Origin: Natronosalvus amylolyticus
GTDB taxonomy: Archaea; Halobacteriota; Halobacteria; Halobacteriales; Natrialbaceae
Assembly (NCBI RefSeq): GCF_024298845.1
Contig: NZ_CP101156.1
Location: 1,364,001-1,428,000 of the forward strand
Reading direction: 5' to 3'
DNA length: 64,000 bases
The notes below the pieces were generated by a model that had not been told where the DNA came from, did no database searches, and was given only the letters and a program-made list of their open reading frames with translations. Both the position numbers and the translations under genes were made by a program. This document shows, one piece after another, positions 1-64,000 of the stretch (position 1 is the stretch's first letter; each line of letters starts with the position of its first letter).

Positions 1-1384
1 TCTTGATTGCGTCCTGATCGTTCGGGTTCTGGATTTGCATCGAGATTTGCGTGCCACACTGTGACAGGACGTCCTGATCGATTTTCGACGGGCGCTGACT
101 GATAATTCCGAGGCCGAATCCGAATTTACGGCCTTCGGACGTGATCGTTCGCATGATCCCCAGTGATGGCGCGTCGCCGGATGCTGGAGCAAACCGGTGC
201 CCTTCCTCGAAGAGCGCAAAAATCGGTTGTTCGATTTCCGAGTCGCGGCCTCGTACGTCATCGAGGCGTTGTCGGTACAATCGACGCAACAACACCGTCG
301 TGATGAGTTGCTGATTCCACTTATCCAGCGTGTCCATCTGGAGGACTGTGCACTGGCCCGGATCGACGATCTCGGTCAGTGGAACGTTTTCTTCGGGATC
401 GAAGAGGTCGTTCCGTTCTATTGACTGTCGAAGTCGCCACTCCAAAGCACCGACACTCGGGTCATCGTCACCGTATCTCTGTTCCATCTCATTGATGAGT
501 TCATTGACTCCCCACGTTCGACTGTCTCGACGTTGCATCGCCCGCCAGGCGGTCGAAAGTCGCTCTTGCATCCGGTTGCTCGGGTTATCCAGGATCGCCA
601 TGACGTCGCCGATTTCCAGTTCTGAGATTCGAACGCGGAGTCGCTCAGGGTCGTAGTAGACGACGTCCGGTTCGTACCCGTCGTTGCCCTGAAAGCCCTC
701 CGCACCCTGCATTTCCGCGAGCGTGTCGTATTCGCCGTGCGGGTCGAACACGAGCAGAGATGCGCGTGCGCTGGGTCGCATCATCTCTTCGATGAGAATT
801 GATGCCGTGTACGATTTCCCGCTCCCTGTCGAAGCGAGGATTGCCAGGTGCGTCGAGGCGAACTCCTCGATCGGGATGTGAAGATTTGTCGCTTCCGGCG
901 GCCGATTCAAGAGCCAGCCGACGTGTGCGACCCCTTCTAATTCCGTGACGTCCGTTTCGTCGGTTTCACAGCCGAGGTTCGGCAGCACGGTTTCGAGTGT
1001 TTGATCTGGCGCGATCGACAGCGGCGTTCCCGGGCTGGGGAGTTGTCTCGGGTTAGCGAACGTCGTCATATCGGTATCGTAGTACCCGATAACCGTCGCT
1101 GTCAACCGGTACAGTTCCGCATCAGTAGTTGGGACACCGAGCGTTGCTGCGACCGTCTCCGGGCCGACCTCCGGATCCGCGAGGAACCCGTCCGGAAGCC
1201 CGCGAATCAGTTCACGGTTCGTCACGCGAGCAAACACCGCCCGATTCTCATCATCAACCGGTACGGTGTACGTGATGAACTCCCCCGTCTTGATCGATCG
1301 GTCTGCCGGGGCGACGAACACAAACTCGTTCGGATCATCACCCGGCCCAGCGACCGTCCCAATTACGTTTGCACGCCCCGACAT
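1..1384 (-). CDS. herA: HerA-type DNA translocase/helicase (partial, C-terminus beyond left edge)
   Basis: About 461 codons are visible and the gene continues past the left edge. HerA is a hexameric FtsK/HerA-family DNA pump that works with the NurA nuclease in end resection. The first ~60 residues (MSGRANVIGTV...) look like the HAS-barrel that docks NurA. A Walker A motif ASTGSGKSYTAS lies near residue 183. A Walker B-like motif LFEEGHRFAP with the paired acidic residues lies near residue 390, followed by IISQRPSKID, which resembles the HerA sensor/arginine region. The ATG shares one base with the stop of the preceding gene (TAATG), so it is the last visible member of a five-gene coupled operon. 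HerA is a safe assignment from motifs and from the NurA partner. Whether this copy does general repair or defence is inference. Confidence 0.9.
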   Translation of the reverse strand, partial: MSGRANVIGTVAGPGDDPNEFVFVAPADRSIKTGEFITYTVPVDDENRAVFARVTNRELIRGLPDGFLADPEVGPETVAATLGVPTTDAELYRLTATVIGYYDTDMTTFANPRQLPSPGTPLSIAPDQTLETVLPNLGCETDETDVTELEGVAHVGWLLNRPPEATNLHIPIEEFASTHLAILASTGSGKSYTASILIEEMMRPSARASLLVFDPHGEYDTLAEMQGAEGFQGNDGYEPDVVYYDPERLRVRISELEIGDVMAILDNPSNRMQERLSTAWRAMQRRDSRTWGVNELINEMEQRYGDDDPSVGALEWRLRQSIERNDLFDPEENVPLTEIVDPGQCTVLQMDTLDKWNQQLITTVLLRRLYRQRLDDVRGRDSEIEQPIFALFEEGHRFAPASGDAPSLGIMRTITSEGRKFGFGLGIISQRPSKIDQDVLSQCGTQISMQIQNPNDQDAIK

Positions 1385-2058
1385 TACACCACCCCGCGGC
1401 GTTCCCGCGCTTGCCACTGAACGTTCTGTTCGACGACATCCAGCACGCGTTGATTCTGGTCATCGTCCGCCAACATACCGCGTAACCGCTCGATTAGTGT
1501 GACGATGACTTCAGCGCCGAGATCACCCGCAACGTCGACGAGGCGATCCATGTACGCTAACTGAATCTGGTCGTCGACAGTGTGGAACGCAACTGTGACC
1601 TCGTCTGGGCAGTGGAACACCGTGTCCTCCACTTCTAACGTCCAGCGCGGCATCCGATGAGTCGGTTCCGTGATCGTTCTGTCATCGGTGATGGCCGCGG
1701 TTCCAAGTAACGCTACGCCGGCGAGCGTCGTTCGCTCTTCGATATACCCAGGTGTGAACTGGGCTTGATCGTCTTGCGCTAACCGCGGGCCGGTGCGCCC
1801 CTGGTCAGGATCGACAAGTTGCGTGTCGTAAATCACGCCCATCACCGCGTACTCGGTTCCATTCACGGTTTTTTTGATGAACACGGGTTGCCCGAACTCG
1901 CGCTCGTGGAGTTCCGGTGGCCGAGTGCAGTCCCGGTCTTTGAACACTTCGACCACGTAGTCGAGATGGCTGTTCGAGGAAACAATACTCCCAATCCGGA
2001 CACACGAGTCCAGATCCGGCGTGTCTACGTCTGATTCTGTCATAGGTTCGGTTGTCAT
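1384..2058 (-). CDS. Small HAS-barrel-like protein between NurA and HerA
   Basis: A 224-residue acidic protein of no firmly recognised family. I chose the ATG that overlaps the NurA stop (ATGA); an upstream in-frame start would lie inside nurA. The N-terminal half (DSCVRIGSIVSSNS..., then GQPVFIKK and YAVMGVIYDTQLV) has the look of a beta-barrel like the HAS domain at the start of HerA, which would make it a free-standing barrel. The C-terminal ~80 residues are helical and acidic. Its place between nurA and herA, with overlapping codons on both sides, suggests a stoichiometric subunit or adaptor of the NurA-HerA machine. The barrel assignment is my reading of the pattern, not a database result. 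Confidence 0.7.
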   Translation of the reverse strand: MTTEPMTESDVDTPDLDSCVRIGSIVSSNSHLDYVVEVFKDRDCTRPPELHEREFGQPVFIKKTVNGTEYAVMGVIYDTQLVDPDQGRTGPRLAQDDQAQFTPGYIEERTTLAGVALLGTAAITDDRTITEPTHRMPRWTLEVEDTVFHCPDEVTVAFHTVDDQIQLAYMDRLVDVAGDLGAEVIVTLIERLRGMLADDDQNQRVLDVVEQNVQWQARERRGVV

Positions 2059-3320
2059 CGTCGTCGGAGTTCTTTGCTCAGGGCTTTCGCGTTCCATTCT
2101 ACGGGCACATCGTTCGATTCGCCCCACCGCTGGACGATCCGGTAGAATTGCTGTCGGTCGCGGTGATTCAGCACCGCATCACTGTCGGCTTGCTGGAGAA
2201 TTTCCGGGTACCCGCGACCGATCCCGGCTTCTGCACGGACAATTTCGACAGTATACTCGTACATCGAATCATACCCGTCAGGGCCGTCGCTGCGACACAG
2301 CCACCCAGGGAACTCGATCCGGTCGAGCCCGGCTCCGGGCGGCACGTTCAGGTACGAAAACAGGATATCATCCCGGAACTCGTACCGCTCGCCCTCGTAC
2401 GTCGTTTGCAACGCGTCGATACTCCCATCGCGTTTCGAAATGAACGGAATCGTTGTGTCCCCCCACGGACTCATTAACTCAGTCAGGACGTGCGCGTCCG
2501 GGATGACGCGGTCAGTCCCGAACTCCTCCCGTAACAGGAGCCGCGTCTTCTTCACGAGTTCAGTTGCACTCGAGCCGGCGACGTACCCGACCAGCGGGAT
2601 TTCGTGGTGTTGACTGGCGGCGATCACTCGGCTTAACGTTGAGATGTATCGCTCGCGCGTCTCCGGTTTCAACGGATTCGCAAATGACGCGATTAGCGGC
2701 CCGTCGTAGAACACGATCGGTGTCTGCTCAATGTCACCGGCGACACGAGCGTCCGCGAGTTCCACGAGTTGCTCGATGAGGAGCGCTCCTTCGTGCTCGA
2801 ATCGGTGATGGCCGACGAGTTGTGAGTCGACGAACCGGTAGTCACCATCGTCTGATTCCTGCGTAATCTCATCAGGCGTCAACAACCGCCCGTGTACATC
2901 GCGCTCTAGACGACCATCGGCGTGATGATAGTTGACGGCCCACGCCGCCTGCACGTACGAGAGTGGGACATTGAACTGCGTGGTCGGCGGGAGTTGCGAC
3001 CCGTCAACGGCCATGACCGGCACGTCGCGGAGAATGGTGCGCGCCCACTCGTTCACCTCCTCGTGGTTTTCCCACCCGTCACTCTCAGGATGAGGTTCGA
3101 TGATGCTGTCTACGTCATCGAACTCGTCGGTCGGGTACGCTCCTGGGTACGATGCATCCTGCAACGCTTCACGGATCTCCTCACTCGTCCACTCCTCAGG
3201 AAGCCGCTGGAACGCGTCCTGATACCGCTCAACGACCCCTGAATCGTCTTCCAGGTACGCCTCGATCGTCCCAACATTAGCTTCTAACTCGGCAGCAACC
3301 CCGTGCTTGTCAATCGGCAT
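2055..3320 (-). CDS. nurA: NurA-family 5'-3' nuclease
   Basis: A 421-residue NurA nuclease. The metal-binding signature is visible: MAVDGSQ with Asp near residue 106, FYDGPL with Asp near residue 206, and a later acidic segment VIPDAHVLTEL. In archaea NurA degrades DNA ends while driven by the HerA translocase, after processing by Mre11-Rad50. The ATG shares a base with the Rad50 stop (TAATG) and its own stop overlaps the next start (ATGA). The first ~95 residues are an acidic extension that may be lineage-specific. Gene order Mre11-Rad50-NurA-HerA is the classical archaeal resection operon, which supports the call strongly. Confidence 0.9.
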   Translation of the reverse strand: MPIDKHGVAAELEANVGTIEAYLEDDSGVVERYQDAFQRLPEEWTSEEIREALQDASYPGAYPTDEFDDVDSIIEPHPESDGWENHEEVNEWARTILRDVPVMAVDGSQLPPTTQFNVPLSYVQAAWAVNYHHADGRLERDVHGRLLTPDEITQESDDGDYRFVDSQLVGHHRFEHEGALLIEQLVELADARVAGDIEQTPIVFYDGPLIASFANPLKPETRERYISTLSRVIAASQHHEIPLVGYVAGSSATELVKKTRLLLREEFGTDRVIPDAHVLTELMSPWGDTTIPFISKRDGSIDALQTTYEGERYEFRDDILFSYLNVPPGAGLDRIEFPGWLCRSDGPDGYDSMYEYTVEIVRAEAGIGRGYPEILQQADSDAVLNHRDRQQFYRIVQRWGESNDVPVEWNAKALSKELRRR

Positions 3321-6031
3321 TAACTCACGGTCACCTCCGATGTCTGCCGGTCTTTCTCCACGGTGATCGTGTAATCCGTCATCGAGTCGAACGTCTCATC
3401 GTGACTGATGACGGTGAGTTGCTCGAAACTATCCAACTGCTTCAACTGCATCACGAGATTCCGCTTTTTCTCCCGGTCGAGATTCGCCGTCGGCTCATCC
3501 AGGAACGCCACGCCGACCGACGCTAACTGTTCCAGAATGGCGAGGCGCACCGCGAGTGCAGCCGCCATCTTCTCACCGCCGCTTAGCGTCGAGAACGATT
3601 TTCGCACGTCCGCATCGTGCACAACGATCTCGTAATCACTCGTCCACTCAAGCGTCTCCGCGGACGCACCGCGAATCGTCCGGAACAACTCGTTCGCCCG
3701 CGTCCCAATCCGGTCTGTGATGATCTCCCGCATCTTCGGCCCGGCTTTCCGAACGTTCTCACGCACCCACTCCGCGAACTGCTGATCTGCCTTCAACTCC
3801 TTCAACTGCTGCAGCTTCGCCTGACGCTCCTCCAACTTCGCCTCTAACCGCTCGATCTTCTCGCGCGCATCGCGGAGATTTCCTTGCTTCTCTTCGAGAG
3901 AACCTTTCGATCGGTGAATCTCGCCTTTGAGATCGTCGATAGCCGACTCCAGTGCCTCCAGTTGGTCCTCGTCGAACGACGCTTCCGTCTCATCAAGCTC
4001 GGCCGTTGTTTCTTCCAGCTGATCTTCGAGGTCGGTAAGATCGGCCTGCAACTCGTTGACCACCTCTTGACGATTCTCAACTTGTGATGCCTGTTGCTCG
4101 TGCTTGATGTACGTCTGATGTGCTTCCTCCGTTTCCTCAAGCGTTGCTCTGACCTCGATTAACTTCTCGTCTAACTCTTCGTACTCTTCCAACTCGTCTT
4201 CGATCTCATCAAGTTCCGCGGTAGCAGAATTGAGATCCGCACGCTTCGTTTCCAACTTTTCCGGCGCGTCGCCATGTTCTTTAACGCGGAACTCAGCGGT
4301 CTGATACGCTTCGTACGCTTCCTCCAAGTCGGCCTTCTCTGCTTCGAGTTCCGGGAGCTCTGCCAATGCGCCTTCGAGATCAGTGAGCTCTTTCGCTGTG
4401 TCTGTCTTCTCATCCCGCAAGTCGGCAAGATCGGCTTCCAAAGACTCGATCTTGTCACGATGGGTCTGGAGAGAATCGGCACGCTGCTTGACCTCCCGTG
4501 CATTTTCCCGCCTCTCACGCAGGTCAATCAACTCCTCACCAAGCTTCTCGCGTTCCGTCTTGATCTCGTCAATCCGGGCTTCGCGCTGTTCAATCGTGTC
4601 CGACCGGTGTTCTTCACGCAACGGACGATCACACGTTGGACACGGCGCATCCACACCCGCATCACGCAACCGTTCCAACTGCTCTTCAAGCCGTTCCCGC
4701 TCGCCTTTCAGTTGTTTCCGATCTGCCTTCAGGTCACTAATCTCCTCATCGAACTCGTCCGGATGTATGGTCGCTTCCCACTCCACTTCGATTTCTTCGA
4801 CCGTCGTTTTCAGCGACTCAATATTCTCTTGTATCTCGTCGATCTCGCTACCGAGGGTCTGAATTTGCTCTTGCAGTTCCTCAACCTCACCCTCGCGTTG
4901 TTGCAGCGAGCTGATCTTATCCTCAAGTTCCTCAAATCGTTCTTTCTCATCCTCCCGCGCTTCGAGCGTTCCCTGTGCCGACTCTAACGTTTCAACGTCA
5001 TTCTCAAACTGCTCAACCCCGAACTGGATCGCCGAAATCTCTTGTTCTTGCTCCGTTTTCCGCTCGACGAGTTGATCCCGTTTTTCCTCTTGTTCCTCTA
5101 ACGTGTCCAAACGCTCACTCGCTTGCTCGTACTGCAGATACCCGTCACGATTCGCTTCGCATTTCTCCTGGGCACCCTCGGCAGCAGCAAGCTCCTCCTC
5201 GGCCGTTTCTAGTTGCTCCTCTGTCGCCTCAATTTCCTTCTCCAACGAGTCGACCTTCCCTTCGAGATCCTCAATCTCGTCTTTGACAGCTTCTAACTCC
5301 TCGTACTCCGCTTCTTTCTCAGACAACTCGCTCTGTTTCTGCTCGATACGCGTCTTGATCTTCTCCACTGCTTCAGCGAGCGTTTCCGCTTCCACTCGCT
5401 CGTCTGGCAGGCTCTGTACCTCACCAGTCAACGTAGCGATTTCATTTCGAAGATCTTGCTGTTGCTGCTCGATCGCGTCCGGGACGTTTTTGAGATGGTT
5501 CCATGACTCCTCGTACACATCAAGGTTTAGCAACGCGTCGAACGTCGTTTTCCGATTCCCTGCAGTTTGTGCGAAGTCGGAAAGGAATCGTGTCTGCGGC
5601 ACCCCGATACACGACTCCCAGAGACTCTGCAACTCGCCCCCATCCTCAACGCCTATCCGGGCGCACAACCACGTCATCAACCCCGATTTCGAATCAATAT
5701 CCTGGTCTACCCACTCGTCGCTCGCAGCATCGTACCGATGCACGCCGTAGTGCGCTCGCCCGACCGACCTAGTGACTCGGAATCGGTCCGTCCCACTCTC
5801 AGTTGCTATGTCGAACGTGACCTCAACGGTTCCAGAACTCACACCTTCGCGCACGAAATCCTTGTTGTTGAACGGCAACGAATCGAACAACGCGAACCCG
5901 ATCGCTTCCTGGATCGTCGATTTCCCCGCACCGTTTTTACCGAGAATCGCCGTCACACCGCCTTCAATCGGCACGACCGTTCGATCCTCATACGACTTGA
6001 TGTCCTCCAACGCGACTTCCGTGATTCTCAT
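3320..6031 (-). CDS. rad50: Rad50 ATPase (SMC-like), accessory copy
   Basis: A 903-residue Rad50. The N-terminal Walker A motif GKNGAGKST is at residues 31-39. Two long Glu/Lys-rich coiled coils flank a zinc hook CPTCDRPL near residue 463. The ABC signature LSGGEK is at about 816-821, and Walker B VAFLDEPTANLD ends near 852. Rad50 bridges DNA ends and controls Mre11 by ATP binding. The start overlaps the Mre11 stop (ATGA). It lies on an integrase-bounded island with nurA/herA, so I suspect it is additional to a housekeeping rad50 elsewhere; this cannot be checked from the window. All key motifs are intact. Confidence 0.95.
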   Translation of the reverse strand: MRITEVALEDIKSYEDRTVVPIEGGVTAILGKNGAGKSTIQEAIGFALFDSLPFNNKDFVREGVSSGTVEVTFDIATESGTDRFRVTRSVGRAHYGVHRYDAASDEWVDQDIDSKSGLMTWLCARIGVEDGGELQSLWESCIGVPQTRFLSDFAQTAGNRKTTFDALLNLDVYEESWNHLKNVPDAIEQQQQDLRNEIATLTGEVQSLPDERVEAETLAEAVEKIKTRIEQKQSELSEKEAEYEELEAVKDEIEDLEGKVDSLEKEIEATEEQLETAEEELAAAEGAQEKCEANRDGYLQYEQASERLDTLEEQEEKRDQLVERKTEQEQEISAIQFGVEQFENDVETLESAQGTLEAREDEKERFEELEDKISSLQQREGEVEELQEQIQTLGSEIDEIQENIESLKTTVEEIEVEWEATIHPDEFDEEISDLKADRKQLKGERERLEEQLERLRDAGVDAPCPTCDRPLREEHRSDTIEQREARIDEIKTEREKLGEELIDLRERRENAREVKQRADSLQTHRDKIESLEADLADLRDEKTDTAKELTDLEGALAELPELEAEKADLEEAYEAYQTAEFRVKEHGDAPEKLETKRADLNSATAELDEIEDELEEYEELDEKLIEVRATLEETEEAHQTYIKHEQQASQVENRQEVVNELQADLTDLEDQLEETTAELDETEASFDEDQLEALESAIDDLKGEIHRSKGSLEEKQGNLRDAREKIERLEAKLEERQAKLQQLKELKADQQFAEWVRENVRKAGPKMREIITDRIGTRANELFRTIRGASAETLEWTSDYEIVVHDADVRKSFSTLSGGEKMAAALAVRLAILEQLASVGVAFLDEPTANLDREKKRNLVMQLKQLDSFEQLTVISHDETFDSMTDYTITVEKDRQTSEVTVS

Positions 6032-7530
6032 TCGTTCACCACCTCCGGAACTTCATCACCCTCATCCAACGATGCATCACCTTCCGCAGACGCATCGTCA
6101 GTACTGTCGCCGAACGGATCCTCATCGATATCGAGTACGACGTTCTCAGCGAAGTCCGGGAACAACTCACGTCGCGCTGAACTCACCGACTCACGGATGT
6201 CCTCAACTGCTTCCTCAGCTTGCGCCATCTGATGCGCGTTCCCCAGCACGCCAGCCACATCCGAGGCTTGCTCAGCGTAAACCGACTCTTGCGTAATCGT
6301 TTCGAACACACGGTCTTCCAGCGCCGCCGTGTTCAACCGCCCGTCTTTGAACACTTCCTCTTCATCAATCTCCGAGATGAGTTGCTGCACGTTCGCAGTT
6401 CGAATCCCCGTGTTCACCTGCACGTACAACGCGTCACACTGTTCCTCGGCGGCGGCCGCGAGGTCGTCAGTCCGGAAGTCCCCACGACTAAACTGTAACG
6501 TCCCCGTGAACCGCAGATCAATAATCGGCGATCGAGGCTCCCCGTGCGCCGTGTACGCCGACTTCTGACAGTACTTCTCAACCGCCACTCGTTCGCTTTG
6601 AACGTGTTCGCGGAACGCGGACTCTAACTCACCCGGCGAGTCGTACGCCGTCACATCGAACTCGATCCGGTAATACGGTCGGCGTTTCGTCTCATGATGC
6701 GTCACGTCGAAGTTAACCGCCTCACCACTTCCAAGCGCGTCAGGCTTCACCGTCAACGAGTAATACCCGTGCTCCCAGTCATCTCGCCCCTCCCGCGTGT
6801 TGTGCGCCTCCGGCGACCCCGGATTGAAGATCCAGTCACTCGCTTCGTACCGCTTATGAATATGCCCGAGCGCAAGGTAATCCACCACGTCCTTCACCTC
6901 CCGCAACTCAGCGTGGGTTACCGTTCCACCTAACGTCGGTACCTCATCCTCCATCCCGAAATGCGCCAACAACACCGTAAACGCCGGCTCACCGTACTCC
7001 TTGTTCGTCTTCCGGATCCCGTTCGCCACTTGTTGTAACGCCTGCCCTGTTCGAGCGCCACGCCACTGTAATCCGAACACGCGAACCGGGCCATCACTTT
7101 CTGTTGTCTCGATATCGTAGAACCCCGCGTACTCACCTGGCTCATCAGGATCATACCGTTCGAACTGTGCCGTCTCAGGATCCGTCGACAAGTCCGCCTT
7201 CAAGAACACGACGTGCCCGCGTTGATGCAAGTAATTCAACCACGTCACCTCCCGCGGCGTCAAGTTCTCGTCGTGATTCCCGCGTGAGACCAGTACCGGG
7301 ACGTCATCCGGAACTTCGGCGAGTACCTGCTCGGTTTGATGAAGGATTTTCGGGCGGAGATCCCGAGAGTGGAACAGGTCCCCGGGTAACAGGATCGCGT
7401 CTGTTCCGCCATCGTCGATCATCTCTTCGAACGCGGTGCGTGTGGATGACACCATATCGTCCTCACGTTGTGTTAATCCGTACTGGCGATGCCCGTGATG
7501 CGTGTCCGCGATGTGTCCTAACGTCAACAT
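6028..7530 (-). CDS. mre11: Mre11 nuclease (calcineurin-like phosphoesterase)
   Basis: A 500-residue Mre11/SbcD-type exonuclease and first gene of the leftward operon. Phosphoesterase motifs appear in order: HIADTHHGH (residues 6-14), LLPGDLFH (~50), SRGNHDEN (~85), LLAHFG, and LGHIHKRY with the metal-binding His pair (~225). The C-terminal ~170 residues form an acidic, Ser/Asp/Glu-rich tail with the expected Rad50-binding and capping regions before it. It makes a complex with the coupled Rad50 gene (ATGA overlap). It is transcribed away from the giant GHKL-ATPase gene across a short intergenic stretch. Confidence 0.93.
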   Translation of the reverse strand: MLTLGHIADTHHGHRQYGLTQREDDMVSSTRTAFEEMIDDGGTDAILLPGDLFHSRDLRPKILHQTEQVLAEVPDDVPVLVSRGNHDENLTPREVTWLNYLHQRGHVVFLKADLSTDPETAQFERYDPDEPGEYAGFYDIETTESDGPVRVFGLQWRGARTGQALQQVANGIRKTNKEYGEPAFTVLLAHFGMEDEVPTLGGTVTHAELREVKDVVDYLALGHIHKRYEASDWIFNPGSPEAHNTREGRDDWEHGYYSLTVKPDALGSGEAVNFDVTHHETKRRPYYRIEFDVTAYDSPGELESAFREHVQSERVAVEKYCQKSAYTAHGEPRSPIIDLRFTGTLQFSRGDFRTDDLAAAAEEQCDALYVQVNTGIRTANVQQLISEIDEEEVFKDGRLNTAALEDRVFETITQESVYAEQASDVAGVLGNAHQMAQAEEAVEDIRESVSSARRELFPDFAENVVLDIDEDPFGDSTDDASAEGDASLDEGDEVPEVVNE

Positions 7531-7783
7531 TGTCGGTAAATCATGGTAAATCCGTGTTTCGCTGAGAGCGGCACCAAACCACCTACCTGAAACTCTATAC
7601 CTACATGTAACTGCAGGACTATTAAACGTCAGTCAACCAGGGTGAAAGTGAACATCAGAGTTTCTAATAGGATCGATAAGGCCGTATTCGAACGCCGTCG
7701 TCCCGCGAAACTGAATGGAGCCTCGTACCGTGTCTATTGACAGGTCAACAGGAATAAGTGGGTATGGACAGACCGTAAACGGT
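7531..7783. promoter_or_regulatory. Divergent promoter region between mre11 and the GHKL-ATPase gene
   Basis: AT-richer stretch holding TATA-like boxes in both directions (CTATACC near 7593, CTATTAAAC near 7619, GAATAAG near 7752). The last lies about 30 bases before the ATG at 7784, a spacing expected for leaderless haloarchaeal mRNA. A shared control region for the two divergent units would fit a joint function; that is inference. Confidence 0.4.
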
Positions 7784-10700
7784 ATGTCGTCCACTCATGC
7801 GTCGATAGAGGACATCCAAAAGACGCATCTCGGCACTTATCGGAGTAACCCGGATCGGATCGAATCTGATGCGGGGACCGAGCGTCAAGACCGAGCGGAT
7901 TACGATGGTCGCTTTATTTTCGAACTACTCCAGAACGCCGTCGACGAGATGGGGAATACGCCTGACCCGGACGTTCGGTTTGAACTCTCCGAAAACGCGC
8001 TCCTCGTGGCGAACAACGGTGCCGCGTTTACCATCGACGATCTCTACGCACTCACCTTGACCACGCGGACGACGAAAGCAGGCGATACTTCGATCGGGCA
8101 CAAAGGCCGGGGCTTCACCTCGGTTTTAGGGATCACCGACCGACCCGCCGTCTTCTCGCCATCGGTTGCCGCACGGTTTGACAGAGAACAAACAGCGGAG
8201 ATTCTCAGTGCAGAGCCTGATATCCGGGAGGCGTTTCCGGACGGGCTCGCTGCATCCGATGTCCCTGTGCTGGGACTACCGAATGAGGCCACTCCATCCT
8301 CAGCGGTGCAAAACCTCCTCGACGAGGGGTATACGACTGTCTTCGAGTTCCCCCTCCGCGATCCGGAAAACCTGTGCGAGAGGATCGAACGGAAACTACG
8401 TGCGCTTGGCGAAAACACGGTCGCGCTCTTGCCGGAGTTGAATCGCATTCAAATTGACTGTTCAGGGTGGGAGCGAACGTGGCGTGTTGACCGCGAAACT
8501 ATCAGCGATTATCCAGACGCGTCACTCGTACACTTGACGCGAGAGACGACCACTCCCGGAAGAACAGAGCAAGATACGCAGTCGTTCGTTGTTTTCGAAA
8601 CCGATGAAATCGATCGAACCGCTATCATTGAGCAATCGAACTTGAGCAAAGTCGAAGTCGACACGATGGGGAAACTCTCAGTCGGTGTAGGCTTCATCGC
8701 GGAGCCTACTTGTAAGAACCCTTCAACGAATCCCGCGGATTGGCGATTGGCTCCTGTTTACGGCGAAACAGATGACCAACCACCGCACATGCACGTCTTC
8801 CTCCCGACGAAGGAACGGAGTCCGATCCCCGCGCTCATCACTGGGACGTTTCAATCAGATACCTCACGTCGTAACCTTACACTCGACCACAACGACGAGC
8901 GAGGGTACGATGGCCAGTTCAACGCCGCCCTGTTCGCCGAACTCGGCGGACTCCTCGCGGAAACAGTCGTTCCTTTCATCGATGTGTCGGCGACGACACC
9001 AGCAGAGTTCCTCGCAACACTGGATCCCTCCCTCGGCGGCGCGCGTGAGTGGTCGTTCACACCCGGGTCCGTTGAACACTGTCTGTTCGAGACGTTCACG
9101 GAACGAATCTCTACCGTCCCGTTTGTCCCTCCACACCGTGGTGAGGCGCCCCGAACAATTACAGAACTCGGCCTTCCTCATACGGCCGCGGAGACCGACG
9201 GGCTGGGGACAGCGTTCGCCGAACTCCTTAACCACGAACACGTTACAGATGGTGCCGAGTCCAAATACCTCCCGGCAGCCGATCTCTTAACGTATCACAC
9301 GACCAATACACTCGAAGCACTCGGTGCAACGCGGTTGCCACCTGAAGCAATTCCACGAAGCCTCGATGAAGCCAGTGCGAACCCGCCGCTCCGCGAGTAC
9401 AGCACCGACCAACCGACGGAGCAAGCAGAGTCAAATGAGTCCGGTGATGCGGAAGGAGACACCGAGAACGCTGCACGCCTCTGGATTGACCCGATCCTCG
9501 TCCACCTCGTCGAAGTCCGCAAGACCCTGGAGTCTGACGATGAGCGCGACGCGTTCGACGCCGCCTGCCGATCCACACAACTGTTCCCAACCGGAACCAG
9601 TACCGACGCAAACGAGACACGAGTAGCGGTCCGAACACGAACCTGCGATCAGTCGTTATTCCTGCCGCCCGAGGAAGACGTTGCACGCGACAGCTTGCCG
9701 ACGCTCGCGTTCCTCGCACGCGAACTTTACCACGGGACCGATCCCAACGCCGCACCGGAACTCCGGAAAGCGGCTCTGCCGACTGGTTTCCGTTCCGAAC
9801 TGGAGAGTATTTGGCGAATCGAATCCTTCTCATTCGAGCGCGTGTTCGACGCGGCGATCCGTCCGTGGATCCCCGGACCGAACTCACGGGACGTCGATAC
9901 TGCGCCTCTCGAAACGACTGAGACGCTGGCAACGATCCGGAAGTTGGCAGCAGTCAGATCACCCGAGAACGACCGTGATCCGACGAAACCACTCCTGTAT
10001 CGCTCTTCACGGCGCTCATTTTTCGACCTCTCGAAACTCCCGATCCCTGCCGTCCCGCTGAACGGAGGTAAAATCGAGTGGCAACCCGCACACCGCGTCT
10101 ACGTCCCACAGGACTGGCAAGAGCCACTGGACAGACCTAACAACGCTCAGATCGAACCGCTACTCACCGACGTCAACGAACAGAGCGACACAGACAGGTT
10201 CGACCCGTGGTTCCTTCCCCCGCTGAAGTGGTTCGACCTCGAAGCGTCGGACACCGCGGAAATCGAGGAGTGGGTAGCGTTCTTCCGATGGCTCGGTGTC
10301 GCCGAACACGTCCGTCCGCTCCCGCTTTTCGCGCCGGACGCATCGACACGGCATCGGTACCGGAAAACGAAAGGCTTCCAGCAACCGCCGCGATCAGCGA
10401 TCGCCCCAGCAGACGACCTCGCCGCGTCAGACGAGACAACAACCCCCGTCGACCCACGCTACAGCGGCCTCTCCGACGACGAATGGGCAACGTATCGAGA
10501 ACACCTCCTGGACAACGTTGACCCGGAACTGGACGTAAAGGACCACGGCTATCTCTACCAAATAAACCCGCTCGAATACGCCGAGGAAATTCTCTCGGCC
10601 GCAGCGGCTGACGAGTCTGTTGGGACACGCCTCCTGAATCACCTCGCAACGTGGTGGGACACGGAACTCAGACGACACCAGCATGGCTTGGCCGCAGAGT

Positions 10701-12835
10701 TCACCAATAACCGGTGGCGCGGCTCGAACCGGTCGTACTTCTTCCGCTCAAAGGAACGACGGGCCGCAGGAGTGAACCTCTGGGTGTGGCAACTACAACA
10801 ACACGACTGGGTCCCGACGAGTCAGGGGACGGTAGCACCACCGCGTGCGTGGCTCCTTCCGTCGAGCGACCGCGAGCGATTCAGTCTGCAACTCGACGGC
10901 AACAGGTCCCTACTCCCCTTCGTGAAAGGGTTCCATCCGACCGACACTGGGACAGACACAACCGACGCGTTCACCTCAGCACTGGGCATCGGAACGCAGC
11001 TCGAACAAGAACAGTTCTCCCCTGACGACGTCGAGTGTGTACTCTTACGCGTCCACGATCATCTGCAGAACGCCTCAGTCGAACCGGGCCGCTTCGCAGG
11101 CGAGGTAGAACTCATCTACACACGAGTTGCAGAACTTCTTCCAGGACTCCAAGCTGAACGCATTGCTGATCCGGAGTGGCGCCCTGAACAAACAGGACTC
11201 GACACAGCTTCGATCCTTTGCCGAGACGGCGACTCGTACGAGTTCTACCCAGCATCAGAGTCGTACTTCGTCAGGTCACACACCGACCGCCAGCGATACA
11301 GGAACCTGGGCCTGCCACACATTGTCCTCTTCAAGCCTGAAGCCGCGCGCTTCGGAACGCTCCTGAGCGCTACAGACACGGCGGCTGTGGTTACCAAGAT
11401 GCCTTGCCCAGGCGACGACATCGGGATCCCTGCGAACGTGAACGGGACCACGATCGACGAGGGGTGGATTGAAACGGTTCTCGTTGCGCTTCTCTTGCGC
11501 CTCCGGTCAGACCGGCCTTCCGCAGCCGCAGTCGACCAAGACACAAGCAACACACGACGCTTCTACCAGCAACTCGAGATCGTCGACGGACTCGAATTGG
11601 AACTGACAACGACAGAACCGGCAGCACAGTTCGAGACTGACACGCGTCCACAACCGTACCACATTACCCGGGGAGATGGAGGGACAAAATCTGCGGTCCT
11701 GATCGACGGATCACTACCCGACAGGGAATTCGTCGATGCGGTCGCCCGGGCTTACACGGATTATCTCGACATCCCGCAGTACTACGAAGGAGTGTACAAC
11801 CTCATCGAGCACGCGTTCGGAGAGTCGTCGCCAGAAGCAACCCTACTCGACCGGCTTCGCATACTCGGGAACGGTATGCACGACGGCCAGTTCGATGTTG
11901 CTCGAAGTCAACTCTTCGAAGACGAAGGAGGAACGGAAATCGTGTACGAGGAGTCCGAGAAGACAGACCGTGATACGTCGAACCAGTCGGACACGTCCAT
12001 CAGCGTGGAGCGCGACTTGAATACGACTGAGCAAGCCGACTCGGGGTCTGCGAGTAGATCGAACCGCGTACCCGATGTAGAGAAACTCACCCGAATCGGC
12101 GAGAGCAGAATCTACGAACCCGAGTCGCCGCGGACGACATCTGTGAATACCACCGACCAGACGAAGACCGTACAACGACAGAGGAATAGTTCTGGGTCGG
12201 GCGCAACACCTGCCTCGCAAGAGTATCGAACCAAAATCGATGACTTCGGAATGGCGCTCACAATTGAGTCCGAGGGCGATCGCCTTCGACAGAACGACGA
12301 GCCAAACCCCGAGACAAAAGTCTGGGACGTGAGTACACCGGAAACGTACGGAGAAGCGAAGGGGGACTCTGAAATCAAGGAACCAGTCAACGCGAAAGGA
12401 GACCCTGATCTCGTCAAACAGGCGATCGACAACTTCCTCACGGAAGCTGGGCTCTCCGAGGACGAAAACCCGTTCGCCACCGACTGGCCAGGCTTTGACG
12501 TACTGACCATCGCAACCGGAGAGGATGACGAACCCAGAATCGACCGGTGTATCGAGCTTAAAACGTCGGGGCTCAAGACGCGCAAACCCTCACTCTCATG
12601 GAACGAGTGGAAAGCCGCCGGAAGCACACTCGCAGACCGTTACTACCTCTACGTGGCCCGCAACATCCGCGTAGGGAAAAGCGGCGATGCAACGCTGCTG
12701 GAGATCCCGCGACCATTCGAGACACTGACTAAACACCGACGCGAACGCCGCGAGCGTGAAGTCCAACTCGACCTCCGAAGCTTCGACCTTGACGACGACC
12801 TGATCATCGAGCGTCCCGTCGAATGGGACGAGTAG
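7784..12835 (+). CDS. Giant GHKL-type ATPase (sacsin/NO VEIN-like) with DUF3883 C-terminal domain
   Basis: A 1683-residue protein. The N-terminus has a GHKL ATP-binding fold: FIFELLQNAVDE (N box, residues 44-55), a degenerate DxG motif VANNGAAF (~76-82), and SIGHKGRGF (G box, ~103-111). The middle is long, acidic and not recognised. A low-complexity linker (~1380-1480) leads to a DUF3883-like C-terminus with RCIELKTSG (E and K of a PD-(D/E)XK-like core, ~1588-1596), followed by WNEWKAAG and YYLYVARNI. Proteins of this plan often occur in defence islands and are thought to be ATP-gated nucleases or sensors. I prefer this ATG, with a TATA-like box upstream; an in-frame ATG at 7715 would add 23 residues. 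The exact activity is unknown. Confidence 0.85.
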   Translation: MSSTHASIEDIQKTHLGTYRSNPDRIESDAGTERQDRADYDGRFIFELLQNAVDEMGNTPDPDVRFELSENALLVANNGAAFTIDDLYALTLTTRTTKAGDTSIGHKGRGFTSVLGITDRPAVFSPSVAARFDREQTAEILSAEPDIREAFPDGLAASDVPVLGLPNEATPSSAVQNLLDEGYTTVFEFPLRDPENLCERIERKLRALGENTVALLPELNRIQIDCSGWERTWRVDRETISDYPDASLVHLTRETTTPGRTEQDTQSFVVFETDEIDRTAIIEQSNLSKVEVDTMGKLSVGVGFIAEPTCKNPSTNPADWRLAPVYGETDDQPPHMHVFLPTKERSPIPALITGTFQSDTSRRNLTLDHNDERGYDGQFNAALFAELGGLLAETVVPFIDVSATTPAEFLATLDPSLGGAREWSFTPGSVEHCLFETFTERISTVPFVPPHRGEAPRTITELGLPHTAAETDGLGTAFAELLNHEHVTDGAESKYLPAADLLTYHTTNTLEALGATRLPPEAIPRSLDEASANPPLREYSTDQPTEQAESNESGDAEGDTENAARLWIDPILVHLVEVRKTLESDDERDAFDAACRSTQLFPTGTSTDANETRVAVRTRTCDQSLFLPPEEDVARDSLPTLAFLARELYHGTDPNAAPELRKAALPTGFRSELESIWRIESFSFERVFDAAIRPWIPGPNSRDVDTAPLETTETLATIRKLAAVRSPENDRDPTKPLLYRSSRRSFFDLSKLPIPAVPLNGGKIEWQPAHRVYVPQDWQEPLDRPNNAQIEPLLTDVNEQSDTDRFDPWFLPPLKWFDLEASDTAEIEEWVAFFRWLGVAEHVRPLPLFAPDASTRHRYRKTKGFQQPPRSAIAPADDLAASDETTTPVDPRYSGLSDDEWATYREHLLDNVDPELDVKDHGYLYQINPLEYAEEILSAAAADESVGTRLLNHLATWWDTELRRHQHGLAAEFTNNRWRGSNRSYFFRSKERRAAGVNLWVWQLQQHDWVPTSQGTVAPPRAWLLPSSDRERFSLQLDGNRSLLPFVKGFHPTDTGTDTTDAFTSALGIGTQLEQEQFSPDDVECVLLRVHDHLQNASVEPGRFAGEVELIYTRVAELLPGLQAERIADPEWRPEQTGLDTASILCRDGDSYEFYPASESYFVRSHTDRQRYRNLGLPHIVLFKPEAARFGTLLSATDTAAVVTKMPCPGDDIGIPANVNGTTIDEGWIETVLVALLLRLRSDRPSAAAVDQDTSNTRRFYQQLEIVDGLELELTTTEPAAQFETDTRPQPYHITRGDGGTKSAVLIDGSLPDREFVDAVARAYTDYLDIPQYYEGVYNLIEHAFGESSPEATLLDRLRILGNGMHDGQFDVARSQLFEDEGGTEIVYEESEKTDRDTSNQSDTSISVERDLNTTEQADSGSASRSNRVPDVEKLTRIGESRIYEPESPRTTSVNTTDQTKTVQRQRNSSGSGATPASQEYRTKIDDFGMALTIESEGDRLRQNDEPNPETKVWDVSTPETYGEAKGDSEIKEPVNAKGDPDLVKQAIDNFLTEAGLSEDENPFATDWPGFDVLTIATGEDDEPRIDRCIELKTSGLKTRKPSLSWNEWKAAGSTLADRYYLYVARNIRVGKSGDATLLEIPRPFETLTKHRRERREREVQLDLRSFDLDDDLIIERPVEWDE

Positions 12836-13017
12836 AAGTACCGTGACAACCTCCCTAGCCACCCCTCACTCGTCCTGGAAGTGTAAATCGATTCACTGGC
12901 TAGTATCAGTCCTCGATAATCGGGGCGATTTTCGTAACTTTGGGTTCCCCCGTGTTAATGGAGAAGTTATGAATCAGGGTCAGATCACTGAGTACTGATA
13001 CACTGTACTGAGCCCGG

Positions 13018-13494
13018 TCAGGGTTGGTTCGTTCCGGCGTTAATGTTTGTCATCGCCCCCTCGTCAAGTGCCTGTCGCCATAAGAGGTGAATTGCTCGGG
13101 CAACGATGTCAACTGAGGGTTCCCTGAGACACGATGCCTCTACCTGGGTATCCGCGCTTGACGCGTCTGGTGGCGGGTGGAAGTGTCGGTCGTCGGGCGG
13201 TGCTGAAAAGTCGTGAGGGTGGATATCCCACCGGAGGTTGCGTCCGGACGTATCCGAGTAGTGAATATTGTAGTCGCCCACCGTCGTCCATCGAACCGTG
13301 AATATGGTTGTATCTGCTTCTCCGACGCCATACGGTATCGTGAGCCGGAGTTCTCGGGGGTTGAGTCGGTCATCGATCTCGCCTGAGGCCATCGGTTCGA
13401 TGGCGCTGAACGCATCTCGGAACGCATCGAGTTTCGTCACGTCGATAGTGCCTCGAAGTGCGTGAGAGTCGCCGTCTCCATTGTCGAATTGCAT
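13018..13494 (-). CDS. TumE-type toxin-like protein
   Basis: A 158-residue protein resembling TumE-family toxins (DUF6516): a beta-rich core (TIFTVRWTTVGDYNIHYSD, then LRWDIHPHDF) and a conserved HPH...HFHPPP stretch, followed by a short helical tail (RAIHLLWRQALDE). Its ATG overlaps the stop of the upstream winged-helix gene (TGATG), the usual layout of a translationally coupled antitoxin-toxin pair. The assignment rests on recognised motifs and on gene pairing. The biochemical activity of such proteins in haloarchaea is not established from this sequence. Confidence 0.7.
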   Translation of the reverse strand: MQFDNGDGDSHALRGTIDVTKLDAFRDAFSAIEPMASGEIDDRLNPRELRLTIPYGVGEADTTIFTVRWTTVGDYNIHYSDTSGRNLRWDIHPHDFSAPPDDRHFHPPPDASSADTQVEASCLREPSVDIVARAIHLLWRQALDEGAMTNINAGTNQP

Positions 13495-14024
13495 CAGACT
13501 TTTTCTGCGGCACCAGTGGGGTTTTCGACCGCGCTGAGCGCGAGCGCCACCTCAGCGAATGCGAGGTTCCGCCGCGTCGTTCGCCACTCCAGGAGCGTCT
13601 CTGTGTCGATATTCGATTGGGATCGGACGGCGTCATCGGGCGAGTTAGCGCCGAACCGGTCGCCGAACTCTCGAAGCTCCTCGCGCATCTCCAGAACGCG
13701 TGTCGAGAGCGTCTCGGTGTCCGTCTCGTCGAGGATACGTCGAGCCTGTTCGAGGGCGAGCGAGTCCGTGGACCGCTGATACAGCGTCCCCGTCGAGTCT
13801 GGTGACGCGGTCTCTGCCACGTAGCCGTGTTCGACAAGCGAGCGAAGATGCTTGCGGGCAGTCTGCTCCGACGTAAGGGCGTTTTCGGCAACGGTCGCCG
13901 CGCTCATGGGCTCGTACGCCGTGCGCATCACTGACCGCACACGGTCGAACGGGCTGGTATCACGTTTCCAGTCCTCTTTGGCGCGCTCGTTCACATCCTC
14001 GAACGCTGGGGCAGATTCTGGCAT
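13494..14024 (-). CDS. Winged-helix DNA-binding protein, likely antitoxin/regulator of the TumE-like gene
   Basis: A 176-residue protein with a winged helix near residues 25-85 (SVMRTAYEPMSAATVAENA, TSEQTARKHLRSLVEHGYV) of ArsR/TrmB type, similar to haloarchaeal DUF7342-type proteins as I recall them. The rest is helical (ILDETDTETLSTRVLEMREELREF). I chose the ATG at 14024 because a TATA-like ATATACT box sits about 27 bases upstream, which fits leaderless transcription. As first gene of the pair it likely represses the operon and neutralises its partner; this is inferred from arrangement only. Confidence 0.75.
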   Translation of the reverse strand: MPESAPAFEDVNERAKEDWKRDTSPFDRVRSVMRTAYEPMSAATVAENALTSEQTARKHLRSLVEHGYVAETASPDSTGTLYQRSTDSLALEQARRILDETDTETLSTRVLEMREELREFGDRFGANSPDDAVRSQSNIDTETLLEWRTTRRNLAFAEVALALSAVENPTGAAEKV

Positions 14025-14045
14025 CAAATCAACGTACGGAACATG

Positions 14046-14053
14046 AGTATATC
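14046..14053 (-). promoter_or_regulatory. TATA-like box for the winged-helix/TumE pair
   Basis: ATATACT on the minus strand about 27 bases before the ATG at 14024, the spacing typical of leaderless haloarchaeal promoters. Confidence 0.45.
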
Positions 14054-14248
14054 ACTCTTCGGGATGCTATTCTTACCTGCCCGGGCTGTCGGCTGCATAT
14101 CAGTACGCCTAAGAGCCAATGAGCGGCTTTCCTTACTCTAGACCGGTTGATGGAATACTGCACCTCTCCTCTCGACCAGGATTGTGAGGGCGTTTTCGCT
14201 GTCCAATGCGATCTCTTGAAGAGACCGCTCCTTGAAATTGGGCAAGAA

Positions 14249-14257
14249 CAAATATAC
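14249..14257 (+). promoter_or_regulatory. TATA-like box for the NERD-helicase gene
   Basis: AAATATAC lies about 26-30 bases before the ATG at 14280. It selects that ATG over an upstream TTG at 14232, which would place the box inside the coding region. Confidence 0.5.
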
Positions 14258-14279
14258 ATCTCTACTGACCAGTATCCGC

Positions 14280-16415
14280 ATGGAATTTCTCCCGACGACT
14301 GCGGATACGGACGCCGCTGGAGCTGACGCAGAGTTGGAGGCGTGGGAACGACTCAAACAAGCCTTCGACGGTAGCGAAAACGGTGTCGCGTACCACCAGT
14401 ATCCGATCGTCGACAAAGGGGGAGATAAGTTCGATCACGAGCCAGATATCGTAATTTTGCATCAGGAACTCGGACTGCTCGTTATTGAAGTGAAAGGCTA
14501 TACGAACCGTCATATCGACCGTATCGAAGGCCATACGTGGCACCTGCGGAATATGCGTTACTCGCGGTCTACACCACACCAACAGGCTCGGAATCAAGCG
14601 CTGTTCTTGCGTCGATTCTTCACGAGTGAACCGGCACTGTCCGATCTTGATGGGTGTCGCGTTCCGGCGAATACGTTCGTCGCACTCCCGAATATCACGA
14701 GAGCAGAATGGGAAGACCGTGGGTTCAACGGCCCGGCTGCACCGCGAACGCTCCTAAGTGACGATTTGACGCCTGTTGCGTTACGCGACGCGCTCGAAAA
14801 CGTTCGGACGTTCGACCCTCTTACTGATGAGGAGTACGAAGCCGCACGCGACGTCCTCAGTTGCGGCCAATCGATCAGCGGTGGTCGAACTGACCCACCC
14901 GCGAACCCGACGTTGAAAGGCGAACTGTATGAACGTGTGACCAACGGGCTTCGCGGACTCGACCAGCAACAACAAGAAATCGGGATGCTCGTCCCACCAG
15001 GGCCACAGCAGATCCGCGGCATCGCCGGGTCAGGAAAGACCGTTCTGCTAGCGATGAAAGCCGCACGGACGCACCAAAGACACCCTGAAATGGATATTGC
15101 GATTACCTTCCAGACAAAGAGCCTGTACGAACAACTGACAACGCTCGTTGAACGGTTCTACCAGCGCTTCGCCAACGACCAACCCAACTGGGAGAAACTC
15201 TCCGTCCTTCACGCGTGGGGCGGTCAAGAATCCGGTAACGGGATCTACTATAATCTTGCAACAGCAGCTAACCGAAAGCCTCGAACGTGGCATGGGGCAT
15301 CCAACGCGTTCCCGGATCGAGAAGACGTGTTCGACGCATGCTGCGAAGAACTGCTCGACGAAGCGGACGTTCCACAGCTCTACGATGCAATCTTTATCGA
15401 TGAAGCACAGGATTTTGGATCGAATTTCTTCAATCTCTGTCTCGAAGCACTCGACGAGAACCAGCGGCTTGTCTGGGCATACGATGAAGCACAGAGTCTC
15501 TCTAACCTGACCGCACCGAGTCCAACCAATATTTTCGGCACTACTGATGACGGCGAGCCGGTTCTTGATTTGCGAGGCTCGTACGCCCGTGGTGTCCAGA
15601 AAAGCCATATTATGCGACAGGCCTACCGCTCACCTAGATCAGTGTTGATGGCCGGTCACGCCCTCGGTATGGGTCTCAAATCGACTGACGGACCGATCCA
15701 GACGATTACGAGAGGTGACGGCTGGGACGCTCTCGGGTACGACGTCGAGGGTGACTTCAGAGAGATCGGTCAAGAGGCAACGATTCGTAGACCAAGTGAG
15801 AACTCCCCACACCCGTTACATGATGTCCCAGAAGCCAAGCCATTCGTCCAGACAAAATCATTCCCGACAAAAATGGCAGAGCTGAACTGGGTTGCAAAGC
15901 AGATCAACCAGGATATCGAGACCGGATTGCAACCAGAACAGATACTGGTAATTGTGCCTGGCTCTCGACACCGAGATATCGGCCACGTTCTCCTTCGAAA
16001 CCAGCTCGAACAACACGGTCACGACGTGAACTGCGTCTGGCTTGACGATCCGAAGGTGTTCGCTACGGATGGCGCAGTCACCGTATCCGGAATCCATCGA
16101 GCAAAGGGCAACGAAGCAGCTTCTGTGTACCTCGTAGGACTTGAGAACATCCAAGACCCGGAATACCGAGACAGCGCCGTCCACCGTCGCAACGAGGCTT
16201 TCGTTGGCATCACCCGATCGCGCACCTGGTGTACAGTTACCGGCGTCGAAAGCGAAGGCGTCACTATACTGGAAGAAGCAAAACGCGTCTCTGCAGCCGT
16301 CTCACGCCCCAACCCCGAAATCACGTTCGAAATCCCCGACCCCAAGAAATTAGATCACGAACTAGAAGAGGACCCAAACCTTGAAACTCCAGAGCTATTT
16401 GATTTTACTGACTAA
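14280..16415 (+). CDS. NERD-domain nuclease fused to an SF1 (UvrD-like) helicase
   Basis: A 711-residue fusion. The NERD domain (residues ~10-120) shows the PD-(D/E)XK core: EPDIVIL with Asp near residue 56, and VIEVKGY with Glu70 and Lys72. The helicase part has Walker A GIAGSGKTVLL (~246-256), Walker B FIDEAQDFG (~373), a QAYRS motif (~447) and terminal motifs VSGIHRAKGNEA and AFVGITRSR (~635-655), as in UvrD/REP helicases. NERD-helicases are thought to process or degrade DNA and are frequent in mobile and defence regions. It stands alone in its transcription unit, divergent from the TA pair. All helicase motifs look intact. Confidence 0.88.
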   Translation: MEFLPTTADTDAAGADAELEAWERLKQAFDGSENGVAYHQYPIVDKGGDKFDHEPDIVILHQELGLLVIEVKGYTNRHIDRIEGHTWHLRNMRYSRSTPHQQARNQALFLRRFFTSEPALSDLDGCRVPANTFVALPNITRAEWEDRGFNGPAAPRTLLSDDLTPVALRDALENVRTFDPLTDEEYEAARDVLSCGQSISGGRTDPPANPTLKGELYERVTNGLRGLDQQQQEIGMLVPPGPQQIRGIAGSGKTVLLAMKAARTHQRHPEMDIAITFQTKSLYEQLTTLVERFYQRFANDQPNWEKLSVLHAWGGQESGNGIYYNLATAANRKPRTWHGASNAFPDREDVFDACCEELLDEADVPQLYDAIFIDEAQDFGSNFFNLCLEALDENQRLVWAYDEAQSLSNLTAPSPTNIFGTTDDGEPVLDLRGSYARGVQKSHIMRQAYRSPRSVLMAGHALGMGLKSTDGPIQTITRGDGWDALGYDVEGDFREIGQEATIRRPSENSPHPLHDVPEAKPFVQTKSFPTKMAELNWVAKQINQDIETGLQPEQILVIVPGSRHRDIGHVLLRNQLEQHGHDVNCVWLDDPKVFATDGAVTVSGIHRAKGNEAASVYLVGLENIQDPEYRDSAVHRRNEAFVGITRSRTWCTVTGVESEGVTILEEAKRVSAAVSRPNPEITFEIPDPKKLDHELEEDPNLETPELFDFTD

Positions 16416-16549
16416 ACCCGGTATTCGATCTTGATTAGTATACTGTTCCGATACTGACCTCGTGCTTATTATAAACAACTGATAGGGTCGGTTGTCGATC
16501 ACAAATAGCCAACACGTTATTACAGATCCCCTGATAATCTACAGTCAAC

Positions 16550-17050
16550 ATGTCTCCGAACGTGACTGAGATGGAAAACGGCAACATATCTGTCCGGATC
16601 AAATCACGGAGAGGAACCGGTACCCGGGATGAAGATGAGGTCATTGTACAAGCCGTATACAGCGATCTCGACGAAGCCGAGAACGAATCTCATCGGCTAA
16701 ATCAGTTATTGGAAAAACGAATGCAAGATGCACGGACTGTAAAAAACGCTGAAGAACAAGACAATGATTCAGATATTACCAGTCCAGAGCCAAGTGAACC
16801 CGAAGTTTCAAAGGTTTATCTCGGAAACGGTTCTCGATTAGGTGGTTGGATTCCCGTCCCGAAACAAATCGTCTTTAACAAAATTGCTCCGCTTGTCTCC
16901 AAAAACAGCGTAGAGAACAGCGAAATTCCCGGTATCAAAATAAATTTCAGTAAAGACGTGCCAACTAGCGGCTGGACCGAAGTTGATGCCGACGTCATTT
17001 CAAACGAAATTGAACCGCTTGTTCGGAACTATCGCTTGGATAAGGACTGA
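16550..17050 (+). CDS. Hypothetical acidic protein with GTGTRDEDEV motif and internal repeat
   Basis: A 166-residue protein. The N-terminal segment RGTGTRDEDEVIVQAVYSDLDE resembles small haloarchaeal DUF7389-type proteins (tentative, from memory). A low-complexity linker (NDSDITSPEPSEPE) follows. The C-terminus holds two related segments, GGWIPVPKQIVFNKIAPLV and SGWTEVDADVISNEIEPLV, separated by ~35 residues, which suggests an internal duplication. The gene is AT-richer than the core genome, like the HNH gene beside it. No function can be assigned. Confidence 0.6.
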   Translation: MSPNVTEMENGNISVRIKSRRGTGTRDEDEVIVQAVYSDLDEAENESHRLNQLLEKRMQDARTVKNAEEQDNDSDITSPEPSEPEVSKVYLGNGSRLGGWIPVPKQIVFNKIAPLVSKNSVENSEIPGIKINFSKDVPTSGWTEVDADVISNEIEPLVRNYRLDKD

Positions 17051-17132
17051 CCACCACTCTAGGCTACTATCATCCTCACAGATCAGTGGTATTTAGGTTT
17101 AGTTCACCAGCTGTATCCGCAGTCTACTCAAA

Positions 17133-18032
17133 TTACCTGTCGGGATGCATCGTGAGTGCTTGATCAATTCTGCGTGCAATTTCAAGTCCTTCCCACCGGT
17201 TACGGAGTGAAATGGGGATTTCTTGGTTCAGTAAATCGGCTTCCTCACATTCATTCCATTTGAGTTTTAAGTATTTCCCAACGACGACACGATCGATTGG
17301 AAACCCATGTTCCTGATGCCAATCTATGATATTCTTATTACTCTTACTGGAGTTGCATGACTTACATGCAGGGACCATGTTGCTAATGTCATCAGCCCCT
17401 CCAGCGTCACGTGGAATGATGTGATCGAACGTAGTTTCAGATTCTCGGTTACAGTACGTGCAGTAGCCAAGATTTTCCTTCAATTGGTACTGGTTCTCTT
17501 TGAGTGCCGACGACATCGTGATCTCACCACTAGTTAGCTCATTGTATTTGGTCCACAGCAACCAGCCTTTGAATTGGTCTGGATGATCAATTGTTGAAGC
17601 TAGATGCGTGAGTCGAGCATACTGGTAACAGATGAGATCACGGTGCGTCTCTACTCGATTTGGCACATGTGAAAACGTGGACTTCAATCGCTCGGAAGGG
17701 TACGAATATACTTTCAATCCAGCAGCAGTTGCTTCCGATTGAAGATCCGCCAATGAAATCCTTGTCCAATCATCCACGTTCCCATCAAGCGCCTCCTTCG
17801 CAACCACTTGAATAACTGAGGTTTCCTCATCGTAAGCCTCGTTGAAATCTGCAACAGTCTTGCCTGTACCTGAAACTGGAAATTCACCACAAGTCTCGTC
17901 AGGGTGACCCACCACAATATAACGATCATACCCAGCATCAGAATCAATTACAGTCATTCCCAGCGGGAGCCGATGTTCCGGTTCGCGTTGCAGCTCAGGG
18001 GGCATGTTGCTCTGATAGAAGTAATTTTTCAA
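17133..18032 (-). CDS. HNH endonuclease
   Basis: A 299-residue protein with a classic HNH/Zn-finger nuclease domain near residues 190-235: CTYCNRESETTFDHIIPRD, then NMVPACKSCNSSKSNKN, giving two CxxC pairs and the catalytic His in DHIIP. The N-terminal ~180 residues are not recognised. The base composition is clearly AT-richer than the chromosomal part, a sign of transfer. It is not of the same family as the HNH gene at 21-22 kb. It could be a restriction nuclease, a homing-type enzyme or a defence effector; no methylase is visible nearby. Confidence 0.82.
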   Translation of the reverse strand: MKNYFYQSNMPPELQREPEHRLPLGMTVIDSDAGYDRYIVVGHPDETCGEFPVSGTGKTVADFNEAYDEETSVIQVVAKEALDGNVDDWTRISLADLQSEATAAGLKVYSYPSERLKSTFSHVPNRVETHRDLICYQYARLTHLASTIDHPDQFKGWLLWTKYNELTSGEITMSSALKENQYQLKENLGYCTYCNRESETTFDHIIPRDAGGADDISNMVPACKSCNSSKSNKNIIDWHQEHGFPIDRVVVGKYLKLKWNECEEADLLNQEIPISLRNRWEGLEIARRIDQALTMHPDR

Positions 18033-18172
18033 TTATACAAATAAACTGTGTTGTCCTCGTTTGCGCAACTTTCTATTGATTAGATTAATAGACTGGTCTG
18101 TTCCCTGCTCGACTACAATTCAAGCTCATTATACATACGACTGCGCCACGTCACCTCGTCAAATTCCCTTGA

Positions 18173-18430
18173 TCTCTACACCCACGCGAGCGCCGCATTA
18201 TGCTGCGCAAGGTACTCCGGTTTCAGGCTCTCATCCGGAAGCGCGACTCGTTCACCATCTTGCTCGATAATCGTTCGCTGCAGCAACTCGCTTTGCGTCT
18301 CGAACGACGGGTTCACGTGCAGTCGGTAGTCCCGATCGATCGTGAACAGGTCACGGTCGAACGCAACGTGATGCGTCTTACTCAGCGGGAGCACGTTCGT
18401 CAAATCCGCCTGCCCTCCAGGTACTCACTC
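18173..18430 (-). pseudogene. Truncated duplicate of the HNH endonuclease 3' end
   Basis: This stretch is a diverged copy of the last ~85 codons of the HNH gene at 21020-22033. It keeps a 75-codon open frame (from an ATG at 18403) with LSKTHHVAFDRDLFTID and the shared C-terminus EYLAQHNAALAWV. Homology continues a few bases past the ATG on the 5' side, with a one-base length difference, then stops where the neighbouring gene ends at 18425. The winged-helix domains and the first half of the HNH motif are missing, so it is most likely a non-functional remnant. Together with the intact gene it frames a three-gene cassette. Confidence 0.75.
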
Positions 18431-19417
18431 ACGCCTGGTGTCTGGAATTTCTTCTTCGTGTTCAACAATTACGACACGATCCGGTTGCGAATAGGTGATA
18501 TCGTAACTGGTTCGCAACTCGTCCAGTAGTTGCGCTTCAGTAACGTCGAGCGTCGCAGGCACGGCGTAGACGACATACTCTTCGTCAGACTCCTGTTCGG
18601 AGGTAATGGTAATGGACTCGATTTGGTCACTGAGCTCTACTTGCTCAAGCAGTGTCTCTCTGGGCGGCGGTCGTTGATCTGCTGGTTTCAGCCCCTCGAT
18701 TTTCCCCTTGAGGGAGAGTTCACAAAGGGCAGTAGCGGCCGCTCGTTCCAGTTCGCGTTCGCACACACCGAACCCTGATCCAGAACTATTACTCACGATG
18801 TGGTTGTACACGTAGACAGCCTCATCGGTCAGATATGCCGCGTTTTCTTGCGCGTCAATGTCGAGGTAAATCCGCATCGCGTCGAACCCTGTTGCATCGA
18901 TCTCGAAGTGAGAATACCGACCAGAGGTAATGATGTCGTCTTCGCCGACTGTTTCTGATCGACTAACAGTATCCCAGTTCACTCGATCGTATTCGAGTTC
19001 GTACTGGTCTTCTCGCAGCCCCTGTTTCGGGGTGATTTCGTGCAAGTGTTCGGTGATGTGAGCGTCGCCAGACTCAGACTCGTCTGTGATCGTCTCGGAC
19101 GACTGGCAATCCGGGTCGTTCTCAATAACATCGATGGCTTCGAATCCTAATCCTCGGTCTCGAAGTTCGTCGAGAATGGGTGTTTTGCAGTTATTGCACA
19201 AGCGTTCACCAGCTTCTGTCTGATAGAAGAGCGCTCGCTCATCCGCGCAGTGGTCACAGACTCCGGTAAACGGGCACTGATACTCGTACAGCGTATTGAC
19301 GTCGTTTGAAGTCATTGGTGTACTGTTTGAGAGGGAGGGGGTTTGCTTATGAGAGGTGGTTCGAGTGTTTTGGTCACTGGTGATTGTGTTAGCAGCAGGG
19401 CTACCGTGATTCGGCAA
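18425..19417 (-). CDS. Unknown protein with CxxC zinc-binding N-terminus (third gene of cassette)
   Basis: Up to 330 residues; an internal ATG at 19315 (MTSNDVNTLYEY) would give 296 and starts just before the conserved part. A four-cysteine cluster CPFTGVCDHC...LCNNCK near residues 49-82 of the long form suggests a zinc ribbon. The middle (HFEIDATGFDAMRIYLDIDA) and the C-terminus (YVVYAVPATLDVTEAQLLDELRTSY) look like folded alpha/beta segments of unknown family. With the long start the gene overlaps the previous stop by 17 bases, which implies co-transcription with the two genes upstream. No function recognised. Confidence 0.65.
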   Translation of the reverse strand: MPNHGSPAANTITSDQNTRTTSHKQTPSLSNSTPMTSNDVNTLYEYQCPFTGVCDHCADERALFYQTEAGERLCNNCKTPILDELRDRGLGFEAIDVIENDPDCQSSETITDESESGDAHITEHLHEITPKQGLREDQYELEYDRVNWDTVSRSETVGEDDIITSGRYSHFEIDATGFDAMRIYLDIDAQENAAYLTDEAVYVYNHIVSNSSGSGFGVCERELERAAATALCELSLKGKIEGLKPADQRPPPRETLLEQVELSDQIESITITSEQESDEEYVVYAVPATLDVTEAQLLDELRTSYDITYSQPDRVVIVEHEEEIPDTRRE

Positions 19418-19928
19418 TGTACACGTCCCGGTCTCCCCAAAACGGATCTGTTCCCTGATCGAACGACTCCGCTTCTACGTCAACAACGGAGAGTTCAATG
19501 GTTGCTGTAACCATCGAATCGTCATCCCAACTGATGGGAGTACCACTCGGCTGCGTAATGTACGGCGGAAGCGCATCAGGGCTGTCAGAATCGATAGCCA
19601 AAGTGACTGTAGCGTCGTACCTGCCCACTGAGAGCGGATCCGTAATATTCCAACAACCAATTTCTGGATTCCCATCAGGTCTGACGAGTTCCGTGACCAA
19701 GTGAACAGGTTCATCCTCAACGATTACACTCGCCGTTAATGAACTGAGAAGAGGGTCAATCCGCTGACCTTGCTCTACACGTCGATGAGTCTCTGAAAGG
19801 TCAAGATCGTCTACGCTTGGGGTAAGTCGACACCACCACAACAGGTGTATTCCGGCCGGCACTGTCACTGAAACAGGATTCCCAGGATCCAACGAGACAG
19901 CAACCGGTGTGACATTAGCGAGAGTCAT
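19401..19928 (-). CDS. Unknown beta-rich protein (second gene of cassette)
   Basis: A 175-residue protein predicted to be mostly beta-strand (ANVTPVAVSLDPGNPVSVTV, YDATVTLAIDSD, MVTATIELSVVDVEAE), perhaps an immunoglobulin-like or jelly-roll sandwich. No signal peptide or membrane segment, and no catalytic motif I can name. It starts 12 bases after the stop of the preceding gene and ends overlapping the next, so the three genes form one unit. Confidence 0.6.
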   Translation of the reverse strand: MTLANVTPVAVSLDPGNPVSVTVPAGIHLLWWCRLTPSVDDLDLSETHRRVEQGQRIDPLLSSLTASVIVEDEPVHLVTELVRPDGNPEIGCWNITDPLSVGRYDATVTLAIDSDSPDALPPYITQPSGTPISWDDDSMVTATIELSVVDVEAESFDQGTDPFWGDRDVYIAESR

Positions 19929-19940
19929 ACGTATTTGGGA

Positions 19941-20930
19941 TCAAGCCGAGTTAGCTGTAGCAACGATGTCTGCAATGTCCTGATCAAGACGAGTTTCGAG
20001 TCGATCACTGTCAGTTATTGTGAACGGAGCCGTGTCTTGATCTCGGTACTCAGAGGTCAGTCCTTCCCGATGGAACGCCGTGAGTTGTTCTCTCAAGTCA
20101 AACTCCCTGGCGGTCACTAATAACTCAAGCAACCGTTCTCGAGACTCAACGTTCCCAGCGGCGTACGTTTTTACTGCCATCGCAATCTCAAGTCGTTTCG
20201 CATCATCGATCGTTCCGAGGTTGCGCTTCTCAAGAAATCTCTTGAATTCTGGTGGAAGAACAGTGAATTGATCATCAGAGTGCCTTACCGCAACACCGAT
20301 ATCAACGAGGCGATCCAAAAACTCCTCGTACGGGTTCTGGATTCGCTCGTCCTCAATGAGCGGCGAATACGACGCTGGTAGTGGTGCCTGCCGAGTAGAA
20401 AGGTACTTGAGATCAGTCTCGGTGAATCCGAAATTGAGGAAGTAACGCAGTAACGGTTCAGGATAATCACCAATAATGCGTTGAAGGGCGTCCTTGCGGT
20501 CTTTAATGAATTCGTGAACTAGTTTCGACCCGATGTATGTCCCAGTGTCACTCGTCCGGTACCCAAACTCGTACTTCCCGGTGTATTCATGTTTCTGAAC
20601 TAAATCGAGTTGCCGAAGCGTGTTAATCGCTTTGCTGTACTCCAAGCCAATATCGGTGTGCGGAACGCCGATCGTACCTGTCTGTTCTTGCCCCGTATAC
20701 ACCAAGCGAAGTACTTCGAGCGTTCGAGATACCCGGTCACGGTCATTGTACCGTGTTCTCAACGCAGTTCGAAGATCAGCGACTGTCGAAAGGTCGGACG
20801 GAAGGAGTCCAAATTCGCCGGCCATCCGCTCAATAGCCTCCCCGAGTGTTTCACCTTCTGTTCGATAGTCATCGATTGCTTCAAGGAGGTCGTCAGAAAT
20901 ACGCACGGGCCCATCCATTTCTATGCACAA
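19941..20930 (-). CDS. DNA-binding-like protein with RHH-type N-terminus and winged-helix segments (first gene of cassette)
   Basis: 329 residues. The N-terminus (VRISDDLLEAIDDYRTEG, then LGEAIERMAGEFG) resembles the ribbon-helix-helix strand and helices of VapB-like antitoxins. Residues ~75-130 (TIGVPHTDIGLEYSKAINTLRQLDLVQKHEY) look like a winged helix. The remainder is helical with no recognised motif. As first gene of a tight three-gene cassette, it may be the sensor or regulator. I do not recognise the family. Confidence 0.65.
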   Translation of the reverse strand: MCIEMDGPVRISDDLLEAIDDYRTEGETLGEAIERMAGEFGLLPSDLSTVADLRTALRTRYNDRDRVSRTLEVLRLVYTGQEQTGTIGVPHTDIGLEYSKAINTLRQLDLVQKHEYTGKYEFGYRTSDTGTYIGSKLVHEFIKDRKDALQRIIGDYPEPLLRYFLNFGFTETDLKYLSTRQAPLPASYSPLIEDERIQNPYEEFLDRLVDIGVAVRHSDDQFTVLPPEFKRFLEKRNLGTIDDAKRLEIAMAVKTYAAGNVESRERLLELLVTAREFDLREQLTAFHREGLTSEYRDQDTAPFTITDSDRLETRLDQDIADIVATANSA

Positions 20931-21019
20931 CTAATTTTCTGGAAGTGATTATCTTTTGGGTGACCAACAAAAGGAGCCACAAGAACATCGTCTACTACCC
21001 CACTCCTTTCTCAATTCAT

Positions 21020-22033
21020 CTACACCCACGCGAGTGCCGCGTTATGTTGTGCGAGGTACTCCGGGTTCAGACTCTCTTTGAGAAGCGCAACTCGCTCACC
21101 ATCTTGCTCAATAATCGTTCGCTGCAGCAACTCGCTTTGCGTCTCGAACGCCGGATTCACGTGCAACCGGTAGTCCTGGTCGATAGTGAAGAGTCCACGA
21201 TCGAACGCAGCGTGATGTGTCTTACTCAACGCCAGCACGTTCGTCAAATCCGCACGATACTCCGGGTACTCACTCCACGATAACACGTGCGCCACGTCCA
21301 GTAGCCCAGGGTGATCAACACCCGAGATCGGGCACATCCGGTCATGACGCGAAATCACCGTCGCCCGGAACTCAGGATCAACCACGCGAGAATGAATCGT
21401 TGTCACGTACGTCCCAGCACTCGCCTCAGCACCGTCCGTTGCCGGCGTCCAATCTGAATCAGCACAATCCTCAACAGCGCCCTGGACGAACTGTCGCCCT
21501 TCACTGGTGATATCGAAGAAGTTGCCTTCTTTCTTGACGAGGCCCATACTCCGGAGCCAGTTCGCCCGTTGTTTCGCCATATCCGTCTCGCCAGAGCTCC
21601 AACCGAGTTCAGGATGCGTATTCAACTGCTGGTCGCTGATCTCTTTGATCGTCATCGGTGCCGCAGAGAGCGCATAGAGAAGGCTTCGAAGGCCAACGTT
21701 TCGGTCGCACATGATGCGCAGTAGCGTCTCTGTGGTTTGATCCTGGATGTACTTGTGGCCGGCAGTTGCGAGATACCAGTGGTCACCGTCAGATTCGAGC
21801 AAGCCAACCTGCTGGAGATAACTGACTCGGCGCATGATCGAATCCCTGCTCGAAACGTTCGCAAACGACCCGCGGTGCCAGCCGACGAATTCGTTAGTTG
21901 TCGGATTATAATCGTCGACAAACTCGAGGATTGCGTCCAAGGTGTCGACATAGTTTGTCGCCCCGCCGAACATTGGGACGATGCTGCGGAGGCGGTCTGG
22001 TGGCATATAGAAACAGTGACAGAGTGAAAGCAT
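21020..22033 (-). CDS. Winged-helix/HNH endonuclease (HNH_2 type)
   Basis: A 337-residue protein. The N-terminal two-thirds contains two winged-helix-like segments (around SIMRRVSYLQQVGLLESDG and KQRANWLRSMGLVKKEGNFF). The C-terminus is an HNH_2 nuclease domain: CPISGVDHPGLLDVAHVLSW, then LTNVLALSKTHHAAFDRGLFTI, with the AH, N and HxxFD residues intact. Such proteins resemble modification-dependent or type II restriction nucleases; the winged helices probably recognise DNA. An alternative start at 22006 removes nine residues. The 3' end of the gene is duplicated at 18.2 kb. Confidence 0.82.
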   Translation of the reverse strand: MLSLCHCFYMPPDRLRSIVPMFGGATNYVDTLDAILEFVDDYNPTTNEFVGWHRGSFANVSSRDSIMRRVSYLQQVGLLESDGDHWYLATAGHKYIQDQTTETLLRIMCDRNVGLRSLLYALSAAPMTIKEISDQQLNTHPELGWSSGETDMAKQRANWLRSMGLVKKEGNFFDITSEGRQFVQGAVEDCADSDWTPATDGAEASAGTYVTTIHSRVVDPEFRATVISRHDRMCPISGVDHPGLLDVAHVLSWSEYPEYRADLTNVLALSKTHHAAFDRGLFTIDQDYRLHVNPAFETQSELLQRTIIEQDGERVALLKESLNPEYLAQHNAALAWV

Positions 22034-22064
22034 GATTCTTTCCCCGCCAAATTCTTTGACTCTG

Positions 22065-22082
22065 AACCCCGTTAACGGGGTT
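22065..22082. promoter_or_regulatory. 18-bp perfect palindrome upstream of the HNH gene
   Basis: AACCCCGTTAACGGGGTT is fully self-complementary and lies 32-49 bases before the ATG at 22033 and just after the stop of the gene at 22090. It may be a dimeric-regulator operator for the HNH gene, or the stem of a terminator for the upstream gene. There is no loop, which favours an operator. Confidence 0.45.
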
Positions 22083-22089
22083 AGACTGC

Positions 22090-22743
22090 TCAGACGTCGA
22101 AACCCGCTTCCCGTAACGCCTCCTCAATTCCACCGAACTCGTCTTCGTACTCAAGGCACCCAAAGTCAGTGTCAGTATCCAATTCTGCCGCGGTTGGCAC
22201 ACGACCGACCTGTTGCACAACACCGACCAGCTGGATAAGCATCTGACGTGTATCTCGTCCACTACCAGTTGATTGGGTATCCGCCTCGTTCGACGATATT
22301 GGGTTATTTGACGCCCACGACAACCCAACATCACCGGAGCGAATACTCTCAATGTCCTCCTCCACATACCGACGTTCAACCCTCACCTCATCAGGTGCTG
22401 GTAGCGTTCCGTCTGGTCCAAACTGGGCACATGACGGACACACCTGTAGTGAGCCTTCACTATCAATCTCGATCTCCCATGGCACAAGATCGTCGTCTAG
22501 CATACATCCACATACATCACAGCGATCGGGATCGGCCGCCAGTTCGCCGAAAAACTGTCCGTACAGGGTTTCCACTTCGTCGTAGTATTCGTTCGCTTCT
22601 TCGTACGCTTCGAGCGCGGCCTCGTACTCCGACGCTTGAAACGCTGCGTTCCCTGTTTCAGTATGCTCTCGAGCCGTCGTCACGAGGTCGAGTAGCTCTC
22701 GGTGCTGGTCTGAGGATTCGAGATGATGACGCCGTGCCTGCAC
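22090..22743 (-). CDS. HNH-associated-repeat protein with zinc-ribbon, probably 5'-truncated
   Basis: 217 residues from a GTG. The N-terminus is coiled-coil/TPR-like helix (AAFQASEYEAALEAYEEANEYY). A CDVCGCML...VCPSC zinc-binding pair follows. The C-terminus (IQLVGVVQQVGRVPTAAELD, then FGGIEEALREAGFDV) matches the homing-endonuclease-associated repeat pattern, a DNA-binding unit. The frame is open upstream to about 22840 without an ATG (…DRVSDLEDRLRRVQ) and there runs into the opposite-strand CPBP remnant, so the true 5' end was probably lost at a recombination junction. Function unknown. Confidence 0.6.
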   Translation of the reverse strand: MQARRHHLESSDQHRELLDLVTTAREHTETGNAAFQASEYEAALEAYEEANEYYDEVETLYGQFFGELAADPDRCDVCGCMLDDDLVPWEIEIDSEGSLQVCPSCAQFGPDGTLPAPDEVRVERRYVEEDIESIRSGDVGLSWASNNPISSNEADTQSTGSGRDTRQMLIQLVGVVQQVGRVPTAAELDTDTDFGCLEYEDEFGGIEEALREAGFDV

Positions 22744-22781
22744 TCGCCGGAGGCGATCTTCCAGGTCGCTGACGCGGTCAG

Positions 22782-23294
22782 GTGCGACATCAGAAGCGAG
22801 TTGCCGAGTTAGCTGTCGACCCGGTATCGATCCTCCCGTATGCGATTTTCATGTTGATGTTTGGCCCAATACCGGAAGAACTAGGCTGGCGCGGATACGC
22901 ACTCGACGGGCTACAGGCGCGCTGGAACGCGTTAGGGGCTAGCCTGATCCTCGGCGTCGCTTGGGCCGCTTGGCACGCCCCATTGTTTTTCATGCTGGGC
23001 ACCTACCAGGCCGGTTTAGGTGTGCTGACGCTCCCGTTTTGGGATTTCATGGTCGGGGCTATACTCGTCTCAGTTCTCTACACATGGATCTACAATAACA
23101 CGGGACGCAGTGTTCTCGGAGCAGTTCTGTTTCACTTCTCGGGGAACTTCAGCGGTGAACTCGTTCCCCACGGCCCCATCGGCGGACTCTTACCAGTAGT
23201 GTTGACGCTGCTGGTAGTCGTTGTAGTGGTACTCGTCTACGGACCGAAGACATTAACTCAACATTCACCCCCGCAGTCGTCCGGTACAGAGTGA
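22782..23294 (+). pseudogene. CPBP-family intramembrane protease, 5'-truncated
   Basis: About 160 residues of a CPBP (CAAX/Abi) membrane protease. The catalytic EE motif is present in PIPEELGWRGYALDGL, followed by WAAWHAPLFF (second His motif) and a late HFSGN motif, with several hydrophobic helices. Family members are usually 250-320 residues with more N-terminal helices; here the frame begins only about 25 residues before the EE motif, without a proper start. The left end overlaps the frame of the opposite gene, marking a junction. Probably non-functional. Confidence 0.7.
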
Positions 23295-23589
23295 TCTGCC
23301 GCTATGGACTATTCGGAGGAGTCGACGGATTTCATCAGCAAAGACAGCAGACGGACGATTCACTCAACGTCCGTGCGAACGTCTACGGATTAACCAAACA
23401 CGTTTCAACCGTTTGGAATCGTGTCTGATGAGTCGGTACCTAGTTCGAGTCCTTACGTCAATGACTGTCGAAACGGAACTAATGTTTCCCTGCCGTAGAC
23501 ACCTCTCTGCTGATCATCGTCTCTATTCTGCCGCGTATCTCACAGCTCATTTTTGTCAGATGGTAAGAAAATAGCAGAAAAGCGCCGGT
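23295..23589. other. Intergenic stretch between CPBP remnant and integrase
   Basis: About 295 bases with no convincing gene, RNA or repeat. AT-richer near 23555-23580. Confidence 0.4.
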
Positions 23590-24693
23590 TTATCCTATCC
23601 GATCTAACGCATCCTGGCGATCTTCAACTGGCGTCTGGTCGTATTTCATCGTCGTCTCCGGGCTCTTGTGTCGAAGTTGCGTCTGTGCGGCTGCCAGGTC
23701 TTCCTCTCGAGTCATGTAGGTACCTGTCGAGTGGCGGATCGTATACCAACTCATCTGGCGGTTCTCGTACTCGATACCAGCGATCTCACACAGCTGATGG
23801 AGGATGCGACGGAGCGACGCGGATCCGTACGGGTTAGCCTCTCGAGTTAACCACAGCTCATCGCGCCCATCGTACAGATCGTACGTCACTCGTTGGTCGA
23901 GCCACCGCTCGAGCATCCCGACTGACCGCTTGCTGAGACTTACGCGCCAGTTGTCTTCGTTCTTGGAACTATCCTCGATCGGGATGCGCAAGATCCCGTT
24001 TGCGAGATCGACCCACGAGATGACGGCCCGTTCGACCTCAATTGGCCGTAATCCGGCGTCAAGGCTGACACTGACGAGACTCGGGATCTTCCAGCTGTTC
24101 GCACGCTCCCAGTCACGAGCGGTGACATCCTCCATCGGTTTCTCGAACCGCTGTGCGAGGTATGCCTTGATCTCGCGGCGCTCGGTCGGCGAGACGTTGT
24201 TGTACGAGGGGATGCTGCCGTACTCTAGTGCTGCTTCGCGGATTAGTTTCCGTTCCTTGAGAGTGAGGTAGTCACGTGGGGTGGTCGTCCCGTCGTTCGA
24301 ACTGAACGAAATTTCCGGCTCCCACGCTTCACCACCGCGCTCGTGGGCACGCCATTTGAACAGCATTCGCACGGCCTTCTGACAGAGGTCGCGGTGGGTG
24401 TCGCTACACTCAGCGTAGGCCAGTTCCTGCATCCAAGCGTCCGCGTGGTCGTGCGTGACGGCCGTCGTGTACTGGCCCTCTTGGTCCCAGACGAAGCGGC
24501 AGAACTGATCCATCCGGTAGATCCGATTTTTGACCGTGCTTTCCGCGTAGCCATTTGCCTTTTGAGGTTCGATTCCGAACGTGAGTAGCCACTTGACCAT
24601 GTCCGCTCGCTCGGTTCGGTAATCGACGAATTGGCGCTCACCGAGTCGGTCTTCGGTCGGGCCTGGAACGAGCGTGAACTCGCTTAGATCCAT
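23590..24693 (-). CDS. Tyrosine recombinase / phage-type integrase
   Basis: A 367-residue integrase from the ATG at 24693 (a TTG at 24738 would add 15). The N-terminal SAM-like DNA-binding region is around SYTVKNRIYRMDQFCRF-like helices (ESTVKNRIYRMDQFCRFVWD). The catalytic domain shows SLDAGLRPIEVE (Arg), WYTIRHSTGTYM (His-x-x), RHKSPETTMKYDQT (H and the Tyr nucleophile). It sits with its 5' side towards the 3' end of a tRNA-Glu gene, the usual arrangement for an element integrated at a tRNA. It marks the right border of the island. Confidence 0.9.
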   Translation of the reverse strand: MDLSEFTLVPGPTEDRLGERQFVDYRTERADMVKWLLTFGIEPQKANGYAESTVKNRIYRMDQFCRFVWDQEGQYTTAVTHDHADAWMQELAYAECSDTHRDLCQKAVRMLFKWRAHERGGEAWEPEISFSSNDGTTTPRDYLTLKERKLIREAALEYGSIPSYNNVSPTERREIKAYLAQRFEKPMEDVTARDWERANSWKIPSLVSVSLDAGLRPIEVERAVISWVDLANGILRIPIEDSSKNEDNWRVSLSKRSVGMLERWLDQRVTYDLYDGRDELWLTREANPYGSASLRRILHQLCEIAGIEYENRQMSWYTIRHSTGTYMTREEDLAAAQTQLRHKSPETTMKYDQTPVEDRQDALDRIG

Positions 24694-24860
24694 GCTGACC
24701 ACCCCTGAGAGAGTCCTTTGAATCGGATTGCAGGGCAAATAGTCGTAATCGCTGTACTGCGTCGGGGTGACCCGACCATCTCAATCGCATTGCCTTTCGA
24801 TTTCATGCTTACGTGAGGTTAGCACGGGCTCGAAATCGGGAGACGGCGTCGGGAAAAGGA

Positions 24861-24935
24861 TGCTCCGTCAGGGATTCGAACCCTGGTCATTGCCGTGAGA
24901 GGGCAATATGATTGGCCGGACTACACCAACGGAGC
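24861..24935 (-). tRNA. tRNA-Glu (CUC)
   Basis: 75 nt fold as a cloverleaf on the minus strand: acceptor GCTCCGT pairs with ACGGAGC, the anticodon stem TTGCC/GGCAA encloses loop CTCTCAC with anticodon CUC, and the T arm reads CAGGG-TTCGAAT-CCCTG. The 3' end faces the integrase gene, so this is the probable chromosomal attachment site. CCA is not encoded. Confidence 0.95.
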
Positions 24936-25029
24936 AGTAGTGCCGTTCGTGCTACGTTCTACGGTTGCCGGGAAAACCGTTTAAGCGTTCCGTTTCGGGC
25001 ACGGGGTGTCCGTCTTTCGCACACTCGAG

Positions 25030-26265
25030 TCACTCCTCGAACGGAGACCGAGCGGCTTCCGGTTCGAACCCATCAAGACTGATAATGTTCTCCCGGCCAA
25101 CCCGAAGCTTGCTGATGGTGCCTTCGGATTCCATCTCCGAGAGCAACATACTGACCTTGGATTTCGACCAGCCGGTTTCGTCGACGATGTTGACCTGTTT
25201 CATTCGGCCACCGTTTTCACGGATCAGGGAGACGACGCGGTCTTCGTCACTCAGCAATTCAGCATCGGTGATCGGATCGGCGGCAGCTGTCTGTGGTCCA
25301 TCGGGAGACGCTGCAACTGCTTTATTCTCCGATTCGGTCTCGGTTGCCGGGGCGCTCGAGGAATCCTGTCGATATCGATAGACGCCAACGCTCACAGCTG
25401 CTATGAAAACGACCAGAATAGCCCCAAGGAGCCAGCTCGAGGGGCTGTTACCGAGGTTCTCACTGAGCGAACTGGATGTGCCACTCGATTCTGACGACCC
25501 CGATCGTTCGAGGACCACTCGCGGTTGTCCATCGAGGAACTGCTTGCTACCGGACCAGGTAATCGAGTTGCTGTCTTCGAGCGAGGCGCCGGTTACCTGT
25601 CCGTCCGGTTGGGCACTGGTGAACGTGAGGCCGTCGTCGGCTTCGATTACCAGGGTCTGTTCGGAGGTGATGTAATACCCGCCGTCGAAAACGTCGCCGA
25701 CGATAATTTCGTCGTCTGAAACGACCGCAAAGCCTTCCCAGGTAAAGGACATCTCGACGACGCCCCTGGTGTTAAATCGCTGCTCGATAGTGGCCGACCG
25801 ATTAAAATCAGTGGCGGCCATCTCCCTGTCGGTGACGTCGCTGCCGAGTTCGGTGAGTGCTTCAGCCTGGTTGACGAAGTCGGTGTACAGTTCGGTCTCT
25901 TCGTCTTCGAACTCCTCGGCGAAGGCTTCGAACTGCGATTCTTCGTCGCTCGATGAAAGGATCCGTTCGTGCCGGAACGTCCAGGTCGCATCGCCGTTAC
26001 TGTGGACAGTTATCGTATACGTCGTCGTGTCAAATTCTCGTGTATTGAGATACGTCCGTGATTCGAGGTGGTGACGCTCAGTCGATGACTCGAGCATGCC
26101 AGTCACCTCGAGTTCGTCGTTTGACTCGTCAACCCCACTCTCGCCGAGTGAGACATCAATGCCGGCACCACTCTCGTCGGCTGCGAGCATGGGTCCGCTC
26201 GCCACGAGGAGTCCGAACGTGAGGAAAATCACGAGAGCGCTTATTGTGAGTGCCGGCCTGTGCAT
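25030..26265 (-). CDS. Membrane-anchored winged-helix regulator (DUF7345/DUF7343-like)
   Basis: 411 residues. There is an N-terminal signal peptide (ALTISALVIFLTFGLLVASG), then an extracytoplasmic beta-rich region (~30-280) and a transmembrane helix (SWLLGAILVVFIAAVSVGVY, ~285-305). The cytoplasmic C-terminal winged helix (VVSLIRENGGRMKQVNIVDE, SKSKVSMLLSEMESEGTISK) is typical of haloarchaeal membrane HTH proteins. It probably senses an outside signal or a partner and acts on nearby promoters; the target is unknown. It stands alone, and the gene lies in core-type DNA right after the tRNA. Confidence 0.8.
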   Translation of the reverse strand: MHRPALTISALVIFLTFGLLVASGPMLAADESGAGIDVSLGESGVDESNDELEVTGMLESSTERHHLESRTYLNTREFDTTTYTITVHSNGDATWTFRHERILSSSDEESQFEAFAEEFEDEETELYTDFVNQAEALTELGSDVTDREMAATDFNRSATIEQRFNTRGVVEMSFTWEGFAVVSDDEIIVGDVFDGGYYITSEQTLVIEADDGLTFTSAQPDGQVTGASLEDSNSITWSGSKQFLDGQPRVVLERSGSSESSGTSSSLSENLGNSPSSWLLGAILVVFIAAVSVGVYRYRQDSSSAPATETESENKAVAASPDGPQTAAADPITDAELLSDEDRVVSLIRENGGRMKQVNIVDETGWSKSKVSMLLSEMESEGTISKLRVGRENIISLDGFEPEAARSPFEE

Positions 26266-26407
26266 TCGTCTCTGCTATACGCGCCGCTGCTAAAAGAGTT
26301 TGTGACTGTGGCGAAGGGTCTGCGAGCCGATACCACGGTGTAACAACAGGTCACACGCTATTTCTCGAGTCGATACGGACAAAGGGCTCACTCGCATACT
26401 GATTGGT

Positions 26408-26986
26408 ATGATCGTTAATCTCACCGATGGTATCCAGGCGTTCACGAGCAACGTGTTTCTGGTCACTGGAGAACAGACGGTGCTCGTCGATACCGGTGCC
26501 AACTTCGACGTCATCGAACGAATCTACGAACACACGGACACCCTCGACACGGTCGTCTTGACACACACGCATCTTGATCACGTCGACAATCTCGAGGCGG
26601 TCCTCACGGCGTTCGACGTCGATGTCTGGGGGTACAACGAGTCGTTCGATGGTGTCGATCACGGACTCGAGGATGAGGGAGCGATTACGATGGGGGATCA
26701 CGAGTACGTTGCCTACCACACGCCAGGACACAAAGACGACCATCTCTGCCTGTACGCCGAAGAACCGCAGGTGCTGTTTGCGGGCGACCTCGTGTTCCAG
26801 AACGGTAGTTTCGGTCGGACCGACTTGCCAGAAGGGGACCGAGCAACGTTGATCGAGAGCATCGACCGCATGCTCGAGGTGCTCGACCCGTCGCTTCGTG
26901 AATTGCACACTGGTCACGGCCCGAGCGTCACCACAGACCCCTACCGACACGTCGAACTGGCGAGTCAGATGGCCAGACAGCACTGA
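26408..26986 (+). CDS. MBL-fold metallo-hydrolase
   Basis: A 192-residue metallo-beta-lactamase-fold enzyme. Metal ligands are clear: THTHLDHVDN (HxHxDH), the second His in HTPGHKDDHL, FAGDLVF (Asp) and LHTGHGP (His). The length fits small glyoxalase II-like hydrolases, but substrate specificity cannot be read from sequence. No operon partners. Confidence 0.88.
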   Translation: MIVNLTDGIQAFTSNVFLVTGEQTVLVDTGANFDVIERIYEHTDTLDTVVLTHTHLDHVDNLEAVLTAFDVDVWGYNESFDGVDHGLEDEGAITMGDHEYVAYHTPGHKDDHLCLYAEEPQVLFAGDLVFQNGSFGRTDLPEGDRATLIESIDRMLEVLDPSLRELHTGHGPSVTTDPYRHVELASQMARQH

Positions 26987-27087
26987 GAGGACAGCGGACT
27001 CGATCCGGCCGAGCGAACACGTCTCAGGGGCCGCCTCACACCCGAGTGGGCATGGACTCGGGATGCACTACCAGCGAGGGTGGAAGA

Positions 27088-27363
27088 TTACTCGTCGCCT
27101 GTTTTCAGCCCGTAATAGCCCGGTTCGTCGTCCGTCCGTGGCTCGCCAACGACCAGGTTCGAGGCGTTGGTCATCACCCACGGAATAGCCCAGTCGAGCA
27201 AGATATCCTCAGTCTCTCTGTCGATGTCTGCCTCAGGCTCCAGACCCTGTAAGAGTCGGGCAATTTCGTAGACGGTGTACATCTGGTCCGGTTCGAGGAG
27301 CTCCTCTGGCGTGTAAAAGTCACACGGTGGGAGTCGGTTGAACTCGTCTTTTGGAACGGGCAT
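27088..27363 (-). CDS. Small conserved haloarchaeal protein downstream of sod (DUF5827-like)
   Basis: A 91-residue acidic protein (MPVPKDEFNRLPPCDFYTPE...). It looks like the small conserved haloarchaeal family I remember as DUF5827, often near sod; the name is tentative. The frame stays open much further upstream, but that extension runs out of frame through the sod gene and is not real. The sequence YTVYEIARLLQGL suggests one helix. No known function; possibly co-transcribed with sod, 103 bases away. Confidence 0.7.
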   Translation of the reverse strand: MPVPKDEFNRLPPCDFYTPEELLEPDQMYTVYEIARLLQGLEPEADIDRETEDILLDWAIPWVMTNASNLVVGEPRTDDEPGYYGLKTGDE

Positions 27364-27466
27364 GCTGTGGCGTACGCTCGCGGAAACGGTAAACGATGTG
27401 GATTCGCTGGCGTTGTCACTTCTCGAGTGAGTGCAAAAAATGGAAAGGTGTACTGAGCCGTCGTTA

Positions 27467-28069
27467 TTACTCGAAGTGGTCGAGGCACTTCTGGTACTCT
27501 TCGGAGACTTTCTCCCAGTTGACGACGTCGAAGAAGCCTTCGACGAAGCTGCCGCGGTCTGGGCCGTAGTCGTAGTAGTACGAGTGCTCCCAGACGTCAC
27601 AGGCCAGGATGGGGTGAGAGCCCCAGAGTGCGCCCTGGTCGTGTTTGTCGACAGCGACGTTGCGAAGCTGTTTCGCAACCGGGTCATAAACCAGCAGTGC
27701 CCAGCCACCGGCGGCGCTGGCTGCAGCCTCGAACTCGCCTTTCCAGGCCTCATAGGAGCCGAAGTCGGCCTCGATGCGGTCGGCAAGGTCGCCTTCCGGC
27801 TCGCCGCCACCGTTTGGCGACATGTTCTCCCAGAACAGCGTGTGGAGATAGTGCCCACAACCGTTGTGGGTGACGCTACCGAGCGCGCCAGCCGTGGAAC
27901 TGTAGTCACCGGACTCGCGGTTTTCGGCGAGGGTTTCCTCGGCAGCGTTCAGCCCGTTCACGTAGCCCTGATGGTGGGTGTCGTGATGCCAGGTAACGAC
28001 CTGTTCGGAAATCGATGGCTCGAGTGCGTCGTAATCGTAAGGAAGCGGTGGAAGTTCGTGGTCAGTCAT
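27467..28069 (-). CDS. sod: Superoxide dismutase (Mn/Fe type)
   Basis: A 200-residue Mn/Fe superoxide dismutase starting MTDHELPPLPYDYDALEP. Metal ligands: the His in HHDTHHQGYVNGL, the His in NGCGHYLHTLFW, and Asp/His in CDVWEHSYYYDYG. It removes superoxide in the cytoplasm. I chose the internal ATG because homologues begin at this motif; the upstream frame is open but unrelated. A TATA-like ATATTTAA (minus strand) lies near 28110, about 40 bases before the start. Confidence 0.96.
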   Translation of the reverse strand: MTDHELPPLPYDYDALEPSISEQVVTWHHDTHHQGYVNGLNAAEETLAENRESGDYSSTAGALGSVTHNGCGHYLHTLFWENMSPNGGGEPEGDLADRIEADFGSYEAWKGEFEAAASAAGGWALLVYDPVAKQLRNVAVDKHDQGALWGSHPILACDVWEHSYYYDYGPDRGSFVEGFFDVVNWEKVSEEYQKCLDHFE

Positions 28070-28392
28070 TAGTGAACACCACTTACTTCTAACGACAGCG
28101 TACCTGTTAAATATTGAGGAGTGAAACGGTATCATGCCACAATGGTGACCGGTCAAAAACACTGGGAGTTGGCGTGTCCTCCATCGACCGCAGACAACCG
28201 TCCACTCGAGTTGCTGTCAAGACGTTCGATACTCACGAAACTGAGCCGCAGCCGGGAGCTACAACGTCAATACTGGAAAAATGACGACGAGTGATGCGGT
28301 CCACTGTGCCTTTTTCGTGGTGATCGCCGTCCCGGGATGGGCAATCATGCGGTTACGTGCTATTGTGCCCAGTAGCTGATATTTAGAGGAAG
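28070..28392. other. Intergenic stretch upstream of sod
   Basis: About 320 bases. It holds the sod promoter near 28108-28116; otherwise no gene or repeat that I can support. Confidence 0.4.
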
Positions 28393-28749
28393 TTAGCTCT
28401 CTCGTTCTTTATACGAGGCGTGTTCGAGCCACTCCTCGAGTGAAGGGTGCGTCCAGTATCGGACCGTTTCGCTGCGTTGGTCGTGCTCGATAACGCCTGC
28501 TTCCTCGAGTTTTGGCAGGTGAATATGATACAGCGCGACCTGTATCTCGTCTTTCGAGGGACCGGCATCAGGTTCGTGTACGGCGACGAAATCGACGAGT
28601 TCCTCGACCGTGCTGACGCCATCAACGGCATCATACAGGTGATACAGGACGAATCGTCGCCGTCGGTCGGCGAGAATATCGAACACCGTATCGAGCGACG
28701 GCGTCGTCACCCCAATGGGTGTATTTGTCGCGGTCTCCCGCTCACGCAT
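28393..28749 (-). CDS. Winged-helix protein (DUF7344-type)
   Basis: A 118-residue haloarchaeal winged-helix protein. The pattern SLDTVFDILADRRRRFVLYHL, then EIQVALYHIHLPKLEEAGVI, VRYWTHPSLEEWLE is the signature of the numerous DUF7344 family. Probably a DNA-binding regulator; the target is unknown. Single-gene unit. Confidence 0.82.
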   Translation of the reverse strand: MRERETATNTPIGVTTPSLDTVFDILADRRRRFVLYHLYDAVDGVSTVEELVDFVAVHEPDAGPSKDEIQVALYHIHLPKLEEAGVIEHDQRSETVRYWTHPSLEEWLEHASYKERES

Positions 28750-28926
28750 TCGAAAACCACCTACCGTAAATTACCATTCGAAACCACCAGTGGCCCATAC
28801 CGGGACGAGGACATTAGGTGTTACGTCTATCCGAAAGAAGATATGTGTTTTTTCAAATAGCCACCGGGATTTGCCTTACGCCTCTTCAGTACAGAAGAGA
28901 ACGGTGTAGAAAACGAACAACGAACC

Positions 28927-29391
28927 CTACTCGTAGAGCCAACCAGCGTCGTGCTGGTCGTAGTCGATGAGTTCGTCTTCGTCGAAGTGGATTTCGATTT
29001 CGCGTTCGTTCGCGCCCTCGTCCTCGTGGTCGGCCGCGTGGACGACGTTACGACCGAGGTCGAGTGCATAGTCACCACGAATCGTCCCTGGGGCCGCCTC
29101 GAGCGGATCGGTTGCGCCGATCATCTGGCGGACCTGGCGGGTCGCGTCCTGTCCTTCCCAGACCATCGGGACGACGGGACCGGACGTGATGAAGTCGATA
29201 AGGCCGTCGAAAAACGGCTTGTCCTCGTGTTCGGCATAGTGTTCTTTGGCCCGCGATTCTGGCATGTTGATCACTTTAATGCCGACGAGTTTCAGGCCGC
29301 GGTCCTCGAGACGGGAGACGACTTCGCCCACGAGTCCGCGGGCGAATGCGTCGGGCTTGACCATGACGAAGGTGCGCTCGTGATCGCTCAT
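28927..29391 (-). CDS. ndk: Nucleoside diphosphate kinase
   Basis: A 154-residue NDK, transferring phosphate between NTPs and NDPs. It has the typical start ([20 protein letters not shown]), [20 protein letters not shown] and the active-site His in [10 protein letters not shown]. Its ATG overlaps the L24e stop (ATGA). It is the last gene of the L7Ae-S28e-L24e-Ndk operon, a common archaeal arrangement. Confidence 0.97.
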
Positions 29392-29702
29392 TCTTCGTCG
29401 TCCTCCTCAGCGTCGGCCGCTTCCTCCTCAGCGTCGGCTTCGGCTTCAACCTGAGATTCTTCTTCCTCGGCCTCCGCTTCGGGCTCGGGTTCCTCGGGTT
29501 CGACCTGCTCCTGAACTGGCCCTTTGCCGCGACGGCCTTCCTCGGTCCACTCGAGATCGCGGGGTTCGCGCCCGAGTTTGTAGTTTTTCTCCGCCTTCGA
29601 ATCGACGAAGTGGAGAACGCTACCATCGTTCCGGACGTACATAATGCCGGTTCCGGGTTCGATCTCTTCGCCCGTGTAGTCACAGGTTCGATGCTCGACC
29701 AT
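29388..29702 (-). CDS. rpl24e: 50S ribosomal protein L24e with long acidic tail
   Basis: 104 residues. The first ~62 are L24e with its zinc-binding start ([15 protein letters not shown]; the usual four-cysteine set is reduced here) and [18 protein letters not shown]. The last ~40 residues are almost only Glu, Ala and Asp (for example [12 protein letters not shown]), a haloarchaeal tail. The ATG follows the S28e stop by two bases. Confidence 0.95.
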
Positions 29703-29704
29703 AG

Positions 29705-29929
29705 TTACTGTCCTCCGATGGAGTCGGCCTCGCGGGCAGTCTCGCGCAGCTGGAGAATGTCGCCGACGCGGACCGGTCCGAGGCAATTTCGTGTGATGAT
29801 CCGTCCCTGGTTCTCGCCATCTTTGATCCGGCATTTGACCTGCATCGCTTCACCGTGCATGCCAGTCTTGCCGACGACCTCGATGACTTCGGCGGGCGTT
29901 GAACTGCTTTCTCCGTCTTCAGCGCTCAT
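29705..29929 (-). CDS. rps28e: 30S ribosomal protein S28e
   Basis: A 74-residue S28e with [16 protein letters not shown] and [15 protein letters not shown]. Two ATGs are adjacent; I use the second. Between L7Ae and L24e in the operon. Confidence 0.95.
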
Positions 29930-29940
29930 CAATAATCACC

Positions 29941-30303
29941 TCAGTCGAGGTCCTCGACCTTGCCGGCGATATCCTCGACGTCGTTGGCCGCTTCACCGGC
30001 GTCAACGATCGCCGCGGCGGCGCTTCCGACCTCGAGGCCGGCGGCGTGGCCGACGTCGTCCTGGGTCTCGACGAAGACCACGGGAATGCCTTTCTCGTCA
30101 GCGAGTTCGGGGAGGTGCATCACGATCTCCTCCGGGCTGACGTCTTCGGCGACGAAGACGAGTTCGGCGTTGCCACGCTCGATGGCTTTGGTCGTTTCGT
30201 TCGTTCCTTTCTTTACACTGCCTGTGTCTCGTGCGACCTCGAGTGCCTCAAGGGCGTCATCTGCGAGGTCGGCTGGGATGTCTGTAGTTACGTAAACTGC
30301 CAT
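29941..30303 (-). CDS. rpl7ae: 50S ribosomal protein L7Ae
   Basis: A 120-residue L7Ae, the kink-turn RNA-binding protein of the ribosome, box C/D and H/ACA RNPs and RNase P. Typical segments: [39 protein letters not shown] and [21 protein letters not shown]. First gene of the operon, with a G+C-rich leader of more than 100 bases. Confidence 0.97.
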
Positions 30304-30347
30304 TGGTTGTTCACCTATCTCCCACGCGCAGGCTCGCGCTCCCCTGC

Positions 30348-30370
30348 CATCCGGGCGAGGTGCCCGGGCC
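30348..30370 (-). other. G+C-rich hairpin in the L7Ae operon leader
   Basis: CCGGGC (30351-30356) and GCCCGG (30362-30367) form a six-pair stem with a five-base loop about 45-65 bases before the L7Ae ATG. L7Ae autoregulation through leader kink-turns is known in other archaea, but I do not see the tandem G-A pairs of a kink-turn here. Confidence 0.3.
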
Positions 30371-30446
30371 GGGTTTCCGGCGGGTTTCCTGTAGGGCTAG
30401 GAGCATCATCAACCCCGCGTAGGGTGTACGACTGAGTAACGGTGCC

Positions 30447-30458
30447 CTCCTTAAAAGC
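30447..30458. promoter_or_regulatory. TATA-like box in the L7Ae/TmcA divergent region
   Basis: CCTTAAAAG (minus strand CTTTTAAGG) reads as a good haloarchaeal box A on the minus strand. It would start the L7Ae operon mRNA with a leader of roughly 120 bases. It could also serve tmcA on the plus strand. Confidence 0.4.
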
Positions 30459-30559
30459 GTGTCCAAATGCGCGGACCCGTGCGACACCGTTGCACGAGCA
30501 GCGGAGGAGACGACAACCGACCGTATCAAGGGGCCTCCTCTCCTACGATTTCACGAACG

Positions 30560-33013
30560 ATGAACCACGCTCCCGCCGCCCACGCACGACGACTGCAGGC
30601 CGAAGCACGCCGGGAAAACGAGCGGCGGGGGCTCGTGCTTACTGGGGGTCGCGAACACGGGTACGACGCCCTCGAGCCGATTCTCGAAGCGCTCGAAGCA
30701 CCGATCTCGAGGACGACTCTCGTGGGACCGACCGACCGACTACGCTGTGAACAGCGAACCCAACACGAGACGAGCGGGTTGCTCGGGACCACTCGAGACA
30801 TCGTCATCGTGGACGCCCACGAAGGTCTCGAACCGAACACGATTGGCCGTGTCGTGGGCACAATAGATGGCGGTGGCCTTTTCATACTGCTCACGCCACC
30901 GCTCGATGAGTGGCCCGAGAGGCGTGATGCGTTCGACGAATCGCTCGTGGTCGCTCCCTACACCCTCGAGAACGTTTCGGGACGGCTTCGACGACGACTC
31001 GTCGAGACCATCCGCGCACACCGGGGCCTCGCCATCGTCGATGTAGAGTCGGGCGAAATCGTCGACGAGGGGCTGACGAATCCGGCCCCCAGACTCGAGC
31101 GAGCCGATCGCTCCAGCACAACTACTACAGATAGAATACCTGGTTCAGAGAGTGGAGTAAGTACAGAGGGCGACGACATTCGGGAAACAGTATACCGGAT
31201 GGCCGAGAAAGAACCTGAATTCGAGGTTTCGTTTCCCTCCCTCGCGTACGACGCCTGTCGAACCGACGACCAGGCGACGGCACTTGGCCACCTCGAGGCC
31301 CTGTCCGAACCGGGCCAGGCAGTCGTCCTCGAGGCCGACCGTGGCCGCGGCAAATCCAGCGGTATCGGACTGGCTGCTGGCTCGCTCGCCGCGACTGGCT
31401 CGCGTGTGCTCGTGACCGCCCCCGACCGTTCGAACGTCGACGACGTGTTCGCCCGAGCGAGGGAACTGCTCGAGCGCCTCGAGGCCAATCACCCAACCGA
31501 CACCGCCGGCGAGTTATACCGAACCGCCGAGGAACCAGGCCCAACCGCCGAAGCTCCACGGTCAGTGACGAGTACCGCTGGTGGCAAAATTCACTATTAC
31601 CCGCCTCTCGAGGCCACCGACTGTCTGTCGGAATTCGATTTCGTGTTCGTCGACGAGGCGGCCGCGCTCCCGGTTACCGTGCTCGAGGATTTCCTGGACG
31701 CCGAGCGAATCGCGTTCGCCACGACCGTTCACGGCTACGAGGGTGCCGGACGTGGTTTTTCCGTCCGGTTTCGCGATCGGCTGGCAGCGAGCGACCACGA
31801 GGTTACCGAGTACACTCTCACCGAGCCGATCCGCTATGCCGGTGGCGACCCTCTCGAGGTCTGGTCGTTTCACGCACTCTTGCTGGACGCGAGGCCGGTC
31901 GTGCCGGACCTGCTCGATGGCGCGGCTCTGGACACAGTCAGCTACCAAAAGCTGGACGCCGAAACCCTGTCTCGCGACGAACGTCTCCTCCGGGAGACCT
32001 TCGGCCTGCTCGTACTGGCTCACTACCGCACCGAACCCAACGACCTGGCGCGACTCCTCGATGCACCGAACCTCGAGACCTACGCGCTCACGTACGACGG
32101 CCACGTCGTCAGCGTTGCGCTGATCGCTCGAGAGGGGAACCTCGAGCGGGCCGACCAGCGACGGTTGTACGAGGGGGCACGACTCCGTGGAAACATGATC
32201 CCGGACCTCTTCAGCAGCCACCTCCGGGACGAAGCCGTCGGCGGCCTCGCCGGCTGTCGCGTCGTCAGAATCGCGACCCACCACGCGGTGCGATCTGCCG
32301 GCTTTGGCTCGCTGTTGCTCGAGAAGCTGGCCGCCGATGTAGGAGCCACGGTCGATTGGCTGGGAACGGGGTTCGGGGCAACCCCGTCGCTGGTCTCGTT
32401 CTGGCGGCACAACGGATATCGGCCGCTGCACCTATCCACGACCAGAAACGACGCCAGCGGCGAGTACTCCGCGATTATGTGTCGCGCGATGAGCGACGAC
32501 GGCCGAGCGTTCGTCGACCGCCACGAACGATGGTTTGCCCGCCGACTCCCGAACGTCCTCGCCGACAGTCTCCGCAACCTAGAACCGGACGTCGTCCGGG
32601 CGCTAACTCGCTCGGTCGACCCCGTGTACGCACCCCCACTCGAGTTCACCGACAGTGAGTGGGAACTGGTCGCCGGGGCTGCCTACGGCCCCGCGCTGTT
32701 CGACGTCGATCCCGGCCCGTTCAGCAGACTGGTGTATCGGTACCTGCTCGAGCGAGATGACGGGAGGCCCGAAGTCGACGACTCGACCGACCGGCGGACA
32801 GCGTGGCGAGGTGAACCACTGGCACCACACACCGAGCGACTCGTGATCCGACGGGTGTTACAATGTCAGTCCTGGGAGACGGTTGCCAGTGAACTCGAGT
32901 ATCACTCTCCGCGGACGTGTAAACGGGACCTCGGGGACGCTCTCGAGACGCTGGTCGATGCGTACGGAACCGACACAGCGCGCGAGGTCAAATCGCGGTT
33001 TCGGGAGATATAG
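30560..33013 (+). CDS. tmcA: tRNA(Met) cytidine acetyltransferase TmcA
   Basis: An ~817-residue TmcA/Nat10-type enzyme that makes N4-acetylcytidine in RNA. The N-terminal DUF1726-like region starts at MNHAPAAHARR. The RNA-helicase-like ATPase has Walker A ADRGRGKSSG (~262) and Walker B VFVDEAAALPV (~365). The GNAT domain follows (VRIATHHAVRSAGFGSLLLE, then WRHNGYRPLHLS) and a tRNA-binding C-terminus. I use the internal ATG because residues before it are not family-like. The stop codon TAG falls inside the left palindromic element. Confidence 0.93.
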   Translation: MNHAPAAHARRLQAEARRENERRGLVLTGGREHGYDALEPILEALEAPISRTTLVGPTDRLRCEQRTQHETSGLLGTTRDIVIVDAHEGLEPNTIGRVVGTIDGGGLFILLTPPLDEWPERRDAFDESLVVAPYTLENVSGRLRRRLVETIRAHRGLAIVDVESGEIVDEGLTNPAPRLERADRSSTTTTDRIPGSESGVSTEGDDIRETVYRMAEKEPEFEVSFPSLAYDACRTDDQATALGHLEALSEPGQAVVLEADRGRGKSSGIGLAAGSLAATGSRVLVTAPDRSNVDDVFARARELLERLEANHPTDTAGELYRTAEEPGPTAEAPRSVTSTAGGKIHYYPPLEATDCLSEFDFVFVDEAAALPVTVLEDFLDAERIAFATTVHGYEGAGRGFSVRFRDRLAASDHEVTEYTLTEPIRYAGGDPLEVWSFHALLLDARPVVPDLLDGAALDTVSYQKLDAETLSRDERLLRETFGLLVLAHYRTEPNDLARLLDAPNLETYALTYDGHVVSVALIAREGNLERADQRRLYEGARLRGNMIPDLFSSHLRDEAVGGLAGCRVVRIATHHAVRSAGFGSLLLEKLAADVGATVDWLGTGFGATPSLVSFWRHNGYRPLHLSTTRNDASGEYSAIMCRAMSDDGRAFVDRHERWFARRLPNVLADSLRNLEPDVVRALTRSVDPVYAPPLEFTDSEWELVAGAAYGPALFDVDPGPFSRLVYRYLLERDDGRPEVDDSTDRRTAWRGEPLAPHTERLVIRRVLQCQSWETVASELEYHSPRTCKRDLGDALETLVDAYGTDTAREVKSRFREI

Positions 33014-33093
33014 TAGCCAGTGAAAACGATTGAACCACCTAACGCGACGCCCGCTTGCGAGAGGGTGTGCACTGACTGTCACTAGCTACGATA
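33009..33093. repeat. Palindromic interspersed element, copy 1 (degenerate right end)
   Basis: About 85 bp starting TATAGTAGCCAGTGAA and ending GTCACTAGCTACGATA, near-inverted repeats of each other. The inner part is also partly self-complementary. It is the same orientation and about 80% identical to the copy at 34702. It looks like a MITE-like element. Confidence 0.75.
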
Positions 33094-33137
33094 CCTCGAA
33101 GGAAAGCCCCGCGCTCTCGTCCTGTTCAGCCCCTGTT

Positions 33138-34631
33138 CTACCGACGCCGATCAGCGATCGATTCTTCCCCGGTTTCAGCGGCCACGATTTCGTACAGGAG
33201 CGCTCGGCCGCCGTCGTCTTTGGGTCTGAGAATTCGCCCGAGGCGCTGCGTAAACTCGCGTTCGCTACCGCTCCCGGAGAGAACGACCGCGACTGAGGCG
33301 TCGGGAACGTCGACACCCTCGTCGAGCACGTTCGAGGTGACCACTCTCGAGTAGGCGCCCGACCGAAATCGCTCGAGAATGTCTCGCCGTTCGGCCGTCC
33401 CAGTCTGATGGGTGATGACGGGAGCCAGAAAGCGTTCCCCGACCTCGTAGGCCAGGTCGTTGTGTGCGGTGAAGAGAATCGTTCGTTCGCCACGGTGGGT
33501 CTCGAGCACGTCCTCGAGGGTCTCGAGTTTGCGTTCGGCCCCGAGCATTACCTCGCGCGCCCGCTGGCGGGCGAGCAGGGCCTCCCGTGCCGCGGGGTCG
33601 CTCCCAGACCGTTTCACGAGTTGCTGGTAGTCGGCACCCGACCGCAACCGGATGTTCGAGCGAGCGAGGTAATTCGTGAACGTCTCCTGATTGCGTTCGT
33701 AGGCCTCCCGCTCGCTCGGGGTCAGCGCGACCTCGAGTCGTTTGACGTCGTAGGTCGCGAGATGTTCGCCCGCGAGGTCGTCTGCCGAGAGGCGATAGAC
33801 CAGCGGGCCGAGCAGCGACTCGACGGCTGCGTGGGCCCCGTCGGGTCGCTCGAAGGTCGCCGTCAACCCCAGCCTGGCGGGTGCGGGTAGCGTTCGGGCG
33901 ATGTCTCGGTATCCCTCGCCACCCAGATGGTGTACTTCGTCGAAGATGACGAATCCAAATCGGTCGCCAACCGATTCGGCTTTCAGATACGCCGAGTCGT
34001 ACGTCGAGACCGTCAGCCACTCGAGGCGTTGTTCGCCACCACCGAACTGGCCGACTGGTACGTCGAACTCCCGGCGGAGTTCGCCCACCCACTGCTCGAG
34101 CAGGTCGATCGTCGGCACCACTATCAGCGTCGGCGTTTCGAGTTGGGCGATGGCCTCGAGCGCGATGACCGTCTTGCCGCTCCCGGTGGGTAACTCGAGG
34201 ACGCCAGCGGGAGCGTGCCGCGGATAGCCGGCGGCCGACACTGCCGTGTCCGTACGGTCGAGAGACGCCGCTGGCACGTGCTCGATATCGCCCCAGCGGT
34301 CCGTCTCGAGCCACGCCTCGAGCGCGTCTCGCTGATACGGCCGGAGTTCGTAAGCGGTCGTGCGATCGAGTTCCGGCGCGAGCGCATCCGCTCGAGATGC
34401 CGGGGGTTCCACACGAAGCACCGAATCTGCGACGGTGATGGATTCGTTGGGAAGCGCTGCCCGTAACGCGGCGTACTCGTGTGCTGCAACGCGAAAGCAC
34501 CCCGAGCGCGAGTCCCACTCGAGTGACAGCACCGACAGGTCGTCGAGGAACGAGGGCGCATCGGTCTCGGTCTCGAGACGGATCGTTCCGTCCTCGAAGC
34601 GAAGCCTGACGGACGGCGGCGTATCGGACAC
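33138..34631 (-). CDS. XPB/Rad25-type DNA helicase
   Basis: A 497-residue SF2 helicase of the XPB/Rad25 type. An N-terminal damage-recognition-like domain (VRLRFEDGTIRL..., ~1-75) is followed by LRPYQRDALEAWL, Walker A ELPTGSGKTVIAL (~150), DEVHH, LTATFER, an insert of RED/thumb type (~270-350), and ITHQTGTAERRDILERF, VLDEGVDVPDA, QRLGRILRPKD. I chose GTG at 34631: a TATA-like CTATACT lies ~27 bases upstream, and longer starts run into the palindromic element. In archaea XPB works with the Bax1 nuclease, which is not beside it here. It is framed by two direct copies of the element. Confidence 0.88.
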   Translation of the reverse strand: MSDTPPSVRLRFEDGTIRLETETDAPSFLDDLSVLSLEWDSRSGCFRVAAHEYAALRAALPNESITVADSVLRVEPPASRADALAPELDRTTAYELRPYQRDALEAWLETDRWGDIEHVPAASLDRTDTAVSAAGYPRHAPAGVLELPTGSGKTVIALEAIAQLETPTLIVVPTIDLLEQWVGELRREFDVPVGQFGGGEQRLEWLTVSTYDSAYLKAESVGDRFGFVIFDEVHHLGGEGYRDIARTLPAPARLGLTATFERPDGAHAAVESLLGPLVYRLSADDLAGEHLATYDVKRLEVALTPSEREAYERNQETFTNYLARSNIRLRSGADYQQLVKRSGSDPAAREALLARQRAREVMLGAERKLETLEDVLETHRGERTILFTAHNDLAYEVGERFLAPVITHQTGTAERRDILERFRSGAYSRVVTSNVLDEGVDVPDASVAVVLSGSGSEREFTQRLGRILRPKDDGGRALLYEIVAAETGEESIADRRR

Positions 34632-34652
34632 GACCGAAGCTGACGGTGGCGA

Positions 34653-34660
34653 CAGTATAG
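34653..34660 (-). promoter_or_regulatory. TATA-like box for the XPB gene
   Basis: CTATACTG on the minus strand, ~27 bases before the GTG at 34631; this decides the start codon. Confidence 0.5.
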
Positions 34661-34701
34661 AAGATGGTGATGTCCACCGAGAGGGAGACGGAACTATCGA
34701 G

Positions 34702-34785
34702 TATAGTAGCCAGTGAAACGATTGACACACCTACCGCGGCGCACGCTTGCGAGCGGGTGTGCACTGACGTTCACTGGCTACTATA
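34702..34785. repeat. Palindromic interspersed element, copy 2 (perfect 16-bp terminal inverted repeats)
   Basis: TATAGTAGCCAGTGAA at the left end is the exact complement of TTCACTGGCTACTATA at the right end. A nested inner stem (CACACC / GGTGTG) encloses a G+C-rich loop. Direct repeat of copy 1, 1.7 kb away. Confidence 0.85.
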
Positions 34786-34883
34786 GGCACCACTTTCAGC
34801 GTCCCAGTGACCGATGGATAGTGTACAGTCACCAGCCGCTCGCGTGTCACCTCGAGTGACCCTCCACGACGCGTACCTCAACC

Positions 34884-34892
34884 CTTTTATTA
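34884..34892 (+). promoter_or_regulatory. TATA-like box for grpE
   Basis: CTTTTATTA ends ~22 bases before the ATG at 34914, centred near -26, fitting a leaderless heat-shock-type promoter. Confidence 0.5.
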
Positions 34893-34913
34893 CCGCTGTT
34901 CCTTGTCTGGCAT

Positions 34914-36266
34914 ATGAGCGAAGATGAGGGCCTGAACTCCACAGCCCAGGGTGTCCCAGCGGAGGGAGACGCCGACGGTGAGCACCCAGCCGAATCGGAT
35001 GGTGAGGACGCCACAGAGGCCGACGCCGACACGGAATCGACGGCCGACGCTGCCGACACCGAGCAACCGGTCGAGGCGAACGACACGACGCCATCGGCCG
35101 ACACCACCGAGGAATCGGCGAGCGACGAACCGTCCGACGAAGAGACGGATACCCCCCAGACGAGCGAGGACATTCAAAATCTCCTCGAGACGCTTCAGGA
35201 GTACGACGACGAAATCGCCCGCGACGTCAACTCGATCGTCGAGATGGCGCGAGAACTCAACGGCACCGTCCAGCACCAGCGAGCCGAACTCGAGGACCTC
35301 AGCGAGCGAGTCGAAGCCCAGGCCGAAACAATCGGCGACCTTCAGGATCAACTCGACGAGCGCGAAGGGGCCCTCGAGGATCGCGAGGAAACCATCGAAG
35401 CGTACGAAGAGCAGATCGGCGACCTCAAAAGTCACGTCAAACGAACGCAGGCGGACTTCCAGAACTACAAAAAGCGGGCGAAAAAACGCCAGCAGCAGAT
35501 CAAAGACCGCGCGACAGAGGACCTCGTCGAGCGACTCGTGACCGTTCGAGACAACCTCAAACGGGCGCTCAACGAGGAGAGCGAGAACGTCGAGAGCCTA
35601 CGAGATGGTCTCGAGATGACGCTCAAGGAGTTCGACCGTATCCTCTCGGAAGAAAACGTCGAAGAGGTCGACCCCGAACCGGGAACGGCCGTCGACCCAC
35701 AGCGACACGAAGTCATGATGCGCGTCGACAGCGAGAAACCCGAGGGGACCATTGCAGACGTGTTCACACCGGGCTACGAAATGGGCGATAAAGTCATTCA
35801 GAACGCGCAGGTGACGGTGAGCAACGGCTCGCTCGAGGAAGACGAACCGGACGACTCGGAGGAAGCCGACGACAGTGGTCAGGAATCCGAGGACAAAGCC
35901 CCCGCTGCTGACGACAGTGATGACGAGGACGAGAGCGCCGGCGAGTCGACAGTCGAAGACGCGGCCGACGATGCTGAAGCCGAGGACGCGGCCGACGATG
36001 CTGAAGCCGAGGAAGCAATCGAACTCGGTGGTGAAGTCGCGGAGGACGATGACGGCGAAGCCGTCGACGGTGAGGATAGTGCCGCCAACAGTGCGGACGA
36101 TGCAAGCGACCTCGAGGACGATGCGACGCCCGATAACAGTGATTCTGACGACGCTGACGTAGACGAGGCGACCGACGACGAAGCCGAAACCGAAGGGACG
36201 GACGCTGACGACGACGAAGCGAGTGAAAGCGACGTTGCCGGAACGGACGACGAAGCCGAGCAGTAA
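34914..36266 (+). CDS. grpE: GrpE nucleotide exchange factor with long acidic C-terminal tail
   Basis: 450 residues, about twice the usual 190-240. The first ~80 are acidic low complexity. The coiled coil and GrpE core follow (LKSHVKRTQADFQNYKKRAK, ~165-185; LVERLVTVRDNLKRAL; DPQRHEVMMRVDS; GTIADVFTPGYEMGDKVIQNAQV ending near 300). The last ~150 residues are Asp/Glu/Ala/Ser repeats, including a perfect nine-residue tandem DAADDAEAE. GrpE releases ADP from DnaK; dnaK and dnaJ are not adjacent here. The tail is probably disordered and haloadaptive. Confidence 0.92.
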   Translation: MSEDEGLNSTAQGVPAEGDADGEHPAESDGEDATEADADTESTADAADTEQPVEANDTTPSADTTEESASDEPSDEETDTPQTSEDIQNLLETLQEYDDEIARDVNSIVEMARELNGTVQHQRAELEDLSERVEAQAETIGDLQDQLDEREGALEDREETIEAYEEQIGDLKSHVKRTQADFQNYKKRAKKRQQQIKDRATEDLVERLVTVRDNLKRALNEESENVESLRDGLEMTLKEFDRILSEENVEEVDPEPGTAVDPQRHEVMMRVDSEKPEGTIADVFTPGYEMGDKVIQNAQVTVSNGSLEEDEPDDSEEADDSGQESEDKAPAADDSDDEDESAGESTVEDAADDAEAEDAADDAEAEEAIELGGEVAEDDDGEAVDGEDSAANSADDASDLEDDATPDNSDSDDADVDEATDDEAETEGTDADDDEASESDVAGTDDEAEQ

Positions 36267-36343
36267 CCTCTTTCACTCGTTCCAGAAACGCCTTCTCCCA
36301 TCGTGTTTGCTCGCTCCTCTCGAGAAGCCTGCCTCGAGTACGG

Positions 36344-36916
36344 CTATTCGCGGCCGAGCGTATGGAACTCCTCGTTGGGACGCATATCTGCAAGCTGGGC
36401 CATCCGGTTCGAGAGATTGAAAAACGCGGCGACGGAGCCGATATCCCAGATGGCGCGGCGACTAAAGCCGTGGTCCTCGAGTGTCTCGAGGTCGCTTTCT
36501 TCGACGGCTGCTTGATTTTCGGTCAGGGTGACCGCAAGGTCCAGCATCGCGCGGTGGCGGTCGCTGACGTCCGCGTTCCGGTAGTTGGAAATGAGTTGGT
36601 CGGCCAACAGCGGGTCATCACCGTACAGTCGAACGAGAGCGCCGTGAGCCGTGTTACAGTAATAACAGTCGTTCGCGCCGCTGACGGCGACGATGATCAT
36701 CTCGATCTCGAGGCGAGTCAGTTCGGTGTCCTCGACGAGTGCGTCGTAGTAGTCGAAAAACGCCCGGAAGTGCGAGGGTCGGTAGGCGTAAGCGAGAAAG
36801 ACGTTCGGAGTGAACCCGGCCCGCTCCGTCTCGTCTTCGATGCGTTCTTGCAGATCTTCGGGAAGCGATTCGACGTCCGGGACTGGAAAACGCGTCATTG
36901 GGTCGATGTCTGCCAT
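36344..36916 (-). CDS. AhpD-like carboxymuconolactone decarboxylase / peroxidase-related protein
   Basis: 190 residues from MADIDPMTRFPVPDVESLP, the usual length for peroxidase-related CMD proteins; an ATG at 37030 would add 38 residues. The redox motif CYYCNTAHGALV (CxxC...H) is intact near residue 93, after the helix RLEIEMIIVAVSGAND. A likely peroxide- or thiol-active enzyme with an unknown reductant. Convergent with grpE. Start uncertain. Confidence 0.82.
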   Translation of the reverse strand: MADIDPMTRFPVPDVESLPEDLQERIEDETERAGFTPNVFLAYAYRPSHFRAFFDYYDALVEDTELTRLEIEMIIVAVSGANDCYYCNTAHGALVRLYGDDPLLADQLISNYRNADVSDRHRAMLDLAVTLTENQAAVEESDLETLEDHGFSRRAIWDIGSVAAFFNLSNRMAQLADMRPNEEFHTLGRE

Positions 36917-37185
36917 GCGCTTGCGCACGTTCGGGGAGGCAAAAACGTTCGGGGTCTCGCCGTTGGATATACCGGGCTCGTGCGGTTGGGTATATTGGGG
37001 TTGGCTTTGAGTCTCGAGCAGGGGGCTCACTCGAGTTTGATTCAGGAGGGAACGGAATCGGTCTCTTCAGGAAGAACGATATCGGTATGGTCAGGAAGAA
37101 CGCCATCGGCGTCGGTATGTTCACAGGCATTCTCGACGGCAGCAACCACAGGACATATACTGGCCGGTGACCTCCAGTTTGACAG

Positions 37186-37677
37186 ATGTATCAACTCGGT
37201 CACTACGGCATTACGATGCTCGCCTACGCGCCCGTCGGTGCGAGCGTCGCCCTCGCCGGCGAGCAGGTGCTGGCGATTCTCGGTGCCGTCATCTGTCTCT
37301 CGCTGTCGACGCTGCCCGACGCCGACCACCAGATTCCACTCATCGAGCACCGAGGCATCACCCACACGCTGGTGTTTGCCCTCCTGGTCGGTGCCGTCAT
37401 GGGTGGTGGACTCTATCTGGCACTCGAGGTGGTCACCGGCACTGTCGACACGACGCTCGTCACGTTCGTGTTCGCAGTGTCCGCGTTCGCCATCGTTACC
37501 CACATTCTCGGAGACGCACTGACCCCGATGGGTGTGGCTCCGTTCTGGCCGCTCACGTCACGTCGCTTCACGCTAAACGTGACGCCGGCGAAAAATCGGC
37601 TGGCGAACTACGGTCTCTTCGTGCTGGGAGTCGGGGCGTCGGTGCTCGCCGTGATGGCGGTGTCCGCTCTCGGGTGA
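37186..37677 (+). CDS. Membrane-bound metal-dependent hydrolase (YdjM/DUF457 family)
   Basis: 163 residues with four to five hydrophobic helices. Family motifs are present: HYGITMLAYAPVGA (first His), LSTLPDADHQIPLIEHRGITHTL (Asp and His ligands), HILGDALTPMGVAPFWPL. This family is annotated as LexA-binding inner-membrane putative hydrolase; the real substrate is not known. Single-gene unit. Confidence 0.88.
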   Translation: MYQLGHYGITMLAYAPVGASVALAGEQVLAILGAVICLSLSTLPDADHQIPLIEHRGITHTLVFALLVGAVMGGGLYLALEVVTGTVDTTLVTFVFAVSAFAIVTHILGDALTPMGVAPFWPLTSRRFTLNVTPAKNRLANYGLFVLGVGASVLAVMAVSALG

Positions 37678-37886
37678 GGTGTCTCGAGGATGGAGACATT
37701 CCCGGTTGTGATACTCGAGTCGTCGATGGATTTGGGGAAAGTTCAGATTTGGTAGTGAATAACTCTAGTAAACAGAGTATCGTGGAATAAGTGATCGACT
37801 GTAATGTGAGGACGATGAGAACAGCATACTGCGGAGGGCTTGCCAGTGGGTCGGTGTTCGTCGATATGTGACGATAACAGTCCCTA

Positions 37887-38768
37887 TCAGGCGGTCGCCT
37901 GGCCACGCTCGAGCGAGCGACGCTCCTTGAAGGCCAACCAGGCACCGACGAGTAGGGTCACGAACAACGCGCCGGCGACCAGCAGGTACGTCAGGTCGAG
38001 TGCCGGCGAGTAGGTCATCACGGATTCGCGGCTCAAAACGAGCGTCCCGAGGGTCAACAGCGTTCCGAGCGCGATCGTTCCTCGAGTCGCCAGGCTGTCG
38101 AAGACGTCGCTGCCGTAGAGTGCAGCCAGCGTGACGACAGCGAGCAGCGTCAAGAGGACGCCCATCTGAATCGTCAGCGTGGTGGGGGTGTTTTGCTGGA
38201 TGAAAATCGGGCTCAAAAGCACCTGTACCGGGACCGTCACCGCACCGATGGCGAGGCCTATCGCGACGTGTCTCGCCTCGAGGCGGTCCTCCCAGGCCAG
38301 AACGAGCGCCACCACGAAGATGACGAAAATCAGGATGGCGGTCCAGAAGTGGAAGTTGAGAACCGTCATCTGATAGGAGAGGACGGTCTCAGCGCCGAGG
38401 TACACCTGAATCGGCGTCAGAATCAGGCCCGCCGTTACGAGTCCGGCCACGGCTTTCGTCGCGTGGTCGGTCCAGATTGCAGCAATCGCCGAGGCGATGA
38501 TTGCAAAGCCGGCCAGCATGGCAACGACGCGGTGGATCCACTCCCAGAAGGAGGGTTGGCCCTGAGGCAACAGGTTCAGGAAGCCACCGTCACAGACCGG
38601 CCAGTTCGCGTCACAGGCGAGTCCCGATCCGGTCGTTCTGGCCGCGACGCCGAGGATGATCGTTCCCGCGACGAGGGCGACCGTGAGCGTCAACAGATAC
38701 CGAAATCGGGTCCGGCCGAACGTGATCGGCAACCGCGAGGAATCTGACGTGTGGGTATCGTAAGACAC
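37887..38768 (-). CDS. ctaA: Heme A synthase, COX15/CtaA family
   Basis: 293 residues from a GTG, with eight predicted membrane helices. The CtaA signature RTTGSGLACDANWPVCDG follows the first helix, and heme-ligand histidines occur in EWIHRVVAMLAG and NFHFWTAIL. It converts heme O to heme A for terminal oxidases. No cta partner genes adjacent. Confidence 0.9.
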   Translation of the reverse strand: MSYDTHTSDSSRLPITFGRTRFRYLLTLTVALVAGTIILGVAARTTGSGLACDANWPVCDGGFLNLLPQGQPSFWEWIHRVVAMLAGFAIIASAIAAIWTDHATKAVAGLVTAGLILTPIQVYLGAETVLSYQMTVLNFHFWTAILIFVIFVVALVLAWEDRLEARHVAIGLAIGAVTVPVQVLLSPIFIQQNTPTTLTIQMGVLLTLLAVVTLAALYGSDVFDSLATRGTIALGTLLTLGTLVLSRESVMTYSPALDLTYLLVAGALFVTLLVGAWLAFKERRSLERGQATA

Positions 38769-38940
38769 GGGTTCTCATCGGGGGTTAGGAGTGGGCGTAT
38801 TTGAATCGTCCGTGTTCTTCCCGGGCGACGAGAGTGCGAGCCACGTATCGCTAACATGTGCGGGTAACCGGATGAGCAGTTGGTAGCGTATCGACGGAAC
38901 GGTTCGTCGGATTCAAGCCGTTCCCGCTCGAGGCCCCGAC

Positions 38941-40161
38941 ATGGAAAAACTCGCGCGGCTAGACGCTCATCTCGAGGCCAACGACCTCGCGTCCGTCTGG
39001 TTCGCCCGACCGAACTCGTTTGCGTGGCTCGCCGGCGGCGACAACGTCGTCGACCGGGAAGGTGACATCGGCGTCGGTGCACTCGGCTACGACGGCGACG
39101 CAGTCACACTCCTGGCGAACACCATCGAACTCGAGCGACTCCGCGATGAGGAAGTTCCCGACCTCGAGGCTGCGGGCGTGCCCATCGAGACGGAAACGTT
39201 CCCCTGGTACGAAGGGTCTCTCTCGGACGCACTCGCAAGTGTCGTCGAGGGCAAACGGGCAGCGGCGGACATCGACGTTCCGGCTGCGAATATCGAGCGA
39301 ATCGACCCGAGTGAGGTTCGCCAGCCGTTGACCGAAACCGACATCGAACGCTACCGCGAGCTCGGCCGAGACACCGCAACTGCGGTCGAAGCCGTCTGCC
39401 GGGAGTTACAAGCCGACGACACAGAAGCGGAAGTGACGGCAGCCCTCACCGTCTCGCTGGCTGCACAGAACATCGAGGCGCCGGTCGTTCTCGTGGGCGG
39501 TGCAGAACGCGCCCAGCGATACCGACACTACACGCCCAAATCCGTCGAGTTCGGCGACTACGTCCTCGTTTCGGTGACGACCCAACGCTACGGCCTACAC
39601 GCGAGTTGCACTCGAGCGGTCGCCTTCGACCCGCCCGGATGGCTCGAGGACAACCACGTTACGGCCGCCCGAGTCGAGACGACCGCGCTGGCCGCGACGC
39701 AAGCAGGCGGAACCCGGCCGACAAAAGTGCCCGGGGCTCGAGAAGGGGGCGGCCGGGCGGCCGACGGCGAGCCTGCGGTCGACGCTGATACCGAACGTCC
39801 AGCCACCGCAGGAGACGTGTTTGGCGCTATCCAGGAGGCATACGACCGGCTTGGATTCGACGGGGAGTGGGAAAAACACCACCAGGGCGGCGCTGCCGGG
39901 TTCGCCGGCCGCGAGTGGATCGCAACGCCGAACCACGAGGCACCGCTCGTGACGCCGATGGCCTACGCCTGGAATCCAACCGTCGCGGGTGCAAAGAGCG
40001 AGGACACCGTCCTCGTCACCGAAGACGGTTTCGAGGTCCTGACGACCACCGAGGACGCACCGATGGGCGAACCCTGGCCGACCATCGACGCCCGTGCCGT
40101 TGGCCCCGAGTTCGATCTGGAGTTCGAGCGACCGGGGATTCTCGGCGTTCACGACGCGTAA
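38941..40161 (+). CDS. M24-family (creatinase/prolidase-like) metallopeptidase-fold protein
   Basis: 406 residues. An N-terminal creatinase-like domain (MEKLARLDAHLEANDLASVW...) is followed by a pita-bread domain from ~140. The C-terminus has KHHQGGAAGFAGREWIATP in the position of the HxxG motif and a final EDGFEVLTTT. Classic metal ligands (D, D, H, E, E) are only partly recognisable, for example YGLHASCTRAV where an Asp is usual. So it may be a non-metal M24 protein, as seen in many archaeal homologues. Substrate unknown. Confidence 0.8.
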   Translation: MEKLARLDAHLEANDLASVWFARPNSFAWLAGGDNVVDREGDIGVGALGYDGDAVTLLANTIELERLRDEEVPDLEAAGVPIETETFPWYEGSLSDALASVVEGKRAAADIDVPAANIERIDPSEVRQPLTETDIERYRELGRDTATAVEAVCRELQADDTEAEVTAALTVSLAAQNIEAPVVLVGGAERAQRYRHYTPKSVEFGDYVLVSVTTQRYGLHASCTRAVAFDPPGWLEDNHVTAARVETTALAATQAGGTRPTKVPGAREGGGRAADGEPAVDADTERPATAGDVFGAIQEAYDRLGFDGEWEKHHQGGAAGFAGREWIATPNHEAPLVTPMAYAWNPTVAGAKSEDTVLVTEDGFEVLTTTEDAPMGEPWPTIDARAVGPEFDLEFERPGILGVHDA

Positions 40162-40202
40162 GCACGTTTCGTAGATGGGCGACACAGCTGAACGGCATAT
40201 GC

Positions 40203-40961
40203 TCAGGTCATCAGCCGCCGAACAATCGGCTCGGGGACCAACTCGAACAGCCAGGCGACGAGACGCCAGCGTCGGGTGACGTAAACGTGTACACGCCGCT
40301 TGCGAATCGCTCGAGCGATCTGACTGGCGGCGGTTTCCGGCGAGGCAACCCAGAACGGGTCGTCGGCCAGCAGCATTTCGGTGTCGACGAACCCCGGTTC
40401 GACGGTCGTGATGGTCACGTCGGTCTCGCGTGTGGAGTTCCGGTGGCGCAAGCCCTCGAGATACGTCGAGACGAACGCTTTCGAAGCATTGTACGCCGGC
40501 GCACTGGGATTGCCGAAGTGCGAGGCCACCGATGAGATACCGACGAGATGGCCGTCGTGGTCGCTCGCAGTCGGACCCCGCGATTCGAAGTGATCCAGGG
40601 CAGCAGTTGCCAGCGCAGTAAAGCCCCGAACGTTGACGTCGATAGTCTCACGTTCCGGCGGCCACTCGAGGTCGTCGTTCCCGGTTCCGAAACCGGCGTT
40701 GAGCACGACGACGTCGACTGGCGGCATGGCTTCGAGCAGTTCTTCGAAGCCCGTTCTGGCGTCTTCGGTATCGGTCACGTCCATCGTCGCCACGTACGCG
40801 TTCGTGGGCAGGGCGTTACCGACCGCTTTTAGCCGTTCGGTCCGTCTGGCTGCCAGTCCAACCTCGTAGCCATCCGCCGCGAGTTCGTGTGCCAGCGCCT
40901 CGCCGATTCCCGACGAGGCCCCGATGATGATCGCACCCCGGTCCGTCGTAGACGCCTCCAT
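40203..40961 (-). CDS. Short-chain dehydrogenase/reductase
   Basis: A 252-residue classical SDR. The cofactor-binding IIGASSGIGEALAHEL near residue 12-27, VVLNAGFGT, the catalytic Ser in ISSVASHFG and YNASK (Tyr/Lys) are visible. The C-terminus is VARRWRLVAWLFELV-like (TRRWRLVAWLFELVPEPI). I use ATG at 40961 instead of the upstream GTG. Arg in AARRTER after the second strand favours NADP. Substrate unknown. Confidence 0.9.
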   Translation of the reverse strand: MEASTTDRGAIIIGASSGIGEALAHELAADGYEVGLAARRTERLKAVGNALPTNAYVATMDVTDTEDARTGFEELLEAMPPVDVVVLNAGFGTGNDDLEWPPERETIDVNVRGFTALATAALDHFESRGPTASDHDGHLVGISSVASHFGNPSAPAYNASKAFVSTYLEGLRHRNSTRETDVTITTVEPGFVDTEMLLADDPFWVASPETAASQIARAIRKRRVHVYVTRRWRLVAWLFELVPEPIVRRLMT

Positions 40962-41069
40962 ATCCGTGCCTCTCACCTCGAGACCGTAATGGTATCCACT
41001 CGAGACAGCTCCGCCTGAAGCAATCGAGCCTGTCGATACGCCTTTTTGCCCCGCCGACCACTGTCAGAC

Positions 41070-41552
41070 ATGGACCTGGTCGCCGTGCTTGCCATCGTGT
41101 TGCTCGTCGCCGGGATCCTCGGCACGCTCGTCCCGCTGGTTCCTGGCGGTTTGCTCTCGCTAAGCGGACTCTACCTGTACTGGTGGCACAGCGGGTTTGC
41201 CGAACCTGGACTCCTCGCCCTCGGAGTGCTTACGCTCCTCGGTGTACTCACCCTGGTTGCCGAACTGTTCGCCTCTTCGTTTGCGGCGCGGGCTGGCGGT
41301 GCCTCCTGGGAAACCACTGGTGTGGCCGCTATCGTCGCGATTGCACTCATGTTCATTAGTGGCCCACTCGGCTTGCTCGTCGGCCTCTTCGGGACCGTCT
41401 TTTTGCTCGAGTTCGCCCGCAACGGTGACGCCGACCAGAGCGCCCGAACTGCCGTGTTCGCGACGGCCGGGATACTGGCGTCGACGGCGATCCAAGTGTT
41501 GTTGACGACGACGCTCTTCGTGGGGTTTCTCGTCGCTGTCTTCGTGTTGTGA
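41070..41552 (+). CDS. DUF456 membrane protein
   Basis: A 160-residue integral membrane protein with about four helices. The pattern GILGTLVPLVPGGLLSLSGLYLYWW is the DUF456 signature, followed by LGVLTLVAELFASSFAARAGGA. Function unknown. It starts ~110 bases from the divergent SDR gene. Confidence 0.85.
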   Translation: MDLVAVLAIVLLVAGILGTLVPLVPGGLLSLSGLYLYWWHSGFAEPGLLALGVLTLLGVLTLVAELFASSFAARAGGASWETTGVAAIVAIALMFISGPLGLLVGLFGTVFLLEFARNGDADQSARTAVFATAGILASTAIQVLLTTTLFVGFLVAVFVL

Positions 41553-41653
41553 CAGGAGTCCGTCCTCGTTTGTGAAAACGCGTGCTCGAGCGCCCGGCGT
41601 GCAGAAGGCAGGCGGTGAACAGGGTATCAGGTAAAACCCGCGTATGAGAAAGC

Positions 41654-41659
41654 TTATAC
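41654..41659 (+). promoter_or_regulatory. TATA-like box for the small zinc-ribbon gene
   Basis: TTATAC ~30 bases before the ATG at 41686; it favours this start over an ATG at 41644. Confidence 0.45.
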
Positions 41660-41685
41660 CGAGACGATTGGCAGGAGAGGGTGAA

Positions 41686-41892
41686 ATGAACGATGACCGA
41701 ACCGTCGTCGATATGCTCGAACGAGTACGGACGTTGCGCCGACGCAAGTGTTGTCCCACCTGCGGTGCCGTCGTTTCGATTCGCGGATTCAGGGGCGAGT
41801 ATCGCTGGGAGTGTGTGGATTGTGATGCGATCGGTATCGGATACACGTCTCGTTCGGCCGCTTTGAATGGGCTTGGCCGCCAACACAGGTGA
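41686..41892 (+). CDS. Small zinc-ribbon protein
   Basis: 68 residues: CCPTCGAVVSIRGFRGEY then CVDCDAIGIGY form a two-CxxC zinc ribbon. It belongs to the many small haloarchaeal zinc-finger proteins, whose roles are mostly regulatory or unknown. Confidence 0.7.
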   Translation: MNDDRTVVDMLERVRTLRRRKCCPTCGAVVSIRGFRGEYRWECVDCDAIGIGYTSRSAALNGLGRQHR

Positions 41893-42013
41893 CGTAGCCG
41901 TTGACGGATACGAGACACACACCGTCGTTCCTCTCAATTCGAGTGATGTTCCCGAAGCGACACTCGTACGGTGTGGCTTTATGCCATCATCAGTGGGACC
42001 ATAGCCCGGGTTC

Positions 42014-42436
42014 ATGCCAATCGAAAACCTTGCCCGAAGTGACGTTGTAACGGCACGAGAAGACGAATCCGTCCGGGAGCTCGCGACACGTATGGACGAG
42101 TCCAAAGTCGGAAGCATCGTAATCACGGACGGTAACGAACCGGTCGGGATCGTCACCGACCGCGACCTCGCCCTGCGGGTGATTGGAGACGGGACGGATC
42201 CGGCGTCTACGACAGCCGGAGAGGTCATGACAGATTCGCTGACGACTGTCGACCAAACGGACGGCTTCTACCGTGCCACCGAACTAATGAGCGAACACGG
42301 TATTCGCCGATTACCGGTCTGTAACGAGAACAACGAACTGGTCGGTATCATCACCTCCGACGATCTCACCGAACTGCTCGCCGAGGAGCAAATGCAGCTC
42401 TCGGACGTGATCCAGGCCCAGCGACCGGCGTACTGA
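42014..42436 (+). CDS. CBS-domain pair protein
   Basis: A 140-residue protein made of two CBS motifs: ARSDVVTAREDESVREL...VGIVTDRDLALR and VMTDSLTTVDQTDGFYRA...VGIITSDDLTELL. Such free-standing CBS pairs bind adenine nucleotides or SAM and regulate partners, which cannot be identified here. Confidence 0.92.
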   Translation: MPIENLARSDVVTAREDESVRELATRMDESKVGSIVITDGNEPVGIVTDRDLALRVIGDGTDPASTTAGEVMTDSLTTVDQTDGFYRATELMSEHGIRRLPVCNENNELVGIITSDDLTELLAEEQMQLSDVIQAQRPAY

Positions 42437-42618
42437 CGACAGCGTCGGGATCCCACGGTCCGATCCGCCCTCTCTGTGTGAGAAAGTGGTCCGAATTTTG
42501 AAAAACGGTTAATTCGAGAGACGCACGCGTCGATCAGGGCGTCGCAATGGAACCGGTCACCTGCGATTACCGCAAATAAGCAAGTCGGTTCATACACCCG
42601 AAAAAGCTCTGTCGCTGG

Positions 42619-42822
42619 ATGACAAACACTTCTCGAGAAACAATGCCGGAAACGTGTTCAGAGCCCGATTGCGACCGACCGGTGGCCGTCGAGTTACACA
42701 TCCCCTGGACGGAAAACCGGTTCGTCTGTGCGGCCCACGCTCGCGTGCTGGGTAGACAGGACGGTGTCGTGGCAGACCCGCTTCCAGACAGCGGGTCAGA
42801 TCTTCTCGAGGAGGGGGGCTGA
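42619..42822 (+). CDS. Small Cys/His-rich protein
   Basis: 67 residues (59 if the ATG at 42643 is used). CSEPDCDRP and FVCAAHA give a C-x4-C...C-x2-H zinc-binding set. A TATA-like CATACAC lies ~28 bases before the first ATG. Function unknown. Confidence 0.6.
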   Translation: MTNTSRETMPETCSEPDCDRPVAVELHIPWTENRFVCAAHARVLGRQDGVVADPLPDSGSDLLEEGG

Positions 42823-42944
42823 TAGGGTTCGTCGTCAGCGAGTCCCGGTTCGGCGTTTATCGGTACCCAGTTGCAACAGTTCCCGTGCCTGACTCGAGGG
42901 AAAAAGCGGCGGAAGATCGGAACGGGCGGCCTGCGTCGTTCGCG

Positions 42945-44663
42945 TCAGGGATGTGCGTAGTATGCGACGGAGCCCGCTTGGTCGACCTGATCGAGTCGGA
43001 CGAAACCGATACGCTCGAACTGGCAAACGGCCCCAGCGTCGTAGTCGAGAACGCCGGGTTCTGCACGTCCCTCGACGTCGCCGTCCATCGTGCGTAGCGT
43101 GAGCGGAACGCTTTCCGCAGCAGGGACCCAGTGAACCACGTCGACGTCACCATCGCGGACGACGTCGATCGATTCGCCGGTGTACTGGAGCACGTCGCGC
43201 GTGTACTGGAAACAGCCCAGGCCCTTGAGCCAGATGCGTTCCTCACGGCCCGGCAGATCATCCTCCTCGAGAGCGACGGCGTCGCCGACGGGAATCGCTC
43301 TGGTACCACGGTTTTCGTGATCCGGGTGGAGTTTGGGCGCTGCCTGTTCGGGTGGACTGCCAGCGAGGCCGACTTCGACGCCCTCGCGGACGAAAAACCG
43401 GCGGTCGCTCTCGTCGTCGATCAGGTCGCGGTTGTTCGCGTAGATGGCGCTCATCGCGAGGTCGACGTCGCTCGTCGAGGTACCGAGTCCGGCCATCGCC
43501 TCGGTGATGGCCTCGCCTCGGATGCCCCGCCGGCGGAGGCTCTTGAGCGTCGGCGCGCGGGGATCGTCCCAGCCGTCGAGTTCGCCCGCGTCGATCAGTT
43601 CTTTGAGCGTCGACGTGCTCATCTTCACGTCGTAGGCGTCGACCTGGACGTGCCCCCAGTGGATGACCTCCGGGTACTCCCAGTCGAAGTAGTCGTAGAC
43701 GAACCGCTGACGTTTGGCCGAATCCTGGAGGTCGATACCGCGGATGATGTGGGTGACGCCGATGAGGTGATCGTCGATCCCCGACTGGAAGTCGAGCATC
43801 GGCCAGCAGCGATACTCGCTGGCTTCCTCGCGCGGGTGTGGCGTGTCGACCATTCGGAACGCGACGAAATCACGGAGTGCGGGGTTTTTGTGCTCGATGT
43901 CGGTCTTGACTCGCAACACCATCTCTCCGCTCTCGTACTCGCCGTCGATCATCGCCTCGAACTCCTCGTGAACCGTCTCTATCGGTTTATCCCGATGGGG
44001 GCACGGTTCGCCAGCATTTTTCAGTTCGGAGAACGCTTCGCCCGAGCACGAGCAGGTGTAGGCCCCGCCGGCGTCGATCAGGTCTCGAGCGTGGTCGTAA
44101 TAGATCTCGAGGCGATCGCTCGCGACGAACGTCTCGTCGGCTTCGAAGCCAAGGTACGACAGGTCCTCGAGGATGGCATCGTAGGCATCGAGGTCGGGGC
44201 GTTTCGTTTCGGGGTCGGTGTCGTCGAAGCGAACGCAGAACCAGCCGTCGTACAGCTCACGATACGTGCCGATGACAGCGGGCATCCGTGCGTGGCCGAT
44301 GTGCCAGGGGCCATTCGGGTTCGGCGCACAGCGCATCCGAACCTGGTCGACGTCCTCGGCTCCCGGCAGGTCGGGCAAGAGCCGGTCGTCGTCCTCGTCT
44401 TCGGCTTCGATCTCGGCCAGTTCGTCGGGGGCCAACGTCTCGAGACGGTCCCGACGAGCCTCCCGGCCAAGATCGTTAACTCGGGCGACGACGCCGCCGA
44501 CTACCCCTGGCACCTCGTCAGCGTGCTCTCTGAACGCCGGGTTATCGCCCATCAGCGGCCCCATGACCGCGCCGACGTTGGCATCACTCTCGTGTTTGAC
44601 AGCGTTCAACAACGCGTGTTTCTCCGCTTCCCGCTCGACGGCCGCACGTAGATCCTCGTCCAT
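42945..44663 (-). CDS. gltX: Glutamyl-tRNA synthetase (archaeal type)
   Basis: A 572-residue class I synthetase that charges tRNA-Glu (and probably tRNA-Gln in this lineage). There is an acidic N-terminal extension (~1-100), then PNGPWHIGHARM (HIGH), a zinc-like CSCSGEAF...CPH knuckle, DVKMSTSTL (KMSKS variant) and an archaeal beta-barrel anticodon-binding C-terminus. A long open frame on the opposite strand is only a shadow. Confidence 0.96.
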   Translation of the reverse strand: MDEDLRAAVEREAEKHALLNAVKHESDANVGAVMGPLMGDNPAFREHADEVPGVVGGVVARVNDLGREARRDRLETLAPDELAEIEAEDEDDDRLLPDLPGAEDVDQVRMRCAPNPNGPWHIGHARMPAVIGTYRELYDGWFCVRFDDTDPETKRPDLDAYDAILEDLSYLGFEADETFVASDRLEIYYDHARDLIDAGGAYTCSCSGEAFSELKNAGEPCPHRDKPIETVHEEFEAMIDGEYESGEMVLRVKTDIEHKNPALRDFVAFRMVDTPHPREEASEYRCWPMLDFQSGIDDHLIGVTHIIRGIDLQDSAKRQRFVYDYFDWEYPEVIHWGHVQVDAYDVKMSTSTLKELIDAGELDGWDDPRAPTLKSLRRRGIRGEAITEAMAGLGTSTSDVDLAMSAIYANNRDLIDDESDRRFFVREGVEVGLAGSPPEQAAPKLHPDHENRGTRAIPVGDAVALEEDDLPGREERIWLKGLGCFQYTRDVLQYTGESIDVVRDGDVDVVHWVPAAESVPLTLRTMDGDVEGRAEPGVLDYDAGAVCQFERIGFVRLDQVDQAGSVAYYAHP

Positions 44664-44801
44664 GGCTGTTGGCAGTTGGTTTTCGCCCAGCGTTGAAAAC
44701 TACCCCGGTGTGGGCCCGCTGGTGGTGTGTCTCGAGTCCAAACCGACACAACAGCTACAGCGCAGGCTAATGGGAACACGTGAAAGGGACAGCAAACCGT
44801 A

Positions 44802-45458
44802 TCAGGAGACTTCGTCGATGTCTTCTTCGTAGACGATGAACTGCGAGATCTGCATCCACAGGGCGAACTGCTGGAGTTCACCCTCGTTGTACGCCTCGAG
44901 CCACTCCTGACGAACACCCCAGCCGTAGGCCTGCCCCTCTAGCGGGTTGACGATATCGCCGATCAACATCTCGTACTCCGTGCCACCACCGTTCTGGACG
45001 ACGATTTCGTTGTACGCCTGAACGATTACACCGAGTTCGTCCATCGTCGCCTGCTCGAGTGGGTCGGTTCCGACGTCGGCAGGTTCCTCTGCTTCCGTTT
45101 CCGAGTCGGTCGTCGACTCGCCGTCAGCATCCTCCGACGCAGTGTCGCCGTCGGTATCGTCTGCCGTCTCGTCGACGATCCCCGGGCCGACCGTCGACTC
45201 GTACTCGAGGATGAGATCGCCGTCGTTTTCGTACATCGCTTCGACCGTGATCTCGTAGTCTCGAAGGCCTTCTTCGAGCACGTAATAGAACTCACTGGGC
45301 GTCCCCTCGGGCGGATCACTCGGTTCCGCTGGGTCGAACGATTGTTGTGAGCTACTGCCGATAAAGCCGCCGAGGCACCCTGCCGTGGCGACCGCACCTG
45401 CCCCAGCGAGACCGCCGAGAAACTGGCGACGAGAAGGCGTCGATTCTCGAGTATCCAT
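44802..45458 (-). CDS. Tat-exported lipoprotein of unknown function
   Basis: 218 residues. The Tat signal SRRQFLGGLAGAGAVATAGC ends in a lipobox Cys near residue 28. A folded segment (EFYYVLEEGLRDYEITVEAM), a Thr/Asp/Glu-rich linker and a C-terminal helical part (ATMDELGVIVQAYNEIVVQN...) follow. It probably sits anchored on the outer face of the membrane. No known family that I can name. Confidence 0.75.
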   Translation of the reverse strand: MDTRESTPSRRQFLGGLAGAGAVATAGCLGGFIGSSSQQSFDPAEPSDPPEGTPSEFYYVLEEGLRDYEITVEAMYENDGDLILEYESTVGPGIVDETADDTDGDTASEDADGESTTDSETEAEEPADVGTDPLEQATMDELGVIVQAYNEIVVQNGGGTEYEMLIGDIVNPLEGQAYGWGVRQEWLEAYNEGELQQFALWMQISQFIVYEEDIDEVS

Positions 45459-45473
45459 ACCCCTAGTGGACAC

Positions 45474-45786
45474 CCTGTTCCCAAAAACCCGCGTTCGATA
45501 TCGAACGGTGAGTCACGCCGAAACTCGAGGGATGAGTTGTGCCGAGGTCGATCCGCAGATCTCTGCAAACCTCAGTTTTCGGCTGATCGAACCACTGGCC
45601 ACCAGTAACACTGTCGTCACTAGTGAACGGGCGGCCTCACTCGAGAGACGTTGTGACGTGTGGCGTCACTCGAGAGACGTTGCGCGAACAGGGAAACCAG
45701 TCCCTATTTAGCATCTTTCCAAACGTCGACGGCTGCGTGAAATCGGACACCTGCTATCGGTATCACTCCGGCCAACGTTTGGGGGA
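45474..45786. other. Intergenic stretch with two short direct repeats
   Basis: No gene seen. TCACTCGAGAGACGTTG occurs at 45637-45653 and again at 45666-45682 (29-base period), followed by the motif CCAGTCCCTATTT near 45697. Confidence 0.5.
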
Positions 45787-46836
45787 CTAGTAGCCGCGTT
45801 CGATGAGGTAATCGGCGACCTGGAACAGCAGGTCACGCGCCTCGTTGTCGGGCAGGACCTCTAGACGGTCCTTCCCGCGCTGGACGAGATCGCGTGCCTT
45901 CGTGTTGGCGTACTCGATGGAACCGGCATCTTCGAGCGTCTCGACGGCGGCGTCGATTTCGGCTTCGGTGACGGCCTCGACGTCAGTCGTATCCACCAGG
46001 GACTCGATGTCGATTCCCTGTCCACGAGCGTGGACCGTGATGAGCGTCTGTTTGTGTTCGACCAGGTCGCTCCCGCGCTGTTTCCCGAGTTGATCACTCG
46101 GCACGGTCAGGTCGAGAACGTCGTCTTGAATCTGGAACGCCCGACCGACGTCGAGTCCGTAGCCATAGAGTGCGTCGACGGTGTCCTGGTCGGCACCCAT
46201 CAACACGGCAGGCAACGCGGCCGACGCCGCATAAAGGACGGCCGTTTTCTGTTCGACCATCTCGAGGTACTCCTCGGGTGTGACGTCGTCGCGTGATTCG
46301 AAACTCACGTCGAGGGATTGTCCCTCACAGATACGCGTACAGGTTTTCGCGAGGATGTCGAGTGCCTGGACCGTCCGTTCGGGCTCGGCACCGGTCTCGA
46401 GCATGATTTCGAACGCCTTCGAGTACAGCGTGTCTCCCGCGAGTATCGCCGTCTCGAGGTCGTAGGCCTTGTGGACGGCCGGGACGCCCCGTCGCAGGTC
46501 ATCGTCGTCCATGATGTCGTCGTGAATCAGCGTAAACGATTGGATAACTTCGACGCTGACTGCCGCGGCCATGATGTCGACGGTCGAGTCGTTCAACGAC
46601 GGGAACTCACGGTAGGAAACCGAGAGCGTTTCGACGTCTGCGAGCGCCTCCGCGGCCGCCAACAACACCGTCGGCCTGAGTCGCTTCCCCCCGGCGTCGA
46701 GGAGATATCGGGACGCCTCGTAGAGCCGTTCGGGCCGCTGAATCGGGAGTTCTTCGGGAATGGCTTCGTTGACCAGTTTGCGTCGCTCTCCGACGGCCTC
46801 GAGCACAGCCTGTTCGCGTGCCTCTGGTGATGTCAT
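45787..46836 (-). CDS. idsA: Geranylgeranyl / polyprenyl diphosphate synthase
   Basis: A 349-residue E-prenyltransferase. The first Asp-rich motif IHDDIMDDDDLRRG (~95) and the second FQIQDDVLDLT (~220) are intact, with GGKRLRPTVLL near the start and the acidic RxxDRLEVLP region at the end. It extends IPP/DMAPP chains for archaeal lipids. It begins one base after the RNase J stop, so the two are co-transcribed. Confidence 0.94.
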   Translation of the reverse strand: MTSPEAREQAVLEAVGERRKLVNEAIPEELPIQRPERLYEASRYLLDAGGKRLRPTVLLAAAEALADVETLSVSYREFPSLNDSTVDIMAAAVSVEVIQSFTLIHDDIMDDDDLRRGVPAVHKAYDLETAILAGDTLYSKAFEIMLETGAEPERTVQALDILAKTCTRICEGQSLDVSFESRDDVTPEEYLEMVEQKTAVLYAASAALPAVLMGADQDTVDALYGYGLDVGRAFQIQDDVLDLTVPSDQLGKQRGSDLVEHKQTLITVHARGQGIDIESLVDTTDVEAVTEAEIDAAVETLEDAGSIEYANTKARDLVQRGKDRLEVLPDNEARDLLFQVADYLIERGY

Positions 46837-46837
46837 A

Positions 46838-48187
46838 TCAGTCGACAAGCTGGATCAGGTTGCCGTTCCGAGAGACGTGGACGTCGCGACCCATCTTGTA
46901 TCCCTCGCTTTCACACAACTTGACGTAGCCGGAAAGACCTTTGAGGTCCTGGTGGGCTGGGATGATGTTCTGCGGCTGGAGTGCGTCGAGCATCGTGTAG
47001 TGGCCCTCCTGGTTGAGGTGTCCGGACACGTGGATATCATCGTAGACGCGAGCACCCTGCATACCGAGCAGTTTTTCGGCCTGGTAGCGCTGCCCCTCGT
47101 TGGTCGGCTCCGGAATCACGCGGGCGGAGAAGACGACTTTGTCACCATCGTCCAGTTCGTACGGCGTCTCCCCGCGGGCCATCCGGGTCAACATCGCACG
47201 CGGTTCACCCTGGTGGCCGGTGACGACGGGAAGGAAGTTCTCTTTGCCCTCGTTCATGATCCGCTTGAACGTGCGATCGACGGATTTTCGGTGACCGAAC
47301 ATACCCAGATCCGATGGGAAGTCGACGAAGTCGAGGCGCTCTGCGGTTCCCGAGTACTTCTCCATCGAGCGACCGAGCAACACGGGTTGGCGACCGATGT
47401 CGTCGGCGAACTCGACGAGGGATTTCACGCGGGCGATGTGGCTCGAGAACGTCGTTGCGACGATCCCGCCGTCGTAGTCTTGCATACTGTAAAGGACGTC
47501 GCGCAGATGTTCGCGAGCTACGTTTTCAGAGGGCGTGCGGCCGCCCTTGTTCGCGTTCGTACAGTCTTCGATGTAACAGAGGACGCCGTTGTCCTCGCGA
47601 CCGATCTCACGGAATCGCTTCATGTCGATCGGATCGCCGAGAACCGGGGTGTGGTCCATCCGTTTGTCGAGGCCGTAGACGATTGCACCCTCGGGCGTGT
47701 GGAGTACCGGGTTGATCGCGTCGATGATCGAGTGAGTCACGTTGACGAACTCGAGTTCGACTCCGTGATCGCCGATCGTCATGGACTCCCCGGGGTCCAT
47801 CTTGATCAGGTCGTTTTCGACGCCGAATTTCTGTTCGCTCTCGATCTGCTGTTTGACCAGTTCGATCGTGAACGGGGTCGCAACGACGGGCGCATCGTAC
47901 CGGTGGGCCAGTTTGCTGATTGCACCGATGTGGTCCAGGTGACCGTGGGTCGGGACGATAGCCTGCACGTCGCCCTCGAGGTCGCTCATGATCCGGTCGT
48001 CCGGAATAGCGCCCATATCGATCAGGTCGAGGCTGTGCATTCGCTCGGTTTCGACGTTGTCGTGGATCAGGACCTGCGAGAGGTTCAGACCCATGTCGAA
48101 GATGACCACGTCGTTTCCGGCGCGGACTGCAGTCATCTGCCGTCCAACTTCTTCGTAACCGCCAATGGTTGCAATTTCGATTTCCAT
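46838..48187 (-). CDS. rnj: Ribonuclease J
   Basis: A 449-residue MBL/beta-CASP ribonuclease. Motifs: [11 protein letters not shown] (HxHxDH), [29 protein letters not shown], a beta-CASP region, and [15 protein letters not shown] with ISGHLNQEG-like [11 protein letters not shown]. It degrades RNA 5'-3' in the cytoplasm. I use the ATG at [15 protein letters not shown], where homologues begin. Confidence 0.95.
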
Positions 48188-48630
48188 GATTGGTAACTGG
48201 GCGTGTATGCGCCCATCGAAACGGTCCACGGACCGATAGGAACTGTTGTCACGCTGTACCACCGATCACCAGTACGTTTCGGTGATCGGCGGCCCGTGAT
48301 CACAACAATCCCTATCACGGGTACGGCAGACCGCCACGGTGTCGCGTCGGCCACAGTCCCGCTATGCGTTCGGGTTTTATCCGGACGGAAAGACGGCGAC
48401 GCCGTCGATACGTCACGCGAACGCACTTGCCCGCGGGTTTCGCTATCGGCACCTACTCGCTCAGGTGGTATAAAGTCCGTGGGTTCTCGTGGCCGCTCGA
48501 ACATCGAGGCTCGAAGTGCCTCCCGAAAAGAAATTGTCCCGATGTGCAACGTTTCTCCCGTTTCCCCATGTTTTATTCTACACAATCATTCGTGATAAGA
48601 TTAATAACGATTCCCCGCACAGTGTGTGCT
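48188..48630. other. Long intergenic region with nested palindromes
   Basis: 443 bases without a convincing gene. It holds the nested inverted repeats described separately at 48235-48315, the promoter of rnj on the left, and an AT-rich TATA-like segment (GATTAATAACG near 48598) about 30 bases before the Tat-hydrolase ATG on the right. Confidence 0.5.
48235..48315. repeat. Nested inverted-repeat element
   Basis: The inner stem CCGATCACC (48262-48270) / GGTGATCGG (48281-48289) is perfect with a 10-base loop. Outer arms GATAGGAACTGTTGTCAC and CACAACAATCCCTATC are imperfect complements. It could be a rho-independent-like structure, a regulatory site or a degenerate MITE. Confidence 0.5.
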
Positions 48631-49542
48631 ATGTCACCGAGACACGATCACAGCCACGACAACGCGGACTCGAGCGTTTCCAGACGAGCAGTGCTGCGAG
48701 GAGCGGCCGTTTCAGCGGTCGGTATCGGTGGCCTCGCTGTGAGTTCGTCACCGGCACAGGCCGGCAAGAAAGGCGGATGTGACGACCCGCCAATGGAGTA
48801 TCCGCGGGTCACAACGCGTGGACACTTCGACACCACCTGGTGGGGTAGCGTTTACGTAACGAGCGGCAACGATGCCACGAACTACGACCTCGCAGGCGAC
48901 CAGATTCCCGGACTGGACGGTTCCACACCCAGCGAGTTGCTCGTTCACGCCCACGGCTGGAACAACGACCTCGAGGGAGGCGTCTGCTCGGTCAGCGAGG
49001 CCGGGTCCACGTTCGACCTCGAAGGCTATCCCCATCCGGTCGTCGGCTACACCTGGGACGCCGATTACGGCTGGTACAACGCGACCGAGATCGCCGAGCG
49101 AAACGGGGCGAAGCTCGCGGCGTTTGTCGCCGACTACCACGCACAGAACCCTGGGGTTGCAATCAGGCTCTGCTGTCACTCGCTCGGTGCCCGAGTCGTC
49201 CTCAGTGCCGTCCAGTCGCTCGATAACTGGGGGTATCGCGATGCCGTCACGAGCGTCACGCTTCTGGGTGGTGCCGCAGACAACGGCTCTCCGGCACTCG
49301 AGGGCGAGTATGGATCGGCCATCGAACGGACTGTCGGCCGACTCGATAACTTCTGGATGAACGACGACGACGTACTTAACTGGGCGTACAGCACGGCCGA
49401 GTGGGGCACCGCAATCGGTGCCAGCAGCCTCGATGGGACGCCCCCAGCGAACTACGCCGATCACAACGTCGATTACGTCCCCGACCACTTCAGCCACTAC
49501 AAGCCGGACGGCTGTCTGGATGAGGTCCTCGAGACGTTCTGA
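48631..49542 (+). CDS. Tat-secreted alpha/beta hydrolase
   Basis: 303 residues. The Tat signal (SRRAVLRGAAVSAVGIGG, Ala-rich, cleavage near AQA-GK) lacks a lipobox, so it is probably released. The nucleophile elbow is LCCHSLGARVVLSA, with LLVHAHGWNND earlier (oxyanion-type HG) and a late HFSHY His. Family resembles lipase/DUF726-type secreted hydrolases. It may be an esterase acting outside the cell. Confidence 0.82.
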   Translation: MSPRHDHSHDNADSSVSRRAVLRGAAVSAVGIGGLAVSSSPAQAGKKGGCDDPPMEYPRVTTRGHFDTTWWGSVYVTSGNDATNYDLAGDQIPGLDGSTPSELLVHAHGWNNDLEGGVCSVSEAGSTFDLEGYPHPVVGYTWDADYGWYNATEIAERNGAKLAAFVADYHAQNPGVAIRLCCHSLGARVVLSAVQSLDNWGYRDAVTSVTLLGGAADNGSPALEGEYGSAIERTVGRLDNFWMNDDDVLNWAYSTAEWGTAIGASSLDGTPPANYADHNVDYVPDHFSHYKPDGCLDEVLETF

Positions 49543-49880
49543 ACCGATTCTAGACGACTCTCGTTCGATCGGGTTCTATCGTCCTGGTCATAAATTAGAT
49601 GCCACACTGGGACCAGATCCGACTGCACATCCCTTCAAACGTCCGTTCTGGCACCAGTCACGGTACATTGACCTTGACCAGGGGTAGACGACGGCGCTGT
49701 GCTCGAGCGGCGTATACGCACAGCGAGCGGCCGTGACGAACAGCCTACGAAGAAAATCGGTCAAACGGACTCTTTTCTCACCAAATATTGCCACCAAAGA
49801 TAGTTTCCACCGATCAATAAAACGGCACTCACCGGAATACAAACATTTCTAAACACACGTACAGAACGAGTATGTGAGCT

Positions 49881-52193
49881 ATGCCGAAGGATCTCGAGCG
49901 AGACCTGGGTCTGTTCGCCGTCATTGCGATCAGTATGGGCGCGATGATCGGCAGCGGCATCTTCATTCTCCCTGGATTGGCGATGGCGGTCGCTGGGCCG
50001 GCCGTCATCGTCGCCTTCGTCCTCGCCGCGATTCTGGTCGTCCCCGCCGCACTCAGCATTGCTGAGCTCGGCACAGCCATGCCCGAAGCCGGTGGCGATT
50101 ACGTGTTCATCGAACGCGGGATGGGGCCAGCAGCCGGCACGATCGCAGGATTGGGTACCTGGCTCATGTTGATGCTCAAAGGCTCGCTCGCGCTCTATGG
50201 CGGCATGTTCTACATTCACTTCGTCTACGCCTTACCGACCTGGGAGCTGATGATCCCCGGGCTCGAGTTCGCGCTCACAGTTCCTGGGGTCAGGGCTCTC
50301 GGTGTCACATTGGCACTCATTCTCATCGGCGTCAACCTCCTCGGAGTCAAACAGACCGGCGGCCTCCAGTTGGTCATGGTGATCGTCATGCTCGTAATCC
50401 TTTCCGGGTTCGTCGCCGCCGCCATCGTCCAGGTCGAGGCGGCGAACTACGCCGATTTCTTCGGCGAGGGGGTCGGCGGGATTCTGAACGCAACTGCGCT
50501 GGTGCTGGTCTCCTACGCCGGCGTGACGAAGGTCGCAGCCGTGGCCGAGGAGATCGAAAATCCTGGCCGGAACCTCCCGCTTGGGTTGCTCATCTCGCTG
50601 ATCGCGACCAGCTTTCTGTACGCCTTGCTCGTGTTCGTCCTCGTCGGCATCATCGAGGGCGACGAGCTGGCCGGCTCGGAAGAACCGATGGCGCTCGCGA
50701 CCGAGTTGCTGTTCGGGGACGTGACGGTGCCGGCGGCCGGGATGGAACTCGCCGTCGGATTCGCTGCCGTCGCCGCGATCGTTATCGCCGCGTTGCTCGC
50801 ACTCGTTAGTACGGCCAACGCTGGCATCTTGACTGCCTCGAGATATCCACTGGCGTTGAGTCGAGACAGGCTCTTCGTCCCGGCGTTCGAGTACATTCAC
50901 CCACGGTTCAAAACGCCGTTCGTCGCCATCCTGACGACGGGTGCAATTATCGTGCTCGTGGTCGCGACGATGCCGGTTGACGACATCGCGAAGATGGCCG
51001 GTGCCTTCCAAATTCTCGTCTACATTTTGGTCTGTGGGGCATTGATCGCCTTCCGAGAGCGTGATCTCGAGTGGTACCAGCCGGATTTCCACGCTCCCGC
51101 CTATCCGTGGGTACAGCTCTTCGGCATCGTGTCGGGCGTGTTCATCATCGCTCAGATGGATCGGCTCCCGATCGCTGGCACGATTCTCATCACGCTGTTT
51201 GGGTTCATCTGGTACCACTACTACGCCCGAGACCGTGTCGAACGAGAGGGTGTCGCCGTCGGTCTGGCGAGACGCGAGGCGGGCAAACAGTTCGTTCGCG
51301 ACACCGAGACCGAACTCGCGCGCGAGGATCGGTACGAGGTACTCATCCCGCTGCGTCGGGACGTCACGCGCGAGCAAGAAAACGCCCTCCTGCAACTCGC
51401 CGCACCGATCGTCCGCAGCCAGGGCGGCCGCATTCGTGTCGTCCGATTCGACGAAGTACCCGACCAGGTACCTCTCGACACGGCAGCGAGCGAACTCTCC
51501 GAACGAGATGTCGCGTTCGAGGAACGGACCGACGCGCTGGTCGATCAGCTCGACGTCCCGGTCGAAGTCGGCGAGATCGTCAGCCACGACACTCGCCACG
51601 CCGTCGTCAACTTCGCCGAGCGAACCGGTGCGGACCTGATCCTCGCCCGTCAGAAGGCAACCAGCCGTCTCGGCACGTTGTTCGGCCGCGATACGGACTG
51701 GATCCTCGAGCACGCTCCCTGTGATGTCGTCTTCGTCCAGCACGAACGGCACACGCCGGTCGACGATATCGTGATCGTAACCGACCGCAGTCCGTTCAAC
51801 GATCCGCTGAAGGTCGAACTCGCGAACACGCTGGCGACCCAACTCGATGCCCGGCTGCGATTCCTCTACGCCGTCTCTGATAACGCATCCGACGAACTCG
51901 TCCAGACGGTCGAGGACTACCACGCCGAACTCGACGCCCTCTGTACCGTGCCCGTCGAGAGTTCGATCGTCCGGGCGAACGACGCTGTCGACGGGTTATC
52001 GGCCGATCTTGAGCCTGCAGACCTCGTCATGCTGAGTACGGTTACCCACCGTCGGCTCCCGGATCTGCTCATCGAGCAGCGTTCAGATCGGCTCGCGGCT
52101 GCCATCGAACAGCCGGTGTTGCTCGTTCACTCGAAGAAGACCAGGCGCGGGTCGTTCCTCAGGCCGATTCTCGAGCGCGTGTTGTTCGACTGA
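49881..52193 (+). CDS. APC-family amino-acid permease fused to two UspA domains
   Basis: A 770-residue protein. Residues ~1-430 hold about 12 membrane helices of an APC transporter (IGSGIFILPG in TM1, then GGDYVFIERGMGPAAG). Then come two universal-stress-protein domains (~455-600, YEVLIPLRRDVTREQENALL...; and ~615-755, DDIVIVTDRSPFNDPLKVEL...). Such fusions are common in haloarchaea; the Usp part probably senses nucleotides and tunes transport. Cationic or other amino acids are plausible substrates. Confidence 0.92.
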   Translation: MPKDLERDLGLFAVIAISMGAMIGSGIFILPGLAMAVAGPAVIVAFVLAAILVVPAALSIAELGTAMPEAGGDYVFIERGMGPAAGTIAGLGTWLMLMLKGSLALYGGMFYIHFVYALPTWELMIPGLEFALTVPGVRALGVTLALILIGVNLLGVKQTGGLQLVMVIVMLVILSGFVAAAIVQVEAANYADFFGEGVGGILNATALVLVSYAGVTKVAAVAEEIENPGRNLPLGLLISLIATSFLYALLVFVLVGIIEGDELAGSEEPMALATELLFGDVTVPAAGMELAVGFAAVAAIVIAALLALVSTANAGILTASRYPLALSRDRLFVPAFEYIHPRFKTPFVAILTTGAIIVLVVATMPVDDIAKMAGAFQILVYILVCGALIAFRERDLEWYQPDFHAPAYPWVQLFGIVSGVFIIAQMDRLPIAGTILITLFGFIWYHYYARDRVEREGVAVGLARREAGKQFVRDTETELAREDRYEVLIPLRRDVTREQENALLQLAAPIVRSQGGRIRVVRFDEVPDQVPLDTAASELSERDVAFEERTDALVDQLDVPVEVGEIVSHDTRHAVVNFAERTGADLILARQKATSRLGTLFGRDTDWILEHAPCDVVFVQHERHTPVDDIVIVTDRSPFNDPLKVELANTLATQLDARLRFLYAVSDNASDELVQTVEDYHAELDALCTVPVESSIVRANDAVDGLSADLEPADLVMLSTVTHRRLPDLLIEQRSDRLAAAIEQPVLLVHSKKTRRGSFLRPILERVLFD

Positions 52194-52195
52194 GC

Positions 52196-52518
52196 ATTGA
52201 GTCTTCGATCGCCGACACGCCGAGAACACCTTGACCAAACATGTAAACATATACAATTATATCCCAAAATATACTATTTATGATAGTAACCCGGAAAGGA
52301 GAGTGAGTTGAGGTAGTACATACGTTTCATTCCCTTTAGGGCCGCTTTAACTCCATACTGAACTGAGAAAGGTGCTTTCAGTTTCTCAACAAAGCCATTT
52401 CCCCAAAACACCTATTACGCCATTGAAGAGGCCATGTATTGCGCCTTAGCGATTGAACTCCCAAGTAATGATGTTGGACAATGATATTTTTTAAAGGATA
52501 AAAATATATCCGATAGGT
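52196..52518. other. AT-rich intergenic stretch with a gene remnant
   Basis: About 320 bases, much richer in A+T than the flanks. It includes a 45-codon protein-like fragment (separate entry) and an AT-rich TATA-like run near 52490-52510. Confidence 0.5.
52274..52411 (-). pseudogene. Short gene remnant (C-terminal fragment, unknown family)
   Basis: An open frame of 45 codons reads VFWGNGFVEKLKAPF...LKGMKRMYYLNSLSFPGYYHK with protein-like composition, preceded in frame by two stops. It has a real-protein feel (aromatic, non-acidic, AT-rich codons) but is far too short for a gene and has no family I recognise. It is perhaps the 3' end of a lost foreign gene. Confidence 0.3.
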
Positions 52519-53178
52519 TCACTCAGGGTGGCGCTGGAGATCCGCTCGAGGATACTCCGCTGCCCACTCGCTCCCGACGGTACTCGCGAGGTCGTGAACG
52601 CGAGCCAGTTCGGCCACCGCATCATCGTGTTCGTCGACCCGAAGATCGTGAGCCAGATGCGGTTCGTCCGGGTCGAATACAGCCAACGCGGCACTCTGCG
52701 GGTATTCTCCGCGTTTGTCACCACCCGCGTTGGCACCCGCCTCGAGCGTAGCGAGTAACCGTTCATCGAGCGATTGCCCGACGGTCGTCTCGAACCGGTC
52801 TGCCATCGCGCCGAGGACATCCTCGCCGACGAGCATATTGCCGGCGACCGTATAGTCGGGTCCGACGCGCTCACCTGCGGTCTCGACACACTCGTCACCC
52901 GTGACCGCAACAGTTTCGCCACTGGCATCGACGCCGTGGATCTGACGAACCACGGCGTGGGGATCGTCCGCGAGCAGTCGTTCGACGGTCGCGCCAATCG
53001 GCTCGCCTGCCTCGAGAGCACGAATCGTTTGCACACCGAGGGGCGTACTCGTCATCGCCTGGGTACAGACGGCCCCCGAGCGACAGACGAACGAGGCGGT
53101 CGACCCGACCGTAATCGCCTTGGTGGCAACGGCAACCCCGTGACGACCGTCGACCGTCGCACAGATCGAGAACGTCAT
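52519..53178 (-). CDS. DUF1028 family protein (Ntn-hydrolase-like)
   Basis: A 219-residue DUF1028 protein. The family start TFSICATVDGRHGVAVATKA, AGNMLVGEDVLGAM and the late ALAVFDPDEPHLAHDLRVDEHDDAV are typical. DUF1028 proteins are believed to be Ntn-type amidohydrolases and often cluster with peptide transporters. It overlaps the ABC ATPase stop (ATGA), so it belongs to the dpp operon and may hydrolyse an imported compound. Confidence 0.9.
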   Translation of the reverse strand: MTFSICATVDGRHGVAVATKAITVGSTASFVCRSGAVCTQAMTSTPLGVQTIRALEAGEPIGATVERLLADDPHAVVRQIHGVDASGETVAVTGDECVETAGERVGPDYTVAGNMLVGEDVLGAMADRFETTVGQSLDERLLATLEAGANAGGDKRGEYPQSAALAVFDPDEPHLAHDLRVDEHDDAVAELARVHDLASTVGSEWAAEYPRADLQRHPE

Positions 53179-55292
53179 GCGTCCTCGACACCCGAACCGG
53201 CAACCGGCCGACCAGTTACCGGTTCGCTCATCTCCTCGAGTGAGAGATGACAGGATATCTGGTGGGCACTCCTGTCGTCGACCGCTTCCGGAAGGGGTTC
53301 GTCGGTTTCACACACGTCACCGATCTTCTTCGGACAGCGCGTGTGGAACGGACAGCCGCTAGGTGGATTCAGCGGGCTCGGAACGGTTCCCTCGAGCAAA
53401 ATTCGGTCGCTCATCTGCGCTGGGTCAGCGTGGGGAACCGCAGACAACAGACTCTCGGTGTAGGGATGATACGGCGGGTCGAACACTTCGTGGACCGAGC
53501 CGAACTCCGCAATCTTGCCGAGGTACATCACCGCGACCCTATCACAGAGGTGTCTGACGACGCTGATGTTGTGAGAGATGAACAGGTACGAGAGTCCGAA
53601 CTCGTCCTGGATGTCGTCGAGCAGGTTGAGAATCTGGGCCTGCACGCTCACGTCGAGTGCGGAAACCGGTTCGTCACAGACGATCAACTCCGGTTCGACG
53701 GCCAGCGCGTTCGCGATGGCGATTCGCTGTTGTTGACCCCCGGAGAACTGGTGTGGATACTTGTCGATATCGCTGGCCTGGAGTCCAACTCGCTCGAGGA
53801 GCGCTTCGATCCGCTCGCGTTTTTCGTTGCCCGTCGCGATGCCGTGTTTTTCCATCCCACGACCGATGATCTGACCCACTGTCTTCCGCGGGTTGAGCGA
53901 GCTTTTCGGGTCCTGAAAGATGATCTGCATCTCCTGACGAAGGCTCCGAATCTCCCGCTTTCCGAGTTCGTGTAACGGATGTCCGTCGAAGTACACCTCG
54001 CCGCCGGTCGGTTCGAGCAACTGCATCACCGTTCGGGCGACCGTAGACTTCCCACAGCCACTCTCGCCAACCAGCCCGACGGTTTCGCCCCGGTTGATCG
54101 TGAAGCTCACGCCGTCGACGGCTTTGACGTACCGTCGCTCGAGCGTCAGGCTACCGCCGTCGGTTCGCGCCAGCGAGAGGTTCCCAAAGAGGCCGTCACC
54201 CGCCGAGAAGTGTTTCTCGAGCCCGTCGACCTCGAGGAGTGGCTCGGTGTGTTCCGTTCGCTGCCGTCGTTCGACGCCTTCTTCGACGGCCGGCTCCGAG
54301 AGATCTAGGTCGTCGGTCCGGATACACGCTGCTTGCGAACCAGCAGGTCCGTTCGACAGGGACTCGAGTGGCGGGTCGCCGCCGGAGTGACATGCATCGA
54401 TGGCATGTGGACACCGGTCGGCGAAGTTACAGCCGCTGGGTAGGTTTTTCAGGTCCGGCATCGAACCGCCGAGCGCGTACAACCGGTCTCTGTCGGAATC
54501 GACTTCCGGAATCGCGTCGATGAGCGTCCGGGTGTACGGATGGCGCGGTTGCTCGAAGATGTCGCTGACCTGCCCGGTCTCGACGAGATTGCCGGCGTAC
54601 ATGACGCCAACCCGGTCACAGGTCTGGGCGACGACCCCGAGGTTGTGCGTGATCATCAGAATCGAGACGCCACGCTCCTCCCGGAGATCGTTCAGGAGTT
54701 CCAGAATCTTCGCCTGTGTCGTCACGTCGAGGGCCGTCGTCGGCTCGTCGGCGATGATGAGGTCGGGTTCACACGCGAGACCGATAGCGATCAACACCCG
54801 CTGGCGCATCCCGCCGGAGAACTCGTGGGGATACTCGTCGATACGCGATTCTGGATCCGGGATCTCGACGTCGCGCATCGCCTCGATCGCGATCGCTCGA
54901 GCCTCGCCCTCACCGACGTCCTGGTGCAGTCGAATCGTTTCGATGATCTGTTGTCCGACCGTGAGAACGGGATTGAGCGAGGTCATCGGGTCCTGCGGAA
55001 TCAAGGTGATCTTGTTTCCTCGGACGCTTCGCATCTCCTTTTCCGAGAGGGAAAGCAGGTCCTGACCGTCGAAGGTGATCGAACCGGAGACGATCTCACC
55101 GGGATACCGGATCAGACGCATGATCGATTTCGCCGTCACGCTCTTGCCGGCTCCGGACTCGCCGACGATGCCCATCACTTCCCCTTGATCGAGGGCAAAC
55201 GAGACATCGTTAACGGCGGTAACAGTACCTTCTTCGGTGCGAAACTGTGTTCGCAGGTCGTCGACTCTCAGTAGTGGATCGGTCGTAGTCAT
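53175..55292 (-). CDS. Dipeptide/oligopeptide ABC transporter, fused ATPase (DppD-DppF type)
   Basis: A 705-residue fusion of two peptide-type NBDs. First half: GESGAGKSVT (Walker A), FSGGMRQR, IADEPTTALDV, then a CNFADRCPHAIDAC oligopeptide C-terminal motif. Second half: GESGCGKST, FSGGQQQR, VCDEPVSALDV, then CPFHTRCPKKIGDVC. It energises import through the two permeases upstream; the start overlaps the DppC-type stop (ATGA). Fusion of D and F is frequent in haloarchaea. Confidence 0.95.
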   Translation of the reverse strand: MTTTDPLLRVDDLRTQFRTEEGTVTAVNDVSFALDQGEVMGIVGESGAGKSVTAKSIMRLIRYPGEIVSGSITFDGQDLLSLSEKEMRSVRGNKITLIPQDPMTSLNPVLTVGQQIIETIRLHQDVGEGEARAIAIEAMRDVEIPDPESRIDEYPHEFSGGMRQRVLIAIGLACEPDLIIADEPTTALDVTTQAKILELLNDLREERGVSILMITHNLGVVAQTCDRVGVMYAGNLVETGQVSDIFEQPRHPYTRTLIDAIPEVDSDRDRLYALGGSMPDLKNLPSGCNFADRCPHAIDACHSGGDPPLESLSNGPAGSQAACIRTDDLDLSEPAVEEGVERRQRTEHTEPLLEVDGLEKHFSAGDGLFGNLSLARTDGGSLTLERRYVKAVDGVSFTINRGETVGLVGESGCGKSTVARTVMQLLEPTGGEVYFDGHPLHELGKREIRSLRQEMQIIFQDPKSSLNPRKTVGQIIGRGMEKHGIATGNEKRERIEALLERVGLQASDIDKYPHQFSGGQQQRIAIANALAVEPELIVCDEPVSALDVSVQAQILNLLDDIQDEFGLSYLFISHNISVVRHLCDRVAVMYLGKIAEFGSVHEVFDPPYHPYTESLLSAVPHADPAQMSDRILLEGTVPSPLNPPSGCPFHTRCPKKIGDVCETDEPLPEAVDDRSAHQISCHLSLEEMSEPVTGRPVAGSGVEDA

Positions 55293-56206
55293 TCGATAAT
55301 CTCCCCCTTGGGATCGAGGACGTCGCGGAGGCCGTCACCCAGCAAGTTGAAGCCGATCACCGCGGTGGCGATTGCCAGTGCCGGGAAGAAAACGAGCCAC
55401 GGGGCATCGCCCATGAACGCCCAGCCCTGATTGATCATCAAGCCCCAGGATGGGGTCGGTGGCTGGACACCAAGCCCGAGGAACGAGAGGCTCGCCTCGA
55501 GCAACATGGTGAACGCGATGTTGATCGACGCCTGTACGAGTAACGGCCCGACACAGTTGGGTAACACTTCGCGGAAGATGATGTAGGCGTCGCTCTCCCC
55601 GCGGGCAACCGCGGCTTCCACGAACGATTCGTTACGAACCGACAGGGCGGCACTGCGGGCCACCCTGGCGATAAACGGTGTGTACACCAGTGCCAGCGCG
55701 ACGATGACGTTGTTCAGGCTCGGCTCGAGGACGGCGACGATGGTCAGCGCCAGCAAGATGGGCGGAAAGGACATCATCGCGTCCATCGCCCGCATCAGCC
55801 CCTCGTCGATGAGTCCCTGATAGTAGCCGGCGACGACGCCAATCGTCGTCCCCATGACCATCGCGGCGCTGATGGAAGTGAACCCGACGTACAACGAGAT
55901 ACGTGCACCGACGAGCACCCGGCTGAAGATGTCCCGACCCAGGTCGTCGGTCCCCATCAGATGCTGGAGCGACGGGGACTCCTCGCGGTTCTGAATGTTC
56001 GTCGCTTCGGGATCGTGTGGCGTCAACGAAAACGGCTGTATAGCCACGTCGAAGACAGTGATTTTCTGCGCGAAGATCGCGACGAAAAAGAGCGCGGCGA
56101 TGATGACGAGTCCGATCATCGCCTTCTGATTTCGTCGGAACTGTCGGATAAAGCGGCCGTAGTGGGCCTTGCGCTCTTCGGTCAGCGTGAATCGGCTGGT
56201 CGACAT
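55289..56206 (-). CDS. Peptide ABC transporter permease (DppC type)
   Basis: 305 residues, an N-terminal cytoplasmic part, then helices. The GTDDLGRDIFSRVLVGAR motif and the EAA loop EAAVARGESDAYIIFREVLPN identify DppC/OppC. Start shares a base with the DppB-type stop (TAATG). Confidence 0.95.
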   Translation of the reverse strand: MSTSRFTLTEERKAHYGRFIRQFRRNQKAMIGLVIIAALFFVAIFAQKITVFDVAIQPFSLTPHDPEATNIQNREESPSLQHLMGTDDLGRDIFSRVLVGARISLYVGFTSISAAMVMGTTIGVVAGYYQGLIDEGLMRAMDAMMSFPPILLALTIVAVLEPSLNNVIVALALVYTPFIARVARSAALSVRNESFVEAAVARGESDAYIIFREVLPNCVGPLLVQASINIAFTMLLEASLSFLGLGVQPPTPSWGLMINQGWAFMGDAPWLVFFPALAIATAVIGFNLLGDGLRDVLDPKGEIIE

Positions 56207-57165
56207 TACTCTTCACCTCCGTAGCGAATTCGTGGGTCGACGTACGCGTAAAACGCGTCGGCCAGGAAGTTCGAGAGCATGTAGATCATCGCGATCACGA
56301 TGATACATCCCTGCAACAGCGGGATGTCGCGGTTCTCGATGGCCGTCAGCGTCAACCGACCGATACCAGGCCAGGAGAAGACCTCCTCGAGCACGACCAC
56401 GCCACCGAAGGCGTAGCTGAACTGGAAGGCGATAACCGTGATGATGGGAATCGCTGCGTTCTTGAGTGCGTGTCGGAGGACGACGGCCCGCTCGCTCAGT
56501 CCTTTCGACCGGGCGAACTCCACGTAATCTTCGCTCAGTTCGTCGATCATACTCGAGCGCGTCATCCGCATGATGTAGGCAGTGAGTGCCACGCCCATGG
56601 CGCTCGCGGGCAAGATGAGGTGATGGACCGCCGCAATCGGGTCCTCGAACGGCGAAACGTACCCCCTGGTCGGGAAACCACCCAGCGTCAGCGCGAAGAC
56701 GTAGATGAAGACCAGACCCCACAGGAAGATGGGGAGCGAGAGGCCGATGAACGCGAGCATCGACGCGGTCAGATCTGAGGGGGTGTTCTTACGCACCGCG
56801 GCGATGACACCCAGGGGAATCGAGAGGGTCACAGAAACGATGGTCGCCGAGATGGCGAGCAACAGTGAACGCGGTAAGCGGATCGCGATCTGTTCTGAAA
56901 CCGGCGTCCCGTAGCGCAACGAGGTGCCCATATCCCCCTGAATCAGGCCGACAATCCAGTCGATGTACTGGAGGTACAGCGGCTGGTCGAGGCCGAGTTG
57001 GGCCTCGAGGGCGGCGATCGATTCCTCGGTCGCGTTCGGTCCGAGAATCAACAATGCCACGTTACCGGGCAGGATGTTCGTCAGCCCAAACGTGATGAGC
57101 GTTACCAGTAACAGCGTGACGGCCATGAACGCCAGCCGCTTCAGGAGGTAACTAATGAACGCCAT
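56206..57165 (-). CDS. Peptide ABC transporter permease (DppB type)
   Basis: 319 residues with six helices. DppB signature at the N-terminus (SYLLKRLAFMAVTLLLVTL) and the EAA motif EFARSKGLSERAVVLRHALKN. First permease after the substrate-binding protein. Confidence 0.95.
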   Translation of the reverse strand: MAFISYLLKRLAFMAVTLLLVTLITFGLTNILPGNVALLILGPNATEESIAALEAQLGLDQPLYLQYIDWIVGLIQGDMGTSLRYGTPVSEQIAIRLPRSLLLAISATIVSVTLSIPLGVIAAVRKNTPSDLTASMLAFIGLSLPIFLWGLVFIYVFALTLGGFPTRGYVSPFEDPIAAVHHLILPASAMGVALTAYIMRMTRSSMIDELSEDYVEFARSKGLSERAVVLRHALKNAAIPIITVIAFQFSYAFGGVVVLEEVFSWPGIGRLTLTAIENRDIPLLQGCIIVIAMIYMLSNFLADAFYAYVDPRIRYGGEE

Positions 57166-57212
57166 CTATTGATGTGTATGTTGCCGTCTCATAGTGATAG
57201 CTGTCGAAGCGA

Positions 57213-58847
57213 TCACTCCATCCACGTATTTTCGAACCGGAACGTCGACCCGTCCGGCGACATGACTTCACCCTGGAACTCGTGCGTTCGTGCCATCAGC
57301 GTGGGCATCCAGTAGAGCAGGATGTGGCCGGAACGGCGTTCCTGCAGGATTTCCGCCGCATCGTGGTACAGCGGGGCACGATCTTCCATCTCGTAGTACT
57401 GACGGGCCTCGTCGACGAGGTCGTTGTACTCCTCGTCTTCCCAGCCCGTAAAGAAGAACGCGCCATCGGAGTGGAACGGGCGGTGGAAACCGGCGTCTGG
57501 GAACCAGAGTGCGAGGTACGAACTCGTCGTTGCCTCGAAGTCACGGTCGGTGTAGACGTCGCTGAGCCAGTTGCTCCAGGTGATCAGCTGAATATTGAGG
57601 TCGATACCGACCTGTGCCGCCTGTGATTCGATCACCTGTGCGGCCGTCACCTGATCGTTGTACTGCTCTGGAATCTGGAAGGTCACTTCGAACCCGTCTG
57701 GATAGCCCGCCGCTTCGAGGTGCTCCTGAGCGAGGTCGTAATCCTGCGGCCGGGGTTCGAGGTCCGGATGTTCCCACTCGCTATCGGGGGCTGCAGGGCT
57801 TGTCGCGACCTGTCCCTGGCCGTATAGTGCAGCCTCCATGACTTCCTGTTTGTCGATAGCGTAGTCGAGCGCCAGTCGGGCGTCGATATCGTCGAACGGT
57901 TCCTCGTTACAGTTCAATCCGAGGTACGTGAGCGACTGTGGGAACCGACGGATGAAGTCGATGTCGGGGTCGTCTTCGAGGTCCTCTGCATGACGCGGTG
58001 GCACGCCGTTGATGAAGTCGAGTTCGCCCGCATTGAACGTGTTTAGTCGGTTGTCATCGTCCGAGATCTCGCTCTTGGTGACCTTGTCGAGATACGGCAA
58101 GTCGTCGTCCCAGTAGTCGTCGAAGCCGACCATCACGAACTCGGAATCGAGTTCCATACTCTCGAACTCGAACGGCCCAGTACCGATCGGCTCGTCGACC
58201 TCGTTCTCGTCGGCCTGGTGGGCCGGGATAATGTGCATGTGAGACGTCGCCATTCGAGAGAGCATCGGGGCGAACGGTTCGGAGAGCACCATCTCGAAGG
58301 TGTGGTCATCCACGGCCTCCATCGAATCCACCAATGCCATGTAATCGGCCGCGAGGCCCTGTTGTTCCTCGATTCGGTTGAACGAAGCGTAGACGTCTTC
58401 GGCCGTCAGTTCAGTCCCGTCGTGGAACTGAACGCCCTCGCGGATGTTGAACGTCAGTTCGCTGTTGTCTTCGGACGTTTCCCACGATTCGGCGAGCAGT
58501 CCCTCGAGTTCGTACTCCCAGTTGACTCTGGTGAGTCCCTGCGTGATGTTCTCGAGGACTCGAGCACTGGCAGCCGCACTTTCGAAGTGGGGGTCGAGAC
58601 TCTGGACCGGAACGCTCCCTCCCCAGAGAACCTCACCGCCGTAGGTAGCGTCGCTGTCGTCGGTGTCAACTTCGGTTTCGTCCCCGACGCCGTTTCCGTT
58701 GTCCGTCCCGTTACCGTCATCATCGTCGCCGCCGAGACACCCGGCAAAGGCGATTGGCACACCTGCTGCGGCCGCTTTCATGAAGAGCCGACGACTTGGC
58801 TCCGTTTCGGAATCGCTAGTCGCTTCTCTCCTGTGATGGCTTGTCAT
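57213..58847 (-). CDS. Peptide-type ABC transporter substrate-binding lipoprotein (SBP family 5)
   Basis: A 544-residue family-5 solute-binding protein. The Tat signal SRRLFMKAAAAGVPIAFAGC has a lipobox Cys near 37, then an Asp/Asn/Gly linker. SBP5 features: DPHFESAAASARVLENITQGL, WETSEDNSELTFNIREGVQFHDG. It binds the substrate outside the cell and is the first gene of the operon SBP-DppB-DppC-DppDF-DUF1028. The TATA-like TTTAAATA near 58875-58882 (minus strand) lies ~30 bases upstream. Confidence 0.95.
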   Translation of the reverse strand: MTSHHRREATSDSETEPSRRLFMKAAAAGVPIAFAGCLGGDDDDGNGTDNGNGVGDETEVDTDDSDATYGGEVLWGGSVPVQSLDPHFESAAASARVLENITQGLTRVNWEYELEGLLAESWETSEDNSELTFNIREGVQFHDGTELTAEDVYASFNRIEEQQGLAADYMALVDSMEAVDDHTFEMVLSEPFAPMLSRMATSHMHIIPAHQADENEVDEPIGTGPFEFESMELDSEFVMVGFDDYWDDDLPYLDKVTKSEISDDDNRLNTFNAGELDFINGVPPRHAEDLEDDPDIDFIRRFPQSLTYLGLNCNEEPFDDIDARLALDYAIDKQEVMEAALYGQGQVATSPAAPDSEWEHPDLEPRPQDYDLAQEHLEAAGYPDGFEVTFQIPEQYNDQVTAAQVIESQAAQVGIDLNIQLITWSNWLSDVYTDRDFEATTSSYLALWFPDAGFHRPFHSDGAFFFTGWEDEEYNDLVDEARQYYEMEDRAPLYHDAAEILQERRSGHILLYWMPTLMARTHEFQGEVMSPDGSTFRFENTWME

Positions 58848-58872
58848 ACCTACCTATCGATATTCGAATTGT

Positions 58873-58883
58873 ACTATTTAAAA
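58873..58883 (-). promoter_or_regulatory. TATA-like box for the dpp operon
   Basis: TTTTAAATAG on the minus strand, about 28-36 bases before the SBP ATG. Confidence 0.5.
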
Positions 58884-59119
58884 CTATGGAATTTGAGGGT
58901 AGAAACGCCAAATCTTCTACAATCGGACCACCGAACACGTGGTTCTCCGGCGGTGGGTCTGGTAGCGATTCCTGGAACGATAGAGGGGTTCGAGCGATGC
59001 CGTCCCCACTCGAGTGCCCCAAGACTTCCACGAATGGCTATCGGTGTTCCTCCGAAAACGATGGACTCGGCGCTGATCTATAGCAGGTGTCGCTGACACC
59101 GACGTCACACGATCGCTTT

Positions 59120-60370
59120 TCACTCACTGGCCAACGTACCAAGCGCTGCCGCGAGAACGGTCGTTGCGCCAGCACAGTCCTCCCAGTCCGTCCACTCCTG
59201 TGGGTTGTGTGAGATTCCGTCTCGAGACGGCGCAAAGACGAGGCCGGCATCGGTTACTCGAGCGACGTTCATCGTGTCGTGGGCTGCCCCGGAGTGCAGA
59301 CGCAACGTTTCGATACCGGTTGACGATCCGGCCTCGAGCAACGCCTCTCGGCACCGGTTGGCCATCGGCTCAGGCGGGATGTCGTACGGTCTCGAGATAG
59401 ACACCTCCACATCACGTTCGCTTTCGACGCGTTCCCCACTGGCCTCGAGGTCCGCGACGAGCGCCTCCATCGACGCGGCCTCGATGTCGCGTATATCGAC
59501 ACCCAGACGGACCGTTCCGGGGATGACGTTGGTTGCATTGGGCGAAACCGTCGCTTTGCCGACCGTGGCTACGGCCGAAGGGGATTCACTCGAAACGATT
59601 CGGTGTGCCGACGACTCGAGGTCGAGGATGAGTGCGCTCGCCGCCGCCAGCGCGTCGGTTCGGTCGTGCATCGGCGTCGAACCGGCATGATTTGCTTCAC
59701 CTCGAACGTCGATATAGCAGTGGGTGATGCCGGTGATGGACGTGACGACGCCGGCTGCCGCACCGGCCTCCTCGAGGCGAGTTCCCTGTTCGATGTGCAG
59801 TTCCAGCCAGGCGTCCCACTCGGCAGCGTCGATCTGCCCTTCGCCACGGTAGCCGATACGTTCGAGCGAGTCGGCAAGCGTCGTCCCTGATTCGTCCTCG
59901 AGCGAGAGCGCCTCCTCGACGGACAGTCGCCCCGTGGCAACCGACGAACCGAGCAACCCGTTGCCAAATCGCTGGCCTTCCTCCTCGGTAAAACAGACGA
60001 CGTGTACCGGTCGCCCAGGTGACACTGACGCATCTTGCATCGCTCGAACGGCCTCGAGTGCGGCATACGTGCCAAGCGGCCCGTCGAAGATACCGCCCTG
60101 TGGGACCGAATCGAGGTGACTGCCCGCTGCAACCGGTGCCAACGACGGGTCTGCACCCGGCGGTACCCAGCGACCGACGATGTTTCCAACGGCATCGACC
60201 GTTACCTCGAGACCCGCGTCCTCGAGACGGCGAACGAATCGGTCACGTGCTCGTTTGTTCTCGTCTGTTCCCGTCAGTACCGTCCGTCCATGGCCCTCAA
60301 CGTCGGGAACGATGCCGAACTGGGCGTTCGCTTCGATATCGGCTCGAAGCCTCTTTGCAGAGACCTGCAT
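59120..60370 (-). CDS. M20-family amidohydrolase (N-carbamoyl-L-amino-acid / allantoate hydrolase type)
   Basis: A 416-residue zinc amidohydrolase of the AmaB/HyuC/AllC group. Metal motifs: AGSHLDSVPQGGIFDGPLG (His, Asp), CFTEEEGQRFGNGLLGS (paired Glu), LELHIEQGTRLEEAG (His), and SGAAHDTMN near the end. It cleaves a carbamoyl or similar amide group from an amino-acid-like substrate. I use MQVSAKRLRADIEAN, where homologues begin. It is on the same strand as the dpp operon upstream, and opposite to IclR. Confidence 0.9.
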   Translation of the reverse strand: MQVSAKRLRADIEANAQFGIVPDVEGHGRTVLTGTDENKRARDRFVRRLEDAGLEVTVDAVGNIVGRWVPPGADPSLAPVAAGSHLDSVPQGGIFDGPLGTYAALEAVRAMQDASVSPGRPVHVVCFTEEEGQRFGNGLLGSSVATGRLSVEEALSLEDESGTTLADSLERIGYRGEGQIDAAEWDAWLELHIEQGTRLEEAGAAAGVVTSITGITHCYIDVRGEANHAGSTPMHDRTDALAAASALILDLESSAHRIVSSESPSAVATVGKATVSPNATNVIPGTVRLGVDIRDIEAASMEALVADLEASGERVESERDVEVSISRPYDIPPEPMANRCREALLEAGSSTGIETLRLHSGAAHDTMNVARVTDAGLVFAPSRDGISHNPQEWTDWEDCAGATTVLAAALGTLASE

Positions 60371-60514
60371 ATACAGTCCTCGATGTGAAGCACGCTGTGT
60401 TAAGTGTTTGCGTTTCCCAGCTCTCGTCGAGGGAAACCCCGCCGAGGCCGAGAGTCCGAGCGTTCGCAGTAAGCGAACCGTCGTATGGTACCGGTTCTGC
60501 AAGCTGAGAGGGTC

Positions 60515-60614
60515 ATAGGGATTATCAGAGGAGTTCATCGGTACCGACGAAGAACCCTGCCACAGCGTCGACAGCCGTACTCCGAAACCGCCGGGTGGCT
60601 ACGATAATCCCTAT
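60515..60614. repeat. Widely spaced perfect 12-bp inverted repeat
   Basis: ATAGGGATTATC (60515-60526) and GATAATCCCTAT (60603-60614) are exact complements separated by 76 bases. They could be a pair of regulator half-sites for the nearby IclR protein or ends of a small element. The core ATCCCTAT also occurs in other intergenic regions of the window. Confidence 0.55.
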
Positions 60615-60685
60615 TAGTCGACGGTGTGGTGCGCTCGAGTCACCGGATACTCGATCCGTGAAAAGTGTTTCCCAAATGCGAACAG

Positions 60686-60693
60686 CTATACTA
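60686..60693 (+). promoter_or_regulatory. TATA-like box for the IclR gene
   Basis: CTATACTA about 26 bases before the ATG at 60714, supporting that start. Confidence 0.5.
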
Positions 60694-60713
60694 TTGGCTT
60701 CCCAGTACCTCGT

Positions 60714-61514
60714 ATGGCCCGGGACAAGCACCGATCCGCTCGCACACTCGAAACCGTTGCTCGAGCCTGTGACGTAATCGACACCCTCGATGCACTCGAC
60801 GGTGCCGGCGTGACCGAAGTGGCGACGGAACTGGATATCGCAAAGAGTTCCGCACATGCGTATCTCAATACCCTCCGAGAGAAACGATTCGTAATCAAAG
60901 AAGGCGACCAGTATCACCTCAGCCTGGAGTTTCTCTATCTCGGGAAATCGGTGAGACACCGGCACGTGCTCTTTGCGCACGGAAAATCGGTCGTCGACCA
61001 GCTCGCCAGCGAGACCGGCGAGTACGTCCACCTGATGGCCGAACAACACGGTCTCGAGCGAAACGTCTACAAAGTGGCTGGCGAGAACGCCGTCGGCGAC
61101 ACCTACCACACGGCCAAAGAGCGGAAAACCGACTTTCTCCACTTTACATCGACGGGAAAGGCGGTTCTCGCGTATCTTCCCGAATCCCGCGTCCGCGAGA
61201 TTATCGACACGCACGGACTCCTCGAAAAAACCGAGAACACGATCACGGACCTCGAGACGCTGATCGAAGAACTCGAGACCATTCGCGACCGAGGGTACGC
61301 GATCAACGACGAGGAAGAAGTGAAGGGCATTCGCGCCGTCGGTGCCCCCATTCGAAATGCGAACGGAACCGTCCTCGGTGCTATCAGCGTCTCCGGTCCC
61401 ACGAGCCGTTTTACTGGTGAGTACCTCCACGAGGAAATGCCACACATGGTTCAGGAAGCCGCGAACGTCACCGAAGCCAGTATCAACATGTCCAACGCGA
61501 GCCAGACGTTATGA
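60714..61514 (+). CDS. IclR-family transcriptional regulator
   Basis: 266 residues. N-terminal winged helix (ARTLETVARACDVIDTLDAL, GVTEVATELDIAKSSAHAYL, FVIKEGDQYHLS), then the effector-binding GAF-like domain with TGKAVLAYLPE, IRDRGYAINDEEEVKGIRAV and ISGPTSRF-like VSGPTSRFTG. It most likely controls the adjacent amidohydrolase and possibly the dpp operon in response to a pathway metabolite. Divergent from the amidohydrolase gene. Confidence 0.93.
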   Translation: MARDKHRSARTLETVARACDVIDTLDALDGAGVTEVATELDIAKSSAHAYLNTLREKRFVIKEGDQYHLSLEFLYLGKSVRHRHVLFAHGKSVVDQLASETGEYVHLMAEQHGLERNVYKVAGENAVGDTYHTAKERKTDFLHFTSTGKAVLAYLPESRVREIIDTHGLLEKTENTITDLETLIEELETIRDRGYAINDEEEVKGIRAVGAPIRNANGTVLGAISVSGPTSRFTGEYLHEEMPHMVQEAANVTEASINMSNASQTL

Positions 61515-62200
61515 CAGGACTGGGAAACGGACTCCCGCTAATATTACAGGCATATTAATGTAATGGCATTCGTGTGAGTATCGAACGGAGCACACAGGTG
61601 AGACGAGCGCGTTCGCATTTACATAACACCCTGGGTTGAAAGACAGCGTTGCTTCCCACGCTCACGATCATCGGACTGTGGACCGCTCATCTCAGCAAGA
61701 GAATCCTATACGAATCGAGCACGACGAAAATCTAGGTCATAATTCAGACATTTGTCTCGACCAACCATTTATTCGACAGTTATAAGAGTGCCTCGTCTCT
61801 CCGCCAAGCGATGCTGTGTAAATGAATTTAACACCCCAAGACGTGGTCCTCTTCGTACACTCAGCTCTTCGTGACACGAGAGCCCAAATCCGGACGCCAC
61901 ACACAGACAATAATAACACATGCCACCACAAAATCCACCTATTATACTATTTAAAGTGTAAAATTCGCCGCAACGGACCATATATGTAGCTACATTCGAG
62001 CTTTGGCTTGAAATTGACCAGGACTAACCAACATTGCTATATAATTCATCTATTATGCATTCATATCTGCCAGTATCTGTTAGCACTAACCCCATCAGCA
62101 GCTCGAAAAGGATAGCGTCTTCAAAAACACAGAAAGTGGTTTCCCAACTCAACGCAGCCGGTTCCAGAAAAGCTTACTCGAGGCAGGCACAGCTAGCGGT
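61515..62200. other. Long AT-rich intergenic region
   Basis: 686 bases. From ~61730 to 62130 it is markedly AT-rich compared with both neighbours. Short frames there have no family look and are rejected. There is a strong AT run near 61940-61960 (CTATTATACTATTTAAAG) that could be a promoter for something lost or unseen. The final ~40 bases lead to the carbonic anhydrase gene. Confidence 0.4.
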
Positions 62201-62749
62201 ATGATCAGAACGTTCGACGGGCACGCGCCGACTATCGCAGACTCCGCGTACGTCGACGAAACTGCCGTCGTCATCGGCGAGGTCACGATCGGCCCCAACG
62301 CCAGCGTCTGGCCAGGGGCCGTTCTCCGTGGCGACCACGGCGAAATCGTCCTCGAGGAAGGCACCAACGTACAGGACAATGCGACGATTCACGAGGGTGC
62401 ACGGATCGGGCCGCGAGCGACCGTCGGACACAACGCCATCGTCCACAACGCGACCGTCGAAGAACGGGCGCTGGTTGGCATGGGCGCAATCGTCCTCGAC
62501 CGGTCGACCATCGGCGAGCGTAGCATCGTTGGAGCCAACAGCGTCGTTACCGAAGGAACCGCCGTCCCGGAGTCGGTGCTCGTCCTGGGCGCTCCCGCGA
62601 GGGTGAAAAAGGAACTCGAAACCGACGCCTGGGGGGCCGCTGCTGACACGTACGTCGAACTCGCGACACGACACGCCGAAACCGGCGAGGTGCTCGAGCG
62701 CGGGACGGTCGGTTCCCCGCCCGACGACGCGATGGGCGAAGAGGAGTAA
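62201..62749 (+). CDS. Gamma-class carbonic anhydrase-like protein
   Basis: A 182-residue left-handed beta-helix protein with hexapeptide repeats (VVIGEVTIGPNASVWPGAVLRGD, then VERALVGMGAIVL). Zinc-ligand histidines occur at ATIHEGA and TVGHNAIVHNA. A C-terminal helix (DTYVELATRHAETGEVLE) follows. Homologues are gamma carbonic anhydrases or the related CaiE/YrdA group; the activity here is not proved. The acidic C-terminus is typical of halophiles. Confidence 0.9.
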   Translation: MIRTFDGHAPTIADSAYVDETAVVIGEVTIGPNASVWPGAVLRGDHGEIVLEEGTNVQDNATIHEGARIGPRATVGHNAIVHNATVEERALVGMGAIVLDRSTIGERSIVGANSVVTEGTAVPESVLVLGAPARVKKELETDAWGAAADTYVELATRHAETGEVLERGTVGSPPDDAMGEEE

Positions 62750-62781
62750 TCACCTACGCGCCGAAACGCAGGACCCCGAAC

Positions 62782-63552
62782 TTATTCTCGAGCAATCGTC
62801 GTCCCTGGCGATTCGCCCTCCAGAAACGCCGGCAGCGCCTCGAGGCCGAAAATCGATGCTTCGGCCTCGAGCGCGAGAAGTGCCTGCACCTTCGCGGCCA
62901 TCCCACCGGTTACGTCCGTCGACTCGCTGGCCCCCAGAACGGCTGCGACGTCCTCGTAAGCGTCGATCCGGTCGACGACCGCTCCGTCGCCATCCAGCAC
63001 GCCCGGCACAGTCGAACACAGACCGACGTGGTCAGCATCCAGGCGCGTCGTCAGTTCGGTCACGAGTTCGTCGCCACTGATGATCGTCACGCCCGCATCG
63101 CGCTGGGCGACTACGTCGCCGTGTAATACCGGAACGAACCCCTCTGTGAGGAGCGTCTCGACCGGTTCACTGGGCAGTGTGAGCGTGCCATCGCCATCGC
63201 GAGCGGCCAGCGAAAACGGGTGGACGGGCACCGCTCGAACCCCCTGCTCGAGCAAGCGGTCGAGGACGAATCGGTTGAGCGTCTTCATCGCGCCGTGAAT
63301 CGCGTGGACGGCACCGATGTCGTGGGAGCCACGCGTCGTACTCACTCCGTGTTCGCTCGCGTTGACGTGCCCGAAACTCCCGCCGCCGTGGACGATGACC
63401 AGCTCTGGAGTCGATTGACCGGGCGAACGGGCCGATCCGTCGAGAGCGGAGCCGACAGCCGTCGCAGCCGCCTCCAGTGCCGCTCCGTCGAGCGTTTCCT
63501 CACGGTCTTTGTCCGTAATGACGCTCCCACCGAGTTTGAGGACGGTCGTCAT
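62782..63552 (-). CDS. ipk: Isopentenyl phosphate kinase
   Basis: A 256-residue amino-acid-kinase-fold enzyme. VLKLGGSVITDKD at the start, ELVIVHGGGSFGHVNASEHG with the family-specific His, and DVTGGMAAKVQALLAL near the end. It makes IPP from isopentenyl phosphate in the archaeal mevalonate pathway. It overlaps mevalonate kinase (ATGA). Confidence 0.95.
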   Translation of the reverse strand: MTTVLKLGGSVITDKDREETLDGAALEAAATAVGSALDGSARSPGQSTPELVIVHGGGSFGHVNASEHGVSTTRGSHDIGAVHAIHGAMKTLNRFVLDRLLEQGVRAVPVHPFSLAARDGDGTLTLPSEPVETLLTEGFVPVLHGDVVAQRDAGVTIISGDELVTELTTRLDADHVGLCSTVPGVLDGDGAVVDRIDAYEDVAAVLGASESTDVTGGMAAKVQALLALEAEASIFGLEALPAFLEGESPGTTIARE

Positions 63553-64000
63553 TCGAGCCGTTTCACCCCCTCTTCGGCGAGTTCGGCCCGAAACGCGTCC
63601 TCACACCCAGGCGTAAACCGAAGCGCTGTCTCAGTTTCCGGCGTCGGATCGAGCGCGACGATACAACCACCACCACCTGCACCCGTCAACTTGGCCCCAA
63701 CCGCACCTGCATCGCGGGCCGCCCAGACCATCGTCTCGAGCGTGCGCGCCGAAACGCCCAGTGCCGAGAGGAGACCGTGGTTGAAGTTCATCAATCGGCC
63801 AATTTCCTCGATATCGCCCGCTTCGAGCGCCGCTTCACCCTCTCGGACGAGGTCGCCGATCGTCTCGACCGTCTGGGCTGCGAAGTCGTACTCCTCGCGC
63901 AGCGACCGCACGCCTGCGACGAGTTCGCCCGTCTCGCCAGCACCACCGTCGAACCCGATTACGAACGGTAGCGACGGGGCCTCGAGCGAGCGACAGTCCT
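63549..64000 (-). CDS. mvk: Mevalonate kinase (partial, N-terminus beyond right edge)
   Basis: About 150 C-terminal residues of a GHMP kinase: GFDGGAGETGELVAGVRSL, LMNFNHGLLSALGVSARTLE and the GHMP motif KLTGAGGGGCIVAL. It phosphorylates mevalonate, the step before decarboxylation and isopentenyl phosphate kinase, to which it is coupled. Confidence 0.93.
   Translation of the reverse strand, partial: DCRSLEAPSLPFVIGFDGGAGETGELVAGVRSLREEYDFAAQTVETIGDLVREGEAALEAGDIEEIGRLMNFNHGLLSALGVSARTLETMVWAARDAGAVGAKLTGAGGGGCIVALDPTPETETALRFTPGCEDAFRAELAEEGVKRLE

Follow-up and report, generated by a model that had tools for sequence, protein, structure and literature searches.

The window analyzed here, a 64,000-nucleotide stretch of DNA from Natronosalvus amylolyticus, contains a mre11-rad50-nurA-HAS-herA operon that reads from position 7530 to position 1, with the end of herA lying 259 bp past the window edge (Table 1). 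Our ORF and Pfam searches recovered every gene that an earlier note on this DNA had named; the complete herA ORF was taken from the flanking DNA at this locus (L003), and its central domain matches Pfam DUF87/HerA (6.4e-35). A gene encoding a GHKL ATPase is divergent from the operon and separated from mre11 by 184 or 253 bp, depending on the GHKL start that is chosen. The length of 1683 residues previously given for its product holds with the Met at codon 24 as the start, whereas the full ORF encodes 1706. Further along the window, the genes for a tyrosine integrase and tRNA-Glu are probably the attachment end of an island. The earlier description of this DNA as bounded by an integrase and a tRNA stands for the integrase beside tRNA-Glu, but the island borders are not proven, since searches of 83 kb and of the whole genome turned up no second att copy or repeat.

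Table 1. Features of the window (positions are those of the window; C1 positions are those of the contig)
Feature	Position	Strand	Details
herA	1..1384	-	547 aa; 558 aa with start at 1417; left end C1:1363741
HAS gene (X)	1384-2058	-	~224 aa; 247 aa with start at 2127
nurA	2055-3320	-	421 aa; Pfam NurA 1.2e-24
rad50	3320-6031	-	903 aa; zinc hook CPTC; Pfam AAA_23 2.6e-21
mre11	6028-7530	-	500 aa; Pfam Metallophos 1.6e-10
Operon leader	7531-7652	-	conserved, 122 bp; CACTTTCAC box and TTTAATAG TATA-like box
GHKL (sacsin-type) ATPase, Tiamat (TmtA)-like, NOV_C/DUF3883-like end	7715-12835	+	1706 aa
Tyrosine integrase	23590-24738	-	Phage_integrase 9.6e-16; adjoins tRNA-Glu
tRNA-Glu	24858-24936	-	tRNA prediction

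Alignment of the operon proteins with their relatives demonstrated that the HerA Walker A (GSGKS), Walker B (EE) and Arg finger are invariant (45 rows), as are the Rad50 Walker A/B, signature and zinc hook (44-45 rows) and 52 residues of NurA, including D106, D206 and E373 (43 rows). In Mre11, eight of the nine residues of the phosphodiesterase motif are invariant (41 rows); the exception is H54, with Asp in its place in 7 rows. The dN/dS values of the operon genes (0.02-0.16) point to strong purifying selection. The locus therefore holds what characterizes the archaeal Mre11-Rad50-NurA-HerA system, i.e., four enzymes encoded in one operon with their catalytic motifs intact. Scores against the NCBIfam equivalogs, which are lineage-specific models, fell below the curated cut-offs for Rad50 (234 bits, cut-off 700), Mre11 (59 bits, cut-off 600) and HerA (129 bits, cut-off 970, with HerA cut at the window edge), and we therefore class the operon proteins as divergent relatives, not equivalogs, of those models.

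The gene between nurA and herA, whose product has no match in Pfam, PADLOC or NCBIfam, is predicted to encode a stand-alone HAS-barrel protein, as the solved structures that best match its AlphaFold2 model (pLDDT 82) are the HAS barrels at the N-terminus of HerA (Z 12.7). This gene occupies the same position in every complete locus, and we regard its product as an overlooked fifth component of the operon. The five-gene order, including the HAS gene, is identical in other Halobacteriota (e.g., L133, L134, L135, L137, L141, L142 and L145), and the HAS gene is a candidate for a missing subunit of the wider archaeal complex.

The five-gene set is present in 40 of 391 haloarchaeal genomes, representing 22 of 86 genera, and in none of the six congeners. 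The operon is always complete, with the same gene order in every complete locus and NurA identities of 37-100%. A search of the window's own genome returned a single nurA, and a second mre11-rad50 pair, for which the earlier note had proposed a check, is present on the chromosome (C1:3519 kb, 26% identity). Halovenus salina and Halosimplex salinum, which belong to two genera, have 20.6 kb in common at 99% identity, which shows recent horizontal transfer of the operon among haloarchaea. The unit shared between loci is sharply delimited. For example, loci L008 and L016 have exactly the module in common (7957 bp, 92.5%) and differ in their partners; the shared DNA stops at the herA stop codon, and in loci with different partners pairwise DNA identity stops ~122-140 bp upstream of mre11, i.e., the shared DNA ends upstream at the operon leader. 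The operon was found on just four plasmids, and we rejected a virus-borne module, since there was no match in phage records or in IMG/VR, where our scan used exact peptide patterns that detect close relatives only.

In our Rad50 tree, which is midpoint-rooted with no outside root, each of three groups is split from the rest by a single branch (99, 100 and 93). The Rad50s of the mobile operons are one clade (SH-aLRT 99) whose neighbours are the operon Rad50s from other Halobacteriota, and the chromosomal haloarchaeal Rad50s stand apart (100). This grouping with operon-borne archaeal Rad50s, and not with the chromosomal haloarchaeal ones, rules out the operon as a duplicate of the chromosomal mre11-rad50 pair.

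The earlier note had proposed that the operon and the GHKL-DUF3883 ATPase work jointly as one system, with the GHKL protein as sensor or switch. This protein scores 237 bits against PADLOC TmtA, with an N-terminal GHKL ATPase as expected of Tiamat, and 66.5 bits against NCBIfam P_loop_sacsin (cut-off 50). Its C-terminal match to DUF3883/NOV_C is weak (20.2 bits, under the Pfam cut-off of 22.1), and the GFD...IELK motif in this region is intact, with no variation among 11 homologues; a structure search with the low-confidence model of the C-terminus (pLDDT 58) gave no significant fold match, those to PD-(D/E)XK folds being weak (E 0.03 at best). A joint system would be consistent with the divergent promoter region common to the GHKL gene and the operon both in the window and at L008, and with a second, distinct TmtA-like gene that is divergent from the operon at L012. 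However, the border of the module falls inside this shared promoter region, and of the ten closest GHKL homologues, identified by a genome search with the N-terminal 695 residues as query, nine come from genomes that lack the operon. Between the window and L008, moreover, dS is 0.48 for the GHKL gene against 1.3-1.8 for the operon genes, and with a synonymous divergence roughly a third as high as that of the operon, the GHKL gene was joined to it separately. The linkage is thus not maintained in most other genomes, an outcome that the earlier note had named as refuting the pairing, and the pairing looks incidental; with differing defence genes at the other loci, the proposal of a single system is largely refuted by distribution and dS, and we consider it very improbable. 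The GHKL gene is best read as a separate Tiamat-like gene outside the conserved module, a local neighbour by chance.

The neighbour of the module varies by locus, and includes genes for pAgo, AgaP-like PLD nuclease, and OLD-like, BREX/Shango-like, McrBC-like and Tiamat-like proteins. A recognised defence-type gene lies within ~10 kb of the module in at least 31 loci, and ~15 loci have no recognised defence neighbour among the part of the neighbours examined. The commonest neighbours are AgaP-like PLD genes, present within 15 kb in 18 of 40 cases (expected 0.10), and pAgo genes, present within 15 kb in 6 of 40 (expected 0.05), where the expected counts are Poisson figures that ignore shared ancestry. 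Co-directional pAgo/PIWI and AgaP-like genes lie directly upstream of mre11 at L054, L057, L059, L070, L071 and L075. As a control, ten proteins flanking the operon outside haloarchaea gave no PADLOC match, and most of them are housekeeping (topoVI-B, SecY, SHMT, enolase, UppS and others). Our survey bears out an operon that is mobile, accessory to chromosomal mre11-rad50 and mostly beside defence genes, although, because defence genes cluster together, these neighbourhoods speak for residence in defence islands and not for cooperation.

The sharp module borders that leave the neighbours out, and the several loci that keep the module with no recognised partner, would suit a self-contained defence in which Mre11-Rad50 senses foreign ends and HerA-HAS-NurA destroys the DNA with no neighbour needed; antiviral formats already known include HerA combined with a nuclease and, separately, Rad50-like proteins (PMC12977600, PMC10586767). 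We consider this improbable, since vertical, housekeeping-like versions of the operon exist and searches of the operon proteins with Pfam, PADLOC and NCBIfam found no toxic or sensing domain beyond the repair enzymes.

A stronger alternative, also raised in the earlier note, is plain DNA repair carried on a mobile element, where the operon improves break repair or recombination for the host or the element and islands merely collect accessory DNA. In one genus (g46), four genomes contain the operon only, four another Rad50 only and one both, and because the two are nearly mutually exclusive, the operon seems able to replace the repair Mre11-Rad50. In four g46 genomes, the operon is syntenic and has housekeeping genes around it, including one of the IF-2B family; a genome of another genus (G002) also contains the operon only, and in some species the operon appears to be the only Mre11-Rad50 repair machine of the cell. 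Such replacement counts against a dedicated weapon. The operon is also housekeeping in other Halobacteriota, and every catalytic motif is that of the repair enzymes. Nevertheless, most hosts tested already contain a chromosomal Mre11-Rad50, neighbours of defence type are found repeatedly in branches that diverged deeply, with the pAgo/PIWI and AgaP-like genes upstream of mre11 among them, and data cited in PMC12977600 indicate that Halobacterium and H. volcanii lacking Mre11-Rad50 have no extra damage sensitivity. We therefore hold plain repair to be a serious but minority possibility.

Our best reading is that the operon is a mobile, repair-competent DNA-end degrader found mostly in defence islands, with a putative antiviral role. 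Judging from the protein families, Mre11-Rad50 would find and open DNA ends, and the HerA hexamer would pump duplex DNA into the NurA dimer, which would cut both strands, with the HAS-barrel protein as a putative extra docking ring or adaptor on the hexamer. Genomic context suggests that in the majority of hosts, which keep their own Mre11-Rad50, the operon would act as a RecBCD-like helper, degrading linear DNA in the form of viral genomes or of ends made by an adjacent DNA-cutting immune system (pAgo/AgaP, OLD-like, type IIG, McrBC-like, BREX-like or Tiamat-like). It would also perform ordinary end repair, and in a few lineages it would have become the sole Mre11-Rad50. Immune systems may thus share the operon as a helper that destroys DNA. 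That the module is an ancient archaeal double-strand-break operon that has spread horizontally among haloarchaea and acts as a linear-DNA-degrading helper has in our judgement about even support; a more specific version, in which several unrelated immune systems, and most of all pAgo/AgaP, share a portable RecBCD-like machine as their degrading arm, with occasional Mre11-Rad50 takeover and the HAS-barrel protein as an undescribed fifth component, we advance tentatively.

The nurA and herA genes are described as not apparent in halophiles (PMC12977600) and as absent from H. volcanii (PMC7776575), yet about one haloarchaeal genome in ten carries the operon, in most cases in addition to an intact Mre11-Rad50 on the chromosome. 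Thermococcus HerA-NurA cuts both dsDNA strands and an antiviral role was proposed, with repair or antiviral function an open question (PMC12977600) that is hard to address where HerA-NurA is essential, e.g., in Sulfolobus. Since the operon is usually accessory in haloarchaea, these offer culturable hosts in which it should be removable or movable, with measurable immune partners.

Among known systems, Lamassu resembles the operon in that a Rad50-type ATPase is encoded by mobile genes grouped in defence islands, and LmuB was among the top PADLOC matches of the operon Rad50. We rejected membership, since the operon has a real Mre11, NurA and HerA and no PADLOC match to LmuA or LmuC, and all 45 rows have E846 in the C-terminal Walker B, where Gln is the general rule in LmuB (PMC10586767). 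The HerA systems with Sir2 (Nezha) or DUF4297 are alike in coupling a HerA ring to a nuclease via a HAS barrel, but here the partner of HerA is NurA with Mre11-Rad50; the 472 HerA residues that lie in the window score 69-78 bits with the anti-phage HerA models, whose cut-offs are 800-850, so that both a HerA equivalog and a Sir2 or DUF4297 partner are missing, and we rejected membership of Nezha as well. Tiamat (TmtA) is matched by the GHKL gene of the window, a neighbour and not a part of the module. APAP, a haloarchaeal pAgo with the PLD nuclease AgaP (PMC11442185, where HerA, NurA, Mre11 and Rad50 are unmentioned), corresponds to the commonest module neighbours, although the spacing in the AgaP-like protein is HxK(x)15GSxN, against a split HxK(x)49GSxN in the AgaP of APAP; no pAgo, and hence no pAgo with adjoining AgaP, was found in the window's own genome. 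With the archaeal Mre11-Rad50-NurA-HerA operon of hyperthermophiles and other Halobacteriota, the module has all four enzymes and their catalytic motifs in common, and the haloarchaeal version differs in being accessory, horizontally mobile and mostly located in defence islands.

Within the window, mre11, rad50, nurA, a small fifth gene and herA form a tight operon, in which most neighbouring genes overlap start to stop by 1 to 4 bases, and herA ends 259 bp beyond the left edge of the window. Our scan of GTDB contigs identified 19 loci matching the NurA at 82-90% identity (in Halopiger, Halovenus, Salinadaptatus, Halosimplex, Haloplanus, Halorubrum, Natronomonas, Natrinema, Halobellus, Halocatena and others). 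The operon is carried by 40 of the 391 haloarchaeal genomes sampled, in 22 of 86 genera, and by none of the six congeners in that sample. All five genes are present in one order in every locus not cut by a contig end, at identities down to 36-40%. The catalytic residues of Mre11, Rad50 (zinc hook included) and HerA are invariant in 41-45 aligned rows, with the exception of one Mre11 histidine; dN/dS is 0.02-0.16, and the genes are, judging by sequence, in use. At Mre11 position 54, 7 of 41 rows carry Asp in place of the histidine that follows the GD motif, possibly a change of nuclease specificity in one branch. Two contigs labelled as bacterial MAGs (L022 and L024) bear the haloarchaeal operon at high identity, and these labels are probably due to mis-binning. 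We found no description of a mobile haloarchaeal operon of this composition in the open-licence literature, and neither the paper on the haloarchaeal defence system APAP (PMC11442185) nor a 2026 survey of archaeal immunity (PMC12988326) mentions HerA, NurA or Rad50.

Features of the window and of related loci
Feature	Location	Strand	Details
mre11, rad50, nurA, 224-247 aa gene, herA	window 1-7530	minus	families by Pfam, PADLOC, NCBIfam
Operon leader	window 7531-7652		~120 bp, kept in many loci; CACTTTCAC box, then TATA-like TTTAATAG
GHKL ATPase gene	window 7715-12835	plus	1706 aa; starts 184 bp from mre11 (253 bp if second Met)
DUF7342 winged-helix and weakly TumE-toxin-like proteins	window 13018-14027		overlapping genes, adjoin GHKL gene
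NERD-UvrD helicase	window 14232-16415		PADLOC Helicase 362 bits; adjoins GHKL gene
Homologous DUF7342/TumE-like pair	L065 18194-19284 (flipped coordinates)		downstream of operon
Protein with CARF-PIN model matches	L003 9435-10469		DNA flanking window
TFB-like factor, HNH nuclease, KAP P-loop NTPase (PifA/QatA-like), AAA protein	L003 11161-17916		left of window; four-gene row converging on herA
Remnant of herA 3' end	L008 18175-18303		129 bp, ~4.5 kb downstream of intact herA
HerA-like remnant	L023 16768-16995		

Pfam, PADLOC and NCBIfam gave no match for the fifth gene. An AlphaFold2 model of its product, built from 19 relatives (pLDDT 82), matches the N-terminal HAS barrel of many HerA structures, with a top Z of 12.7 over 116 residues, and identifies the product as a stand-alone HAS-barrel protein. 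The HAS barrel is the HerA-NurA contact site in known complexes (PMC9960219), and we infer that this protein would dock between HerA and NurA. Searching the phylum with a profile gave matches in fifteen genomes of Halobacteriota other than haloarchaea; at least 7 of these loci contain the five genes uninterrupted in the same order, and two more have this order with an inserted gene. The HAS gene appears to be an old, overlooked component of the archaeal operon.

The check for a second chromosomal mre11-rad50 proposed in the earlier note revealed such a pair at 3.52 Mb of the window's own contig (C1), with a Rad50 26% identical to that of the operon; no second nurA was found in this genome. The Rad50 phylogeny also called for there, run on 66 proteins, resolved three separate groups: 43 proteins from mobile haloarchaeal operons (support 99), 9 from the operons of other Halobacteriota (support 93) and 14 chromosomal haloarchaeal Rad50s (support 100). 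This tree rules out an origin of the mobile operon by duplication of the chromosomal pair.

Halovenus salina and Halosimplex salinum have 20.6 kb around the operon in common at 99% identity, and four carriers have the operon on plasmids; none was found in viral collections. On the herA side, homology between loci with different surroundings ends no more than a few bases from the stop codon; on the mre11 side it ends at the start codon of that gene or ~122-140 bp upstream of it. The only stretch common to loci L008 and L016 is the module itself (7957 bp, 92.5%), one of these loci adjoining a Tiamat-like gene and the other BREX/Shango-like genes. In the window an integrase adjoins tRNA-Glu; a search for the second island border did not find one. 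In L008, an AgaP-like cargo block is flanked by the intact herA end and the remnant; duplicate herA ends are a possible recombination handle for the exchange of neighbours.

The module resides mostly in defence islands. Our selective scan within ~10 kb, in which PADLOC matches denote remote homology, found at least 31 of ~46 loci with one or more of the following: long pAgo with a DUF2797 protein and a wHTH regulator, a divergent PIWI protein, an AgaP-related PLD plus P-loop protein, OLD-like AAA-TOPRIM, GmrSD, Eco57I-type methyltransferases, type IIG, McrB-like, BrxC/D with a SngC-like helicase, dGTPase and TmtA-like GHKL. An AgaP-like gene occurs within 15 kb of the module in 18 of 40 carriers (0.10 expected by position alone) and pAgo in 6 of 40 (0.05 expected). 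In six loci from several deep branches (L054, L057, L059, L070, L071 and L075), a PIWI or AgaP-like gene lies co-directionally, immediately upstream of mre11. As a control, we took ten proteins encoded beside this operon in other Halobacteriota: none had a PADLOC match, and most are plain housekeeping proteins. Such counts do not prove cooperation with the neighbours, since defence genes attract each other and the loci share ancestry. The operon leader of pAgo-linked loci differs from the conserved one. The four-gene row left of the window may be a further defence operon.

The earlier note had joined the operon and the divergent GHKL ATPase into one candidate defence system. The GHKL gene is Tiamat-like (PADLOC TmtA 237 bits), and, counting the window's own GHKL as one of the ten, 9 of its 10 closest relatives in the sample come from operon-free genomes, with 3 of these 9 adjoining pAgo and an AgaP-like gene instead. 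Between two genomes where GHKL faces the operon, dS is 0.48 for GHKL versus 1.3-1.8 for the operon, values near saturation and approximate, with a clear contrast. Both results argue against the proposed linkage. DNA identity drops at the junction, from mostly 0.84-0.90 to 0.60-0.85. GHKL and operon were joined separately. The C-terminal GFD...ELK motif is invariant, in keeping with the nuclease-like DUF3883 end noted earlier, but assignment as a nuclease is plausible rather than established. In three loci of operon-free genomes (L155, L156 and L157), a Tiamat-like GHKL gene, a 558-aa protein, pAgo and an AgaP-like gene are adjacent; the 558-aa protein recurs in L073, a locus with pAgo next to the operon. 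The DUF7342 and TumE-like pair is a possible toxin-antitoxin, and no relatives of the NERD-UvrD helicase were found near the operon in other loci.

Chromosomal haloarchaeal Rad50 is also present in most of twenty carriers tested; in five carriers (G156, G235, G252, G072 and G002), our searches detected no other Rad50. In one genus (g46), four genomes have the operon only, four have another Rad50 only, and one (G208) has both; in four genomes of this genus the operon is syntenic, near housekeeping genes. From these five carriers and the pattern in this genus, the module can apparently do the cell's Mre11-Rad50 work. A repair-complete stand-in with a strong habit of residing in defence islands fits a mobile DNA-end degrader, an activity useful in both immunity and repair. 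RecBCD of E. coli serves immunity as well as repair.
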